Positions 1-52,626 of a DNA stretch of 52,626 nt are shown here, piece by piece (within the stretch, counting starts at the first letter, position 1; each line of letters starts with the position of its first letter). The stretch is from NCBI RefSeq assembly GCF_005981925.1, contig NZ_VBVX01000008.1:1-52626 (forward strand), written 5' to 3'. The stretch is from Streptomyces albidochromogenes (GTDB lineage Bacteria; Actinomycetota; Actinomycetes; Streptomycetales; Streptomycetaceae). The notes beneath the pieces were generated by a model that was not told the DNA's origin, ran no database searches, and saw nothing but the letters and a program-made list of their open reading frames with translations. Position numbers and translations under genes: made by a program.

Positions 1-135
1 GCGGAAGCCCCCGCTGCGGTCCCGGCACCCGCGCACGAGCGGTTCACTCGAGCCTGGGCGCACAGCGCGGCACGGCCAGAAACGAAGGCGTGATGCTGCT
101 GCACGCCTCACGCAAGTACGGCTCCTAGTGCCAAA
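1..135. other. Window edge, no assignable gene
   Basis: Two frames stay open for short stretches here, but neither has a start in the window or a recognisable motif. It may hold the 3' end of a gene cut by the window edge or by the neighbouring insertion sequence. I cannot identify it. Confidence 0.3.
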
Positions 136-1275
136 TCAGGCAACGTTCGCCCTGTTGACGAGATCGCGTAGCCGTTCGTCGGCAGCGTTCTTGTTCCTCC
201 AGATGATGTAGCGGCGGATCATGCTGCCCTGCTCCTTGTGGCTCGCGTGGTCCGTGCCGTCGAGGGCGAAGTCGCGAAGGGCCGTGAACTGGGCCTCGAT
301 GCGGTTGAGCCAGGAAGAGTTGGTCGGGGTGTAGGCGATCTCGACGTTGTTGGCCTCGGCCCAGTCTGCGACCCGCCGGCAGCGCTTGGTGGTCAGATGC
401 GGGGAGAAGTTGTCGCAGACGACGGCGATGCGCACGCCGGCCGGGTAGAGGCTGCGCAGGTAGCGGCAGAACTCTATGAATTTCGAGCGGGTCTTGGTCT
501 CCTTGATGTGACCGTAGAGCTTGTCCCTGCCCAGGTCGTAGGCGGCGAGCAGGTGCCTCACCCCGTGCGGTCGGGTGTAGGTCGCCCGCCGCCTCGGCCT
601 GGGTTCACGCTCGGGGGCCTTGTGCTTGCCGCCGCGTTCGGCCCACTGCCGACCGGGGTGTGGTTGGAGGTTGAGCGGCCCGAACTCGTCCATACATAAA
701 ATGACTTCAGGCTCGCCGGGCTCCGGTATGACCTCGCCGTCGGCGATCGCGTAGAGGTGCTCGACCCGGGCCTTCTTGGCCTCGTAGTCGGGATCGCGGG
801 AGGCCTTCCAGGTCTTCACGCGTTGAAAGGAGACGCCCTCCTCGCGGAGCAGGACCCGCAGGCCCTCGTGGCTGATGTCGTCGACCATCCCCTCGGCGAC
901 CAGAAAGTCGGCCAACTTGGCCAGGCTCCAGGTTGAAAACGGCAGGCCATGCTCAGCTGGCTTTGACTTGGCGATTTTCTTGATCTCGCGTCGCTCAGGC
1001 AGGGCAAAGGTCTTGGGGCGTCCACCCTTGTACTTCGGGTAAAGCGCCTCGAAACCGTCGGCGTTGAAGTCATGGATCACGTCACGAACCCGGTCCGGGC
1101 TCGTGAACGTCACCTCGGCAATCTTCGCCACGGCCATGCCCTGCACGGACAGCAGTACCATCTGCGCGCGCCGCCACGTTACGACCGAGCCAGTGCCTCT
1201 GCGGATGATCCGCAGCAGCCGTCGCCCCTCCTCGTCATCGATCTCCCGCACCCGCACCCGTTCGGCCATGCGCAT
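136..1275 (-). CDS. IS630-family transposase, apparently intact
   Basis: DDE transposase that would cut and paste an IS630-type element. The 379-residue protein opens with a helix-turn-helix region (about residues 20-80, a winged segment ending near KYKGGRP). The catalytic core follows: first Asp in CMDEFGPL, second Asp in VVCDNFSPH, and the Glu in NSSWLNRIEAQF, which is the usual DDE layout and length for IS630 members. The start is the first of two close Met codons (residues 1 and 3), and the second, MAERVRV, is equally plausible. No terminal inverted repeats were resolved by eye. It differs in sequence from the broken IS630 copy near 21 kb, so it is a separate arrival. The reading frame is uninterrupted, unlike most other mobile genes here. 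Confidence 0.9.
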   Translation of the reverse strand: MRMAERVRVREIDDEEGRRLLRIIRRGTGSVVTWRRAQMVLLSVQGMAVAKIAEVTFTSPDRVRDVIHDFNADGFEALYPKYKGGRPKTFALPERREIKKIAKSKPAEHGLPFSTWSLAKLADFLVAEGMVDDISHEGLRVLLREEGVSFQRVKTWKASRDPDYEAKKARVEHLYAIADGEVIPEPGEPEVILCMDEFGPLNLQPHPGRQWAERGGKHKAPEREPRPRRRATYTRPHGVRHLLAAYDLGRDKLYGHIKETKTRSKFIEFCRYLRSLYPAGVRIAVVCDNFSPHLTTKRCRRVADWAEANNVEIAYTPTNSSWLNRIEAQFTALRDFALDGTDHASHKEQGSMIRRYIIWRNKNAADERLRDLVNRANVA

Positions 1276-1318
1276 CAGCCTGGCAGTGATCGGCGCCGGG
1301 ATGGCAGCTCTGGCCTCG

Positions 1319-1599
1319 TCACGTCGTCCGGCGTTTCCTCAGCTCCGCGAGCCATGCACGCACCTGCTCGTCGTCGTGCAGGTAGGCCCCGCCCTTGTCC
1401 GCGGGTAGGTCGATTCCGTGAAGGAGGCTCAGCGCCACCAGGAGATGTCGTCCCAATCAAGCCCGTCGTCGACCACCCACCGCGCGGCCCAGCGGTCGGC
1501 CTCGTCTCGGGTCAGATGACCCTCGACAAGCGCAACGAAGTGCTCTTCGATCTCATCAAGCGTCGGCTGGCCGCTGCCATCCATGTCCCGACCGTACAT
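1319..1599 (-). pseudogene. Small hypothetical protein gene, frameshifted
   Basis: Two abutting reading frames together make one small protein of about 93 residues. The first frame (ATG at 1599) runs MYGRDMDGSGQPTLDE... to DWDDISWW and then hits a stop at 1429. The second frame, overlapping that stop from 1438, continues ALSLLHGIDLPADKGG..YLHDDEQVRAWLAELRKR to a stop at 1319. Restoring one G after the two Trp codons joins them into a continuous protein. The composite resembles a small, widespread Streptomyces family of unknown function (my recollection, not searched). Either the gene is dead or the base is a sequencing error. Its first 17 or so codons lie in an 81-bp repeat that also starts the small gene at 2370-2561. 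Confidence 0.6.
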
Positions 1600-1630
1600 G
1601 CAGGGCAAACGTTGGCCGATGCAGCACCAG
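1550..1630. repeat. 81-bp direct repeat, copy 1
   Basis: This 81-bp block recurs at 2512-2592 with about four mismatches, in the same orientation, roughly 960 bp apart. On the minus strand it holds the upstream region and first codons (MYGRDMDGSGQPTLDE) of the frameshifted small gene. The lipoprotein gene sits between the two copies. Confidence 0.85.
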
Positions 1631-1724
1631 TCGCCACAGGCATCCGCAAGCCCGCTGACCTCGCCGCACAGGCCGAGGTCGCGCCGGCGCTGACTGAGCA
1701 TCGGCTCGACACCTTCGAGAAGGT

Positions 1725-1749
1725 GACTGACAGGCGGTCCCGGTCAGTC
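1725..1749. promoter_or_regulatory. Inverted repeat upstream of lipoprotein gene
   Basis: GACTGAC and GTCAGTC form perfect 7-bp arms around an 11-nt spacer, about 80 bp upstream of the lipoprotein start. A TTGACT hexamer follows near 1774. It could be an operator or a weak terminator. Nothing in the sequence decides between these. Confidence 0.3.
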
Positions 1750-1828
1750 AAAGTCACCTATCCATAGGATATTTTGACTCACCTTCTATCTCAAACCGAC
1801 TATCCAGAACGAACGACGGGGGAACGCC

Positions 1829-2272
1829 ATGAGCATCACCAGGACCACTCGTAGAACGCGGGCCAAGATCGCCGTGTCCATCGGGGCCCTGGCCGCGGGC
1901 TCACTCATACTCACCGCCTGCAGCGGAAGCAGCGGCAGCAAGCGTGACGGTACCTACTACATCAAGGACGTCAACGGCACGTCCGACCTCGGCCAGTTGG
2001 TTGTCAAGGGCAACAGCGTCTCGCATCATGAGTACGACTGCGATGGTGTCTACGAGAAGCCGGACGTGACCAGCACCGGCGAGTTCAACAAGGATCAGTC
2101 CCAGATCATCTGGACGGTCGCCGGAGAGGACACCCGCAACAAGCGGACCGGCAGCGAGCCCATCTCGACCAGTGACACCTCGATCAGCATCAGCGGTAGC
2201 GTGTACGTACGTGACAGCTCCGATGCCGGCAAGGCTCTGCTGGACGGCTTCAAGGCCAAGTGCGGGAAGTGA
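1829..2272 (+). CDS. Small secreted lipoprotein, function unknown
   Basis: A 147-residue protein with a classic lipoprotein signal: positively charged Arg-rich N-terminus, hydrophobic stretch (about residues 14-29) and lipobox LTAC with the lipidated Cys at about 31, then a Ser/Gly-rich linker. The mature part (about 115 residues) is polar and probably beta-rich, with two later Cys residues (in YDCDG and KAKCGK) that could pair. The start is supported by GGGGG just upstream of the ATG. It is expected to be anchored on the outer face of the membrane. It is followed by a clear hairpin terminator and so looks monocistronic. No named family recognised. Confidence 0.85.
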   Translation: MSITRTTRRTRAKIAVSIGALAAGSLILTACSGSSGSKRDGTYYIKDVNGTSDLGQLVVKGNSVSHHEYDCDGVYEKPDVTSTGEFNKDQSQIIWTVAGEDTRNKRTGSEPISTSDTSISISGSVYVRDSSDAGKALLDGFKAKCGK

Positions 2273-2304
2273 CGTAGACCTCCCACTCGCCCGGCCGAGC
2301 AGCG

Positions 2305-2339
2305 CAGAACCCCGTGGGCATCGCGTCCACGGGGTTCTG
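2305..2339 (+). terminator. Hairpin terminator after lipoprotein gene
   Basis: CAGAACCCCGTGG and CCACGGGGTTCTG form a perfect 13-bp stem with a 9-nt loop, about 30 bp beyond the lipoprotein stop, followed by a T-rich stretch (TTCTTCC). Confidence 0.8.
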
Positions 2340-2369
2340 TTCTTCCTCGGCTGGTCAAGCCTCTGACGC

Positions 2370-2561
2370 CTACTCCTGAAGCTGCTGCGCCCGGTACTCC
2401 TCGATCGTCTCCGGCGGCCAGCCGTACTTTGGGACATGCTGCTCGACGAAATCGAGTTCGGCCCACGCTGCCGACCTCCGGATTCTCGACTGGGCCATCA
2501 CGGCGAACACCATCTCGTCAAGCGTCGGCTGGCCGCTGGCATCCATGTCCCGACCGTACAT
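2370..2561 (-). CDS. Small hypothetical protein sharing repeat-encoded N-terminus
   Basis: A 63-residue reading frame beginning MYGRDMDASGQPTLDE, the same N-terminus as the frameshifted gene at 1319-1599, because both starts lie in the 81-bp direct repeat. The rest differs (VFAVMAQSRIRRSAAW..., ending EEYRAQQLQE). It lies downstream of, and in line with, the three Cys/His-module genes (gap 27 nt), so it could be the last gene of that operon. No strong ribosome site is visible. It may be a real small gene or a chimaera made by the repeat recombination. Confidence 0.45.
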   Translation of the reverse strand: MYGRDMDASGQPTLDEMVFAVMAQSRIRRSAAWAELDFVEQHVPKYGWPPETIEEYRAQQLQE

Positions 2562-2592
2562 GCAGGGCAAACGTTGGCTGATGCAGCACTAG
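2512..2592. repeat. 81-bp direct repeat, copy 2
   Basis: Second copy of the block at 1550-1630, about four mismatches. It contains the start of the small gene at 2370-2561, and its far edge coincides with the stop codon (2589-2591) of the last Cys/His-module gene, so recombination at this block may have set that gene's 3' end. Confidence 0.85.
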
Positions 2593-3557
2593 GACCCTTC
2601 CTCCGGCCCTTCTCGCTTCGGCTCGGCTCGCATCGCGCGCAGTCTGGCCAAGGAGTCCCGGGCGACCGAAGCCGTGAACGCCGGGCATAGCAGCGGCTCC
2701 AGCGGCGGTGGGTTCTTCAGGCACGGCCCGTGCCGCTCGTAGACCCCGCGTCCGCTGGCGCTGCTCAGGTGAATCCCCACACATACGGCGCGGGTCGCCC
2801 AACGGGGCAGGTCAAGGTGTTCGTCGTGGGTGCACACGGGGTCCGTGGGCCCGGCGAGCACCGCCTCGAATCCCCGCACCAAGGCGTCGTACGCCTCGTC
2901 GGAGCTTTGGGCGGTCCCCTCCCACCAGGTCAGCGCCGCGGCCGTGATCACATGGCCCGCCCGGTCCGCCCCCTCGGCGTGGCCCAAGGCCCTCCCTACA
3001 CCGGCAACCTCCTTGCCCACGTCCGTACCGGGCTGCGGGTAGCCCTCCAGGACGGCCGTGAGCGAGTCGAGGTCTCGCTGCGCGGCGAACGGCAGCAGGG
3101 GCGGGGCTTCGGGGGCCGATCCGGGTTCGAGTGCCTCCAGGACCAAGGCCGCGAACCCGTCGACGGTACGCGGGCAGAGCCACTGCTCCCGCGAGTGGTT
3201 CTCCCACCACTCAACGCTGTCGTCGGCCAGCATCCGCAGCACGTCCGGGAGCGTGTCGACGAGGTCCTCCCACTGCTCGTCGAACGGGTGCTCCGCATGA
3301 CCGCAGCTCTGCCCCGCGCGTTCCCGGCGTACGGCCCGCGCCGCATCGGCCACCACGCGCGGCACGTCCCCGCCGGCCAGTTCGGTGTACGGCAGCATCA
3401 GGACAAGCCCGAACACCCGCTGATACGCGAGCTCTCCGCCGGGATCGTCCGCCAGTGCCCGTGCGCACTCCAGGACGACCTGGTCCTGGACCTCGTAGGG
3501 ACCGTAGCGGTCCTCTCCGGTCTCGCTCCAGGAGTGGACCAGTTGTTCGTACGTCAT
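2589..3557 (-). CDS. Cys/His-module protein, two modules
   Basis: Function unknown. A 322-residue, acidic, largely helical soluble protein and the last of three tandem paralogues. It opens MTYEQLVHSWSE and carries LECARALADDPGG, which matches LECARELAADPRG-type segments in its neighbours. Two copies of a module are visible: CGHAEHPFDEQW followed by LCPRTVDGFA, then CTHDEHLDLPRW followed by LCPAFTASVA. Each module therefore has a Cys-x-His-x2-His cluster and a later Cys-Pro, the sort of set that could bind a metal such as zinc (inference). The start is fixed by a 1-nt stop/start overlap (TGATG) with the gene upstream, implying translational coupling. A longer in-frame extension overlaps the neighbour and was not used. 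Confidence 0.7.
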   Translation of the reverse strand: MTYEQLVHSWSETGEDRYGPYEVQDQVVLECARALADDPGGELAYQRVFGLVLMLPYTELAGGDVPRVVADAARAVRRERAGQSCGHAEHPFDEQWEDLVDTLPDVLRMLADDSVEWWENHSREQWLCPRTVDGFAALVLEALEPGSAPEAPPLLPFAAQRDLDSLTAVLEGYPQPGTDVGKEVAGVGRALGHAEGADRAGHVITAAALTWWEGTAQSSDEAYDALVRGFEAVLAGPTDPVCTHDEHLDLPRWATRAVCVGIHLSSASGRGVYERHGPCLKNPPPLEPLLCPAFTASVARDSLARLRAMRAEPKREGPEEGS

Positions 3558-4519
3558 CAGTCGTTCCTCAGCCGTGTCAGGGAGTCTCGGGCCGTGGCGG
3601 CGACGAACGCCGGGCACAGGGCGGTGTCGAGGGGTGGGGCCCAGGGCTCGGGCCACTTCTCGTACGCCGCGCGGCCGCGGGCGCTCGCCAGGTGCATGCC
3701 CACCCACAGGGTCTCGGTGGTGTCGCTCGGAAGGTCCGGGTGCGCGCCATGGGGGCAGGGCCCGTCGTCGAGGAGGCCGATCGCGTGCTCGAAGGCGTCC
3801 GCCAGCTCGTCGACGAGCTCCTGCGCGTCGGCGTCGTCCGCCTCTGCCTCGACGTACCACGCGACGGCGGTGGTCACGATGACCCGGCCGGCCAGCTCGT
3901 CGTCCGCGGCCTCCTGCAGCGCGGAGGCCGCGAAGGAGAGGTCCCAGGCCACGTCGAAAGTCCTGGCGAGCGGGTAGCCCTCCATGATCGCGGTGAGCCC
4001 CTCCAGTTCGTACCGGTCCTCGAACGGCAGGAATGGCGGTACGTCGCCGGCCGAGCCGGGCCGCAGCGATTCCATCACCACGCGCGCGTGCCCGGCGACG
4101 TTGCGCGGGCACAGCCATGCGTCGCGCGGCCTGAGGTCCGTCCAGGGCCTCGCGTCGTCGGCGAGGTCCCGCAGGACGTCCGCCATGGTCCCGAGATCCT
4201 CCTCCAAGTCGCCCTGGAAGGGGTGGCCCTGGTGCGTGCAGGGCGCGTCCCGCAGCGCCCGGTCGACGGCCTGTGCCGCGTCGAACGCCGCCCCGGCGTC
4301 ACAGTCCTCCGGTTTCTTTGTAGCCAGGTACGGAAGCGCGAGGACCAGACCCAGCGTCCAGCTGTACGCGAGCGGCCCGCGCGGATCGGCGGCCAGTTCA
4401 CGGGCGCACTCGACGACGAGCCGCTCGTACGTCTGCGGTTCGTGGTCGACGTACTCCCTCATCTCGTCCCAGGCGTCGGCCAGTTCGTGCGCCCGCTCAG
4501 CGGTGGTTCGATCCGTCAT
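3557..4519 (-). CDS. Cys/His-module protein, two modules
   Basis: Function unknown. 320 residues, paralogous along its length to the genes on each side. Modules: CTHQGHPFQGDLEED with a later LCPRNVAGHA, and CPHGAHPDLPSD with a later LCPAFVAATA. Between them lies the shared ECARELAADPRG..LAY..TLGLVLALPYL segment. Two ATGs compete. I chose 4519 (MTDRTTAE) because GAGGAGG sits 6 nt before it, whereas the ATG at 4525 directly abuts that site. The start lies 23 nt inside the upstream gene, so the two are probably coupled. Confidence 0.7.
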   Translation of the reverse strand: MTDRTTAERAHELADAWDEMREYVDHEPQTYERLVVECARELAADPRGPLAYSWTLGLVLALPYLATKKPEDCDAGAAFDAAQAVDRALRDAPCTHQGHPFQGDLEEDLGTMADVLRDLADDARPWTDLRPRDAWLCPRNVAGHARVVMESLRPGSAGDVPPFLPFEDRYELEGLTAIMEGYPLARTFDVAWDLSFAASALQEAADDELAGRVIVTTAVAWYVEAEADDADAQELVDELADAFEHAIGLLDDGPCPHGAHPDLPSDTTETLWVGMHLASARGRAAYEKWPEPWAPPLDTALCPAFVAATARDSLTRLRND

Positions 4520-6002
4520 GGTCATCCTCCTCGTCCATCTCCTCGTACCGCTCGTCCATTGCGGCGATCGGGTCCCGCGCCCAGTCGGCGAGCAGGCTTG
4601 CACAGGCCCATACGTCGACGGGGTACGCGCCTTCCGGGGCCCCGGACTCCGCCGGGGCGTAGAGGTGATCGAGGTGCGCCTTGAACTCCTTGCGCCGGTG
4701 CCCGGACTCCCGCAGATCCGCGTCCGGATGGCCGTCGCCGTGCGGGCAGTCATGGTCGAGCGGCTCGGGGTCGACACCCCGCAGCAGAGCGCGCACCTCA
4801 CGCCCCACGCCGTACGGCAGGTCGAAGACCGAGGCGGCCCACAGGGCGAGGTGAAGCAGAACGAGCCGCTCGTGCGGGTCGGTGGCCTCCGCGTGCCGGC
4901 GTGCCGCCCACAGGCCGGCGTTCTGGCCCGCGACACCGGAGTCGTCGAGGTCGTCGGCGTCGACGACCGTCTGCGTCAGCGCACCGATGTCGAGGCGCCC
5001 GTCGGTCCGGACGAACGTGGCGTCCAGGCCGCTGGTTTCGCGTACGCCGAACAATTCCTCGTGCGCGGAGCGCAGTTCACCGAGCGACTCCTCGGCGAGG
5101 CTCCGCAGATAGTCAGGGCACACCCAGACGTCGGCCGGCTCGTCCAGCCATCCGGCGAGTTCGGCCCGCCCGCCGGGGCTGCGCACATGGAAGGCGATCT
5201 CAGCCAGCGACTCGTAGTACAGGTCGTCCTCGTCGGGGTGCTCGCCGTCCGCGTGCGCACAGCCGCCCGCATCGCCGAGCAGCCCGAGCGCCTGCTCCAG
5301 ACCCTGGATCATCGCGTCGAAGACCGGACGCAGGGTGATCCGGTGGACGGCGTACGGAACCGTCACATGCTGCGTGAGGACGTACCCCGCGAGCGCGCCC
5401 GGGGTGGGACGGTCTGGCAGGTAGTCCGCGTTGGACTCGATCTCGGGAGCGGGATCGATGACGGGGTGGTCGTTGAGGATCTCCTTCAGATCCCGCACCG
5501 ATTGCGCATGTTCCTCCGGCACCGCCTCGGGAATCCCGGATACAGAGAACGGCGCGATGACATCGGCCGTGACGCGGGCGATGCCCGCGACATTTCGCGG
5601 GCACGACTCGCCGTCGACCCGGGGGTTCTCGGGGTACTCCCCGATCAGGTAGTCGGCGGCGACCCCCACCGATCCCCAGGAGTCCTCGGAGAGGTGCTGC
5701 AGCTCCTCCTCGTACGGATGCGCCTCGTGTCCGCAGTCCGCCGCGTCCAGCGCCGACGCGGCGGCCACGAGCGCGGCGACAGCGGCCCGCGCCGTCTCCG
5801 GCCGCGGCCGCCAGACGAGATAGCGGACCATCTTCGCAAGCCCGGCCACCCACACATGCGCCGACTCATCGCCGGGATCGGCGGCAAGTCGGCGCACGCA
5901 GTCGAGCACGAGTGGCTCGGCCTCCGCCGGATCGGTGCTGGCGTCGGTCCGGGACCACTGCGCGTACAGCTCGGCCGCGCGGGCATCAGGTATGACGATC
6001 AT
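4497..6002 (-). CDS. Cys/His-module protein, three modules
   Basis: Function unknown. About 501 residues and first gene of the three-gene operon. It has three module copies where its paralogues have two: CGHEAHPYEEEL with SCPRNVAGIA, CAHADGEHPDEDDL with VCPDYLRSL, and CPHGDGHPDADL with a reduced WACASLL (the Pro is missing). The extra module is at the C-terminus and accounts for the larger size. The start is uncertain: MIVIPDARAAEL at 6002 is preferred, and an upstream in-frame Met at 6071 would add 23 unlikely residues. No signal peptide or membrane segment, so it is probably cytoplasmic. Confidence 0.65.
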   Translation of the reverse strand: MIVIPDARAAELYAQWSRTDASTDPAEAEPLVLDCVRRLAADPGDESAHVWVAGLAKMVRYLVWRPRPETARAAVAALVAAASALDAADCGHEAHPYEEELQHLSEDSWGSVGVAADYLIGEYPENPRVDGESCPRNVAGIARVTADVIAPFSVSGIPEAVPEEHAQSVRDLKEILNDHPVIDPAPEIESNADYLPDRPTPGALAGYVLTQHVTVPYAVHRITLRPVFDAMIQGLEQALGLLGDAGGCAHADGEHPDEDDLYYESLAEIAFHVRSPGGRAELAGWLDEPADVWVCPDYLRSLAEESLGELRSAHEELFGVRETSGLDATFVRTDGRLDIGALTQTVVDADDLDDSGVAGQNAGLWAARRHAEATDPHERLVLLHLALWAASVFDLPYGVGREVRALLRGVDPEPLDHDCPHGDGHPDADLRESGHRRKEFKAHLDHLYAPAESGAPEGAYPVDVWACASLLADWARDPIAAMDERYEEMDEEDDHDGSNHR

Positions 6003-6163
6003 GCCCGGTACGACGTACGGCGAGGCTCCTGAGGTTCCTGGGGTCCGGGACTTAAGTACGACTACCTGCACGAGCGGGGGTTGGGGACCGGGGGGGTGCC
6101 CCTATGCCTCTGGTCAAGGGAAACCGGGGTGCGTTGGGTCGGTGAGCCGGGCAGCATGGCGGG

Positions 6164-6647
6164 GTGGCTGATCTGCTGTGGGATGACGTGAAGTGCTTCC
6201 TCGAGCCGGACTTGATGGGGTCGCTGCCGGACGTGCGTGTCCCGGATGCCTCGGTGGAGGACTGGCAGGCGGTCCTCGATCTGGTCACGGACAAGGGCTG
6301 GAAGTGCCAGTACTCCGAGGGGGAGACAGTGCTTCCAGTGCCTCAGGCGAAGGCCGTGCTTTCCCGCGGGGGATGCCGAGTGCCCTGACCTGCGGGTGTG
6401 GCCGACTGTGGATGTGTTGGCGATCTTCCGGTTCCATGCCGTCGATGAAGTCGACTTCGACGTCGATCTGCGTAAGTTGCAGGGCCAGGAGCGACTTGAT
6501 GTGTTCTTCGGCTTCCTCCGGGAAATCGGACGGCGGCTGGGCAAGCCGGTGCTGATGGACCCGGAGGGCGACGAAGGCCATCCGGTGCTCGGCTTCGATG
6601 TCGAGGCTGATCGAGTCGTTCGCCTCGCAGACCCGCAGGTCAGGTGA
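6164..6647 (+). pseudogene. Hypothetical protein gene, frameshifted
   Basis: The first frame, from a GTG at 6164 (VADLLWDDVKCFLEPDL..., through VPQAKAVLSR), stops at 6388. The second frame picks up at the same point (GDAECPDLRVWPTVDVLAIFRFH...) and runs to 6647 (VRLADPQVR). Removing one G from the run of five near 6369-6373 fuses them into a single protein of about 160 residues. I do not recognise the family. Its 3' end overlaps the stop of the IS110 remnant on the other strand by 8 nt, so its true C-terminus may have been replaced by that insertion. Confidence 0.55.
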
Positions 6648-7901
6648 CTGCGGCCGACGGCTGGGGTTCGTAGAAGGTTCCGTCGCGGAGCATGGCGAAG
6701 AGGACATCGGCTCGGCGGCGGGCGAGGCAAAGAAGAGCCTGGGTGTGGTGTTTGCCCTGGCCGATCTTCTTGTCGTAGTAAGCCCGGGATGCCGGGTCAC
6801 CCAGGGCGGCGAAGGCGGAGAGGAAGAAGGCTCGTTTGAGCTGCTTGTTCCCTCTCCGGGAAGGCTGTTCGCCGCGGATCGATGAGCCTGAGCTCCGGGT
6901 CGCGGGGGCGAGTCCGGCGTAGGCGGCGAGGTGGCCGGCGGTCGGGAAGGTGCTGCCGTCGCCGACCTCGATCAGATCCTGGCTCCGGTCCTGACGCCGA
7001 TTCCCGGCATCGACGTCAGGACCTTCGCAAGAAGGTGGGCCTCCAGCAGTTCCTCGATCCGCCCCGCCAGCAGCTTCCGCTGGTCAAGCACGGACGTCAG
7101 CGAGGCGGCCAGGCTCGGGACGATCAACGCGGCCGCCTCGGTCCCCGGAACGGTGACGGTCTGCTCGTCCAGCGCGGCGAAGATCTCCTCGACCAGCCGC
7201 TCGGCCATCCTCGGCGCCTTCGGCCGCAGCAGCGTGCCCAGCCGCCGACGTCCTGCCTTGCGTATCTGGGCCGGAGACCCAAACCGTTCCAGCAGGGTCA
7301 GGGCGGCCGGATGCTGCAACCGCGGCCCCAAAACACGTTTTAAGGACGGGTGGATCTGAGTGAGCAGGCCGTGCAACCGGTTCGCCACCCGGGTAGCCTC
7401 GCCGGCCAGGTCGTCGTCGAACCCGACGATCATTTCCAGCTCGGCGATCGTCTCGTCTTCGCCGTCGATCGCCCGCAGAGTGTGCGGTATCGCCCGGGCC
7501 GCGTCCGCGATGATGAACGCGTCCCTCGCGTCCGTCTTGGCCTCGCCCGGGTAGAGGCCGGCATCCGCCGCATCGTCAGCCCAGGCAGGTAGGCCACCGG
7601 GCAGCCCATGTCCCTTGCGACCGCCAGCGGCAGGGCCCCGATCGAGGCCGGCTGATCGACCACGACCAGCACCGTTCCGCGCTTGGCCTGGAGTTTCGCG
7701 AACAGTTCGCGGAGCTTGGGTTCGGTGTTGGGAAGGCGCTTGTCGAACGCTTTCTTGCCGGCCGGGGTGACGGCGGTGGCGTGGTGTTCGCCCTTGCCGA
7801 CGTCCAGGCCGAGGAAGACTTCGATGTCGCCGGTGTCGATCGCGTGCAGGCCCCTCCATCACGCCTTCGTCCGGCCTTGCCTCGGCACCGAGCTGCCACA
7901 T
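6640..7901 (-). pseudogene. IS110-family transposase, three frameshifts
   Basis: The pieces together spell a complete IS110-type (DEDD) transposase, but in different frames. An N-terminal piece runs through VFLGLDVGKGEHHATAVTP to LVVVDQPASIG and PVAYLPGLTMRR. A middle piece runs LYPGEAKTDARDAF through GFDDDLAGEATRVANRLHGLL to LTSMPGIGVRTGARI. A C-terminal piece covers VGDGSTFPTAGHLAAYAG, RGNKQLKRAFF and YYDKKIGQGK. Breaks lie near 7850 (extra G), 7570 (missing base) and 6990 (missing C). The DEDD residues and the C-terminal Ser region are recognisable, but no active protein could be made as written. No clear termini were found. Confidence 0.85.
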
Positions 7902-8296
7902 CCACGTTACGGAGAGCTCATCCGGCCTGGGTGAAGCCGGTGCTCAAGCCCCTCATCAGCGGTCCGTCGGTGCCTCCGGACCCGGTGACACCCCCCCGGA
8001 TCATGAACAACAAGGGGGGGAAGTCATGCCGGACCCGAAGGCCGGAGGCCCCATTGCGGAGCCACGAAAAGGTAACGGCGGGCGACGGGTGGAGCGGGGC
8101 CCTGTACCAGGCGCGGTTACCAGGGCCCCCGCTGCGGCGCGCGCATGGCATGGGGGATCCATACACGTGTCGTCCGGCACAACGGCGTCGGCAGACTCAG
8201 GGACACGGGTCGGATGTGCAGCAGGGCGTTAAGGGTCGTCTCGCGTGGGCACTCGACTGATGAGTGAGTGGTTAAGGACATGGTGCACCCCCTCCA
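7902..8296. other. Non-coding stretch beside IS110 remnant
   Basis: Several frames are open by GC bias, but none has family motifs or a convincing start. It may include the left flank of the IS110 element. I see no promoter or RNA gene. Confidence 0.4.
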
Positions 8297-8331
8297 GGGG
8301 CCGGCCGCAGCGGGCTGCAGCGGCCGGCCCC
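8297..8331 (-). terminator. Strong GC hairpin, likely terminator
   Basis: GGGGCCGGCCGC and GCGGCCGGCCCC form a perfect 12-bp stem with an 11-nt loop, 31 bp beyond the stop of the leftward gene at 8362. There is no T tract, which is usual for Streptomyces terminators. Confidence 0.6.
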
Positions 8332-8361
8332 GAGTCCTGTTCCCGAGCAGGCTGCTGGTGG

Positions 8362-8799
8362 TCAGAGCCAGGTGCCCTCGAGGGCGCGGCGGTCGCCGGT
8401 GAGCGCATAGCGGCGTACGGCCAGGATGTTGTCGAGGGCTTTCTGCTCGGACCAGTACGGCGGGGCGAGCTCGAGCGCGATCTGCCCCAGGCGCCCGCCG
8501 GCAGCGGCTACTTCGTCGGCCAGACGCCGTACCGCCTTCACGTCAGTGGGATGCCGCTCGGCGTCAGCGAGCGCCCGTTTCAGAGAGTCGTCCTGGGCGG
8601 TGTCACCGGCCGTAGGGAGTGGAGCGCGGCGGACGTCGTCGACGGCCTGGCCTACGATGGCGCGGACCGTAGACAACTCGAGCTGCCCGGGTCCGCAGAT
8701 GCGCGGGATCCGCCCCGGGCCAATCTGGACGAGGCGGGTCGCGGCGTCCCGCCGCAGTAGCCGTGCGGGCCACCCAGGCCAACCAGCGGCCAGGCCCAT
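8362..8799 (-). CDS. Hypothetical protein
   Basis: About 145 residues. The C-terminal two-thirds look like a real helical protein (LSTVRAIVGQAVDDV, LKRALADAERHPTDVKAV, ADEVAAAGGRLGQIALEL) and a good hairpin follows the stop. The start is unclear: ATG at 8799 (MGLAAGWPGW) or TTG at 8676 (LSTVRAIV), which would give 104 residues. Sequence just upstream is an IS5 scrap, so the 5' end may have been replaced. No family recognised. Confidence 0.45.
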   Translation of the reverse strand: MGLAAGWPGWPARLLRRDAATRLVQIGPGRIPRICGPGQLELSTVRAIVGQAVDDVRRAPLPTAGDTAQDDSLKRALADAERHPTDVKAVRRLADEVAAAGGRLGQIALELAPPYWSEQKALDNILAVRRYALTGDRRALEGTWL

Positions 8800-8900
8800 G
8801 CGTCCGGGAGTATTTCGGGGATGCTGCGCGGGTCGAGCCGTCCCTGGTGGGTCGGTGGCGGACGTGCGCGGTCCGGCCGGCAGATCTGTGGCGTAGGCGG

Positions 8901-9070
8901 GTCGTGGTCGTAGCCGCGGCCACCGAGCACGGCGTCGGGGCGGCACCGGGGTCGGCCGCGCTTGCGCCGCACGGGAGGCACCGCCTGGACCAGGGGGATG
9001 AGCTGGGTGACGTCGTTGGGGTTGCCGCCGGTCAGGGTGGCGGCGAGTCCCGACCGACCTTGCTTGTGTC
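8901..9070 (-). pseudogene. IS5-family transposase fragment
   Basis: A short piece reads LTGGNPNDVTQLIPLVQAV, KRGRPRCRPDAVLG and GRGYDHD, the central part of IS5-type transposases (the Asp of LGDRGYDHD is the second catalytic Asp). Coding similarity stops on both sides. This is a relic and cannot move. Confidence 0.75.
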
Positions 9071-9454
9071 CCGCGACCTGTCTGGGGCGGGGGCGTCGGG
9101 TCGCTTCTCGGGCGGTCAGCCAGCCCTCGCGGTTTCCTCAGCTCGTGCCCGAGTGGGGCGAGGTCTGGATGATTGCGCCGTTGAACGTCAGTCAGGCGAC
9201 GATTGCGCGCGGAGACGAGGTCCGGTGCACGTCTTTGCCACCCGCCGAATAGTTCGCCGCCCAGGAACTGGTGGCCGGTGACGCCCTCACGGACGCAACA
9301 CTGCAATCGGCGGCCGCGGAAGCGAACCTGATCAGCACGTTTTTCACAGTCCTCTACGTTGAAAGGTCCCTTGACGCTAGGCTTCGTACCCACCCGCGCA
9401 TGCGGAGGAGTTGTCGAACGGGCGTGCGGCTAATCAAGTTCGGGGGAGGACTTC

Positions 9455-9793
9455 ATGACGCCACAGCAGCTTATCGAGCGTCTCGAGGGGATCAAGGACT
9501 GGCGGCTCACCGCGCAGGAGTGGATCGCCGTTGGTGATGTACTGGACAGTCTCGGGGCTGTGCTTGCTGAAGGGGACGACGCCAAGGCCATCCTCGTCCT
9601 CGCCCGGCTTGAACCGTTGGAGCGAGCAGGAGCGGCCCGCCGGGCACTGGCCCGGTTGGGTGCGGGGCGTACACCGATCCCGCCGCAGCAGCGGGAGCAG
9701 CGCAATCACCTGATCGAACGGCTGACCGTTGACCTGCGCAGTCCGGAAGATCGCTCCCAGGGCGGGTGTGGGGATCGAGGGACGGCCGAATGA
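9455..9793 (+). CDS. CATRA-associated small protein (CASP-type)
   Basis: A 112-residue helical protein (MTPQQLIERLEGIKDW, then TAQEWIAVGDVLDSL, DDAKAILVLARLEPL, PPQQREQRNHLIERLT). I match it to the small component named in databases as the CATRA system-associated protein, on pattern and on its neighbours: the next two genes are the other CATRA parts. GGGGAGG lies 7 nt before the ATG. Its biochemical role is unknown to me. Predicted conflict systems of this kind are thought to sense invasion and trigger host dormancy or death. First gene of the operon. Confidence 0.75.
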   Translation: MTPQQLIERLEGIKDWRLTAQEWIAVGDVLDSLGAVLAEGDDAKAILVLARLEPLERAGAARRALARLGAGRTPIPPQQREQRNHLIERLTVDLRSPEDRSQGGCGDRGTAE

Positions 9794-9907
9794 CAAGCCG
9801 TATCCGAGCCGCTGGTGGGCGGCGTTGGCATGTTGAAAGCCCCCTCGAAGAACCTCCTCGCTCCCTTGACCCGCTCCTTCAGAATTCTGGGAAGTAGGCA
9901 ACGCAGC

Positions 9908-11437
9908 ATGAGCAGAGTAACTAAGTCGGCTTTGCTCGTCATGGCATTCGCACCAGCTGATTCGGAAGTCCATAACAATTCGCGCGAGTATCTTCAATCT
10001 ATTTGGCGGGCATGTCGTTCGTTGGGCGTAACCGATCCGATTCCAGGTACTTCGGTGCCTGCGGATCGCATCGATTTCAGCTTGGCTCACTCGACCACCT
10101 CAGAATTCACACTGTTGGCGGCCGCCGATCGAACGGCAGGCGACTCCCTCTACTCCGCCTTCGCCTTCGCGGAGCATGACGTCGTAGGCGTCGTTGCCCT
10201 GCTCGCGCCCAATGACACGACGAGGGATCTCACCCAGTGGAGCGACCTCGACGCCGAGTGGAATGCAGCGGTGGCGGCTGCGGACCGGCCGCCACCGCCC
10301 TGGGGGATGCTCGGCGAGTTCCGTGTGTTCGAGGCTCTCTACGACCGAGGATTCGGACTCGGGGACCGCGCGATGTGCGATCTCATCCGCCGGAATGCGC
10401 CCCGGAGAGGGAGCGAATCATGGTCTAGCAGCTTCGACCGCACAGAACACGGATTCGCCGTGTGGCGGGCTGACGGCGCCGGCGGACCGGAAGCTGTCAC
10501 CGACCTCTACGTCCTCGCACCGGCCCGCCAGGAAGTCGCCCTCGACGAGTGGGCCTGGGCTGTCGAGGGCCGACACGGGCTTCGACCGCTCCCACGCTAT
10601 CTGCTCCAGCTTTCGAAGATCCGCCATCAGAACCTGCTGTACGCGGCTTCCGAAGCGTCAAACGCGCAGATCGTCGAGAGCGACGAGCGGACGACAAAAC
10701 TCCTACGGGAGCTAAACCAGTCAACGCGGCGCCCTGTGCCCTTGGAACGCGTCCTGAAGGCGTCGGCTCTTGTGGACGAGGCACAATTCGGCCCCCAGGG
10801 ACTACTGTGGACGATCACCCGGCAGCGCCAGCTGAGCCGCAGCCTCTCGATCGCCGTAGCCAACATGCGCCTGCACACCCCCGATGTACGAAGGTGCGGC
10901 AAGGGAGTCTCCTGGACTGTGACCGACCTCGCCGACGCAGAATGGCTGATCAGACAGGTGGAGGACGACCGGCTGCATCTTGAAGCCGTGCGCGAGCGCG
11001 CGGAAGGTGTACGTGCGGCGGTCTCGGCGCTCGTCGAGCGTGAACTTGCCAGCCATCGTGGATGGCTATCGCTCATTCAGACGTCCATCCTGGGTTCGGT
11101 CCTCACGGCGCTGACCGCAGTGCAGGCGATGCGCTACGAGGTTCCGATACGCGACGCACTTCAGTCCCCGGTCATCGCCGCAGTAGCCGCTCTCGCTCTA
11201 GCCCTGCCCCTGGCGGTGCTGCGCCTGGCGGGCGTGTCTCCGACGACGCGGCGGTACAGGTGGCTCGACTCGGGCGCTGCGGGGCTGTTCGGCGCCGCCC
11301 TGGGGTGGCTGGCCGTCACCGGCTGGACAGTCAGCTGGGGAAGGGAGCCGCCGGCCGCTCCATGGACGATCTCTGCCGCCTTCGTGGCCGGTCTGATCAC
11401 GTTCCTCGGGACGCACCTCTTGACTCGGCGAAGATAG
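9908..11437 (+). CDS. CATRA conflict-system membrane-associated protein
   Basis: About 509 residues. The N-terminal 370 or so residues are soluble (for example LGEFRVFEALYDRG, VYDLYVLAPARQE-like segments, LPRYLLQLSKIRHQ, and a helical part up to LVERELASHRG). The last 130 residues carry about four hydrophobic helices (ILGSVLTALTAVQAM, VIAAVAALALALPLAVL, GLFGAALGWLAVTGW, ISAAFVAGLITFLGTHLL) and end TRRR, so the protein is probably membrane-anchored with a cytoplasmic sensor domain. It fits the caspase/TPR-repeat-associated (CATRA) partner placed between the small protein and the CHAT protease. The start is uncertain: ATG 9908 has AAGTAGG upstream, and ATG 9941 and a GTG at 9815 are alternatives. 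Confidence 0.7.
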   Translation: MSRVTKSALLVMAFAPADSEVHNNSREYLQSIWRACRSLGVTDPIPGTSVPADRIDFSLAHSTTSEFTLLAAADRTAGDSLYSAFAFAEHDVVGVVALLAPNDTTRDLTQWSDLDAEWNAAVAAADRPPPPWGMLGEFRVFEALYDRGFGLGDRAMCDLIRRNAPRRGSESWSSSFDRTEHGFAVWRADGAGGPEAVTDLYVLAPARQEVALDEWAWAVEGRHGLRPLPRYLLQLSKIRHQNLLYAASEASNAQIVESDERTTKLLRELNQSTRRPVPLERVLKASALVDEAQFGPQGLLWTITRQRQLSRSLSIAVANMRLHTPDVRRCGKGVSWTVTDLADAEWLIRQVEDDRLHLEAVRERAEGVRAAVSALVERELASHRGWLSLIQTSILGSVLTALTAVQAMRYEVPIRDALQSPVIAAVAALALALPLAVLRLAGVSPTTRRYRWLDSGAAGLFGAALGWLAVTGWTVSWGREPPAAPWTISAAFVAGLITFLGTHLLTRRR

Positions 11438-11530
11438 CCCTCTGGCCTTCCCCTCCCGCCCGCGCACCGTTCCTTTGCAACCGCAACGGTGGAGCCATGA
11501 ACCCGACGGACTCACCGAGGAGTTGTCCGT

Positions 11531-14233
11531 ATGCCCCAGGCCAACGAACATCACCCACAGGACCTCAGCTCCGCGATCAGGGCCTTCGTCGAGGCACTGG
11601 ACATCGAGGATCTGATCATGAGGTTCGACGTCGACTTCGACGCCCCGATGCGCCAGACGGACGCCACCGGCATGCTGCGACTGGCTCGGGCGCACACCAA
11701 GGACCCGGCGGCGGGTGCGCGAGGCATCGCCCGTCGGGTCGGTGCCCACTGGTGCGAAATCATCCAGGCGGACGTCAGATACGAGTTACTCTCGGCGCTG
11801 CAACTGATCGAGGCGTCCCAACGGGACGCAGAACGACTGATGGCATGGCACTCCGACCGTGCCCCTGACCCCGCTGACATCTTCCCCAACTACGCCCTCG
11901 CCCGCTGGTATGACGGAGTCGGCCGGATCCGATTCCGCCTGGGCAGCTTCACCGCCTCCCGCCGTGTCTTCGCGACCGCGGTGCAGGTGGCCGAGAGGGC
12001 CCGGCTGTGGTGGGCACTGCCCGACTTGCTCAGCAACTACACCCGCGCTGAATTCGAGGAACGTAGCCAGGCTGCCCGCGAGGGGGCAGGAAACGCAGAG
12101 GTCAACGCGTTCGTCCCCCCGATGCAGGAGATGCACGACAAGATCCTTGGGCAGGCGAACGAGCACGGTGTCGACACTGAGACCGTTCCCAGCGAGGCGA
12201 CTCCCCTCAGGCACCGGGAGTTTCTGCGCGGCTACTCCAACGCTCTGCACAACCTCGCCACCGCGCTGCGGCAGGCCGGGGAGATCACGCAGTCGTTGGG
12301 TGTCACCGCACGCTCCAAGGCCATCTCCGAGTGCCTTAACGACACGTACCGGGTATCACAATCGCTTTTGAACGAGGCCCTCTGTGGTGACCGCCCCAAG
12401 GAGCGCTTTGAAACTCTACGTGATGTGGGGCACGGTAGAGAGAAGGTGGGACCGGGGTGGGAGCGCGGCCGACGGATCGCCCGCCAAAACCTTGCACGGC
12501 TCGGCGGCGGTCCCGAGGGACTGGCCGAACTGGGACGGCTTCTGGACGAACTGGAGGACGACGCAGCCGGCATAGGCCGCCGCGCCGGGCTCGACGTTGA
12601 CTTCTATGCCTACACCGTGCGCTCCTACCGGGAAACGGCCGCCGCCCTTCCTGTGTCCGATCGTCCGCGCGATGTCCTGGACCGCCGCCTAAAGATGGCG
12701 GAGTCGGTGCGGGAAGCGATCGCCCTCCCCGTGTACAAGCGCGCCTACGCCAAGCACGTGAGGCCCGCGTATCTGCGTGCCGTCGGTGCGCAGATGTCTC
12801 GGGGCGGCCACCGGCAGGAGGACCTGGAAAAGATCGTGTCCCTGGTGGAGGAGTCCTCAGGCCGGGAACTCCTGGATCTGCTCGCCTCATCCCGTCCGCC
12901 GGTACTCAATCGCCCCGCCCATCCGCTGCCCACCCGTGACGAAACTGAAGAGGCCCCTCAGAGCAACCGGCTGCCGGCCATGCGGGCACAAACCCCCGAC
13001 CCGGCGACGATGAGGGAGATGAGGGAGATGCTCGTCGAGCGGGCGCAGCAGTACGAGGACCACTTCCTCCACCACCCGCTGAAATCGGCGACACACGACG
13101 AGGACATCGCTCACCAGTTGGTGCAGTACACCCTCAACCATCAGGGTTCCTGCGTCGTGCGGTACTTCCGTTTCGGTACATCGGATGCGGCGCTGGACGG
13201 CGAGGAGACGTCGGCGCCCGACTCTCTCGGCATCATGGTCTGCCGGAACGGGGTGCTGACGCTGCTCCCTTCCATCTCCTACGCGGACGTGGCCGAGCTC
13301 GCGCGGCAGGTCTTCGAGGACATTGGCGATCCGGAAAATCCGGTGCCTAGGAAAGAGACGTGTCGTCGTATTTGGAACCTTCTGATCGGCCCGATGTGGG
13401 AGAGCGTCAACTGGGGCGGCTCGCCGACTCATCTCACTCTGATCCCGACCGACGACGTTTTCGCGATCCCCCTGCACGTCGCCACCGAGCCGGACGACAA
13501 CCGGCCGCTTGCCGCACGGGTCCCCCTCTCGCATTCGGTGAGCGTTGCCGCCTTTGTCACCCGTGGCCGGCATCTGCTCAAGAAGCAGCTCATGGAGGAC
13601 GACGATGACCTTGCGGCACTACTGTCGACCGACAACGAAGCGACGGGCGATGAGATCGTTGACGTCGGCTGGCGCGCGACACATGTCCATGTGGCCGGTC
13701 AGGTTCCCGACGCCCTCGTGGGCAAGGTCGAGGGAGCCTTCACCGCAGACTGGGACGGACTTGAACAACTCGTAGCGTTGAAACCGGAATTCTTTGTGTA
13801 CGCCGGCCACGGTCTGTACGTCGACGAGCCTGATGTGTCGGGCCCGCTGATCTACCTGGGAAAGACGGACATGCTGTCCCAGTTCGACCTTGCTCTGCGT
13901 GTCAGCCTGCCGAGGAACAAACTCACCGTGCTGGGCGCCTGTCTGGCCGGACAGGGGATGCGGTCCGACGGCGGTGACGTCCTTGGGTTCATGCGTTCCC
14001 TGATCATCAGCGGTGCTGGTGCCATCGGCGTGCCCTTGTGGTCCGTGCACAACTCGGCGATGGTGTCGACGGTGCGTGCGTTGCTGCGCGGGAGCCGGGC
14101 GGCTCTGGGGTCGTCGTCCACCGGGGTCTTCGACGTGGTGCAGGCATTGCACGACCATTACCGGGAGAGCATTGAGACGTTCACGTCAGTGGAGGCGCGA
14201 GTCGATCGTCTCCCTATCGCTTTGTACCTATGA
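11531..14233 (+). CDS. TPR-like plus CHAT (caspase-like) protease
   Basis: A 900-residue protein. The N-terminal 450 or so residues are helical with TPR-like character. The C-terminal third is a CHAT peptidase domain: catalytic His in FFVYAGHG (about residue 757) and Cys in VLGACLAG (about residue 800), followed by GAGAIGVPLWSVHNSA, all typical of caspase-fold CHAT enzymes. It is the likely effector or signal-relay protease of the CATRA operon, and its targets are unknown. Start: ATG with GAGGAG 7 nt upstream. It carries a TTA codon at 11786-11788 (in YELLSAL), so translation in Streptomyces should depend on the bldA tRNA. The downstream Nudix gene follows after 60 nt. Confidence 0.85.
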   Translation: MPQANEHHPQDLSSAIRAFVEALDIEDLIMRFDVDFDAPMRQTDATGMLRLARAHTKDPAAGARGIARRVGAHWCEIIQADVRYELLSALQLIEASQRDAERLMAWHSDRAPDPADIFPNYALARWYDGVGRIRFRLGSFTASRRVFATAVQVAERARLWWALPDLLSNYTRAEFEERSQAAREGAGNAEVNAFVPPMQEMHDKILGQANEHGVDTETVPSEATPLRHREFLRGYSNALHNLATALRQAGEITQSLGVTARSKAISECLNDTYRVSQSLLNEALCGDRPKERFETLRDVGHGREKVGPGWERGRRIARQNLARLGGGPEGLAELGRLLDELEDDAAGIGRRAGLDVDFYAYTVRSYRETAAALPVSDRPRDVLDRRLKMAESVREAIALPVYKRAYAKHVRPAYLRAVGAQMSRGGHRQEDLEKIVSLVEESSGRELLDLLASSRPPVLNRPAHPLPTRDETEEAPQSNRLPAMRAQTPDPATMREMREMLVERAQQYEDHFLHHPLKSATHDEDIAHQLVQYTLNHQGSCVVRYFRFGTSDAALDGEETSAPDSLGIMVCRNGVLTLLPSISYADVAELARQVFEDIGDPENPVPRKETCRRIWNLLIGPMWESVNWGGSPTHLTLIPTDDVFAIPLHVATEPDDNRPLAARVPLSHSVSVAAFVTRGRHLLKKQLMEDDDDLAALLSTDNEATGDEIVDVGWRATHVHVAGQVPDALVGKVEGAFTADWDGLEQLVALKPEFFVYAGHGLYVDEPDVSGPLIYLGKTDMLSQFDLALRVSLPRNKLTVLGACLAGQGMRSDGGDVLGFMRSLIISGAGAIGVPLWSVHNSAMVSTVRALLRGSRAALGSSSTGVFDVVQALHDHYRESIETFTSVEARVDRLPIALYL

Positions 14234-14293
14234 CCAGCTTGCGTCGGACTCCGCCTCAGCGGTCCCGACCTGGCGCGCAGATGTAGGGGATCT

Positions 14294-15043
14294 ATGAGCG
14301 CTCACGACCGAGCCGCCAGGAGGCAGGCCGCACTCGCGGACTACGAGGCGCTGCGTGAGCGTCGCCCGGAGCTCTTCGTGAACCCGTCTGGCGCGGCGTT
14401 CAAGATTCTCCTCGATCGTGCTGGGCAGAAACAGGCGTCTGACGAGGTGTCACGGGCGGCAGTCGCGGCCGGGCTGCCCGAAAGCGCGGGAGACATCGGC
14501 GTCGTCTACCGCGACGCCTACTTCTCTCTGGTTCGTGACGCCGTACAGTTCCCGAACAACAGACTGGGCACGTACATCCGCCTCGTGCCCGCATCCGTGT
14601 CGGGAGGAGCCGCAGTCCTGCCCCTGCTCACTGACGGACGCGTCGTCCTGCTGCGCCACTTCCGCCATGCCGACCGAGGCTGGCACTGGGAAATCCCCCG
14701 CGGATTCGGTGACCCGGGGGAGAACGGGGCCGGCACGGCGGCCCGGGAACTCCAGGAAGAGCTGGGCCTCCATGTCGTGAACCTCACGTATCTCGGTGCT
14801 GTTTCTCCCGACACCGGTCTACGTGCGGGAACGGACCATTTGTACCTTGCGCGAATCGACACAGCGCAGTTGACGGACAGCCCTACAAGGGGTGCCAGGG
14901 AGGAGGGAATCGACAGGTACCTGGCTGTATCGCAGGGCGAACTCCGCTCCATGGTTGCGGGTCAGCAGATCTCCGACGCATACACCCTGTCCGCATATGC
15001 GCTGGCCATGGCTCAGGGGCTACTGAAGGCCGACGAAGACTGA
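14294..15043 (+). CDS. Nudix hydrolase
   Basis: 249 residues. The Nudix box is complete: GFGDPGE, seven residues, then RELQEELGL (about residues 140-162), matching G-x5-E-x7-REUxEExGU. It should hydrolyse a nucleoside diphosphate linked to another group, in the style of ADP-ribose pyrophosphatases, but the substrate cannot be read from sequence. The N-terminal 80 residues are an unfamiliar helical extension. It lies 60 nt after the CHAT gene in the same direction, so it is likely part of the conflict operon, perhaps to make, remove or tune a nucleotide signal (inference). Confidence 0.85.
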   Translation: MSAHDRAARRQAALADYEALRERRPELFVNPSGAAFKILLDRAGQKQASDEVSRAAVAAGLPESAGDIGVVYRDAYFSLVRDAVQFPNNRLGTYIRLVPASVSGGAAVLPLLTDGRVVLLRHFRHADRGWHWEIPRGFGDPGENGAGTAARELQEELGLHVVNLTYLGAVSPDTGLRAGTDHLYLARIDTAQLTDSPTRGAREEGIDRYLAVSQGELRSMVAGQQISDAYTLSAYALAMAQGLLKADED

Positions 15044-15484
15044 AGCGCGGCACCAGAGCTTCGGCGTAGTCGCGTGGCGTTCGGTACGTGATCACGTGAG
15101 CCCCAATGGAGCGAGGCGGGAGTTCGCGTCCGGCACTTGGCGCGGAGTGCACCCGGTATGTTGCGGATGCTGGCGATGTGCCGGGCGCCAATGGCGAGGT
15201 TGCCCCAGGCGGGCGGCGTCCTTCACCTTGGGCTGCCAGGTCTTCTCCACCGCGGCCTGCAGCTCATCCGGCAGCGCCGGGAACGCCCCGGCGCCGTGGG
15301 CGGGGGTGGCCCTACCGCATATGGCCGCAGCGGTCCTAGGCGCTGGGTGATGATGGGCCGGCGAGTACCGCCGCTGCCGATGTCTCTGTGTCCCATGTGC
15401 CCGCGTGGTCTTTGGTTCCTGATCAGGGGCGGGGGAGGGATGCGGTGGTGCGTCATCTGCGCCGCCCTGTACCCGGGCGCAGTA

Positions 15485-16145
15485 CATCTCGGCCACAGTC
15501 ACGGGCAAGACTCTGGTGGCGATCCGGGTCGCTCTCGCGCTCCGGGCGAGGTTGCCGCTGGTGGTGCCGACCCTAAATCTGGCGGCGCAGACTGCTTTGG
15601 CGTGGCGGCGGGACAGCTACCTGCGTCAAATGATCATCGTTTCCTCGATGGACACCGCCGGCCACCAGGCGTTCGCGGCCGCGCAGGTCGCCTCCACGGG
15701 CAGCCCCGAGGCACTGGCCGCCCTGCTGTCAGTGGTGGGGAAGGGGCCAGGGGAGCCTCCGTTCCTCACGGTGATCTGCACCTACGACTCCCTGGGCATG
15801 ATCTGGGACAAGCACTACGCCGCCTGGCGAGCCCGTCTCACTGCCGCCGCCGACTACCACCAGGCCCACGGCCACCTCGCCGCCCCCGCCACCACCCCGA
15901 TCGGCGCATGGCTCGCCGAACAACGCCACCTCGCCACGAAGAACCAGCTCGACCCCGTCCGCGCCGCCGACCTGGCGGCGATCGACCCCCACTGGCAGCT
16001 GCCGCACGGCGCCGACTGGCACCGCAAGTACCACCTCCTGCGCGCCCACCTCGCCGCCGGCCGCGACGCGGCCGCACTGACCCGCGACACCCTCCTGGGC
16101 CCGGTAAAGATCGGCTCCTGGCTGCACCGACAGCTCACCGGATGA
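15485..16145 (+). pseudogene. Decayed helicase with internal deletion
   Basis: The start resembles the beginning of a superfamily 2 helicase: SATVTGKTLVAIRVALALR (a damaged Walker A, normally ATGxGKT) and LVVPTLNLAAQTALAWR, then ICTYDSLGMI. The text jumps straight to WDKHYAAWRARLTAAADYHQAHGHL and GAWLAEQRHLATKNQL, which are helicase-associated (HA) repeats. The Walker B DEAH box and the second RecA domain are missing, and there is no usable start for the first part. The reading frame is otherwise open to 16145 (SWLHRQLTG). It cannot work as a helicase. Confidence 0.65.
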
Positions 16146-16470
16146 ACCCGCCTCAAGACCGGCTAACAGCACCTGCTCACCACGCTCGGGTGACCCCCCA
16201 GGCCAACCCCTTCGCCCCCACCCGTCGTACTCGCCGCACCTTCGAGGAGACCGTCCAGCTCCTGGAACTCTTCCTTCACCGTGAGGGCCGCGCCCCCACC
16301 GCCCGTGAGGAGATCACCGTGGACGGTGACACTGTCAAGATCGGCCCCTGGTTCGCCAAGGCCCGCACAAGCACCGCAGCGGCCAGCTCGACACCGGGCA
16401 CGAACGCCTCGTGGCCGCTCTCTTCGACGGCGACTGGACCGACGAAGACCCGGCCCCCGCCTTCGCCTGA
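16142..16470 (+). pseudogene. Helicase-associated module fragment, copy 1
   Basis: Begins at an ATGA overlap with the previous fragment's stop. It carries RRTFEETVQLLELFLHREG, then APTAREEITVDGDTVKIGPW in one frame, and HRSGQLDTGHERLVAALFDG followed by WTDEDPAPAFA in another. One missing A near 16370 (in GCACAAGCAC) separates them. The pattern is that of the terminal HA segment of Streptomyces helicases. It is paralogous to the fragment at 17942-18177. Confidence 0.6.
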
Positions 16471-16651
16471 CCCGCAAGCTCAACCGCAGGCGATTGCCCT
16501 CCTGACCTGTCTGTAGGGACCGGGGAGGAGAGCCGTGCGGATTGCCCTGGAGCGGGTGGTGCCTCAGCGCCTTCGGCGGCGGTCTGCTGGCCTGGGAGAA
16601 CCCGGACGAAGACTCAGCTTGTCGTTCAACCCTCAGGCTGCCGTGGGTGGA

Positions 16652-17149
16652 TCAGTCGATCCAGATCAGCATTGCGTGACCGGCGGATGCGGCGCCGCGG
16701 AAGAACTCTGTCAGGGGAGTGAAGAGGTCGCTGGCCCACTCCAGTGAGGCTGGCGAGTCCCAGATCTGGGGGTAGATCTCGGCCTTGGTGAGTTCGGAGG
16801 GGTCGACACCCTGGATGAGCTGGTCATACCTCGTCCGGTGCAGGGTGTCAGCGGCCAGCTGTACTTGTTCTGGGGTCAGGTACTGCGGCGGTCCGTAACC
16901 CCAGTGATCGGTGGTGAGGGGTTCCTCGCCGTGGACGACGTCGACGGGGAAGGCCAAGCGTTGCAGGAGGAATCCGAGCAGGTGCCATGTCTGGTGTGTG
17001 GTGAAGTGCCGCGCCTCGGCCGGTGCAGGCTCACCCTCCGCCTGCGCGTCCAGAATCTCCTCGGCGAGATTCCACGCCCACTCCGGTTCCTTCAGGGCGC
17101 GGTCCAGTTCGGCAGGCGTGACGCGCAGGTACTCCCCGTTCATGCTCAT
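16652..17149 (-). CDS. DUF1877/YfbM-like protein
   Basis: 165 residues starting MSMNGEYLRVTPAELDRAL, which matches the conserved opening of the YfbM/DUF1877 family (M-x-M-x-x-Y-x-R-V-T). The rest fits too (THQTWHLLGFLL, YGPPQYLTPEQVQLAADTL). Cytosolic, and its biochemical role is not established. The start was set at 17149 rather than an in-frame Met four codons earlier, because family members begin just before this motif. It stands alone between helicase remnants. Confidence 0.8.
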   Translation of the reverse strand: MSMNGEYLRVTPAELDRALKEPEWAWNLAEEILDAQAEGEPAPAEARHFTTHQTWHLLGFLLQRLAFPVDVVHGEEPLTTDHWGYGPPQYLTPEQVQLAADTLHRTRYDQLIQGVDPSELTKAEIYPQIWDSPASLEWASDLFTPLTEFFRGAASAGHAMLIWID

Positions 17150-17211
17150 GGGCGGCAGCATACGGAGCGTGTCCGACAGTGGCGTCGGTCGACCCCGAGC
17201 CGGTTACGTAT

Positions 17212-17242
17212 TGCGATCAACGCATTTTTTACGATGATCGCA
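17212..17242. promoter_or_regulatory. Inverted repeat at gene start
   Basis: TGCGATCA and TGATCGCA form perfect 8-bp arms around a 15-nt AT-rich spacer, ending 2 nt before the ATG at 17245. The position suits an operator for that gene or for self-control, since the gene product has a helix-turn-helix-like segment. Confidence 0.4.
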
Positions 17243-17244
17243 GT

Positions 17245-17670
17245 ATGGACTTGGTGAACGACATTGTGGCAATCCGATTCCCCACGCCTGCGCCGGGCTC
17301 GGTAACCCCGGCCGATCTGTACTTCGACGCCTGTGAGCAGGCAGAACGCCTCCGCGCAGACGAGGCGCAGAACCTCCAAGCCGCGAGCGACAGTCTGGAA
17401 GCCGACCCGCTGCTCCTAGCCCTTGAAGACGCCAGGACCCGTAAGGCTGCGGCGGATGCCGAGATCCGCCTCCTCCTTGCCTATGGACGGGAGTTCCACG
17501 GCACCCGGCCCTACCGCCTAGAGCCCCTGTCACAGGCCAGCGGTCTGACCATCTCCGGCATCCGCACCGCCTACGGCCCGAACGAAATCCAGCAAGTGGT
17601 GCACGCCGTCCACCGCGGACCCAACCGCCGCACCACCACCGCACCTACTGAGCAGGCCCATGACCATTGA
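17245..17670 (+). CDS. Hypothetical protein with HTH-like segment
   Basis: 141 residues from the ATG at 17245 (MDLVNDIVAIRF). Mostly helical, with a charged coiled stretch (ARTRKAAADAEIRLLLAYG) and then LEPLSQASGLTISGIRTAYG, which reads like a helix-turn-helix (LSQASGLT-SGIRTAY). It may therefore be a small DNA-binding protein, possibly acting on the inverted repeat just upstream (inference). The longer version from 17179 would read through that repeat and is less likely. Its stop overlaps the start of the next small gene by 11 nt. Confidence 0.55.
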   Translation: MDLVNDIVAIRFPTPAPGSVTPADLYFDACEQAERLRADEAQNLQAASDSLEADPLLLALEDARTRKAAADAEIRLLLAYGREFHGTRPYRLEPLSQASGLTISGIRTAYGPNEIQQVVHAVHRGPNRRTTTAPTEQAHDH

Positions 17671-17929
17671 ACCGGACACCTGCTCCTGCTCCACCCCCTG
17701 GCCCCGCCTGACCGCCGTCATCGAACAGTGCGAGTACACCGTCACACCAACCGCCGAACACAGCCCCGCCTCCGCGCTCTACCTCGCCCACTGCGCCTTA
17801 TGCGGCGCCCTCTACACCGCCCCGTGGAAACGCACTCGTGAAGACCACAACCAGCCTGTACCTACTGCACTCCGAAGCAAAGACCACCGATCCGCCCAAG
17901 CCGCTGAGCCTGCAGGGGCACGAGCCTGA
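17660..17929 (+). CDS. Small Cys-containing hypothetical protein
   Basis: 89 residues, translationally overlapping the gene before it. Four Cys residues lie in the first half (DTCSCST, EQCEY, HCALCGALY), the CALCG pair being a possible metal or redox site. The C-terminal 35 residues are low complexity and may be spurious. No family recognised. Confidence 0.45.
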   Translation: MTIEPDTCSCSTPWPRLTAVIEQCEYTVTPTAEHSPASALYLAHCALCGALYTAPWKRTREDHNQPVPTALRSKDHRSAQAAEPAGARA

Positions 17930-17941
17930 AATCCGGGTTCC

Positions 17942-18177
17942 GGCTTCGAGGACATGATCCAGCTCCTCGAGCTCTTCCTCCACCGCGAACAGCGCGCACC
18001 CGCCGCCCGCGAGGAGATCACCTCGACGGCGAGAAGGTCCGCATCGGCGCATGGCTCGCGAAAACCCGCACGAAGCAACGTGCCGGGCAGCTCCCCACCG
18101 AGCACACGCAGCTCCTCTCCTTGCTCTTCGATGGCGACTGGCTGCACGAAGGCGTGACCCCGGCAGTGAGCGTGTGA
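17942..18177 (+). pseudogene. Helicase-associated module fragment, copy 2
   Basis: FEDMIQLLELFLHREQ, then APAAREEIT in one frame and LDGEKVRIGAWLAKTRTKQ, RAGQLPTEHTQLLSLLFDG in the next. One base is missing near 18022. Clearly homologous to the fragment at 16142-16470, so a helicase tail has been duplicated or two relatives decayed side by side. Confidence 0.6.
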
Positions 18178-18590
18178 CAGTCCGCCTGAACGCAGCCCTG
18201 CGGTTAGCAGTTCACAGGTCGGTTCGGGGCGCCCCCCGTTGGACCGCCCAGTTCGTGGGGGCCATCTCAAGCCTCAAACTCCGGGCCGGGAGGGCTGCCG
18301 TTGTGTATCCGGCCTGACGAACGCTGGCCCGGCCCGGCGTCCCGGAACGGCTCACGATCGCGGAGTTCCACGACGAGCTGCGCGCCTGGCTCGACCGGTA
18401 TTGGACCGACCTCACCCGCTTGCCCGCACGCGTCTCGAATCGGGCTATCAGTCACGGACGCTGGGGCGGTGTGAGTGGACGTACCGGTTGAAGATCAAGC
18501 GGACTCGGGCGGTCTTGGCACTCCAGGTCGGGACCCGTTCGTGTGCCTTGGCGGCGCGGCACCTCGAATGCTTCGCCCCTGTGCCGTGCC
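18178..18590. other. Intergenic stretch, no gene seen
   Basis: A short open piece (LTIAEFHDELRAWLDRYW) looks protein-like but has neither start nor continuation. Possibly another relic. Confidence 0.3.
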
Positions 18591-19661
18591 ATGGAGAAGG
18601 TGACCAGGAATCTTGGCATTGACCGGCTCCGCCGGGTCGCCGATCGCAGTGCCGCCGGGCGACGACGCCGACGGCAACGGAATCGGCGTGCCGCGGCGGG
18701 TAGCCCCACGGGCGGCAACCGGATGCAGTGGGTTGGTCTGGCGGCGGTCAGCCTGCCGGGGCTGGCTGCGCTGACCGCGTTGCTCTTCACCTGGATGCAG
18801 GTGGGTCAGGCCAGCAAAGAGCTACAGATCAGCGAGCAGGGGCAGATCACGAACCGGTTCACCGACGCGATCACAAATCTGGGGTCGGCATCACTGGACG
18901 TGCGCCTGGGGGGAATCTACGCCCTGGAGCGCATCATGCAGGACTCCTTCCGCGACCACCCCACGGTCGTCTCGGTTCTGTCCGCCTACGCACGAGAGCA
19001 CGCCCGCCTTCCGTCAAGCGGCACCAAGGCGACGTCGACAGAGCAGTTGCCATTGACCGATATCCAGGCGGTGGTGAGCGTCTTGGCCCACCGGCCGCCT
19101 GGCCGCGACAGGGGGACGGTGGTCGATCTGAGTCGCACCGATCTTCGCGGGCTTAAGGCCATGTACAGCGACGACAACATCAACCTCCGCGGAGCGCTGT
19201 TCACGGGATCAGACCTTCGTGACGCGGACCTGTCCTCTGCAGACCTGCGCGAGGCGTCTATGGACGGAGCGAACCTGACTGAGGCGACCTTGTCGGATGC
19301 CAACCTGCGTGGCGCGTACTTGCCCAAGGCGATCTTGACAGACGCGGCTCTGTGTAGCGGGGAGACCCTGGTAGACCCCGAGACTGGGCAAACGGACTCC
19401 TTGTGCCCGGATCTGACAGGTGTGGTGCTGGACGAGGCGATCCTGGCCAACGCGATCCTGGCTCACGTGAAACTCGCCGGTTCATCCTTGGCGAATGCGG
19501 ACCTGAGCGGTGCGGACCTCACGGGCGCGGACTTGACCGACGCTGATCTGACCGGGGCAGACCTTACGAAGGCCAACCTCACTGACGCGCACCTCACTGG
19601 GGTGACGTTCGAGGGGGCGACACTCGATGGGGTGCGTGGGCTGTCAGCAACAAAGCGATAG
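18591..19661 (+). CDS. Membrane pentapeptide-repeat protein
   Basis: 356 residues from the ATG at 18591 (MEKVTRNLGIDRL). A very basic N-terminus (RRRRRQRNRR) precedes one membrane helix (WVGLAAVSLPGLAALTALLFTW), then a helical region with LGGIYALERIMQDS, a motif often seen ahead of such repeats. The C-terminal half is built from A(D/N)LXX pentapeptides (LRDADLSSADLREASMDGANL, SLANADLSGADL and TDADLTGADL), interrupted by a Cys-containing insert (LCSGETL...SLCPDLTG). It should form a right-handed quadrilateral beta-helix on the cytoplasmic face. The partner and role are unknown. Confidence 0.85.
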   Translation: MEKVTRNLGIDRLRRVADRSAAGRRRRRQRNRRAAAGSPTGGNRMQWVGLAAVSLPGLAALTALLFTWMQVGQASKELQISEQGQITNRFTDAITNLGSASLDVRLGGIYALERIMQDSFRDHPTVVSVLSAYAREHARLPSSGTKATSTEQLPLTDIQAVVSVLAHRPPGRDRGTVVDLSRTDLRGLKAMYSDDNINLRGALFTGSDLRDADLSSADLREASMDGANLTEATLSDANLRGAYLPKAILTDAALCSGETLVDPETGQTDSLCPDLTGVVLDEAILANAILAHVKLAGSSLANADLSGADLTGADLTDADLTGADLTKANLTDAHLTGVTFEGATLDGVRGLSATKR

Positions 19662-20131
19662 TGGCAGGGGGACAGACTCGGTGTAGCGGTCATGCGCAGC
19701 GTGTACTGGGCCCAGCCACTGGTGCGGGGAGGGGGGCCAGCACCGGCAGCGGAGGGCATGGGCTGGCTTGGTGCGGCACTGAGACTCCGCCACGTTTACG
19801 CTCTGCTCCAGTGCGGCCATCAGATCCAGACCAGGCGCGACAGAAGGCTCGTCGCCGCCCATCGCATGTCAGCCAGAACGCGCGCTTGTACGGACCCAGT
19901 CTGTCCGCAAGGCATGTGAGTGCCCCACCGAGGCCGCACAGGTGGGAAAGTCCGAGCCGACTGTCATAGCCGTGCGCCATTGTGTACGCATGCGCGAGGT
20001 GAACGAACCGGTCAGGACAGGAAGATGAGCCAGTAGGACAGACATAAATAGGAGATGCCCTCAGGCCACTGATCGACATTGGCACCACGCACCAAGGGCT
20101 GGCCACCTTCCAGGACAGGACGGCCGCGCTG
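19662..20131. other. Intergenic stretch, no supported gene
   Basis: A long open frame exists on the minus strand, but its composition (Ser/Pro/Arg/Cys mixture) is that of an antisense shadow. From about 20049 a plus-strand frame leading into the next gene is open but lacks a start codon. Confidence 0.4.
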
Positions 20132-20449
20132 GTGAAGGCCGCGCCGCTTGATTTGGGCTTGGACAAGAGCGCCCTGGGCCGGCTGGCCGAGGTTCTTGAT
20201 GAACGGAAGCGCGCTTTCGCGTCCCCCACTGTCTCGATCCTAGGCCTAGCACTGGAGCGCTCGCTGTTCTCCGAACAGCGCCGGGCAGACTTGACGAGGG
20301 GGCTTGGCGAGATGCTGGATTCAGCAGCGTGGCCCAATGTCCGCCGCGTCTCATGGATCATGGCGAGGGTGATGCCGTCTGATCAGGGCCTTGTCAGGAT
20401 GACGAGACGCTTGACGCTCGGTTTCGCACTGAGGATGGCAGTTTCCTGA
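20132..20449 (+). CDS. Hypothetical protein, possibly truncated
   Basis: 105 residues from a GTG. The frame is open about 80 nt further upstream with protein-like sequence (TTHQGLATFQDRTAAL) but no start, so the visible gene may be a 5'-truncated remnant. Content is helical (LGRLAEVLDERKRAF, LERSLFSEQRRADLTRGLGEML). No family recognised. Confidence 0.4.
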   Translation: MKAAPLDLGLDKSALGRLAEVLDERKRAFASPTVSILGLALERSLFSEQRRADLTRGLGEMLDSAAWPNVRRVSWIMARVMPSDQGLVRMTRRLTLGFALRMAVS

Positions 20450-20473
20450 TCAGAGGCCGCAGCAGTGATGCGT

Positions 20474-20800
20474 TTAGGAGGGATGTCGCCGCTGACGATC
20501 CTGGAGCTGCCGACGGGCGGTCGACCAAACGACCTCAAACTCATTGGCCGACAACCACTGCGGGTCGTGCCCCTCCCACTCAGAGATGGGCAGCTCGGCG
20601 GTCAGACCGTAGACGCACTCGTAATCGGCCAGCCGACCGTCGCTTTGGGCTTCTTGCCATTCGGCCAGCGAAGCAGCGGTCAATGCCTTGTTTCCGGGCT
20701 CCTGCAATTCGACTGGCCGGATCACGCACCCATCGGTGTCCAGCTCGAAGTAGAACCAGACGGCTTCATCGGCCCAGAAGCAGCGAAGCCAGCGCGTCAC
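20474..20800 (-). CDS. Small conserved hypothetical protein
   Basis: 108 residues from a GTG, opening TRWLRCFWADEAVWFYFEL. The Trp/acid-rich pattern continues in SLAEWQEAQSDGRLADYE, YGLTAELPISEWEGHD and QWLSANEFEVVW. This looks like a small protein family I have seen in streptomycetes, function unknown. It is complete and has good codon bias. The IS630 remnant begins just beyond its start. Confidence 0.75.
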   Translation of the reverse strand: MTRWLRCFWADEAVWFYFELDTDGCVIRPVELQEPGNKALTAASLAEWQEAQSDGRLADYECVYGLTAELPISEWEGHDPQWLSANEFEVVWSTARRQLQDRQRRHPS

Positions 20801-20856
20801 GGGTTCACCGCGTGGAAGGGCTCGTCGTGTCAGCGCCAGCTGGCGGAGCCGTCGTC

Positions 20857-21823
20857 ATGGATGTGCAGCATGAACTCCGCGTGAGCGTGCGGTCGGTGGA
20901 ACGCTGGCGCCGTGCCTGGCGCGAGGGCGGGATGGAGGGCCTGCGTTCCGCGGGTCCGGCGAACTCGCCGATCATCACCGACGCCCAGTTCGCCGTGCTG
21001 GAGGAGGAACTCGGCAAGGGCCCGGCAGCGCACGGCTTCGACGATCAGCGCTGGACCCTGGTCCGGGTTCAGACGGTGATCCGCCGGCGGCTGCGGGTGA
21101 GCCTGTCGGTGGCGACGGTGTGGCGGCTGCTGAAACGGCATGGCTGGTCCTGGCAGGCGCCCGCCCGCAGAGCACTGGAGCGTGACGAGCACGCGGTGGA
21201 GCTGTGGAAGAAGGAGGTGTGGCCTCGGGTAAAAGGCTCGCGGCGGCATGTGGGGCCTGGATCGTCTTCGAGGACGAAGCCGGCTTCTCGATGACGCCGC
21301 CCCGGGCCCGCACCTGGGGCCGACGCGGGCACACCCCCGTCATCCGCGTGCGCGGCAGGTCTCGCCGCCGGACCTCGGTCGCCGCGCTGTGCTGCTACAA
21401 ACCCGGTGAGAAGAGCCGTCTCATCCACCGGCCCCGCACACACCTTCTCCTCAAGGGCGCACGCAAGAGTTTCTCCTGGAAGGACTATCGCGATCTCCTG
21501 GTGCGGGCACACATCCAGCTCGACGGCCCGATCGTGGTGGTCTGGGATCAATACCCACCTGGCCGCGGGGCTGAAGCAGTACGAGGCCCGAGCACGACTG
21601 GCTCACCACCGTCCGGCTTCCGCCGTATGCGCCCGACCTGAATCCCGTCGAGGCCGTCTGGTCACTCGTGCGCAGAGCGATGGCCAACACCGCTTTCACC
21701 ACACCCGACGACCTCGACCGCACACTCCGCCGTGAGTTACGCAGGATCCAGCTCCGGCCCCGCCTGATCGACGGCTGCCTCACCGCCACAAGCCTGACCA
21801 TCAAGCCGCCGACCCCACCCTGA
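20857..21823 (+). pseudogene. IS630-family transposase, several frameshifts
   Basis: An N-terminal piece (LRVSVRSVERWRRAWREGG, FDDQRWTLVRVQTVI, SVATVWRLLKRHGWSWQ) is in one frame. The core follows a shift near 21227 (GAWIVFEDEAGFSMTPP, first Asp, then RTWGRRGHTPVI). Shifts near 21550 and 21595 split VVVWD..NTHLAAGL (second Asp) from WLTTVRLPPYAPDLNPVEAVW (final Glu). It ends at a TGA at 21821-21823. The extreme N-terminus is also atypical. The protein is dead as written. It lies at the left edge of the biosynthetic cluster. Confidence 0.8.
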
Positions 21824-21828
21824 GAACC

Positions 21829-21972
21829 TCAGTATCTGACCTGCTGCGGTTTTCTGGCCTCCTCAACGAGCTCGGCCGGCACCGTGTTTCCACGCACGCG
21901 GGCATCCTGGGCAGCCGCCCACAAGGCGTTCTCCAACTCGGTGGGCTGCCCCCGGTTCCGTGGAGTCCGCGG
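21829..21972 (-). other. Start-less coding remnant
   Basis: A frame continues past the stop of the neighbouring membrane-protein gene and reads NRGQPTELENALWAAAQDA, then VPAELVEEARKPQQVRY before a TGA. It is protein-like but has no start codon, so it may be the tail of a gene whose body was lost when the IS630 copy arrived. Confidence 0.3.
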
Positions 21973-22248
21973 CTACGGTATGAGGGCCCGCACTCCGGTG
22001 ACTGCGAAGACCAACCCGACGACGGCGAGCATCGCTCCTGCGACGCGTTGAACGGCAGGCTGCGCCGGGGGCAGTGTTATCCGGCGTAGCCGCTGCGGCA
22101 GCTGATCGCGTTCCGCCGACAGGAGGTGGTGCAGGCGGGTCACCATCCCCCGGTAGTCCATGGCCCACAAGACTCCGAAGTTCAGGGCAAGAAGCCCGAA
22201 CGCGATGAGCACCAACGCTGCCATCGGATCCCGACCGTCAGACGACAT
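21973..22248 (-). CDS. Small two-helix membrane protein
   Basis: 91 residues from the ATG at 22248 (MSSDGRDPMAALVLIAFG). Two hydrophobic segments (AALVLIAFGLLALNFGVLW and VAGAMLAVVGLVFAVTGV) flank a basic/amphipathic middle (LLSAERDQLPQRLRRI). The start overlaps the end of the aminotransferase gene by 11 nt, so it seems co-translated as the last gene of the long leftward operon. It may have nothing to do with the product. Function unknown. Confidence 0.6.
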   Translation of the reverse strand: MSSDGRDPMAALVLIAFGLLALNFGVLWAMDYRGMVTRLHHLLSAERDQLPQRLRRITLPPAQPAVQRVAGAMLAVVGLVFAVTGVRALIP

Positions 22249-23320
22249 TTCGCAGCCAGCCGTGCGTGTCGGCAACCCGCCCGTACTGGATGTTCAGTAT
22301 CAGCTCACGAAGCGCCGACGTCACCTTGCCCGGCTCCCCTCCGCCGATCGTGAATGCGTAGCCTTCGGCCTTGATGCCCGTGACTGGCGTTATGACCGCG
22401 GCGGTACCCGCGGCGAACACCTCCGTCACGGTTCCGTCGGCGAGCCCGGCGCGCAGTTCCGCGAGGGGAACGGCCCGCTCGACCGGCGTCAGGCCCAACT
22501 CGGGGGCCAGCGTCAGGATGGTGTCGCGGGTGACCCCTGCGAGGATCGTGCCGAGCGCCGGCGTCACCAACTCGCCTCTGGCGGTGACTAGGAAGAGGTT
22601 CATGGCGCCGGACTCCTCGATGCAGGCCTCCTCACCCGCGCTGTCCAGGTAGAGGACCTGATCGCAGCCGTGTCGCTCCGCCTCGGCCTGGGCCGCCAGG
22701 CTCGCACCGTAGTTGCCCCCGCACTTTGCGGCACCAGTGCCGCCGGCGGCCGCGCGGGTGTAGGAGGTGCTCACCCACAGGCTCACACCACCGGGGGCAA
22801 AGTACGGCTGCGATGGACAGGCGATGACCGAGTAGACGACCCGCCTGGACGGTCGCACGCCGAGGAAGGCCTCTGCGGCGAACATGAACGGCCTGAGGTA
22901 GAGACTCTTCTCTCCCGTGGCCACCGGTACCCACGGCTCGTCGGCTCGGACGAGTGCTTCGATGCTCGCGAAGAAGTCCTGCTCCGGAAGCTGCGGCAGC
23001 CTCATCCGCTCTGCGGACCGCCTGAAGCGACGTGCGTTGCTTTCGGGTCGGAACAGCCAGACGCTCCCGTCAGCGTGTCGGTACGCTTTCAGCCCCTCGA
23101 AGATTTCCTGGGCATAGTGCAGCACCGCCGCGCTGGGGTGGACGGAGAACGGCTGGAGCGCCTGGACTCTGCGATCGTGCCAGTCTGCCTCCGCCGTCCA
23201 GCTGGCGAAGGCCATGTGATCGGTAAAGTGCAGGCCGAATCCGGGGGCGTCAAGGATGGCGGCACGCTGGTCATCAGGCAGCGGACTGGCTGTGCGCATC
23301 AGTGGGAACGGTGAAACCAT
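22238..23320 (-). CDS. ilvE: Class IV (branched-chain type) aminotransferase
   Basis: PLP-dependent transaminase, 360 residues, similar throughout to branched-chain amino acid aminotransferases. Seen: YAQEIFEGLKAYRH near residue 70, the PLP lysine in AAKCGGNYGASL, EESGAMNLF, and GTAAVITPV near the C-terminus. AGAGGA lies upstream of the ATG. It is 72 nt downstream of the E2 gene in the same operon. In a housekeeping role it would interconvert Val/Leu/Ile with their oxoacids. Inside this operon it more likely aminates the 2-oxoacid released by the DpgC-like enzyme, giving an arylglycine or similar non-protein amino acid (inference). The symbol reflects the family, not a proven substrate. Confidence 0.85.
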   Translation of the reverse strand: MVSPFPLMRTASPLPDDQRAAILDAPGFGLHFTDHMAFASWTAEADWHDRRVQALQPFSVHPSAAVLHYAQEIFEGLKAYRHADGSVWLFRPESNARRFRRSAERMRLPQLPEQDFFASIEALVRADEPWVPVATGEKSLYLRPFMFAAEAFLGVRPSRRVVYSVIACPSQPYFAPGGVSLWVSTSYTRAAAGGTGAAKCGGNYGASLAAQAEAERHGCDQVLYLDSAGEEACIEESGAMNLFLVTARGELVTPALGTILAGVTRDTILTLAPELGLTPVERAVPLAELRAGLADGTVTEVFAAGTAAVITPVTGIKAEGYAFTIGGGEPGKVTSALRELILNIQYGRVADTHGWLRNVV

Positions 23321-23392
23321 GATCGAATCCTCTTGTCGGCAGGCTGCCGGGACCTGTCCGGGGACGGTGGGAAGCGGCGGCGGTGGGGAGGG

Positions 23393-24682
23393 TCAGACGT
23401 CGGCCAGGAGCACCGCGGGACGTTCCACACAGTCCGCGACGTAGCGCAGGAAGCCGCCGGCGACGCCTCCGTCGCAGACCCGGTGATCGAAGGTGAGGGA
23501 GAGCTGGGTGACCTTGCGCACGGCGAGTGCGCCGTCGACCACCCAAGGCTTGTCGACGATGCGGCCGACGCCGAGGATCGCGGCCTCGGGGTGGTTGATG
23601 AGCGGCGTCGAGCCGTCGACGCCGAACACGCCGTAGTTGTTGAGCGTGAACGTGCCGCCGGTAAGAGCCTTCGGCGGTAGCCCGCCGGAGCGTGCGAGTC
23701 TGGTCAGCGTGGCGAGTTCGTCGGCCAGTTCGGCCGTCGTCTTCCGGTGGGCTTCACGCACGACAGGCACCATCAGGCCGCGTTCGGTCTGCGCGGCGAA
23801 GCCCAGGTGAATGTCGGAGAGGCGGACGATCTCGCCGCGTTCGACGTCCACCGTCGAGTTGAGCTCGGGGTACTTGCTGAGCCCCGCGACACAGAAACGG
23901 GCCAGCAACGCCAGCAAGCCGATCTGCCGCGCCGGATCGGCGACCCGAAGGACCTCTCTGGCCTTCACCAGAACGGTGGCGTCCACGTCGACCCAGGTGG
24001 TGGCGTGCGGGATCGCGCTGCTGCGGGCCAGCTTCTCCGTCACGGTCCTGCGTAGGCCCCGCAGCGGTACGCGCTCGTCGGCAGCGGCCCCTCCCGCCTC
24101 CGTCGCGCGCCGTGCGTTCGCCGCTATGGCCTGCTCGACGTCACGGCGCAGGATCACTCCGTGCGTCCCGCTCGGTGCGACCGCGGTGAGGTCCACGCCG
24201 TGTCGCCGTGCCAGTGCACGGACCAGCGGGGAGATCACCAACGGCGCGGCCGCCGGGTCGGTGCGGCGGTCCCCGGCCCGAGAGGGCGCTGTTGCCGCCG
24301 GTGCGGCCAGCACCGTGGCCCGGCGGCCGCGCCCGGTACCAGCCGGACTCGTCCCGTATCCGACGAGGACGTTGCCGCTCCCGGCAGGGGCTTCTTCGAC
24401 ACGCCGTTCCGCGGCCGGCGCAGCGACTGCAGCGCGGCTCACGGAGATCAGCGGGACTCCCACAGGGAGCACGGCACCGACGTCTGCGTGTAGTTCCAGC
24501 ACGGTCCCGGCGTACGGCACGGGCACCTCGACAATGGCCTTGGCCGTCTCGACCTCGACAACCACCTGGTCGACTCCGACGCGTTCGCCCGGAGCCACCC
24601 GCCACGCGACGATCTCCGCCTCGGTCAGCCCTTCACCGAGGTCCGGCAGCCGGAACACCATGGCCTCGCGTTGGGTTGTCAT
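23393..24682 (-). CDS. bkdC: 2-oxoacid dehydrogenase E2 (acyltransferase)
   Basis: 429 residues with the standard E2 layout: one lipoyl domain with the lipoylated Lys in VEVETAKAIVEVP (about residue 49), an Ala/Pro/Arg linker, a peripheral-subunit-binding domain (ISPLVRALARRHGVDLTAV), and a catalytic acyltransferase domain ending in HRVCDGGVAGGF (the HxxxDG active site). It moves the acyl group made by E1 from lipoamide to CoA. Its start overlaps the E1 beta stop by 4 nt (ATGA). No E3 gene is present, so the complex would borrow the cell's lipoamide dehydrogenase. It is branched-chain type by similarity, though the substrate may differ in this setting. Confidence 0.9.
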   Translation of the reverse strand: MTTQREAMVFRLPDLGEGLTEAEIVAWRVAPGERVGVDQVVVEVETAKAIVEVPVPYAGTVLELHADVGAVLPVGVPLISVSRAAVAAPAAERRVEEAPAGSGNVLVGYGTSPAGTGRGRRATVLAAPAATAPSRAGDRRTDPAAAPLVISPLVRALARRHGVDLTAVAPSGTHGVILRRDVEQAIAANARRATEAGGAAADERVPLRGLRRTVTEKLARSSAIPHATTWVDVDATVLVKAREVLRVADPARQIGLLALLARFCVAGLSKYPELNSTVDVERGEIVRLSDIHLGFAAQTERGLMVPVVREAHRKTTAELADELATLTRLARSGGLPPKALTGGTFTLNNYGVFGVDGSTPLINHPEAAILGVGRIVDKPWVVDGALAVRKVTQLSLTFDHRVCDGGVAGGFLRYVADCVERPAVLLADV

Positions 24683-25695
24683 GAGGCCTCCGGCGCGAGG
24701 TGCCGAACGTCGGGCTGGTCGTCGAACTGCAGTCGCTCGATCGCGTCCAGCACCCGGTCTACGCTCGGCAGGTACGCGTGCTCCAGCTTCGGCGGCGGGT
24801 ACGGGACGTCAAAGCCGGCGACCCGTACCACCGGTGCCGCCAGCGAGTGGAAGCAACGCTCCTGCACCCGCGCCACGATCTCGGCACCCACGCCCGCGAA
24901 GCCCTGCGCCTCCTGGACCACCACACAGCGCCCGGTTCGCCGTACCGACGCCGTAACCGTCTCGTCGTCGAAGGGAACGAGCGTGCGCAGGTCCACCACC
25001 TCGACGTCGATGCCGTCCCGTGCCGCCTCGACCGCGGCGTCGATCGCGACCGGAACGGAGGGGCCGTACGCGAGCAGGGTGGCGTCCAAACCCGGGCGCC
25101 GGATCACCGCCCTCGCGGTCGGCGCAGCGCCTCGCCGTGCCAGGTCGGCGTCCTCCTTGGACCAGTACAGCTTCTTCGGTTCCAGGAACACCACCGGGTC
25201 CGGGTCGCACACCGCGTCCCGCAAGAGCCAGTAGGCATCCTCGACCGTGGCTGGCGTGACTACCTTCAGGCCGGGGGTGTGGGCGTAGTACGCCTCGCTG
25301 GAGTCGCTGTGGTGCTCGACGCCGCCGATCCCTCCGCCATAGGGGACGCGGATCACCATCGGCAGCGACACACGCCCCCGGGTGCGGTTGCGCATCTTCG
25401 CCACGTGCGAGGTGATCTGCTCGAATGCCGGATACGCGAACGCGTCGAACTGGAGCTCCACCACCGGCCGGAACCCTCCCATGGCCAGGCCGACCGCGAA
25501 TCCCACGAGCCCTGACTCGGCCAGCGGCGTGTCGAAGCAGCGCTGCTCACCGAACTCGTCCCGTAGTCCGTCGGTGATGCGGAAGACGCCGCCGAGGCGG
25601 CCCACGTCCTCCCCGAAGGTCAGCACGCGGTCGTCCTCGCTCAGTGCATCCCGCAGTGCCGAGTTGAGGGCCTGCGCCATCGTCACCGTACCCAC
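24679..25695 (-). CDS. bkdB: 2-oxoacid dehydrogenase E1 beta
   Basis: 338 residues, transketolase-like beta subunit. Seen: FGEDVGRLGGVFRITDGL near residue 30, DTPLAESGLVGFAVGLA, and the VPYGGGIGGVEHHS region, all conserved in branched-chain oxoacid dehydrogenase E1 beta. It pairs with the alpha subunit encoded one nucleotide upstream and overlaps the E2 start, so E1 alpha, E1 beta and E2 should be made in balance. Confidence 0.9.
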   Translation of the reverse strand: MGTVTMAQALNSALRDALSEDDRVLTFGEDVGRLGGVFRITDGLRDEFGEQRCFDTPLAESGLVGFAVGLAMGGFRPVVELQFDAFAYPAFEQITSHVAKMRNRTRGRVSLPMVIRVPYGGGIGGVEHHSDSSEAYYAHTPGLKVVTPATVEDAYWLLRDAVCDPDPVVFLEPKKLYWSKEDADLARRGAAPTARAVIRRPGLDATLLAYGPSVPVAIDAAVEAARDGIDVEVVDLRTLVPFDDETVTASVRRTGRCVVVQEAQGFAGVGAEIVARVQERCFHSLAAPVVRVAGFDVPYPPPKLEHAYLPSVDRVLDAIERLQFDDQPDVRHLAPEAS

Positions 25696-25696
25696 G

Positions 25697-26821
25697 TCAG
25701 GCCTCCATGCCCTTTACTTCGGTCTCAAGCGAGCGCCGCTGCTCCTTCAGCTGGGGTGTCGGGTCGGCGTAGACGTGGTCGAACATCTCAAGCACGTTCG
25801 ACGGGCCGTCCAGCTCGATCCCGGCCCGCAGGTCCGCCGCCAGCGCCTCGGCCTCCGCCTGCGCCACGTCGATGTCCTGCTCGGTCAGCGCCCCGTGGGC
25901 CCGCAGCCACGTCTGGAGCCGGGGCAGTGGGTCGGCGGCGGCCCACCGGCGTACCTCCTCCTCGTCCCGGTAGCGGCCCGGGTCGTCGGCATTGGTGTGG
26001 CCGTCCAGGCGATAGGTTTGGGCTTCGACGAGGAAGGGGCCGTGCCCGGAGCGCGCATGTTTCACTGCCTCGTCCAGCACTGCCAGTACGGCCACCAGGT
26101 CGTTGCCGTCGACCTGCTCGGAGCGCACCCCGTATCCGACTCCCTTGTACGCAAGGGCCGGTGCCGCGGTCTGCTCCGCGAGCGGCACGGAGATCGCGTA
26201 CTGGTTGTTCTGGATGAGGAAGACCACGGGGGTGCCGAAGACCGCGGCGAAGTTCAGCGCCTCGTGGAAGTCGCCCTCGCTCGTTCCCCCGTCCCCAACG
26301 AAGGCCATCACCACGCCGTCCTCGCCCTTGCGCCGCAGGGCGTCCGCCATCCCGACCGCGTGCAGCAGCTGCGTGGCCAGCGGTGTGCACAGGGGCGCCA
26401 CCCGGGTCGCCATGGGGTCGTAGCCGCAGTGCCAGTCGCCGCGCAGCAGGGTCAGGACGTCCACCGGGTCCACGCCGCGCGCCACCACGGCCGCCGTGTC
26501 GCGGTAGGTGGGGAAGAGCCAGTCCTGCTGCCGCAGCGCCAGGACCCCGGCGACCTGACAGGCCTCCTGCCCCCGGCTTGACGGGTAGACGGCGAGCCGC
26601 CCCTGCCGGGTCAGAGCGCTCGCCTGCTGGTCGAACCGCCGTGCCAGGACCATCCGGCGGTAGGCCTCTCCCAGCCTTTCATCGGAGGGGGCGGCATACC
26701 CCGAGGGCGCGTCGGCCGCGGTGCCCGCCTCGGTGACGAACCGCACCGGCACGGCCGAGGGCAGCAGTTCGTCCGGTGCCGGTCGCGGACCTTTGAGGTA
26801 CGCGTCGGCTGTGATCGACAT
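25697..26821 (-). CDS. bkdA: 2-oxoacid dehydrogenase E1 alpha
   Basis: 374 residues. The thiamine-diphosphate motif is intact (VGDGGTSEGDFHEALNFAAV followed by QNNQYAIS), and the phosphorylation-loop-like YRLDGHTNADDPGRYR segment is present. It decarboxylates a 2-oxoacid and reductively acylates the E2 lipoyl group. A dedicated copy inside a biosynthetic operon suggests supply of a specific acyl-CoA, either a branched starter or, as I infer from the DpgC-like neighbour, an arylacetyl-CoA. The DpgC-like gene stop lies 46 nt upstream. Confidence 0.9.
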   Translation of the reverse strand: MSITADAYLKGPRPAPDELLPSAVPVRFVTEAGTAADAPSGYAAPSDERLGEAYRRMVLARRFDQQASALTRQGRLAVYPSSRGQEACQVAGVLALRQQDWLFPTYRDTAAVVARGVDPVDVLTLLRGDWHCGYDPMATRVAPLCTPLATQLLHAVGMADALRRKGEDGVVMAFVGDGGTSEGDFHEALNFAAVFGTPVVFLIQNNQYAISVPLAEQTAAPALAYKGVGYGVRSEQVDGNDLVAVLAVLDEAVKHARSGHGPFLVEAQTYRLDGHTNADDPGRYRDEEEVRRWAAADPLPRLQTWLRAHGALTEQDIDVAQAEAEALAADLRAGIELDGPSNVLEMFDHVYADPTPQLKEQRRSLETEVKGMEA

Positions 26822-26867
26822 GGGGATGCTCGCTTTCTCTACGGTTCAGGGGCGGTCGGGCACTGTC

Positions 26868-28313
26868 CTACGGGCGGACCGCACCGGGTTCGGGTGCTTC
26901 CCCGGCTCGTTCGGGCCGCGCCCTGTCTGACGCGCCGCCTGGCCTCCTGTTGATCCAGGTGCGCTCCAACTTGGCCACCACGTCGGGGCTGTGCATCCGG
27001 GCCGACTGCTCCAGCGCATACCGGCTCATGTACGTGCGGAAGAGGGCGTCGGACTCCTCGGCTAGGTGCAGCATGCGGCGGTTGGCGGGGACCGCGGGGT
27101 CGGCCAGGCGCTCGGCCGACGCTGCTACGGCCCCGTCGACCGCCTCCGGCGCGACGACCTCGTCGCACAGCTCCCGGGCCTCGGGGCTGGTGGCCGCAAC
27201 CTTCTCGCCGAAGAAGATCAGCCGCTCCGCCATGCGTCGCCCAACCACGCGTCCGAGGCGCAGGTTGGCCGCGCCGGGGATGATGCCCTCCGCAAGTGCG
27301 GGAAGCGAGAAGTAGGCGTCGGTCCCGGCGATCACCCGGTCGAGGACCAGTGCCACCTGGGTGGCGCCTCCGATGGCGAAGGTGTCGATGGCGCCCACCC
27401 ACGGCTTGCCGCCCGGGAGGTGAAGCGGGTCGTCCGCCGGGCCGTGGTGCAGGCCGTGGATCAGCTTGCGGATGTACCCCAACTCACGGCGGAGCATGAA
27501 GTCGATGAACGATATCTGCCCGGTGTAGAGGTGGGTGAGGTTGATGCCGGCGCCGAAGGCGCGCTGGCCGCTGTACCGGGGATGGGACAGGACGCTGCCG
27601 CGCAGTACGCCCACCGACACCGCGTCGTCGAGGAGGGCGAGGTCGACGGCCGTCTCCAGGGCCTCTACCACCGCGTCGTCCTCGGCGTTGAGGACGTCCT
27701 GGTTGCAGATGGTCACCTCGGCCACGAATCCGTCGCGGTGAATCACCGCCTGGCCAAGGTCCACGTGGCCGGTCCTGTGGAATTCCGGGAGCAGGTCGAG
27801 CGCGCGCGGGGTCGGCGCCAGCATCGACCGCAGGAGGTGCTCGCCCGTCTCCCGTCGGTTGAGAAGGTGCGCGAAGAGGATTCCCTGGTCGACTTCCCCG
27901 TCCGACTTCTCGGCCTGCGGCAGTCGGCGGTCGGCGGACACCTGCGCGCGGGTGGGGACCAGGCCCGGGTAGTTCTCCGCCGCGGTGAACGCCAGTTCGT
28001 TTAGGCGGACCTGGCGGTTGCGGCCTTCGGTGAGCTCGTCGTAGAGGTGTCCGGCGTGCACCTTGAGGAACTGGTGTCGGGCGCGCCGTGCGGCCTGCCC
28101 GACCCGGTCGACGTCGCCGTGCTCGGTGGCAGAGCGATCGGCACGGGGCGGCATAGCCGCAATCAATTCGGCGCAGCCTTCAATGTAGGTGCTCAGCAGG
28201 CGCGTGTCCGCCGCGGCGCCACCGCGGAACAGCGGGGACGCGGGCAGTCGGCTGTCCACCGCGCCGGACAGCTGCGGCGCCTCAGGCGATCGGGTTGACA
28301 CGGCTGTGTCCAT
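26868..28313 (-). CDS. DpgC-like acyl-CoA dioxygenase
   Basis: About 481 residues from ATG 28313 (GAGGAG 10 nt upstream). The N-terminal helical domain (to about 200) and crotonase-fold domain match 3,5-dihydroxyphenylacetyl-CoA 1,2-dioxygenase. Seen: HLLNRRETGEHLLRSML, NAEDDAVVEALETAVDLALLD, FGAGINLTHLYTG, DTFAIGGATQVALVLD, PALAEGIIPGAANLRLGR, and AEESDALFRTYMSRYALEQS. DpgC is cofactor- and metal-free and turns an arylacetyl-CoA plus O2 into an arylglyoxylate. The usual DpgA (type III PKS), DpgB and DpgD are absent. Oxoacid dehydrogenase genes sit directly downstream instead, so the acyl-CoA is probably made from a 2-oxoacid such as phenylpyruvate (inference). Confidence 0.8.
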   Translation of the reverse strand: MDTAVSTRSPEAPQLSGAVDSRLPASPLFRGGAAADTRLLSTYIEGCAELIAAMPPRADRSATEHGDVDRVGQAARRARHQFLKVHAGHLYDELTEGRNRQVRLNELAFTAAENYPGLVPTRAQVSADRRLPQAEKSDGEVDQGILFAHLLNRRETGEHLLRSMLAPTPRALDLLPEFHRTGHVDLGQAVIHRDGFVAEVTICNQDVLNAEDDAVVEALETAVDLALLDDAVSVGVLRGSVLSHPRYSGQRAFGAGINLTHLYTGQISFIDFMLRRELGYIRKLIHGLHHGPADDPLHLPGGKPWVGAIDTFAIGGATQVALVLDRVIAGTDAYFSLPALAEGIIPGAANLRLGRVVGRRMAERLIFFGEKVAATSPEARELCDEVVAPEAVDGAVAASAERLADPAVPANRRMLHLAEESDALFRTYMSRYALEQSARMHSPDVVAKLERTWINRRPGGASDRARPERAGEAPEPGAVRP

Positions 28314-28375
28314 ACCGGGTTGTCTCCTCATCGTTGTCGTCGCGGCGAGATGTTCCTCACGCCTGTCACGCACGC

Positions 28376-29125
28376 TCAGCGGTCGGCCAGCCCGTGGCGG
28401 GCGATCTCGGCGAAAAGGCCGCCGGACACGTCGTAGACCGCGTAGTGATCGCCAGGGCCCCGCCGGATGCCGAACTCCCCGCCCGCGTAAGCGCGCCAGC
28501 CCTCCATGAGCGAGGGCACCACCACCGGGTCGTCGTCCGCCGCGAAGACCTGGATCGGGCAGCGCAGTGGCGCGTCGGCAGCGGGACGGTACTCGGAGGC
28601 GATCCGCAGGTCATTGCGCAGCACGTCGAGGAGGCGGCGGACGAACTCTTCGTGTTTCAACAGGGGTTCGGCGATGCCGTTGGTCGCGCGCACATGGCTG
28701 AGGAGCTCGTCGTGCGGGAGTGTGTGGTACGACTCCTCGGCCGCGACGTGCGGCGGGCGGGCGCCCGAGATCAGCAGCGCCCGCGGCAGCGGGTGCCCCC
28801 GCTCGTGAAGGTGCAGGGCCACCGCGTACGCCAGCAGGCCGCCGAAGCTGTGCCCGAAGAGGACGTATGGCGGGCGCAGCATCGGCAGCAGTGCCTCGAC
28901 CGTCCGCTCCGCCAGTTCGTCCATCGTGTCCGGCATAGGGTCCGCGACCCGGTTCTCCCGGCCCGGGAGCTGCACCGGGCAGCACTGGACCGAGGTGGGC
29001 AACCGCGACGGCCAGAGGCGGAAGGCGCTCGCGCCGCCTCCCGCGTGTGGAAAGCAGAACAGGCGCTTGCCTTCGGTGCCGGGATCGACGCGCCCGAGGA
29101 GCCAGGGTGTCGTGCCGTGGGTCAC
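28376..29125 (-). CDS. Type II thioesterase
   Basis: 249 residues, alpha/beta hydrolase of the GrsT/RifR type. Motifs: FCFPHAGGGASAF near the N-terminus, nucleophile Ser in FGHSFGG (about residue 95), Asp in AADDDPVV and His in GPGDHYAVY. Such enzymes clear misloaded carrier proteins or release a carrier-bound amino acid. It starts at a GTG overlapping the NRPS stop by 4 nt, so it probably serves that NRPS. With the NRPS and P450 it recalls sets that load, hydroxylate and then release one amino acid. Confidence 0.9.
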   Translation of the reverse strand: MTHGTTPWLLGRVDPGTEGKRLFCFPHAGGGASAFRLWPSRLPTSVQCCPVQLPGRENRVADPMPDTMDELAERTVEALLPMLRPPYVLFGHSFGGLLAYAVALHLHERGHPLPRALLISGARPPHVAAEESYHTLPHDELLSHVRATNGIAEPLLKHEEFVRRLLDVLRNDLRIASEYRPAADAPLRCPIQVFAADDDPVVVPSLMEGWRAYAGGEFGIRRGPGDHYAVYDVSGGLFAEIARHGLADR

Positions 29126-32100
29126 GCGCGTTCTCGCGATCGCTCGATGAGGGCGGCGATCCCCGCACCCGTGCGGTTCTCCAGGAGGTCTAGCAGCCTC
29201 AACCCGCTGTCCGGAAGCAGCTTTTCCAGGTGGGTGAATAGGTCGACCAGCAGCAGAGAGTTGCCGCCCAGATCGAAGAAGTCCTCCTCGGCGCCCACGG
29301 CGCGCAACCCGAGGGTCTCGGCGATCGTGCCGAGGATCTGCTTCTCCAACGAGGTGCGCGGCCCGTCCTCCGGGCCCCCTCCGCCGCCGAACTCGGGTGT
29401 GGGCAGGGCCTTGCGGTCCACCTTGCCGTTCGAGGTCAGGGGGATCGCGTCGAGCCAGACGAAGGCTGCCGGGACCATGAAGGCGGGCACGCGGGACCCG
29501 ACGTGTTCCCTCAGCTCGGCGTCGTCGGGGTGCCGGTCGCCCACCAGGTAGGCGGCTAGCGCCTGTCCGCCGGGGGCGTCGTCACGGACGACGGTGGCCA
29601 CGGACCGGATGTCCGGGTGCGCGGAGAGGGCGACGTCGATCTCACCCAGTTCGATGCGGTAGCCGCGGATCTTTACCTGGTCGTCGCTGCGTCCGAGGAA
29701 CTCCAGGTCGCCGTCCGGGAGCCAGCGTGCCAGGTCACCGGTGCGGTAGATACGGCTTCCCGGGGGGCCGAACGGATCGGGCAGGAAGCGCTCCCGGGTC
29801 AGCTCGGGGCGGCCCAGATACTCGCGGGCTAGGCCTTCGCCGCTGAGCCACAGATGCCCGGGGACTCCGGCGGGCAGCGGGTTCAGGTCCTCGTCCAGGA
29901 CGTATGCCTGGGTGTTGGCGATCGGCCGGCCAATGGGAATGGTGGGACGGCTGGTGTCAACCGCCTCGATGGGCTTCCAGGTCGCAAAGAGCGTGCACTC
30001 CGTCGGCCCGTAGACATGGAGGAAGCGGGTGTCGTCCAGATAGGGCAGGAGGTGCGCCGCGCTGGCGGGCGAGAGCACGTCGCCGCCCACGAGCAGCTGC
30101 CGGACGCGCGCCAATTCCTCGGGGAACTGTTCGGCTGCCACGTGTAGTTGGGGTGATACGAGGAGGAGAGTCGTGATGCGGTGGCGCTGCAGTGCGGCCT
30201 TGAGCTGGTCGGGAAACGGAAGTCCGGAGGGCGGCAGCACCAGCCTGCCACCGTTGAGCAGCGATCCCCACAGCTCGATCAGCGACGCGTCGAAGGAGAG
30301 CGGCGAGAACTGCAGATGGGCCTCTCCCGGACCGAGCTCGACGTAATCCGCGCCCTTGACGAGCCGGGCGAGAGCCCGGTGCGTGACGGCGACGCCCTTG
30401 GGGGCGCCCGTGGAGCCCGAGGTGTAGATGACGTAGGCGAGGTGTTCCGCCGTGGCCGGAACCTCCGGGTCGGTCTCGGGCAGTTCTATCGTCCCGCCCG
30501 TGGACTCCGGCTCGTTGCGGAGGAGCACCCGGGCGGCGGTCCCGGTGAACGCGGCCGCGTGCTCCTTGTCCGTGAGCACGATGCAAGCCCCGGCGTCATC
30601 GGCCATGTAGGCGAGCCGCTCGGCAGGGTAACTGGGATCGAGCGGGAGATAGGCGCCCCCTGCTTTGAGGATGCCGAGCAGGCAGACGATCATGTCGACC
30701 GACCGTGGCAGACACAGGCCGACGGGCTGGTCGGGAACCACGCCCAGGCCGATCAGCTGGTGGGCCAGACGGTTCGCCCGTGTGTTGAGCTCCCCGTAGG
30801 TGAGCGTCACGTCCTCGTGCTCGACGGCGATCGCCGAGGGGTCCCGTCGCACCTGCTCCTCGAAGAAGGAGGCGGTGGTGCGGTCGTGCGGGAAGTCGCG
30901 CGCGGTCCGGTTCCACACCGAGACCACCAGCTCGCGCTCCTCGGGCGGAAGCACGGGCAGGTCGGTGACGCGGGTGTCGGGCTGCCGAGCGGCCGCGGTG
31001 AGAAGGTGCTCCAGGCGGCGCACCAGCCGCTTCGCCGTGACTGGGGCGAACAGATCAGTGTCGTACTCCAGCGTCCCGTGGAGTTCGTCGTCGCGCAGGT
31101 CGAGGGCGAAGGACAGGTCGCGGGCGGCCGTGCCGAGGTGCAGGTCGACCGGGTTGCACGAGGCTTCCGCGTAGTCCGGCAGCCCGGCGGACCATCTCCG
31201 GACGGCGAACTTGGCGGGCGCCGCTTGGCGGTCTGGGTCCCCGCACCCCCCGGCCAGTGCGGCGAGCGCGCCGGGCGGGAGGGCGGAGGAGTGCGCTCGT
31301 GCCCGGGTCAGCTCGGCACCGGTCTGAGCGACCAACTCACGGAACGTCGGGCCGCCGTCCAGCCGCAGGGTCAGCACGACATCGGTCTCGGGCCTGCCGA
31401 CGCGCGTGTCCGGGTCGGTCAGGGACGGGCACACGGGCACCAGGAGCGGGACCGCCGACTGCGCGGTGTGGCGGGCGAGGAGCACAGCGGCGGCCGCGTA
31501 TACGGCGGCGGTGGCGTCCGGGGTCCCGGACAGCTCGCTCAGGTTCCCCATCAGGCCGACCGGCAGGGCGAAACGCTCCACCGCGCCGGCGCGGACGGAC
31601 CGGGGCTGGCGAGGTCGGTCCGTCGGCAGGTCCAGCACCGGGAGCGCCGACTGCGCATGCCAGTACGCGAGGTCGGCGGCGGCCTGTTCGGCGGAGGGCC
31701 GTGTCGGCTGCGGCGGCTCGGCATGGGCGAGGGGCTCGCCTCGCCGGGCCGCGCTGTAGGCGTGCGCGTGCTCGACGAGGAAGGCGTCCAGCCCGACGGC
31801 GTCCAGCAGCGAGCGGTGGGCGACAGCGACCAGGAGGCACTCACGGTCGGCGACGCGCAGAACGCGGATCCTCAGGAGGGGGCCGTGCGGGAGCGCAAAC
31901 GGCGCGCCGGCTTCCCTTACGGCCACTTCGATCGCCTCGTCGGCCGACACCCGCAACTCGGCGAAGTCGACGGGCGTCGCGTCCGGCGGCGACGTGGGAC
32001 TGTCGTCCGCCGTGACGTGCACGTTGTGCGACGCCGCAAGACGGACCGTGACCGGGCGAAGGGCGTCGCGTGCGGCTTTGCCGTCGAACTGACCGTCGAT

Positions 32101-32193
32101 CTGCAGGCACCGGACCACGTGGTGGGACGGGTGCGAACCGAGGTCGGATTCGGGCTCGTTCGGCGCGGTCATCGGGTGTGCCGGGGTTGTCAC
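29122..32193 (-). CDS. NRPS: degenerate C, A and T domains
   Basis: 1023 residues. Residues 30-420 align with a condensation domain, but the HHxxxDG active site is degraded (VAHRSLLDAVG, second His followed by four residues then DA), so it may not form peptide bonds. The adenylation domain (about 440-930) is intact: YVIYTSGSTGAPKG, FDASLIELW, HVYGPTECT, YRTGDLAR, GKVDRKALP. Hand alignment to GrsA gives the pocket D-A-I-L-L-G-V-L-F. LG and the later L recall hydroxyphenylglycine pockets, with the phenol-contacting His replaced by Leu, which would suit an unsubstituted aryl or aliphatic side chain (tentative). The carrier domain has FFDLGGNSLL near 985. There is no terminal thioesterase. GTG start overlaps the P450 stop by 4 nt. 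Confidence 0.85.
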   Translation of the reverse strand: MTTPAHPMTAPNEPESDLGSHPSHHVVRCLQIDGQFDGKAARDALRPVTVRLAASHNVHVTADDSPTSPPDATPVDFAELRVSADEAIEVAVREAGAPFALPHGPLLRIRVLRVADRECLLVAVAHRSLLDAVGLDAFLVEHAHAYSAARRGEPLAHAEPPQPTRPSAEQAAADLAYWHAQSALPVLDLPTDRPRQPRSVRAGAVERFALPVGLMGNLSELSGTPDATAAVYAAAAVLLARHTAQSAVPLLVPVCPSLTDPDTRVGRPETDVVLTLRLDGGPTFRELVAQTGAELTRARAHSSALPPGALAALAGGCGDPDRQAAPAKFAVRRWSAGLPDYAEASCNPVDLHLGTAARDLSFALDLRDDELHGTLEYDTDLFAPVTAKRLVRRLEHLLTAAARQPDTRVTDLPVLPPEERELVVSVWNRTARDFPHDRTTASFFEEQVRRDPSAIAVEHEDVTLTYGELNTRANRLAHQLIGLGVVPDQPVGLCLPRSVDMIVCLLGILKAGGAYLPLDPSYPAERLAYMADDAGACIVLTDKEHAAAFTGTAARVLLRNEPESTGGTIELPETDPEVPATAEHLAYVIYTSGSTGAPKGVAVTHRALARLVKGADYVELGPGEAHLQFSPLSFDASLIELWGSLLNGGRLVLPPSGLPFPDQLKAALQRHRITTLLLVSPQLHVAAEQFPEELARVRQLLVGGDVLSPASAAHLLPYLDDTRFLHVYGPTECTLFATWKPIEAVDTSRPTIPIGRPIANTQAYVLDEDLNPLPAGVPGHLWLSGEGLAREYLGRPELTRERFLPDPFGPPGSRIYRTGDLARWLPDGDLEFLGRSDDQVKIRGYRIELGEIDVALSAHPDIRSVATVVRDDAPGGQALAAYLVGDRHPDDAELREHVGSRVPAFMVPAAFVWLDAIPLTSNGKVDRKALPTPEFGGGGGPEDGPRTSLEKQILGTIAETLGLRAVGAEEDFFDLGGNSLLLVDLFTHLEKLLPDSGLRLLDLLENRTGAGIAALIERSRERA

Positions 32194-33488
32194 AGTGCTT
32201 CCTCAGTGGTCTTGCCGAGTGGCTGTAGGTCTCGCAGGCCGACCCCGTCGGGCCGCAGGACGGTGCGAACGGGCAGGCTCTTGATGCCCGCGATGAACGT
32301 GGAGTGGAGGTGGCGGGGCTCGTCGGCGAGTTCGATCAGCTCGAAGTTCCCGGCGATCTCCTCGAAGAGCACGGTCAGGGCGAGCCTCGCCACGTGCGCG
32401 CCGATGCAGCGGTGCGCCCCGACACCGAACGCGATGTGCCGGTTCGTCTTCCGGGTCACCACGAAGCGGAACGGCTCGGGGAACACGCTCTCGTCACGGT
32501 TGGCCGATCCCAGCCACGCGGTGACGGGCTGTCCGGCACCGATGCAGGCGTCACCCAGACGCACCTCGTCGGTGGTGTGGCGCAGCGCGTGGTTTGCGGG
32601 CGAGGTCCAGCGCAGGATCTCTTCAACCAGGGAAGCTGTGTCCCCCGAGGCCCGCCACCTGGCGTACTCGCTGGGGTTCTCCAGCAACGCCAGGAGGCCG
32701 CCGCTGGCTGCGTGCGACGTAGTGACGGTCGCACCGATCAGGAGGCTGTAGGCGTTGAGGATGACCTCCTCGCGGCTCAGCGGCTCACCGTCCGGCGTGG
32801 CTCGCAGGAGTGCCCCGATCAGGTCGTCCGCCTCGGCCCGTCCCGGTCGGGACACCTCGGTGGCGAAGTAGAGGAAGATCTCGGAGTGCGCCCGGCTCAG
32901 CACCTGGGAACGCGAGGAACCCTCTGGGGCGTAATCCGGGTCGGACTCCGCCACCGCCGCGTACGTGAAGTGCTTCAGCCGGTACCAGGAGGACTCCGGG
33001 ATCCCGAGCAGCAGACCCGCGATGGCGATCGGGTAGTACGCGGCCTGGGCCGCGAAGTCCCAGGTCTCCTCGCGGGCACCGACGGAGAGCAGCCGCCGGG
33101 AGAACTGCCGCAGCGCGGGCTCGTGGTCGCGGACCGCCTGCCGGGTCATGTGCGGGGCTAGCGGGCCCTTGAGCCGTTTGTGCCCCGGCGGGTCGGTGAC
33201 CGCGAGCATTTTCCCGCCGGCGATGTCGGTCTGCCCGAGCGTCGTCAGGATGTTGCCCCGCGACGTCGTGAACTCGGTGTGCCTGGCCAGCACCCGTGAC
33301 ACGTCCGCGTGTCGCGTGACGGCCCAGAATCCCGGCTGCGCGCCGACGGGACACTGCCGGTGCACGGGATCCTCGGCGCGCAGCCGCGTCCATACCGGGT
33401 GCGGGTCACCGGTGCCGTAGAACTGCGGGTCGGACAGATCTGGTTCGGGACTGTTCTCCGCGGCCGGACCGTCAGAGGTTATGCGCAT
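32190..33488 (-). CDS. Cytochrome P450, likely acts on carrier-bound residue
   Basis: 432 residues. Haem loop IAFGVGAHRCIGAHVARL with the Cys ligand, and a K-helix ExxR in LVEEILRWTSP. The I-helix reads LLIGATVTTSHAASG, so the acidic residue of the usual (A/G)GxDT is replaced by Val. Altered I-helices are known in P450s that hydroxylate carrier-bound amino acids, where substrate can help proton delivery. The 4-nt overlap with the A-T protein and the nearby thioesterase match the NovH/NovI and NikP1/NikQ arrangement for beta-hydroxylation of a tethered amino acid (established logic, inferred here). It needs the ferredoxin encoded upstream or a host one. Confidence 0.85.
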   Translation of the reverse strand: MRITSDGPAAENSPEPDLSDPQFYGTGDPHPVWTRLRAEDPVHRQCPVGAQPGFWAVTRHADVSRVLARHTEFTTSRGNILTTLGQTDIAGGKMLAVTDPPGHKRLKGPLAPHMTRQAVRDHEPALRQFSRRLLSVGAREETWDFAAQAAYYPIAIAGLLLGIPESSWYRLKHFTYAAVAESDPDYAPEGSSRSQVLSRAHSEIFLYFATEVSRPGRAEADDLIGALLRATPDGEPLSREEVILNAYSLLIGATVTTSHAASGGLLALLENPSEYARWRASGDTASLVEEILRWTSPANHALRHTTDEVRLGDACIGAGQPVTAWLGSANRDESVFPEPFRFVVTRKTNRHIAFGVGAHRCIGAHVARLALTVLFEEIAGNFELIELADEPRHLHSTFIAGIKSLPVRTVLRPDGVGLRDLQPLGKTTEEAL

Positions 33489-33542
33489 GCGTCAGCCTCC
33501 CTTTGCCACGAGTAGACGCACCTTCACGACGTGCGGAGTGGC

Positions 33543-34685
33543 TCAGATGTAGTCTTCGGCGCCGCCGGCGCGGACAGTGTCGAGCGTGAAGCAGTGGAAG
33601 CCGCCGCCGAAGAGTCGACGGTGGCGGTGCTGCACCGGGACCACCGTGAAGCGGTGCTCCTCGAGCGTGCGGATGAGGGTCTTGCAGGCGTCATTGACCA
33701 TGACGGTGTTCTCGTCGACGGAGAGGACGTTGAGGTCGATGTACGGGCTCGGCGGGATGGGGTCGCCGTTCGGGTACTGCGGGTAGTCGCTGATCTGCGG
33801 GGACGGTGGCACGATCAGGTCCCACTTGCGCAGCGGTTCGGGCAGGAAGTCCGCCACGTCCGCCGAGCGCACCAGCAGGGTGCCTGGGCGCAGGGGGACC
33901 ACGACGCTGTCGATGTGGCTCTGGGTCAGCTTGTGCATCCGGTGCACCCGGAAGCGGCCCTGGAGGTGCCGCTCCAGCCAGTCACAGGCCAAGGCGTGGT
34001 TGGCGTTGGAGATGTTGACGATCAGGTCCCGGCCGAGCCGCAGGCAGTTCGCGGCGTCGATCATCAGTTCCACGCCCGCGTCATACGGGGACGGCTGCGG
34101 GTTCTGCGGCACCTCGATGTTGGGCGCGGCGTTCTCGTTGTGCGGATCGAACGAGGCGTCCGTCATCACCGGTCGGGGCATGGACGTCCAGCGCGCGCCC
34201 TGGTTGAAGTACTCCATGAACACCGGCTTCAGGAACTGGTTCTCGAAGTACCGGTCGCGCAGCGTGGGCGGCGTCTCGATGATCTCGTCGCCCATGATGA
34301 GCGTGCTGTCGCGGACGTTGAGCGGCGGAACCACCGCAGCGTCCCAGGCCGGCGTGGTGACCTTGGTGAGGTCGGGGGCCGGCTCGACCGGGCGGTGGAC
34401 CTTCACCGAGAGGGCCTCGAGCTGCTGGACCACCCCCTCCACGTCCTCGACGAGCTCGTCGAGCAGACGCTTCTTGAGGGCCAGGCGGTCGGGGTCGTTG
34501 CGCCGGGACCGAGCCTCGCTCTCGCGCCACGTCGACAGGCTCGGGAAGTACCCACGGGTGCCCGAGAGGTTGTCGCTGATGAACATGTCGAACGAGAGGT
34601 CCAGGATCCGGTCGACGTATCCGTCTGCGGATCCGACGATGATCTCCTTGAGTGGAGTGAAGTCGTCAAAGCTGTTCAGTCGCAT
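33543..34685 (-). CDS. Arginine:amine amidinotransferase, copy 1
   Basis: 380 residues of the AGAT/StrB1 family, which moves an amidino group from arginine to an amine to make a guanidine. Active-site residues are all present: Asp in IDAANCLRLGRD, His in SHIDSVVVPLRPG, and nucleophile Cys in FGGGFHCFTLD near the C-terminus. VPPLNVRDSTLIMGDEIIETP is the conserved substrate-loop region. Acceptor not predictable. Candidates are the amine of an arylglycine, of glycine or of a side chain. It is a clear paralogue of the gene at 36182-37342. No E. coli-like sequence features, and codon use matches neighbours. Confidence 0.9.
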   Translation of the reverse strand: MRLNSFDDFTPLKEIIVGSADGYVDRILDLSFDMFISDNLSGTRGYFPSLSTWRESEARSRRNDPDRLALKKRLLDELVEDVEGVVQQLEALSVKVHRPVEPAPDLTKVTTPAWDAAVVPPLNVRDSTLIMGDEIIETPPTLRDRYFENQFLKPVFMEYFNQGARWTSMPRPVMTDASFDPHNENAAPNIEVPQNPQPSPYDAGVELMIDAANCLRLGRDLIVNISNANHALACDWLERHLQGRFRVHRMHKLTQSHIDSVVVPLRPGTLLVRSADVADFLPEPLRKWDLIVPPSPQISDYPQYPNGDPIPPSPYIDLNVLSVDENTVMVNDACKTLIRTLEEHRFTVVPVQHRHRRLFGGGFHCFTLDTVRAGGAEDYI

Positions 34686-34715
34686 GTCAGAAGGCTTCTT
34701 TCTGGGCGGTGGACG

Positions 34716-34913
34716 TCAGGTGGCGGTTGTTGCAATCGCCTGCACCGGACAGCGGTTGACAGCTTCGTCCACGTCGTCGTGCAACTCGCGGGGCGGTTTC
34801 GCGTCGAGCAGGACGACCAGGCCGTCGGTCTCGTCCTGGTCGAAGACCTCGGGCAGGGCCAGCGCGCACTGGCCCGACCCGATACAGAGGGTCGTGTCCA
34901 CGGACACGTGCAC
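34716..34913 (-). CDS. 3Fe-4S ferredoxin for P450
   Basis: 65 residues from a GTG with GGAGG 7 nt upstream. Three Cys ligands in the pattern CIGSGQC ... RCPVQAI, with the fourth ligand position not Cys, as in the small ferredoxins that feed electrons to actinobacterial P450s. It sits between an amidinotransferase and the downstream end of the P450 gene at 34940, and probably serves one or both P450s. Confidence 0.9.
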   Translation of the reverse strand: MHVSVDTTLCIGSGQCALALPEVFDQDETDGLVVLLDAKPPRELHDDVDEAVNRCPVQAIATTAT

Positions 34914-34939
34914 TTCGGTCCTCCGTTGTGGGTAGTGGG

Positions 34940-36142
34940 TCACCAGACGACGGGCAGGCGGTGCACCCCGTACACACTCATGTCGGTGGAGAGCGGGACG
35001 TTCTCGGCCGGGACGGCCAGGGAGAGTGTGGGGAACCGCTGGAAGAGTGCGGGCAGGGCCGTACGCATCTCCATCCGGACCAGGTTCTGGCCGAGACACT
35101 GGTGGATGCCGTAGCCGAAGGCCACGTGCCCGGTGGTGCGCCGTGTGAGGTCCAGCCGGTCTGCCTCGTCCTGGAACCAGCGCGGGTCCCGGTTGGCCGC
35201 GGACAGCGAGACGGTGATCGAGTCACCGGCCCTGAGCTGCCGGCCCGCGAACTCGAGGTCTTCCAACGGCGTACGCGGCACCCCGAAGTGAAAGACCGTC
35301 AGATATCGGAGCAGCTCTTCCACGGCGTTGTCGACGATGGACGGATCGGCCGTCAGCCGGGCGAGCTCGTCGGGGTGGGACAGCAGCGCGAACACGCTCA
35401 GCCCCAGGGACCCCGTGGTCGAGTCGTGTCCCGCGGTCAGCAGCAGGACGCCGACCCCGGCGATCTCCTCCGTGTCCAGGGTCCCGTCCTCGGTCAGAGC
35501 CTGGAGGAGCCCGGACGTCTCGCCGGGTTCACCGCCGCCGGCGGCGATGTCCTGCATGGTGGCGTACAGCCGGTCCAGGGCCGCGGAGGTGTCCGCCGCG
35601 GTCGAGGTGAGGTTGAACAGGATCCGGCTGTTGCGCTGGAACTCCGCGCGGTCACCGGACGGGACGCCGAGCAGTTCGCAGATCACCTGGGAGGCGAGGG
35701 GCAGCGCGAAAGCCTCCACGAGGTCGGTGCCCGGCCCGCCGCGTTCCATGGCGGACAGCAACTCGTCCACGATCCCCGTCAGCCGCGGCCGCAGCTCGCG
35801 CATCCGGCGCGCGGTGAACTGGCCCGCCAGCTGCTGCCGCAGCCGGGTGTGCTCCGGCGGATCCATGTCGACGAGCCATCCGGGGGCAGCCGGGACGCCG
35901 AAGAACGGCTCGGTGCCCGGTCGGTGCACGGGAGCCCGCTTGAACTCGGAACGCGCGCTGAATCGGGCGTCGGTGAGCATCGCGCGGGCCAGCTCGTGAC
36001 TGGTGACCACCCAGCCGACGTGTTCGTCGGGGTAGCGCATGCGCTGCAACGGCTCGCGGGCCTGCCACTCCATCAGCTCCTGGGGCGGATCGAACGGTCG
36101 GCCACGGCCGGTCGGGTGCGCGGGCACCGGTTCCGCGGACAA
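34940..36142 (-). CDS. Cytochrome P450
   Basis: 400 residues with a fully canonical set: I-helix LLLTAGHDSTTGS, K-helix VEELLRYLTVFHFG, and haem loop VAFGYGIHQCLGQNLVRMEM. WLVDMDPPEHTRLRQQLAGQFT is typical of Streptomyces secondary-metabolism P450s. Expected to hydroxylate an intermediate or the finished product. The ferredoxin gene begins 26 nt downstream. Unlike the other P450 in this operon its oxygen-activation residues are normal, so the two probably do different jobs. Confidence 0.9.
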   Translation of the reverse strand: MSAEPVPAHPTGRGRPFDPPQELMEWQAREPLQRMRYPDEHVGWVVTSHELARAMLTDARFSARSEFKRAPVHRPGTEPFFGVPAAPGWLVDMDPPEHTRLRQQLAGQFTARRMRELRPRLTGIVDELLSAMERGGPGTDLVEAFALPLASQVICELLGVPSGDRAEFQRNSRILFNLTSTAADTSAALDRLYATMQDIAAGGGEPGETSGLLQALTEDGTLDTEEIAGVGVLLLTAGHDSTTGSLGLSVFALLSHPDELARLTADPSIVDNAVEELLRYLTVFHFGVPRTPLEDLEFAGRQLRAGDSITVSLSAANRDPRWFQDEADRLDLTRRTTGHVAFGYGIHQCLGQNLVRMEMRTALPALFQRFPTLSLAVPAENVPLSTDMSVYGVHRLPVVW

Positions 36143-36181
36143 GGGGAGACCTCCTTCGGTGGGAAGCGGGCTGCGGAAGGA

Positions 36182-37342
36182 TCAGACGAGGTAGTCCTCG
36201 AGCCCGCCGTCGCGCACGGTGTCCAGGGTGAAGCAGTGGAAGCCGCCGCCGAACAGCCGGCGGTGGCGGTGACGGACCGGGACGGCGGTGAAGCCGTGCC
36301 GCTCCAGCTCGCGCATCAGCTCGGGACAGGCCTCGTTTACCAGCACAGTGTCCGGGCTCACCGAGAGCACATTGAGATCGATGTACCGACTGGTGAGGAT
36401 CAGGTCGTCGTCCTCGTACTGCGGGAAGTTGTAACTCTCCGGCGCCGGCGGGATGATGACGTCCCACTTCCTCAGCGGCTTCGGCAGGTAGTCCAGCACC
36501 GCCTCGGAGCGGCACAGCAGCGTTCCGGGACGCAGCGCCAGTACCATGCTGTCGATGTGGCTGTCGCTGAGCTTGCGGACGCGGTGGATTCGGAAGCGGC
36601 CCTCCAGGTGCCGCTCCAGCCAGTCGACGCCCAACTCGTGGTTGCGCGTCGATACGTTGGCCACGATGTCGCGGCCGAGGCGCAGGCACTGCGCGGCGTC
36701 GAAGAGCATCTCGTAACCGACGTCGTAGCGTGAGGCCTGCGGGTCCTCGATCGGCTCCATCGGGCCGCCGGCTGTGCTGGAGCGCGCGTATGACAAATCG
36801 AAGGAAGCGTCGGTCATCAGCGGCCGGGGCATCACCGACCAGCGGGCGCCGCGCCGGAAGTACTCCTGGAACACCGGCTTGAGCAACTGGGTCTCGAAGT
36901 ACCGGGACCGGATCATCGGCGACGTCTCGATGATTTCGTCGCCGACGATCAGGGTGTTGTCGCGGATGTTGAGTGGCGGCACTACCGATGCGGACCATGC
37001 CGGAGTGCGCACCGAGGCCGTCTCTGGGGTGACGTCCGTGGGGCGGTGCACCGTCACCCCGAGCGAGGTGAGGGTGTCGGCCAGTCCCTGCAGGTCCTCG
37101 TTCAGCTCGTCGACGTAACGCCTCTTGACCGGGATCCGGGTGCCGCTGCCGGCCTGCTCCTCAACGTGCGATCGGAGCCGCGGGTAATACCACTCTGACC
37201 GGGCGGCGTCGTTGTCACCGGCGATATTGTCGTGGAAAAAGAGCTCAAAGGAAAGTTCACGCTCATGCGAAACGTAGTTTTCCGCAGAGCCGACAATTAC
37301 TTCTTTGAGCGGCGACCATTCATCAAAGCTATTGAGTGACAT
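36182..37342 (-). CDS. Arginine:amine amidinotransferase, copy 2
   Basis: 386 residues, paralogous over its length to copy 1 (same opening MSLNSFDEWSPLKEVIVGSA and same ending GGGFHCFTLDTV). Asp in FDAAQCLRLGRD, His in SHIDSMVLALRPG and Cys in GGGFHCFTLD are kept, so it should be active. First gene of the leftward operon, facing the divergent promoter region. Two active copies suggest either two different amidination steps or one copy adapted to a carrier-bound substrate. The N-terminal 60 residues, including a SEWYYPRL segment, differ most from copy 1. Confidence 0.9.
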   Translation of the reverse strand: MSLNSFDEWSPLKEVIVGSAENYVSHERELSFELFFHDNIAGDNDAARSEWYYPRLRSHVEEQAGSGTRIPVKRRYVDELNEDLQGLADTLTSLGVTVHRPTDVTPETASVRTPAWSASVVPPLNIRDNTLIVGDEIIETSPMIRSRYFETQLLKPVFQEYFRRGARWSVMPRPLMTDASFDLSYARSSTAGGPMEPIEDPQASRYDVGYEMLFDAAQCLRLGRDIVANVSTRNHELGVDWLERHLEGRFRIHRVRKLSDSHIDSMVLALRPGTLLCRSEAVLDYLPKPLRKWDVIIPPAPESYNFPQYEDDDLILTSRYIDLNVLSVSPDTVLVNEACPELMRELERHGFTAVPVRHRHRRLFGGGFHCFTLDTVRDGGLEDYLV

Positions 37343-37403
37343 AGCCGATCCCCGTACGTATGTCTCGATATAACCTGCGAAAAAATGGACAAACTGGTTG
37401 CAG

Positions 37404-37421
37404 ATGGCATGCGGTTGCCAT
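37404..37421. promoter_or_regulatory. Palindrome in divergent promoter region
   Basis: ATGGCA and TGCCAT with a 6-nt spacer, about 62 nt upstream of the amidinotransferase start and roughly 90 nt before the rightward -35-like box. It is placed to let one regulator control both directions. No regulator gene is in the window. Confidence 0.4.
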
Positions 37422-37509
37422 GCTTACACGCCACCCGAGCTGGCGCAATCGATTTTCGGACAGCCATTTTTGGACATGTAAATGTTACCTGCGCCACATC
37501 GTGATCTTG

Positions 37510-37539
37510 TTGACTGGCCACTGCGAGGCTGGCAATACT
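37510..37539 (+). promoter_or_regulatory. Candidate sigma70-type promoter
   Basis: TTGACT, 18-nt spacer, AATACT. This would start transcription near 37546, leaving a leader of about 90 nt before the methyltransferase-like gene at 37638. Assigned by eye only. Confidence 0.45.
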
Positions 37540-37637
37540 GCCGTTGCGTAGCAGCTCATTTCCTTCACGGGGCAGCCCGATACGTACCGAATCGACCGGA
37601 ACCCACAGGTTCCAGGGATGCGGAGGCTCGAGAAGTA

Positions 37638-38681
37638 ATGCCAAGCCAGCAAAAGAGTAGCCCGGAGTATCAGCAGTTCGACTTCCTCATGAATGCGCCG
37701 GCCCTGTTCAACGCCGCCGCCACTGCGGCGGAACTGCGCATTTTCATGTTCCTTTCGGAAAACCCGGGCTCTGATTTCGAGGCGATACGCCAGTTCACGG
37801 GCGTACCGTCACACCAGCTCCGCGTCCTGCTCCAGGGCGTCTGTGCGGCCAGCCTGCTTGAGCGGTCCGAGGGTGGGTACCGCAACTCCGCGGTGGCCGA
37901 GGACCTGCTGGCCTCCGAGGAGCCCGGCAGCTGGGCGCACACCCTCATCGGGTGGAAGGAGATCTATTACCCCGCCTTCGGTCAGATGACCAAGGCGCTG
38001 AAGGCCGGCACGAACACCGCGCTTGACAGCTACCCGGGCGACGAGCCCACGCTGTACAAGCGGCTGCCCCGGAACCCCGAGCTCGAGGGCGTGTTCCACA
38101 AGGCCATGGCCGCTTTCACGCTGGCTTCGATCAACGACCTGGTGGAGCGCGAGCAGTTCAGCACGGTCACGCACCTGCTGGACATCGGCGGCGGTGACAG
38201 CACCACTACCGCTCGGCTGCTCGAGCGCTACCCCCATATGCGGTCGACCGTCTTCGACCAGCCGAGTGTGTCCGAGCTCGCCCACGGCAAGGAGGCGCAG
38301 AAGTTCCTAGACCGGATCGATCTCGTCACCGGTGACTTCTTTGACACCCCCTTCCCTGAGGGTGCCGATGCGGTGCTTTTCAGTCATGTCCTCGGCATCT
38401 TCTCCGCCGAGCAGATCGTCACCCTGCTGAAGAAGGCGTACAACGTCTTGCCCTCCGGCGGCCGTGTCTTCATCTACGACTACAACGTCACAGAAAACGA
38501 GACCAAGGGAATTTACGGCGCCCGCCTCGGCCTTTACTTCAACGTTCTCGCCAGTGGAACCGGTATGGCGTACCCGGCCGAGGACTTTGAGGGCTGGCTC
38601 GCCGAGGTCGGTTTCGAGAACATCAGCACCGTTGCGGAACTCGACTATGAACATGGGTTCCACGTCGGCGTCAAGCCCTGA
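37638..38681 (+). CDS. SAM methyltransferase-fold protein (O-MT family)
   Basis: 347 residues. An N-terminal winged-helix dimerisation domain (FNAAATAAELRIFMFL ... VPSHQLRVLLQGVCAA) precedes a class I SAM domain with LLDIGGGDSTTTARLL, TVFDQPSV and DRIDLVTGDFFDTP. In related small-molecule O-methyltransferases the catalytic base lies in a His-Asp-Trp motif. Here the matching segment is SHVLGIFSAEQ, with Gly in place of His. It may methylate N or C, use another base, or have become a non-methylating SAM protein, as known for some family members. ATG chosen with GAGAAG upstream. First rightward gene of the cluster, 97 nt before the next gene. Confidence 0.8.
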   Translation: MPSQQKSSPEYQQFDFLMNAPALFNAAATAAELRIFMFLSENPGSDFEAIRQFTGVPSHQLRVLLQGVCAASLLERSEGGYRNSAVAEDLLASEEPGSWAHTLIGWKEIYYPAFGQMTKALKAGTNTALDSYPGDEPTLYKRLPRNPELEGVFHKAMAAFTLASINDLVEREQFSTVTHLLDIGGGDSTTTARLLERYPHMRSTVFDQPSVSELAHGKEAQKFLDRIDLVTGDFFDTPFPEGADAVLFSHVLGIFSAEQIVTLLKKAYNVLPSGGRVFIYDYNVTENETKGIYGARLGLYFNVLASGTGMAYPAEDFEGWLAEVGFENISTVAELDYEHGFHVGVKP

Positions 38682-38777
38682 CGGATAGAGAAGTATGTGT
38701 GCGGCACGACTCCCGTGAAACAATCCCCGGCGGGTCGTGCCGCCGCTTGGTTAACGAGGTATTCGAGGGGGCTCAGA

Positions 38778-40136
38778 ATGTTCGTAAGCAATAGTCTGTC
38801 CCGGTATTACGGGCAGGTTCAAGCGGCACTCCGCGACCTGCTCGCCGGCAAGCAGAGCGGTGATCCCGCTGCATTCACACCCGGCGTCGAGCTGCCTCAC
38901 CTCACGCCGGCCGTCCAGGAATATTTATCAGTCTCCGATGTTTCCGTCGCGCCGCTGCCCTCCTATGACGGCCGCAACCTGGCGCTGCTCGACCTGATGA
39001 GCAACCCGGCCACCATGACGACGAAGACCTTCGCCTCGCTGGTCATCGTCGCCCGGGCCGTGCGCTTCATCCAGGACACCGGTGAGCGAGTCACCATAGT
39101 CACCCCCTCGTCTGCGAACAAGGCCATCGCGCTGCGGGACGCGGTACTGCGGGCCGTCAACTGCGGCCTGGTGAGCGCTGACCAACTCAACATCGTGGTC
39201 CTCGTCCCGGAGGGCTCCGTGGCCAAGCTGCGCCGCACCGAGCTGGGCACCGACCCGTACCTGCGCACGCGCAACCCGATCGCTGTGCTGGGCCGCGACC
39301 GCACCCCCGGCGCTGTGAAAGACATCGCCCGGGGCTTCGTCGACGCCCACAGCGAAGAGCTGGCCAGGGACCACAAGACCCACCTGTGGTACACCCTCCA
39401 GCTGGAAAACTACCTCGCCGCCGACATCGTACGAGCTCTGTCGGAAGCCGAGTTCTTCCCGGCGGCGGCCAGCCGACCGAGACTGCACGCGCACGCCGTC
39501 TCCAGTGCCTACGGCCTCCTCGGACACGCCTATGGCCGCACCCGGCTGCCCGAGGCCGATCGTGCCGGCACGCCCGACCCCCGCTACTTCCTCGTCCAGC
39601 ACCTCGGCGCACCGGACATGGTGTTGAGCCTGTACAACAACGGCTCGACCGACCCCGGGAACATGCCTGCGTACTCCCTTCAGCCCGAGACCGGGCTCTA
39701 CACCCAGGAGCGGGACCCGCACTTCCCGGCCTTCACGTACGACCTACACGAAGCGCTCGACTCCACCTTCTACACCCGCAACCCCCCGACCTCGCCCCGC
39801 ATGAACGAGCTGATCCAGCAACAGGGCGGAGGCGGGCTTGTGGTCTCGCTCGCCGAGTGCCTCCAGCGCTATGCCCAGGTGCGCGACCTCCTGGGTAAGG
39901 CGAAGGTGCACCTGCCCGCCGACCCACGGGCGCTACGCGAATGGTCGCTCGTGATGGCCGTGACGGGTGTCCTCAACGGCGTCGACCGAGGCCTGATTGG
40001 CGAACAGGACATCCTGGTGCACGGTTCGGGCAGCTACTCTGCTGTCGACTTCGACAGCGTGAGCATTCATGACACGCACCTCGTCGGGGACGTCGCGGCA
40101 CTGCACCAGCTGGCTCTCACTGCCGTCAAGCAGTGA
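38778..40136 (+). CDS. DUF6002 protein, probable PLP fold-type II enzyme
   Basis: 452 residues from ATG 38778 (GAGGGG upstream). I match it to DUF6002, a family seen in actinobacterial gene clusters without proven function. Two motifs suggest a cysteine/threonine-synthase-like PLP fold: MTTKTFASLVIVARAV, where Lys could hold PLP (compare SVKDRIA), and TPSSANKAIALRDAV, like the SGNTGIALA phosphate loop. Also seen: HAHAVSSAYGLLGHAYG and LVMAVTGVLNGVDRG. It may make or modify an amino acid such as a 2,3-diamino acid by beta-replacement (inference). A TTA codon at 38925-38927 predicts bldA dependence. Its stop overlaps the next start (GTGA). Confidence 0.7.
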   Translation: MFVSNSLSRYYGQVQAALRDLLAGKQSGDPAAFTPGVELPHLTPAVQEYLSVSDVSVAPLPSYDGRNLALLDLMSNPATMTTKTFASLVIVARAVRFIQDTGERVTIVTPSSANKAIALRDAVLRAVNCGLVSADQLNIVVLVPEGSVAKLRRTELGTDPYLRTRNPIAVLGRDRTPGAVKDIARGFVDAHSEELARDHKTHLWYTLQLENYLAADIVRALSEAEFFPAAASRPRLHAHAVSSAYGLLGHAYGRTRLPEADRAGTPDPRYFLVQHLGAPDMVLSLYNNGSTDPGNMPAYSLQPETGLYTQERDPHFPAFTYDLHEALDSTFYTRNPPTSPRMNELIQQQGGGGLVVSLAECLQRYAQVRDLLGKAKVHLPADPRALREWSLVMAVTGVLNGVDRGLIGEQDILVHGSGSYSAVDFDSVSIHDTHLVGDVAALHQLALTAVKQ

Positions 40137-41356
40137 TCCTGACCGACCTTCCCCAGCTTCCCCGCCTACCCACCCGTCAGCGCCGAGGTGACCTGTCCTT
40201 GTCCACAGCAAAACCCGCTTCGCGCGATCCGTTCCCGGAACGGGTGCGCATGCACGCCGGGTACCACTGGCGCAACAGCGGCAGTCCGCTCGTCACCCGC
40301 CTCCGGGACCACTGGGACACCCGCAGGACTGCGGCCTTCCCGTCCGTCCGCTCGGACCTTGCGGGCCTGTCGGTGGGCTACTCCGGCCTGCGTGAAGGTC
40401 TCGCCTACACCCTGGAGTTCACCGAGCTGCGCCGGGAAGAGGGCGCGGATTCACCCGCAGTGCGGGCCTCGAGCCTGGTGTCGGGGTCGCGGCTGCGCGA
40501 CCCGGCGGCGCTGCCGGAGGCCGACATCCGCATCGTCGGTACCAGTGCCTCGCTCGCCCGCCGCATGCCGAAGGAGGCGTCGCTGGTCATTCCCATGCGC
40601 GTGCACTTCGTCATCGACTTCGACGGTGACCCGGATTCGGCGCGGCGGGCCATCTCCAAGCGCGAGCGGTGGCAGTTCAACCGCGACATGCGCCAGCACC
40701 AGTGGGGCTGGGAGGTGAACAGCGAGCCCGAGTGGTTCAATGCCTTCTACGACGACCACTACCGCCCCACCATGTTCCGGCGGCACGGCACGCGCGAACG
40801 GACCGAGGGCAAGAACGCCGCCTACGAGTGCCTCTTCCGCACCGGCAGGCTGTTCCAGCTGACGCAGGACGGCAAGCCGATCGGCGGGGCCCTGTGCCAC
40901 TGGGAGCCCCGCCAGAAGGTGCTCACGCTGCGTCTGCTGGGCATTGAGGACGGGGCCGAACGGCATTACGAGAGCGGCGCGTTCAAGGCGATCTACCACC
41001 TGCTCATCGGCTGGGCCGCCGAGAACGGCGTGCGGCGTCTCGACTTCCAGGGCACCGAAGCCTTCCTGAGCAAGGGGACGTTCCAGTGGAAGCGCCGGTT
41101 CGGCACCCGGGTGATCATGCCGCCGAACCACTTCGCCGACAAGCGCCTTTGGCTCCAAGTCCGCCAGGACACGCCGGCCGTACGGGACTACCTCGTCGCG
41201 AACCCGACCCTGGCCGAGACCTCGGACGGCCTGCTCGAGGCGATCTACTTCCACGACGAACAGCGGCCGCTGCGGCTCGATTTCTCGGCGAAGGCCCCGG
41301 GCGTGGAGCGGGTCCGCCACATCGACCTCGACGAGTTCCTCGCGCCCCTGCTATGA
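40133..41356 (+). CDS. FemX/GNAT-like acyl or aminoacyl transferase
   Basis: 407 residues from a GTG overlapping the DUF6002 stop. The C-terminal half is a GNAT fold of the FemAB-like type: ISKRERWQFNRDMRQHQWGW, FYDDHYRPTMFRRHG, GRLFQLTQDGKPIGGALCHW and RRLDFQGTEAFLSKGTFQWK. Relatives either acetylate or transfer an amino acid from aminoacyl-tRNA to an amine. In a cluster with few NRPS modules it is a good candidate for making one amide bond (inference). Alternative starts a little downstream (near residue 22) are possible. A strong hairpin follows the gene. Confidence 0.7.
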   Translation: MILTDLPQLPRLPTRQRRGDLSLSTAKPASRDPFPERVRMHAGYHWRNSGSPLVTRLRDHWDTRRTAAFPSVRSDLAGLSVGYSGLREGLAYTLEFTELRREEGADSPAVRASSLVSGSRLRDPAALPEADIRIVGTSASLARRMPKEASLVIPMRVHFVIDFDGDPDSARRAISKRERWQFNRDMRQHQWGWEVNSEPEWFNAFYDDHYRPTMFRRHGTRERTEGKNAAYECLFRTGRLFQLTQDGKPIGGALCHWEPRQKVLTLRLLGIEDGAERHYESGAFKAIYHLLIGWAAENGVRRLDFQGTEAFLSKGTFQWKRRFGTRVIMPPNHFADKRLWLQVRQDTPAVRDYLVANPTLAETSDGLLEAIYFHDEQRPLRLDFSAKAPGVERVRHIDLDEFLAPLL

Positions 41357-41480
41357 TCCCTCCGGTCCTGACTCTCAGGATCTTCTTCTCCCGAGGCGAT
41401 TCACTCAGCGGGCGTCATCGTCCAGCACTCTCGGTCCGAGCATCACCTGCTACCTCCCGTACGGGAGCGCGGTCCTTTCC

Positions 41481-41522
41481 GGTCGACACCTGCCCAGCCA
41501 CCCGGCCGGGCAGGTGTCGACC
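41481..41522 (+). terminator. Strong hairpin terminator
   Basis: GGTCGACACCTGCCC and GGGCAGGTGTCGACC make a perfect 15-bp stem with a 12-nt loop, followed directly by ATTTTCTT. It should end the rightward transcript after the FemX-like gene, so the HelR gene likely has its own promoter in 41523-41652. Confidence 0.85.
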
Positions 41523-41652
41523 ATTTTCTTGTTCCACGTCCGGCACCCGGCCCAGCCAGGGGCCGTCCTGCCCTCACCCGCCGCGGCCCCACTGCGGCAT
41601 GCCCCGCCGATGGGCCAACGTCACCCGCCGACCCTTTGCCATGGAGTCCCCT

Positions 41653-44082
41653 ATGACCTCGTCCTCTTCCTCGTTCGAGAAACCTCCTCGGCCGACCGAA
41701 CTCGCCCGCGAACAGGCCTACCTGGACCTGCTCCAGGACCGGTTGGGAGTCCTGCGCGAGGAGATCGGCAGTGAGGTGCGCACCGTGCTGCGCGAGTCCT
41801 CCGGCACACCACAGGGCCAGGTGGAGCGCGGAGCCGCAGCCGAGCGGCTCGCCCGCAAGCTCCTCACGCTGGAGACTGCCGAGAACGGCCTGTGCTTCGG
41901 CCGACTGGACCGGACCGACGACGAGCGCCTCTACATCGGCCGCATCGGCGTGCCGGGCGCCGGTCTCGACGACGACCCCCTGCTCATCGACTGGCGCGCC
42001 CCCGCTGCCCGGCCCTTTTACACCGCCACGGCCGCGGCCCCGCAAGGCGTGCGCCTGCGTCGTCATCTGCACACGCGGGACCGCCGCGTGCTGCGGGTGG
42101 ACGACGAACTGTTCGACGACACCGCGGCCGTGCCCGACGACGTCCAGCTCTCCGGCGAGGCTGCCCTGCTGGCCGCCCTCCAACACGACAAGACCGGCCG
42201 GATGCACGACGCCGTCGCCACCCTCCAGGCCGAGCAGGACAAGATCATCCGCTCGCCGCACGCGGGCGTCATGGTGGTCCAAGGCAGCCCCGGCACTGGC
42301 AAGACGGTCGTCGCCCTGCACCGCGCCGCCTACCTGCTCTACAGCCACGAGCGGCTGCAGCGCAGCGGCGTCCTGGTGGTAGGTCCGAACTCGGTCTTCC
42401 TGGAGTACATCAGCCAGGTGCTGCCCGGCCTTGGTGAGACCAGTGTGCTGCTGTCCTCCGTCGGAGGGCTGTACCCCGGTCTCTCGGCGTCGACCGAGGA
42501 GCCGGCGGCCTCCGCCGAGATCAAGGGGCTGCTGGTCATGGCGGACGTCCTCGACCGTGCCGTACGGGCGCGGCAGGCCGCAGTAACCGCGCCGATCGAC
42601 GTGCTGATCGGCGGCGAGCATATCCGGCTGTCACAGGACTTCCTGGCCGACGCGGCCACCCGGGCCACCGAAGACGGCCGACGGCACAATCTGGCCCGGC
42701 CGAGGTTCCGCGACATCCTCTTCGAGGAGCTGGCCGACCGGCTAGCCCGCGTCATCGGCGATATCGAGGCCCGCTTCGAGGAGGCCCTGGCCGGCGAGAT
42801 GGACGTTGAGGCCCTCGATCGCGCTGTACAGGAGGACCTGGCCAGCGTGTTCGGGCAGGACGCGAAAGTCCACGACTTCAAGGCGCGGCTGCCCGCCGAG
42901 TTCGCCGAGCGCAAGGCCAACTGGCTACACGCGCTGCCCCGGGACCCGGCTGCCCGGCGCCTCCTGGACACGCTGTGGCCGATCCTCTCCCCGGAGCAGT
43001 TGCTGGACGACCTGTACGCCGACCCCGCACGCCTCGCTGTGGCCGCACCCCAGTTCGACGAGGAGGAGCGGGCCCTGCTGGTGCGGGAACGGGGCACGCC
43101 CTGGACCGCATCCGACGTACCCCTCCTCGACGAAGCCGCCGAACTACTGGGGTACGACGACCGCGCCGAGACTGAGCGGCAAGCGGCCCACCGAGCCGCC
43201 CAACGCGATTACGCCCAAGGAGTCCTGGACATCGCGCGCGGATCCCGGGATGCGGACAGCGCCTCAGAGGAGCAGCTGCACGCCGCCGATTTGGTCACCG
43301 CCGATCAGCTCGCCGGGTGGCACGCGCAGGCGGACCTGCGCACGGTCGCGGAGCGCGCGGCGGCCGACCGGACCTGGGTCTTCGGCCATGTCATCGTGGA
43401 CGAGGCGCAGGAGCTCTCCCCGATGACCTGGCGCCTGCTGGTCCGCCGCTGCCCCACCCGCTCGTTCACCGTCGTCGGCGACGCGGCACAGTCGAGCGAC
43501 GCGGCCGGCGCGACGTCCTGGCGAGAAGCCCTGGAACCCTTCTTCGGCACGCGCTGGCGACTGTCGCAGCTCACCGTCAACTACCGCACTCCAGGCGAGA
43601 TCATGGAGGCGTCCAGCCAGGTACTGAAGGCTATCTCGCCCGAGCTGCTGCCGGCGCGGGCGGTACGCCACGGCGCAGAACCGCCGCGCTGTGATGGCAC
43701 CACGCCGGAGGAGTTCCCCGCCAGGCTGGCCGAGGTCGCGGCCTGCGCGGCCCGCCGCGTAGCGGGGGGCCGCACCGCGGTCGTCGTTCCCACCGCCGAC
43801 CTGGAACGGCTCGCCGCCGCCGTTGCGGCGCAGATTCCCGACGTCTCATGGGGCGCGGACGTCGACCTGGAGAGGGACGTCGTCGTACTCGACGTCCGCC
43901 AGGCCAAGGGGCTCGAGTTCGACTCGGTGATCGTGGCTGACCCCCAGGGGATGCTGGACAGCTCCGCCCGGGGCCTCAGCGACCTCTACGTGGCGCTGAC
44001 CAGGGCCAGCCGGTTCCTGCAGGTGCTCCACCCCGGCCCGCTACCGGAGGTTCTGTCCCACCTGGCGCAGGAGCCTTCCTGA
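41653..44082 (+). CDS. helR: HelR/HelD-type RNA polymerase recycling ATPase
   Basis: 809 residues. Superfamily 1 ATPase with a long N-terminal coiled arm (LAREQAYLDLLQDRLGVLREEIGSEV). Walker A is QGSPGTGKTVVALHRAAY, Walker B IVDEAQELSPMTW, then VVGDAAQSSD, QLTVNYRTPGEIM and LYVALTRASRFL. This is the HelD/HelR architecture. Family members pry stalled RNA polymerase off DNA, and actinobacterial HelR displaces rifamycin and confers resistance. In a biosynthetic cluster beside an exporter, it is a strong candidate for self-protection against an RNA polymerase inhibitor (inference). ATG 41653 is preferred over 41641 because GGAG lies 6 nt before it. Confidence 0.85.
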   Translation: MTSSSSSFEKPPRPTELAREQAYLDLLQDRLGVLREEIGSEVRTVLRESSGTPQGQVERGAAAERLARKLLTLETAENGLCFGRLDRTDDERLYIGRIGVPGAGLDDDPLLIDWRAPAARPFYTATAAAPQGVRLRRHLHTRDRRVLRVDDELFDDTAAVPDDVQLSGEAALLAALQHDKTGRMHDAVATLQAEQDKIIRSPHAGVMVVQGSPGTGKTVVALHRAAYLLYSHERLQRSGVLVVGPNSVFLEYISQVLPGLGETSVLLSSVGGLYPGLSASTEEPAASAEIKGLLVMADVLDRAVRARQAAVTAPIDVLIGGEHIRLSQDFLADAATRATEDGRRHNLARPRFRDILFEELADRLARVIGDIEARFEEALAGEMDVEALDRAVQEDLASVFGQDAKVHDFKARLPAEFAERKANWLHALPRDPAARRLLDTLWPILSPEQLLDDLYADPARLAVAAPQFDEEERALLVRERGTPWTASDVPLLDEAAELLGYDDRAETERQAAHRAAQRDYAQGVLDIARGSRDADSASEEQLHAADLVTADQLAGWHAQADLRTVAERAAADRTWVFGHVIVDEAQELSPMTWRLLVRRCPTRSFTVVGDAAQSSDAAGATSWREALEPFFGTRWRLSQLTVNYRTPGEIMEASSQVLKAISPELLPARAVRHGAEPPRCDGTTPEEFPARLAEVAACAARRVAGGRTAVVVPTADLERLAAAVAAQIPDVSWGADVDLERDVVVLDVRQAKGLEFDSVIVADPQGMLDSSARGLSDLYVALTRASRFLQVLHPGPLPEVLSHLAQEPS

Positions 44083-44160
44083 CCCGCTTCCCTGTCTCCA
44101 GGGCCGATGTTCCCGCACTTTCTCCCAACGTCCCGAGCAGAAAGATCAACGGATAACGCC

Positions 44161-45405
44161 ATGTCGACCACTCAAGCTCCGTCCCTCCGGCAGATCACCG
44201 GATTCCGGAACTTCTGGCTCTCCCGTACTGTTTCCGGCCTCGGATCCGCCATCACCACCGTTGCGCTGCCCGTCCTGGTCTTCCAGGAAAGTGGCTCGCC
44301 GCTCCTGGTCTCCCTGGTCGCGGCTGCCGGAACGCTGCCCTACCTCGCCTTCGGACTGATCGCCGGTGCCGTCGCGGACCGCATGGACCGGCGCGCCCTG
44401 ATGATCGTGACCGATTGCCTGAGCGCCTTGAGCCTAGCCTCCGTACCGGCCGCCTGGGCCCTGGACGTCCTGACGGTCACCCACGTCGTCGTGGTGGCGT
44501 TCCTCTCCTCCAGTCTCTCGCTCTTCTTCGACGCCGGCGTGTACGGGTTCGTCCCCGACATCGTCGGCAAGGACAAACTCGCCCAGGCCAACAGCGCGAT
44601 CTACGGCGCGGAGACCGTCGTCCGCATCGCCGGCAACGCCGTCGCAGGCGCCCTCATCGCGCTGACGAACCCCGTGGGCACGCTCGCCCTCGATGCCCTG
44701 AGCTTCGCCTGCTCCGCCCTGTTCATCAGGGCGGTCACCAACGTCACCTCCCGGCCCTCCGGTGCGGGAGACAAACGACCTGGTTTCCGGGAATCGGTGA
44801 CCGAGGGCCTCCGCTTCCTGGCCGGTCACCCCACGCTGCGGACCCTGACAGTTGTCGGCACGCTCCAGTCGTTCTCCGGCGGAGCCATCGTCGGTCAGCT
44901 CGTCGTCTTCGCCGACCGCGTCCTCGGCATCCAGGGCTCCGACGGGCGCATCGGCCTGCTCTACATGGCGTGGAGCGCCGGCGGAGTCGGCGGATCCCTG
45001 CTGCTTCCCCGGCTGCGGCGGCGCTTCGACGCCTTCCCGCTGCTCCTGGGGGTGCTGCCGATCGGCACGCTCCTCGGACTCGTCGTCGTGCTCACCACCG
45101 ACTGGCGTATCTCGCTGGTGGCGCTGGCGGTGTGGGGAACTGCCTACCTGGTCGTGCTAGTGAACACGATGACCTACTCCCAGGAGGTCACGCCCTCCGA
45201 ACTGCAGGGCCGGGTCAACACCACCCGCCGCATGCTCTCCTCCGGGCTGGGAGTCCCGCTCGGTGCCCTGGTCGCCAGCAGCATCACCGTGTCCGTCGGC
45301 ATCCGCGCTGGCATGGCCACGGCTGTGGTCTCTCTCGCCCTGGCCGCGATCGTCGTCTGGATGGTACAGCTGCGCCGCCTCCTGAGCCCCGCAGCTAAGG
45401 CATAG
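44161..45405 (+). CDS. MFS transporter, likely product exporter
   Basis: 414 residues with about twelve membrane helices. It begins FRNFWLSRTVSGLGSAITTVALPVLV, and AGAVADRMDRRALMIVTD is the loop 2-3 signature of the major facilitator family (EntS/macrolide-efflux-like branch). Central cytoplasmic loop around SGAGDKRPGFRESVTEG. It is next to the HelR gene, a usual place for an antibiotic exporter. The convergent downstream gene is separated by a bidirectional hairpin. Confidence 0.9.
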   Translation: MSTTQAPSLRQITGFRNFWLSRTVSGLGSAITTVALPVLVFQESGSPLLVSLVAAAGTLPYLAFGLIAGAVADRMDRRALMIVTDCLSALSLASVPAAWALDVLTVTHVVVVAFLSSSLSLFFDAGVYGFVPDIVGKDKLAQANSAIYGAETVVRIAGNAVAGALIALTNPVGTLALDALSFACSALFIRAVTNVTSRPSGAGDKRPGFRESVTEGLRFLAGHPTLRTLTVVGTLQSFSGGAIVGQLVVFADRVLGIQGSDGRIGLLYMAWSAGGVGGSLLLPRLRRRFDAFPLLLGVLPIGTLLGLVVVLTTDWRISLVALAVWGTAYLVVLVNTMTYSQEVTPSELQGRVNTTRRMLSSGLGVPLGALVASSITVSVGIRAGMATAVVSLALAAIVVWMVQLRRLLSPAAKA

Positions 45406-45412
45406 CTGGCCC

Positions 45413-45463
45413 AACGGCTCCGCGCCGCCCCGCCGGCCGGGCGGGGCGGCCCGCGGAGCCGTT
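45413..45463. terminator. Bidirectional terminator between convergent genes
   Basis: A GC-rich stem: AACGGCTCCGCG pairs with CGCGGAGCCGTT, and an inner CCGCCCCGCC region pairs further, around a short GGCC loop. It sits between the MFS gene and the convergent oxygenase gene and can serve both. Confidence 0.85.
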
Positions 45464-45474
45464 GTCATTACGGA

Positions 45475-46533
45475 TCAGGCCCGGTCGACCGGCACCGGCC
45501 CGTCGAAGACCACCACGCCGTCCGCGCGCCGCGCCACGGTGACCTGGCCGGTCATCGCGACGAGGGTCCGCCGCTCCCCGGTGTAGGGGCGCCGGCCGTG
45601 AGACTGCAACAGGTTGTTGACGAGCATGAGATCGCCGCGCTGCCACGGGATGGCGTACGTGCAGGCGTCGAAGGCCTCACGGACCCGGTCCACCTCCTCG
45701 TCGGAGATCGGCGAGCCGTCGCCGTACATGGCATTGCGGGGCATCTCCTCCTCGGGGAACAGCTCGCCAAGCGCCTCCCGGGTGGCGGCGGGCAGGTTCG
45801 AAACATGGAAGAGGTGTGCCTGGTTGAACCAGCACTCCTCACCGGTGCCCGGGTCAGTAACCAGGGCTGGGCCTCGCTGCGAGGTGCGCAGTCCGTAGTC
45901 GGTCCAGGTGAGGTCAATGTTTCGCTCCACGCAGTACCGCTCGACCTCCGCGCGGTCCTCGGTCTGGAAGGTCTCCTGCCAGGTCAGACCCATCCCCTCG
46001 CGGTAGGACCGCTGGTACGCGATACCCAGCTTCCGGAAGCGGTCCAGCAGATCGGACGGCAGGCGCCGGGTTACCTCGCGCACGTCGGCGAGCGGGGTCT
46101 CTCCCCCCGTCTCGGCAGGCTGGAGGCAGGCGAAGAACAGCCGGTGCGGGAAGACGCTGGCGTAGGCGCTCTCGTTGTGCTGGGTGATTGTCTCGGACGC
46201 CGGGTACTCCGTGGACGTGTACACGCCTCCGCTGACGGCGCTGCGCGGTGTCGAGCGCTCCGTGTAACTGAGCAGCTCACCACCGAAGCGCCGTGCCACC
46301 TCGGACAGTTGCTCGGGACTGTGCACGCAGTCGCGTACCAGCACCGCGCCGACGGTATCGAGCATGCCCGTCAGCGCGGCGCCGTGCTCGACCACCCAGT
46401 CCTCGGTGCGTCCCGGCGCCGTCCCCGGTGGCGTGCAGGAGGCCTTGTAGACGACGAGCCGGGTACCGCCGGATCCCGCGATCCGGCCCATGTACGGCCC
46501 GAGCACGGGCGGCGGTGCCGTGTCCTGTGGCAC
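45475..46533 (-). CDS. Fe(II)/2-oxoglutarate oxygenase (TauD/SyrP/AsnO type)
   Basis: 352 residues of the clavaminate-synthase-like group. The iron ligands are HNE in TQHNESAYASVFP (an HxE, not HxD, motif, typical of amino acid beta-hydroxylases such as AsnO, VioC and SyrP) and the distal His in LLQSHGRRPYTGERR, whose later Arg would bind 2-oxoglutarate. It lies just downstream of an A-T protein with an Asn/Asp-like pocket, so 3-hydroxylation of Asn (free or carrier-bound) is the natural guess. Gap to the A-T gene is 30 nt. Confidence 0.85.
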   Translation of the reverse strand: MPQDTAPPPVLGPYMGRIAGSGGTRLVVYKASCTPPGTAPGRTEDWVVEHGAALTGMLDTVGAVLVRDCVHSPEQLSEVARRFGGELLSYTERSTPRSAVSGGVYTSTEYPASETITQHNESAYASVFPHRLFFACLQPAETGGETPLADVREVTRRLPSDLLDRFRKLGIAYQRSYREGMGLTWQETFQTEDRAEVERYCVERNIDLTWTDYGLRTSQRGPALVTDPGTGEECWFNQAHLFHVSNLPAATREALGELFPEEEMPRNAMYGDGSPISDEEVDRVREAFDACTYAIPWQRGDLMLVNNLLQSHGRRPYTGERRTLVAMTGQVTVARRADGVVVFDGPVPVDRA

Positions 46534-46563
46534 GGTGATCCTCCTTATCCTCGTGAGTGGTGG

Positions 46564-48381
46564 TCAGCTCCGGTTGGCAGGCTGTGTGGTCGCGGTGCTG
46601 CCCTCCACACGGGAGGCCATCGCCCTGACGCTTCCGGACAGAAACACTTCCGTGGGCGTCAGCGCCAGGCCATTCCTGCGGGCTCGTGCCGACAGCTGGA
46701 TGCCGAGCAGCGAATTGCCTCCGAGCGAGAAGAAGTTGTCGTCTGGGCCCACACTCTCGACGCCGAGCAGCTCCGCGCAAAGGTCGGCGAGCAGCTTCTC
46801 GGTCGCCGTCATCGTGGTACCCGCCGCATCAGCTGCCCCGGCCGGTCCGGGCTCCGACGGCAGAGCAGCCACCAGGGCCGCGTGATCCACCTTGCCCTGG
46901 GGGGTCAGCGGCATTCGGTCGACGAGCACCACGGCGGACGGTACTAAGTAGGACGGGAGACGGCTCGCGGCGAACGCGCGCAGCCCTCCGGCCAGGTCCG
47001 TGCTCTCCCCAGCGCCATCGGCTTTCGGTACGACGTGCGCCACCAGGTGCAGCCCGCCGCGGCCGGACACCGGGGTGACGCAGACCTGTGCGACCCGGTG
47101 GTCCGCCAGCAGCGCGGTCTCCAGTTCGCCGGGCTCGACACGGTGCGAACGGATCTTCACCTGCTGATCCCTGCGCCCGACGAACACCAGGTTGCCGTCG
47201 GCACGCATCCGCACCAGGTCGCCCGTCCGATACATCCGCGCACCTCGCGCGTCGAACGGATCGCAGACGAAGCGCTCCTCTGTCAGGTCCGGTCGGTTCA
47301 GGTAGCCGAGGGCCAGTTGGTTGCCGGCGACGAAGAGTTCACCGGTCGCCCCCTCGGCCACCGGCCGCAGCTGTTCGTCCAGCACGTGGACGCGCACCTC
47401 CGGCGCGGGCCTGCCGATCGGGACGGGCCCGACGGGCAGTTCGTCCTTCGGGTCGACACGGTAGGTTACGCAGCCCACGGTTGCCTCGGTGGGACCGTAC
47501 TCGTTGGTCACCGCCACACCGGGCGCGCGGCGGCGCCACGCGTCAAGCTGCTCTCCGAGCAGCTGCTCGCCACCGACGACCAGGTCAACGGTGGCGAGAG
47601 CGGACGGCGACAGCCCATCCAAGAGGGAGAGGTGACTGGGTGTCACCTTGAGGAAGGTGACAGGACCGTGCGCCCCCGCGTCGTCAGCGGCGCTGTCCGG
47701 GTCGAGCAGCTCGGCGACGAGGACAGAGCCACCCGCCGACAGCGGTCCGAAGAGCGTGGTGACTGTGAGGTCGAAGGAAACCGCCGAGTGCAGCAGGGCG
47801 GTGCCGGCGAGGCCGGGGTAGGCCTTAAGGGCCCACCCCAGATAGGCCGCCAGACCGCGATGGGGCACGACGACGCCCTTGGGCGTGCCGGTGGACCCGG
47901 AGGTGTGGATCACGTACGCCGGGTCCACCGCCCGTACCTCGCGCCCCCGTTCGTCGTCCGTCACCGCATCACCGGGAAGTGCTTCCAGGGCGCGCAGTGT
48001 CTCCGGGGCATCCATTTCCACCCGAACGACCGCTGCCGCCAGGGTGTAGGAGCCGGTGGTAAGTAGAACGGTGGGCTGTGCGTCGTCCAGGACAGCGGCG
48101 ACACGCGCCGCCGGGTGGTCCACGTCCAGGGGAACGTAGGCGGCACCCGCCTTGAGCACCGCGTAGAGCGTGACGATCAGCTCGGCGGAGCGAGGCAGAG
48201 CGACGGCGACGATGCCACCGGGGCCGACACCCCGGGCTATCAGGTGGCGCGCGAGCCGATTGGCCCGTGCGTCCAATTCGGCGTAGGTGACAGTTCGTTC
48301 GCCCTCCCGCACCGCGAGCGCCGAGGGGTTTCGGGCCACCTGCGACTCCAGCAGTTCGTGGGCGAAGAGGACATGGTTCAT
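46564..48381 (-). CDS. Free-standing NRPS A-T protein, Asn-like specificity
   Basis: 605 residues from ATG 48381 (GAGAGG upstream). Adenylation domain: YVIHTSGSTGTPKG, SFDLTVTTLFG, NEYGPTEATVG, YRTGDLVR, QGKVDHAAL, then a carrier domain with FFSLGGNSLLG near residue 560. Hand alignment to GrsA gives D-L-T-K-V-G-E-V-G, which matches published Asn codes (DLTK-L/V-GEVG) and is close to Asp (DLTKVGHIG). No condensation or thioesterase domain. It would activate and hold Asn as a thioester for the oxygenase next door or for a ligase. A longer open frame upstream is not coding. Confidence 0.9.
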   Translation of the reverse strand: MNHVLFAHELLESQVARNPSALAVREGERTVTYAELDARANRLARHLIARGVGPGGIVAVALPRSAELIVTLYAVLKAGAAYVPLDVDHPAARVAAVLDDAQPTVLLTTGSYTLAAAVVRVEMDAPETLRALEALPGDAVTDDERGREVRAVDPAYVIHTSGSTGTPKGVVVPHRGLAAYLGWALKAYPGLAGTALLHSAVSFDLTVTTLFGPLSAGGSVLVAELLDPDSAADDAGAHGPVTFLKVTPSHLSLLDGLSPSALATVDLVVGGEQLLGEQLDAWRRRAPGVAVTNEYGPTEATVGCVTYRVDPKDELPVGPVPIGRPAPEVRVHVLDEQLRPVAEGATGELFVAGNQLALGYLNRPDLTEERFVCDPFDARGARMYRTGDLVRMRADGNLVFVGRRDQQVKIRSHRVEPGELETALLADHRVAQVCVTPVSGRGGLHLVAHVVPKADGAGESTDLAGGLRAFAASRLPSYLVPSAVVLVDRMPLTPQGKVDHAALVAALPSEPGPAGAADAAGTTMTATEKLLADLCAELLGVESVGPDDNFFSLGGNSLLGIQLSARARRNGLALTPTEVFLSGSVRAMASRVEGSTATTQPANRS

Positions 48382-48893
48382 GAGCTTGCCTCTCGGACTC
48401 GGACCTATCGCCCAGGGAAGGCGCCCGTCCGGCACGCGCGGTCTGTGCCGGGAGTGCGCGGCAACCACCCGCACGCTGGCAGGGATGACGCCCCGCCCAG
48501 CACCCGGGCGTGGGCGATGCCGTGCGGGCAGACGCGCGGCGACAGTGACGGACAACCCTTTTGGGCATCGGCGGGCAATACTGCGTTGGAGCAGCAGTTT
48601 CATCTCCGCGGCGGCTCGGCGAGCGCCTCAACACACGGGTCGTCCGCTATTAATGGCAGACGCAGGCATCCTTGGCAAGGGGTTATTTCCTGCGCGCCTG
48701 ATGGACGCACCGCAGGGGCCGTACAGAGTACCTCGGAGCCTCGGCGGTACGAATGGCGCTAGCCGGTCAAAAACGGAAATTGCAGACCGTGCGAGGCATG
48801 GAACACACAAGGACGATCTTGCCTCCAGTGGGTCTATGGTGTTCTATGGTCAGCGAAGGCTGTAGTCGCAGGTTCATCCAGGGGAGGGCCCTC
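48382..48893. other. Divergent intergenic region
   Basis: About 510 bp between the leftward A-T gene and rightward ATP-grasp gene, falling in GC towards the right. Open frames here are shadows or unlikely 5' extensions. It should carry promoters for both directions, but I cannot place convincing -35/-10 boxes. Confidence 0.4.
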
Positions 48894-49838
48894 TTGGCTA
48901 GCGTCATCAATTGGATATACCAAGAGGACGATCTCGAATTAGATGAGATTCTAAGATTCGAAGAGAGCCTCTCGAAGCGATACCTCCCCCTGGCCCATAG
49001 GATAGGCTTTGACTTCCGTTTAATCAGGGCTGGCGAGATCATGCTGTCCTGTGTCGGCAAGCCCGTGATGCGTTATCGCGGCGAGGATTTGCTGGAGACC
49101 CGGCAGTGCTACATCGCCGAGGACATCAGCATGGAGCCGCAGGGCCTCCAGCACATGCGTGCGATCTACCGGACGATCCACGCCAGTAACTCGGTCCTGC
49201 TCAACAGGTCCATCAGCGGCCCGGATTACCTAGAACGGGACAAGCTGGCGCTCCTCCAGCACGCCGCCAACCTGGGCGTGCCGGGCCTCAAGACCGTTGC
49301 GGTGCCCCCTAAAAAGTACGCCCGGAAGGTCATCCCCGAGGTGGAGCGGGAGCTCGGCCCCGGACCCTATATCGTCAAGCCGCGCGAACTCGGCATGGGC
49401 GTGGGCGTCCTCAAGATCGATACGGACCAACAGCTCGCCTCGACGATCGATATCGTCTCGACGACCGGAACGGGCTACATCGTTCAGCCATTCCTTCCTC
49501 ATCACGCAGACATGCGGGTGTTTGTCGTCGATGGCCGAGTAGTCACTTCGCTCAGCCGAAAGCCTCGGCCCGGTGGATATCTCGCCAGTATCAGTCAGGG
49601 CGGCTCGCTGGAAGTGAACGATGATCATCTCCAGGTCGAGGAATGGTGCAACAGGATAGCGAAGAGTCTGAATGCGGAATTCCTTTGCATCGACTGGCTT
49701 ATGACAGATTCTGGGCCGATTCTAAATGAGTGGAGTACGGCCAGCGCCGGATTCACGCTCCTGCCGGACCCGCAACTCACTCTGCTCGCTGACGCCTTTT
49801 TCGGCTGGATCAAGCGTAAATTCGAGGAAGGGAACTGA
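48894..49838 (+). CDS. ATP-grasp ligase (RimK-like)
   Basis: 314 residues. The start is set at a TTG (48894) because GGGGAGG lies 7 nt upstream. In-frame ATGs at 48846 and 48798 lack such a site. ATP-grasp signature: LERDKLALLQHAANLGVPG, YIVKPRELGMGVGVLKI, IVQPFLPHHADMRVFVVDG, and metal-binding FLCIDWLMTDSGPILNEWST. Such enzymes join a carboxylate to an amine with ATP, so this is a likely amide-forming step. Two TTA codons (48939-48941 and 49020-49022) and a lower GC 5' end set it apart from its neighbours and predict bldA control. The next gene begins 4 nt after its stop. Confidence 0.8.
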   Translation: MASVINWIYQEDDLELDEILRFEESLSKRYLPLAHRIGFDFRLIRAGEIMLSCVGKPVMRYRGEDLLETRQCYIAEDISMEPQGLQHMRAIYRTIHASNSVLLNRSISGPDYLERDKLALLQHAANLGVPGLKTVAVPPKKYARKVIPEVERELGPGPYIVKPRELGMGVGVLKIDTDQQLASTIDIVSTTGTGYIVQPFLPHHADMRVFVVDGRVVTSLSRKPRPGGYLASISQGGSLEVNDDHLQVEEWCNRIAKSLNAEFLCIDWLMTDSGPILNEWSTASAGFTLLPDPQLTLLADAFFGWIKRKFEEGN

Positions 49839-49842
49839 CGGC

Positions 49843-51186
49843 GTGGCCGACGAGACCTGGTTCGGCGCCGCGAAGCTGCCGGAGAAGTCGCGACTGGCGG
49901 TTCCGGAACTCACCGAGCACCTGGATCGTACGCTGGACGACCTGGACTACCCGGTCAACAGCACCTCCATGAACCCGGTGGTCCTGCCACAGGAGCGCTA
50001 CACGGAACTCTTCGACGCTACCCGGCAGTTGCTCCGGCTGCTTCGTCGCGCGCTTCTCGGAATCGCCCCGGACTTCCACGGAAGACTCCGCGCGCTCGGC
50101 GCGGTGGAGGAGAACTATCCGCTGTGGGTCCAGGGACCTCTCGAAGAGGCGTACGCGACGTGCATGACCCGCCCGGACATCGCCATCGGTCCGACAGGTC
50201 CCAAGTTCCTCGAGTTCAACATCGGTTCCGGTATCGGCGGCGTCGTCGAGACCTCCGTGCAGTCCGCAGTCTGGAAGGCCGCGTACGGTGGCGCCGACGC
50301 GGCACCCTTCCGCGCCACGCCGGACCCGCTCTCCGTGCGAGACCAGATCTTCGTACGGGCTGTGCGCGATCTAGGCACCCCTCCCGCCGTGGCCATCGTC
50401 GGGGCACTGCGCGAGTTCAACGCCGTACGCACAACACGGTACTTCGACATTCAGGTCCAGTCGTTGCGTAACCAGGGCCTGCAAGCGGAGTACTTCGAGC
50501 CCGAGCAGCTGCTCCAAGGGCTCGGCCTAGGCGGAGGCCGCTCGACTCCTCGCTACCGGCTCGGCCTGCGGCACTTCACCATCTTCGACTGGACGCGGCT
50601 CGGGATCGATCTCGCACCGATGCGGTCCGCCTTGAACGCGGAGTGCTTCCTGATCGCCTCTCAGAGCGCCTACCTCGTCGCCAACAAAAAGGTGCTGGGC
50701 TGGGTCTCTGAAGGGCTGCCGTGGATGACCGCAGAGGACCATGCGCTGGTTGAACAGTACTTGCCCTGGACCAGGACCGTTGCCGAGCGGCCGGTGCGCT
50801 GGCGCGGTATCACCCGGCCGCTGCCCGAACTGCTGCTGTCGGAGAGGGAGAACTTCGTCCTGAAGCCTGCCATCGGACTGGGCAGTCACGGTGTCGTCCT
50901 CGGCCGCCACGTCGACGAAGCCACCTGGCGCACGACCTTGGGCACTGCGCTGGGCACCGGCCAGTACATCGCGCAGGAGTACGTCGAGCCCGTGCCGTAC
51001 CGCGTGGAATTGCGTGAGGAGGGCAGCGAGGACACCTTCGAGACGGACGTCCACCCTGTACTGAGCCCCTTCCTCTTCGACGGGCAGCCCGGTGGGTGCC
51101 TGGTGCGCTACCTGCCGCCCGGCCGCGCGGGTGTCACCACCATCCAGGGCAATGGCGCGTTGCCGTCGGTCGCGCTGCCCGTCTGA
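49843..51186 (+). CDS. Second ATP-grasp-like ligase, divergent
   Basis: 447 residues from a GTG 4 nt after the preceding stop, with GAGGAAGGGA upstream. The C-terminal part has ENFVLKPAIGLGSHGVVLG and YIAQEYVEPVPYRVEL, as in circularly permuted ATP-grasp proteins. The N-terminal part has KFLEFNIGSGIGGVVETS, whose E-F-N resembles metal-binding residues. N- and C-terminal halves together would make one active site in permuted order. Likely ligates a carboxylic acid to an amine. The closest functional relatives are unclear to me. Tight linkage with the RimK-like gene suggests the two act in sequence or as partners. Confidence 0.65.
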   Translation: MADETWFGAAKLPEKSRLAVPELTEHLDRTLDDLDYPVNSTSMNPVVLPQERYTELFDATRQLLRLLRRALLGIAPDFHGRLRALGAVEENYPLWVQGPLEEAYATCMTRPDIAIGPTGPKFLEFNIGSGIGGVVETSVQSAVWKAAYGGADAAPFRATPDPLSVRDQIFVRAVRDLGTPPAVAIVGALREFNAVRTTRYFDIQVQSLRNQGLQAEYFEPEQLLQGLGLGGGRSTPRYRLGLRHFTIFDWTRLGIDLAPMRSALNAECFLIASQSAYLVANKKVLGWVSEGLPWMTAEDHALVEQYLPWTRTVAERPVRWRGITRPLPELLLSERENFVLKPAIGLGSHGVVLGRHVDEATWRTTLGTALGTGQYIAQEYVEPVPYRVELREEGSEDTFETDVHPVLSPFLFDGQPGGCLVRYLPPGRAGVTTIQGNGALPSVALPV

Positions 51187-51219
51187 TCCTCCAGGACACC
51201 CTCCCGACAGGAACGCGAT

Positions 51220-52023
51220 ATGACCACGCCGTTATCCGAGCGCGCTGCCCGGTGGCTGCGCACACCCCGGCCAAGGCCTTCGGCATCCGTCCGCCTGATA
51301 TGCCTAGCGCACGCCGGGGGAACCGCCAGTGCCTACCAGGACTGGTCGCCGTACCTTCCCGACGACATCGAGCTGTCCGTCGTCCAGTACCCGGGCCGCC
51401 ACGACCGCATCGCGGAGCCCTGCGTGGACTCGATGGACGAGATGGCCGACGAGATCGCGGCTGCCGTACGGCCCCAGGGCCGGCAGGACATCGTGCTCTT
51501 CGGCCACAGCATGGGCGCCGCCGTCGCCTACGAAGTGGCCCTGCGCCACGCGGAGCACGGGCTCCCCCCGCGTCAGCTGATCGTCTCCGGACGTGCGGCT
51601 CCGCACCGTCATCCGGGGGGCGACCTGCACACCAAGGACGACGAGGCGCTCGTGGCCGAACTGCGCAGCATGTCCGCCACCGACCAGGCCGTACTCGGCG
51701 ACCCCGAACTCATGGCCCTGCTATTTCCGATGATCCGGGCCGACTACCGGCTCATCGAGCGCTACCAGCGCGACGCACCGCCCCGGATCGACACCCCCAT
51801 CACGGTCTTCCGCGGCCGTGCGGACGACTGGTTTCCGCTCGAAGAGGCCGATGGCTGGCGTGAACTGACGAGCCGTAGCTTTGACCGCCGGGTGTTTGAA
51901 GGCGGCCACTTCTACCTCCACGACCGTGCCCATCAGGTGGTGCCTGCAGTCGTTGAGGCCATCGGCACGACCACGACAGCGCTCCAGACGACGGACGGCG
52001 GCGCCGGAGGAGCCGACACATGA
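51220..52023 (+). CDS. Type II thioesterase, second copy
   Basis: 267 residues, alpha/beta hydrolase. CLAHAGGTASAYQDW, Ser in FGHSMGAAVAYEVAL, Asp in RGRADDWFPLEE and His in FEGGHFYLHD. It is most likely the partner of the free-standing Asn-type A-T protein, for release or proofreading. It differs well from the other thioesterase in this cluster, so they are not a recent duplication. Its stop overlaps the start of a truncated gene (ATGA). Confidence 0.9.
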   Translation: MTTPLSERAARWLRTPRPRPSASVRLICLAHAGGTASAYQDWSPYLPDDIELSVVQYPGRHDRIAEPCVDSMDEMADEIAAAVRPQGRQDIVLFGHSMGAAVAYEVALRHAEHGLPPRQLIVSGRAAPHRHPGGDLHTKDDEALVAELRSMSATDQAVLGDPELMALLFPMIRADYRLIERYQRDAPPRIDTPITVFRGRADDWFPLEEADGWRELTSRSFDRRVFEGGHFYLHDRAHQVVPAVVEAIGTTTTALQTTDGGAGGADT

Positions 52024-52120
52024 GCGACGGTACCGCAGTCCCACTGCCGTTTTCGACGCGCTCGTCGCCCATTACATGGGTCCGTACTTCGCCACTCCGT
52101 GCGGTGCGCCGACCCACTTA
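52020..52120 (+). pseudogene. Gene start cut off by IS5 insertion
   Basis: An ATG overlaps the thioesterase stop. After a few codons the frame with normal third-position bias shifts by one base and reads AVFDALVAHYMGPYFATP until the IS5 end at about 52121. This looks like the first codons of a further cluster gene removed by the insertion. The family cannot be told. Confidence 0.35.
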
Positions 52121-52512
52121 GACCGTGTCCTACGTGGTGAGCGGACGTTGGGCTGGTCATGGGGCGGGGTACGTGGAGTTGGATTGTTCCGGACGGGCTG
52201 TGGGAGATCGCGGAGCCGTTGATCCCGCCGTCGAAGGTGCGGCCGCAGGGCGGCGGGACGCAGGACACGCCTGATGAGACGGTGTTCGCGGCGATCATCT
52301 ACGTGCTGGTCAGTGGATGCGCCTGGCGCGCGTTGCCGCCCTGCTTCGGGATATCGAAGTCGACGGCTCACCGCAGGTTCGTGATCTGGTCGCGTGCCGG
52401 CGTGTGGGGCCGGCTGCACGAGGAGATCGTGCACCGGCTCGACGATGCCGGCCTCACCGATGTCTCCCGCGTCGTTCTGGACTCCGCCCACGTCCGCGCT
52501 AAGAGGCCCTAA
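52121..52512 (+). mobile_element. IS5-family element, truncated
   Basis: The end GACCGTGTCCTACGTGG starts at 52121 and is of a type seen at IS5-like termini. The transposase starts near 52159 (GTWSWIVPDGLWEIAEPLIPP) and has YVLVSGCAWRALPP, STAHRRFVIW and VVLDSAHVRAKR, the N-terminal domain and first catalytic Asp. It breaks off at 52512, where another IS5 end begins. Confidence 0.85.
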
Positions 52513-52626
52513 CAAAGGCGTTGGACGTGTCGGTGGGTGATGAGACAGGTGGCGAGGCCGAGGAAGGCTTCATGGATGTCGTCGCGTCGTTCCCAGCGGA
52601 CACGAAGTCGGCGAAAACCGTGGAGC
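52509..52626 (-). mobile_element. IS5-family transposase, C-terminal end, runs off window
   Basis: On the minus strand the last 38 codons read LHGFRRLRVRWERRDDIHEA, then FLGLATCLITHRHVQRLC and a stop at 52509-52511. This is the normal C-terminus of a different IS5-type transposase whose remainder lies beyond the window. It abuts and truncates the rightward IS5 copy, giving a nested pair. Confidence 0.85.

Follow-up and report, generated by a model that had tools for sequence, protein, structure and literature searches.

The window, by which we mean the whole stretch of 52,626 nucleotides from Streptomyces albidochromogenes that was analysed, carries on its plus strand a gene for a HelD-family (class II) RNA-polymerase-recycling ATPase of 809 aa (41653-44082), assigned by profile and structure matches and placed in a cluster-specific clade by the trees. 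It is followed on the same strand by a gene for an MFS exporter of 414 aa with MFS_3/MFS_1 Pfam matches (44161-45405; the start was taken as 44161 and the end as 45405). The pair is flanked on the left by amidinotransferases, P450s, an NRPS and an O-methyltransferase, and on the right by a TauD-type dioxygenase, an A-PCP protein, an ATP-grasp ligase and a thioesterase. The earlier note had placed a HelD-family gene and an MFS pump here within a biosynthetic cluster, and the open reading frames, Pfam matches and neighbouring cluster genes bear this out.

Gene content and likely product

The minus strand left of the pair encodes a class IV aminotransferase together with E2, E1-beta and E1-alpha of a 2-oxoacid dehydrogenase (22238-26821; domain scan), a DpgC-like arylacetyl-CoA dioxygenase (26868-28373; DpgC 2np9, E 1.5e-120), thioesterase 1 (28376-29125; domain scan) and a C-A-PCP NRPS (29122-32193), in whose C domain HHxxxD was not found by pattern. 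Two cytochromes P450 recognised by domain scan (a, 32190-33488; b, 34940-36142) alternate on this strand with two amidinotransferases that are 60% identical to each other (1, 33543-34685; 2, 36182-37342), the second being of the inosamine-phosphate amidinotransferase/SxtG/glycine amidinotransferase type. On the plus strand lie an O-methyltransferase (37482-38681) and a DUF6002 protein (38697-40136), both from the domain scan, and a protein without Pfam or PDB match that is GNAT-like by eye only (40133-41356). Beyond the pump, the minus strand encodes the TauD-type dioxygenase (45475-46533) and a stand-alone A-PCP protein (46564-48603), whose specificity code, read by eye, appears to be Asn/Asp-like. 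The plus strand ends with a RimK-like ATP-grasp ligase (48753-49838; domain scan), a conserved cluster protein without Pfam match that is ligase-like by neighbourhood only (49726-51186; its start codon is not fixed, and comparisons used 49855-51186) and thioesterase 2 (51220-52023), which forms the right end of the conserved block.

The two amidinotransferases make a guanidine in the product likely, and with it the guanidino peptide that the earlier note had proposed. The peptide type is read from the same two genes, the DpgC-like dioxygenase with the 2-oxoacid dehydrogenase, and the NRPS and ATP-grasp genes; from these we infer that the product would be a guanidine-bearing, arylglycine-type small peptide. 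A literature search for the product itself brought up no paper. Three dihydroxyphenylglycine-type amidinotransferase clusters (L065, L067 and L072), which presumably resemble those of pheganomycin and resorcinomycin, have DpgC and close homologs of amidinotransferase 2 (77-79%), and variously also homologs of P450 b, the O-methyltransferase and amidinotransferase 1. All three have a type III PKS where the window has the 2-oxoacid dehydrogenase and class IV aminotransferase, L065 and L067 have a small ECH protein that we read as DpgB-like, and, unlike the window cluster, none of the three loci has a HelD. The pseudouridimycin (pum/sap) cluster, according to the accessible text of PMC6586884, is like the window's in having an amidinotransferase and an MFS pump, and sap has two carboxylate-amine (ATP-grasp) ligases. 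No pseudouridine synthase of the TruD family was recognised among the window ORFs scanned, which speaks against a cluster of pseudouridimycin type.

Class of the cluster HelD and the question of HelR

The best solved relative of the 41653-44082 protein is M. smegmatis HelD (6yxu_H, E 5e-148, two long stretches aligned), and its Pfam matches are pieces of a UvrD-type motor. The motifs of class II HelD are present, namely DWRAP in the N-terminal domain, GSPGTGKT (Walker A), DEAQE and YVALTRA. Mycobacterial HelD/HelR_2 (PDB 6yxu) is thus the closest solved structure, yet the cluster HelD lies under both of the corresponding cut-offs, with 592 against 1051 bits for the equivalog HelD_MYCSM (NF041465) and 646 against 1100 bits for motor_HelR_2 (NF041258). 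Its score for motor_HelR (NF041254) is 439 against a cut-off of 750 bits. Judged by these profiles, the cluster HelD is a diverged paralog and not the mycobacterial equivalog.

By alignment, the cluster HelD retains the stretch of the primary-channel (PCh) loop, which reaches the RNA polymerase active site; among the genome's own other copies, this stretch is absent from C713 and shortened in C109. Glu540 aligns with Asp485, the acidic tip residue of M. smegmatis HelD (numbering counted by eye), and this tip is said to reach the rifampicin pocket in the available part of PMC10719064. Around residues 370-425 the cluster HelD has about 40 residues more than the own copy C672, as does the relative in G157.

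The earlier note had called this gene HelR, a name that the comparison does not uphold. The genome has four further full-length HelDs besides the cluster copy. One of these, on contig C230, scores 1290.5 against the motor_HelR cut-off of 750 and has the rifamycin element upstream; by score and element it is the real HelR of the genome, and the cluster HelD is 38.6% identical to it. Two short HelD matches near contig ends (C213 and C134) are maybe one more split copy. The rifamycin-associated element, in its presumed sequence, had no match in the window with up to three mismatches allowed, and an element-like palindrome was found upstream of a different HelD in each of the three cluster genomes. 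The pattern matched two places in G000, against none in the reversed control; in G334 (two matches versus three) and WAC06614 (three versus four) the reversed controls equal or exceed the matches, so position alone counts there. Some members of the HelR group have no such element, according to the accessible text of PMC8655204.

The HelDs of the three clusters group as a single clade (100/100) in a tree of 58 rows and in one of 27, and the genome's four other full-length copies fall outside it. In the larger tree the five element-linked HelR rows form a clade of their own (100/100), from which the cluster rows are separate. The phylogeny against the genome's other copies, which the earlier note had proposed as a check, thus sets the cluster HelD apart from those copies, and a true HelR at 41653-44082 is ruled out by the cut-offs (it lies under all curated HelR/HelD ones), the absent element and the tree. 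The cluster HelD has in common with Streptomyces HelR (S. venezuelae SVEN_6029 type; NF041254) the class II architecture of DWR motif, Walker A and active-site-directed loop, as well as the proposed protection of RNA polymerase as target, but it sits within a biosynthetic cluster, in a separate clade and without the element.

Conservation with the cluster

A colinear block at 21942-52104, which contains HelD and the pump, is shared with the Streptomyces genome G334, being 91.2% identical in DNA across 30,227 alignment columns. Within the 60 kb compared in G334, nothing else above 150 bp matches the window, except that the two amidinotransferase genes match each other. On the right, the block stops 522 bases short of the window end, and this edge is poorly tested. 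In the third, rearranged cluster, that of WAC06614, HelD and pump stay paired (74% and 81% protein identity), and the pair is inverted and relocated relative to the other genes. HelD is present, with the pump kept beside it, in all three clusters found, two of which are closely related.

No ortholog of the cluster HelD of at least 60% identity was found in 294 other Streptomyces genomes (best match 55% identical), and five genomes that carry related amidinotransferase loci yielded none either; an ortholog that has diverged may have escaped, since three candidates were scored in each of the 294 genomes and at most 24 or 2 in the other searches. Among 32 amidinotransferase loci, several of which end at contig ends, the one HelD match is in the locus with the full cluster. 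A search of 394 genomes of the class (E 1e-200, two candidates each) returned only the window and G722, and is a weak test because the known relatives in G157, G043, G213, G401, G405, G406 and G408 pass the threshold yet did not appear. G722 was taken as an assembly of WAC06614 (G392) and not as a fourth cluster, because contig and coordinates are identical. No biosynthetic cluster was recognised among the 20 neighbouring ORFs scanned around the HelD copies of G157, G043 and G213, and four order-level HelD relatives have no further shared cluster genes within the stretches compared. In the genomes searched, this HelD is therefore cluster-borne, being inherited with the cluster and missing without it. 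Phage or plasmid origin was also considered and rejected, as all matches (10 and 86 records) were below 60% identity.

The cluster copies of the window and G334 are 89.6% identical, the top of five HelD pairs but narrowly so (C713 type, 88.5%). In the comparison with WAC06614, the cluster copy has the lowest identity of four pairs (73.8%; the others 76.0, 79.2 and 83.7%), so that a faster rate of change or an older split has to be reckoned with. The dN/dS of HelD between the window and G334 is 0.187, and by this codon comparison purifying selection acts on the cluster HelDs; the codon alignments were partial for E2 (343 codons) and thioesterase 2 (187).

That the gene is a housekeeping HelD or HelR copy merely adjoining the cluster is hardly credible, even though Streptomyces have 4-5 HelD genes according to the available text of PMC8655204. 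What argues against it is the block's left edge, along with the fact that the real HelR and further copies lie elsewhere; the tree and the distribution led us to reject it. The earlier note had named a single housekeeping copy, conserved in strains lacking the cluster, as the sign that its proposal was wrong; what we found is four other full-length HelDs, a copy that moves with the cluster and no ortholog in the searched cluster-less genomes.

Promoter-like site and leader

A promoter-like site, TCGACG-18-TATGAT, matches the consensus at 41328-41357 on the plus strand, and its TGCTAT(A/G)(A/G)T is kept in all three clusters. It is the sole such site in the scan of 41300-45600 (0.1 expected), and its last base, 41357, falls on the stop codon of the preceding gene. 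A strong hairpin with 19-nt arms (95% complementary) lies at 41481-41522 on the same strand; a T-run stands behind it in two of the three clusters, and its pairs covary in the third. The earlier note had described a terminator-separated promoter region: a promoter-like site does precede HelD, but the strong hairpin lies downstream of this site, inside the HelD leader. No minus-strand promoter-like site occurs in 41300-45600, and a convergent dual-promoter rifampicin alarm, as described in the accessible part of PMC12802891, was rejected on this ground.

With a conserved promoter-like site and leader to itself, HelD can act as an independent unit, which would suit a gene that is not for resistance and instead aids cluster transcription or travels along with the pump as a neutral passenger. 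The nearest non-cluster relative, in G157, also has an adjoining MFS-family gene, on the opposite strand and too dissimilar for the window pump to match, so that a pump beside HelD may mean little. A passenger, however, would not be expected to show the purifying selection noted above or to stay paired through the rearrangement in the third strain, and the 31 of 32 amidinotransferase loci without a HelD match (several ending at contig ends) indicate that such clusters do not need HelD. We regard a role outside resistance as quite improbable.

Discussion

Our results suggest that the extra HelD and the export pump of this cluster mark a peptide that blocks transcription, and that the HelD copy protects the producer. 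Genes of the HelD family are widespread, and what they do in general is recycle stalled polymerase, without drug protection necessarily being involved. On the gene content and comparisons above, we nevertheless consider it probable that the dedicated class II HelD and the MFS exporter form the self-protection pair of a guanidino-arylglycine peptide cluster, with HelD rescuing product-stopped RNA polymerase. The pump would export the product, which would halt transcription; HelD would enter the stopped polymerase and strip it from the nucleic acids, perhaps from the drug, and the freed polymerase would go back into use. The presence of the pair, its conservation with the cluster, the separate clade, the kept motor motifs and loop stretch, and purifying selection are observed; export, rescue and the stopping of transcription are our inference.

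How the product would stop transcription bears on what HelD does. Direct binding of the product to RNA polymerase, from which HelD would displace it as HelR displaces rifamycins, is a tentative possibility. The retained PCh-loop stretch and Glu540 opposite the Asp485 tip are in line with it, as is rpoB, which is present as one copy in each of the three cluster genomes. Over roughly 1,031 residues of the C-terminal part, compared with the 29 best-scoring of the 39 other Streptomyces genomes that gave a match, no residue rare among those 29 is common to the three, although each has some of its own; none lies in the rifampicin region. A spare or altered rpoB was thus rejected as self-resistance for the part compared, and other protection would be needed if RNA polymerase were directly bound. 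In the accessible literature, however, displacement is documented for rifamycins only, class II HelD gives no protection against fidaxomicin (PMC10719064), and the gene table of pseudouridimycin, itself a guanidino RNA polymerase inhibitor, has no helicase (PMC6586884). The cluster clade joins the mycobacterial-type helR of Tsukamurella at 98/88 in one tree; this grouping gives no support, because ordinary copies (C672 among them) fall on that branch too, the row for Tsukamurella is long, and the smaller tree leaves the fork unresolved.

Indirect stalling of transcription by the product, through DNA binding or damage or through nucleotide depletion, with HelD clearing the stalled polymerases, is a fitting but less likely alternative. 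Clearing stalled complexes is a general HelD function, and a guanidinium group is suited to nucleic-acid binding. Larsen et al. suggest that HelDs act in this way in Nonomuraea while DNA-intercalating compounds are being produced (available text of PMC8655204). In the cluster ORFs scanned, however, we recognised no DNA-repair or DNA-binding protection gene.

Target protection of the HelD type is documented for rifamycins. If HelD and pump are the self-protection pair proposed here, a HelD travelling with a biosynthetic cluster would show this mechanism at work in self-resistance, and the sequence by itself would lead to an inhibitor of transcription, a process already validated as an antibiotic target. 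Such a case would also caution that drugs other than rifamycins can be countered by protection of the HelD type. Our search of the open-licence literature, including the accessible parts of PMC8655204, PMC10719064, PMC12802891 and PMC12241128, brought up no paper that describes HelD or HelR as the self-resistance gene of a cluster; part of this search was weakened by 'held' being a common word.

The conserved leader with its covarying hairpin may regulate HelD. A bolder version of our proposal, which we think unlikely, is that a guanidino-arylglycine peptide of a new class inhibits RNA polymerase directly, that a purpose-evolved HelD displaces the drug, with target protection of the HelR kind turned into producer self-resistance against a non-rifamycin drug, and that termination at the leader hairpin senses polymerase performance so that the drug induces HelD. 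The leader gave two hits to known RNA families, both far under the gathering scores and taken as chance. The terminator scan did not list the large hairpin and listed only a small one at 41364-41382, at chance level (one found, 0.9 expected).

Conservation of the HelD–pump pair in the cluster

The class II HelD protein (41653-44082, + strand, 809 residues) is followed by an MFS protein (44161-45405, 414 aa). To the left of HelD lie two amidinotransferases (33543-37342; 60% identical to each other), two P450s, one of which sits between the amidinotransferase genes, a C-A-PCP NRPS (29122-32193, minus strand), a DpgC homolog, and E1/E2 subunits of a 2-oxoacid dehydrogenase with a class IV aminotransferase. 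To the right are a TauD dioxygenase (45475-46533, minus), a stand-alone A-PCP (46564-48603, minus), a RimK-like ligase, a protein that fits no known family, and a thioesterase.

The earlier note's observation of such a gene beside an MFS pump within a biosynthetic cluster is borne out apart from the name HelR. The pair is kept in two further genomes. Window positions 21942-52104 align in a single piece with genome G334 (91.2% DNA identity). Beyond the left block edge, no match longer than 150 bp was found between 21.9 kb of the window and 24.4 kb of G334; the right edge was barely tested, with just 522 window bases left. In Streptomyces sp. WAC06614, HelD (74%) and pump (81%) are adjacent and inverted beside ATP-grasp genes, with a SpoIIE/ANTAR protein on the far side of HelD. 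The contig stretch covered (outside 1-5798 and 36000-36701) showed no A-PCP, TauD, dehydrogenase or class IV aminotransferase gene.

Among 32 loci around close amidinotransferases, several of which are truncated at contig ends, only the WAC06614 cluster had a HelD match; cluster-clade HelD was absent from five further genomes with related loci (best pieces 46-56%), and the best match in 294 other Streptomyces genomes, with three candidates scored per genome, was 55% identical. At E 1e-100, 12 of 40 genomes drawn as relatives matched (50-54% identical), all from other families of the order, and none of the 24 same-genus genomes did. A 394-genome draw at E 1e-200 returned the window and WAC06614 only; it carries little weight, since known relatives passing the threshold were missed too.

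In G334 (loci L133 and L134), E2 and thioesterase 2 each match in two pieces, possibly through frameshifts in the genome or assembly. Left of the cluster, outside the common block, a CATRA-N/CATRA-C protein and then a CHAT-domain protein (9815-14233) possibly form a conflict or defence module. Transposase-like genes (DDE_3 and IS110 type) also lie there, as does a transposase-type winged-helix protein (136-1275 minus, 6972-7901 minus, 20683-21294 plus); all of these fit mobility.

The cluster HelD is not HelR

The label HelR could not be kept. The cluster HelD scored below the cut-offs of all three models: HelR_2 (646 bits, cut-off 1100), mycobacterial HelD (592, cut-off 1051) and HelR (439, cut-off 750). 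The source genome G000 (7.27 Mb, 795 contigs) encodes four further full-length HelDs, on contigs C672, C713, C230 and C109, and has two short matches close to contig ends (C213, C134). The C230 copy exceeded the HelR cut-off (1290.5 bits), and upstream of its start, at C230:4640-4658, lies a rifamycin-element palindrome that departs by one mismatch from the letters taken as the element's pattern. The HelR-clade copy in both G334 and WAC06614 has a palindrome with two mismatches upstream. Reversed-pattern control matches, against real ones, were 0 vs 2 in G000, 3 vs 2 in G334 and 4 vs 3 in WAC06614; therefore, only palindrome position is telling in the latter two. The window contained none at up to three mismatches.

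Phylogeny against the genome's other copies, the check proposed earlier, likewise set the cluster HelD apart. A 58-row tree grouped all five HelR rows in a clade of their own (100/100) and the three cluster HelDs in a second one (100/100). This second clade was recovered again in a 27-row tree that included members of other families. Model cut-offs, palindrome absence and tree position thus rule out a true HelR. The sister of the cluster clade is a copy in genome G157 (56.2% identity), adjoined by an MFS-family gene on the opposite strand; no biosynthetic cluster was recognised in its surroundings.

Probable self-protection and the possible target

The cluster HelD retains the DWR motif, Walker A, DEAQE box and C-terminal YVALTRA motif, and has the primary-channel-loop stretch that is absent from the C713 copy and cut down in C109. 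Asp485 of Mycobacterium smegmatis HelD, which reportedly reaches the rifampicin pocket (PMC10719064), aligns opposite Glu540, as counted by eye. All three cluster genomes have one rpoB each, and the RpoB part compared held no unusual residue common to the three; thus, HelD and the pump are the visible protection candidates.

There is good, indirect evidence that the cluster-bound HelD and pump would confer self-protection at the level of transcription. HelD in general clears stalled polymerase, so the case for transcription as the process at risk is firmer than the case for a product that binds the polymerase itself. That a guanidino peptide would inhibit the enzyme directly is a plausible candidate step, judged somewhat less likely than not. 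The earlier interpretation, self-resistance with RNA polymerase as the target, was half right, and the observation under it stands apart from the name.

Of the five HelD pairs compared with G334, the cluster HelD is by a small margin the most similar (89.6%; others 69.3, 88.5, 76.9 and 84.6%; partial RpoB, 94.9%), which fits cluster transfer. Of the four pairs compared with WAC06614, it is the most divergent (73.8%; others 76.0, 79.2 and 83.7%), so that an older split or a faster rate of change would be needed. Its dN/dS (0.187, window vs G334) falls inside the range of other cluster genes.

The HelD leader

In the leader (41349-41652), a -10-like TGCTAT(A/G)(A/G)T, the sole occurrence on either strand of the window, lies 304 bases upstream of the start of HelD, overlapping the preceding gene's stop codon. 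The distance is 305 bases in G334 and 246 in WAC06614, where a different gene lies upstream. A small hairpin (41364-41382) is close to the predicted transcription start. A larger one (41481-41522, 19-nt arms) folds much better than shuffles (z -7.5 in the window, -3.2 in G334, -6.0 in WAC06614) and covaries: across three sequences only, 4 of 18 pairs changed on both sides and 94.2% of cells were paired. Six slid registers each gave no two-sided changed pairs, and 9 of 500 shuffles equalled or exceeded the result. In two of the three clusters it is followed by a T-run, but the terminator scan did not list it. The hairpin may serve HelD as an attenuator, or it may terminate transcription arriving from upstream.

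Expected product

The related amidinotransferase clusters L065, L067 and L072 carry a type III PKS, and the first two of them also encode a small ECH protein, read as DpgB-like. Neither was among the window ORFs scanned; in their place are the 2-oxoacid dehydrogenase and a different aminotransferase. Therefore, an arylglycine from aryl-pyruvate is expected from the pathway. In L065, L067 and L068, close homologs of both amidinotransferases co-occur, and no HelD match was found. The A-PCP code, read by eye, is presumably asparagine-like, and its adjoining the TauD dioxygenase suggests hydroxyasparagine as a building block. Pattern search found no HHxxxD motif in the NRPS C domain, which may be inactive or unusual. 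A DUF6002 and GNAT-like (by eye) pair (38697-41356) co-occurs with a homolog of 49855-51186 in Streptomyces loci L121, L125, L126 and L142; the set is a possible peptide-tailoring module.
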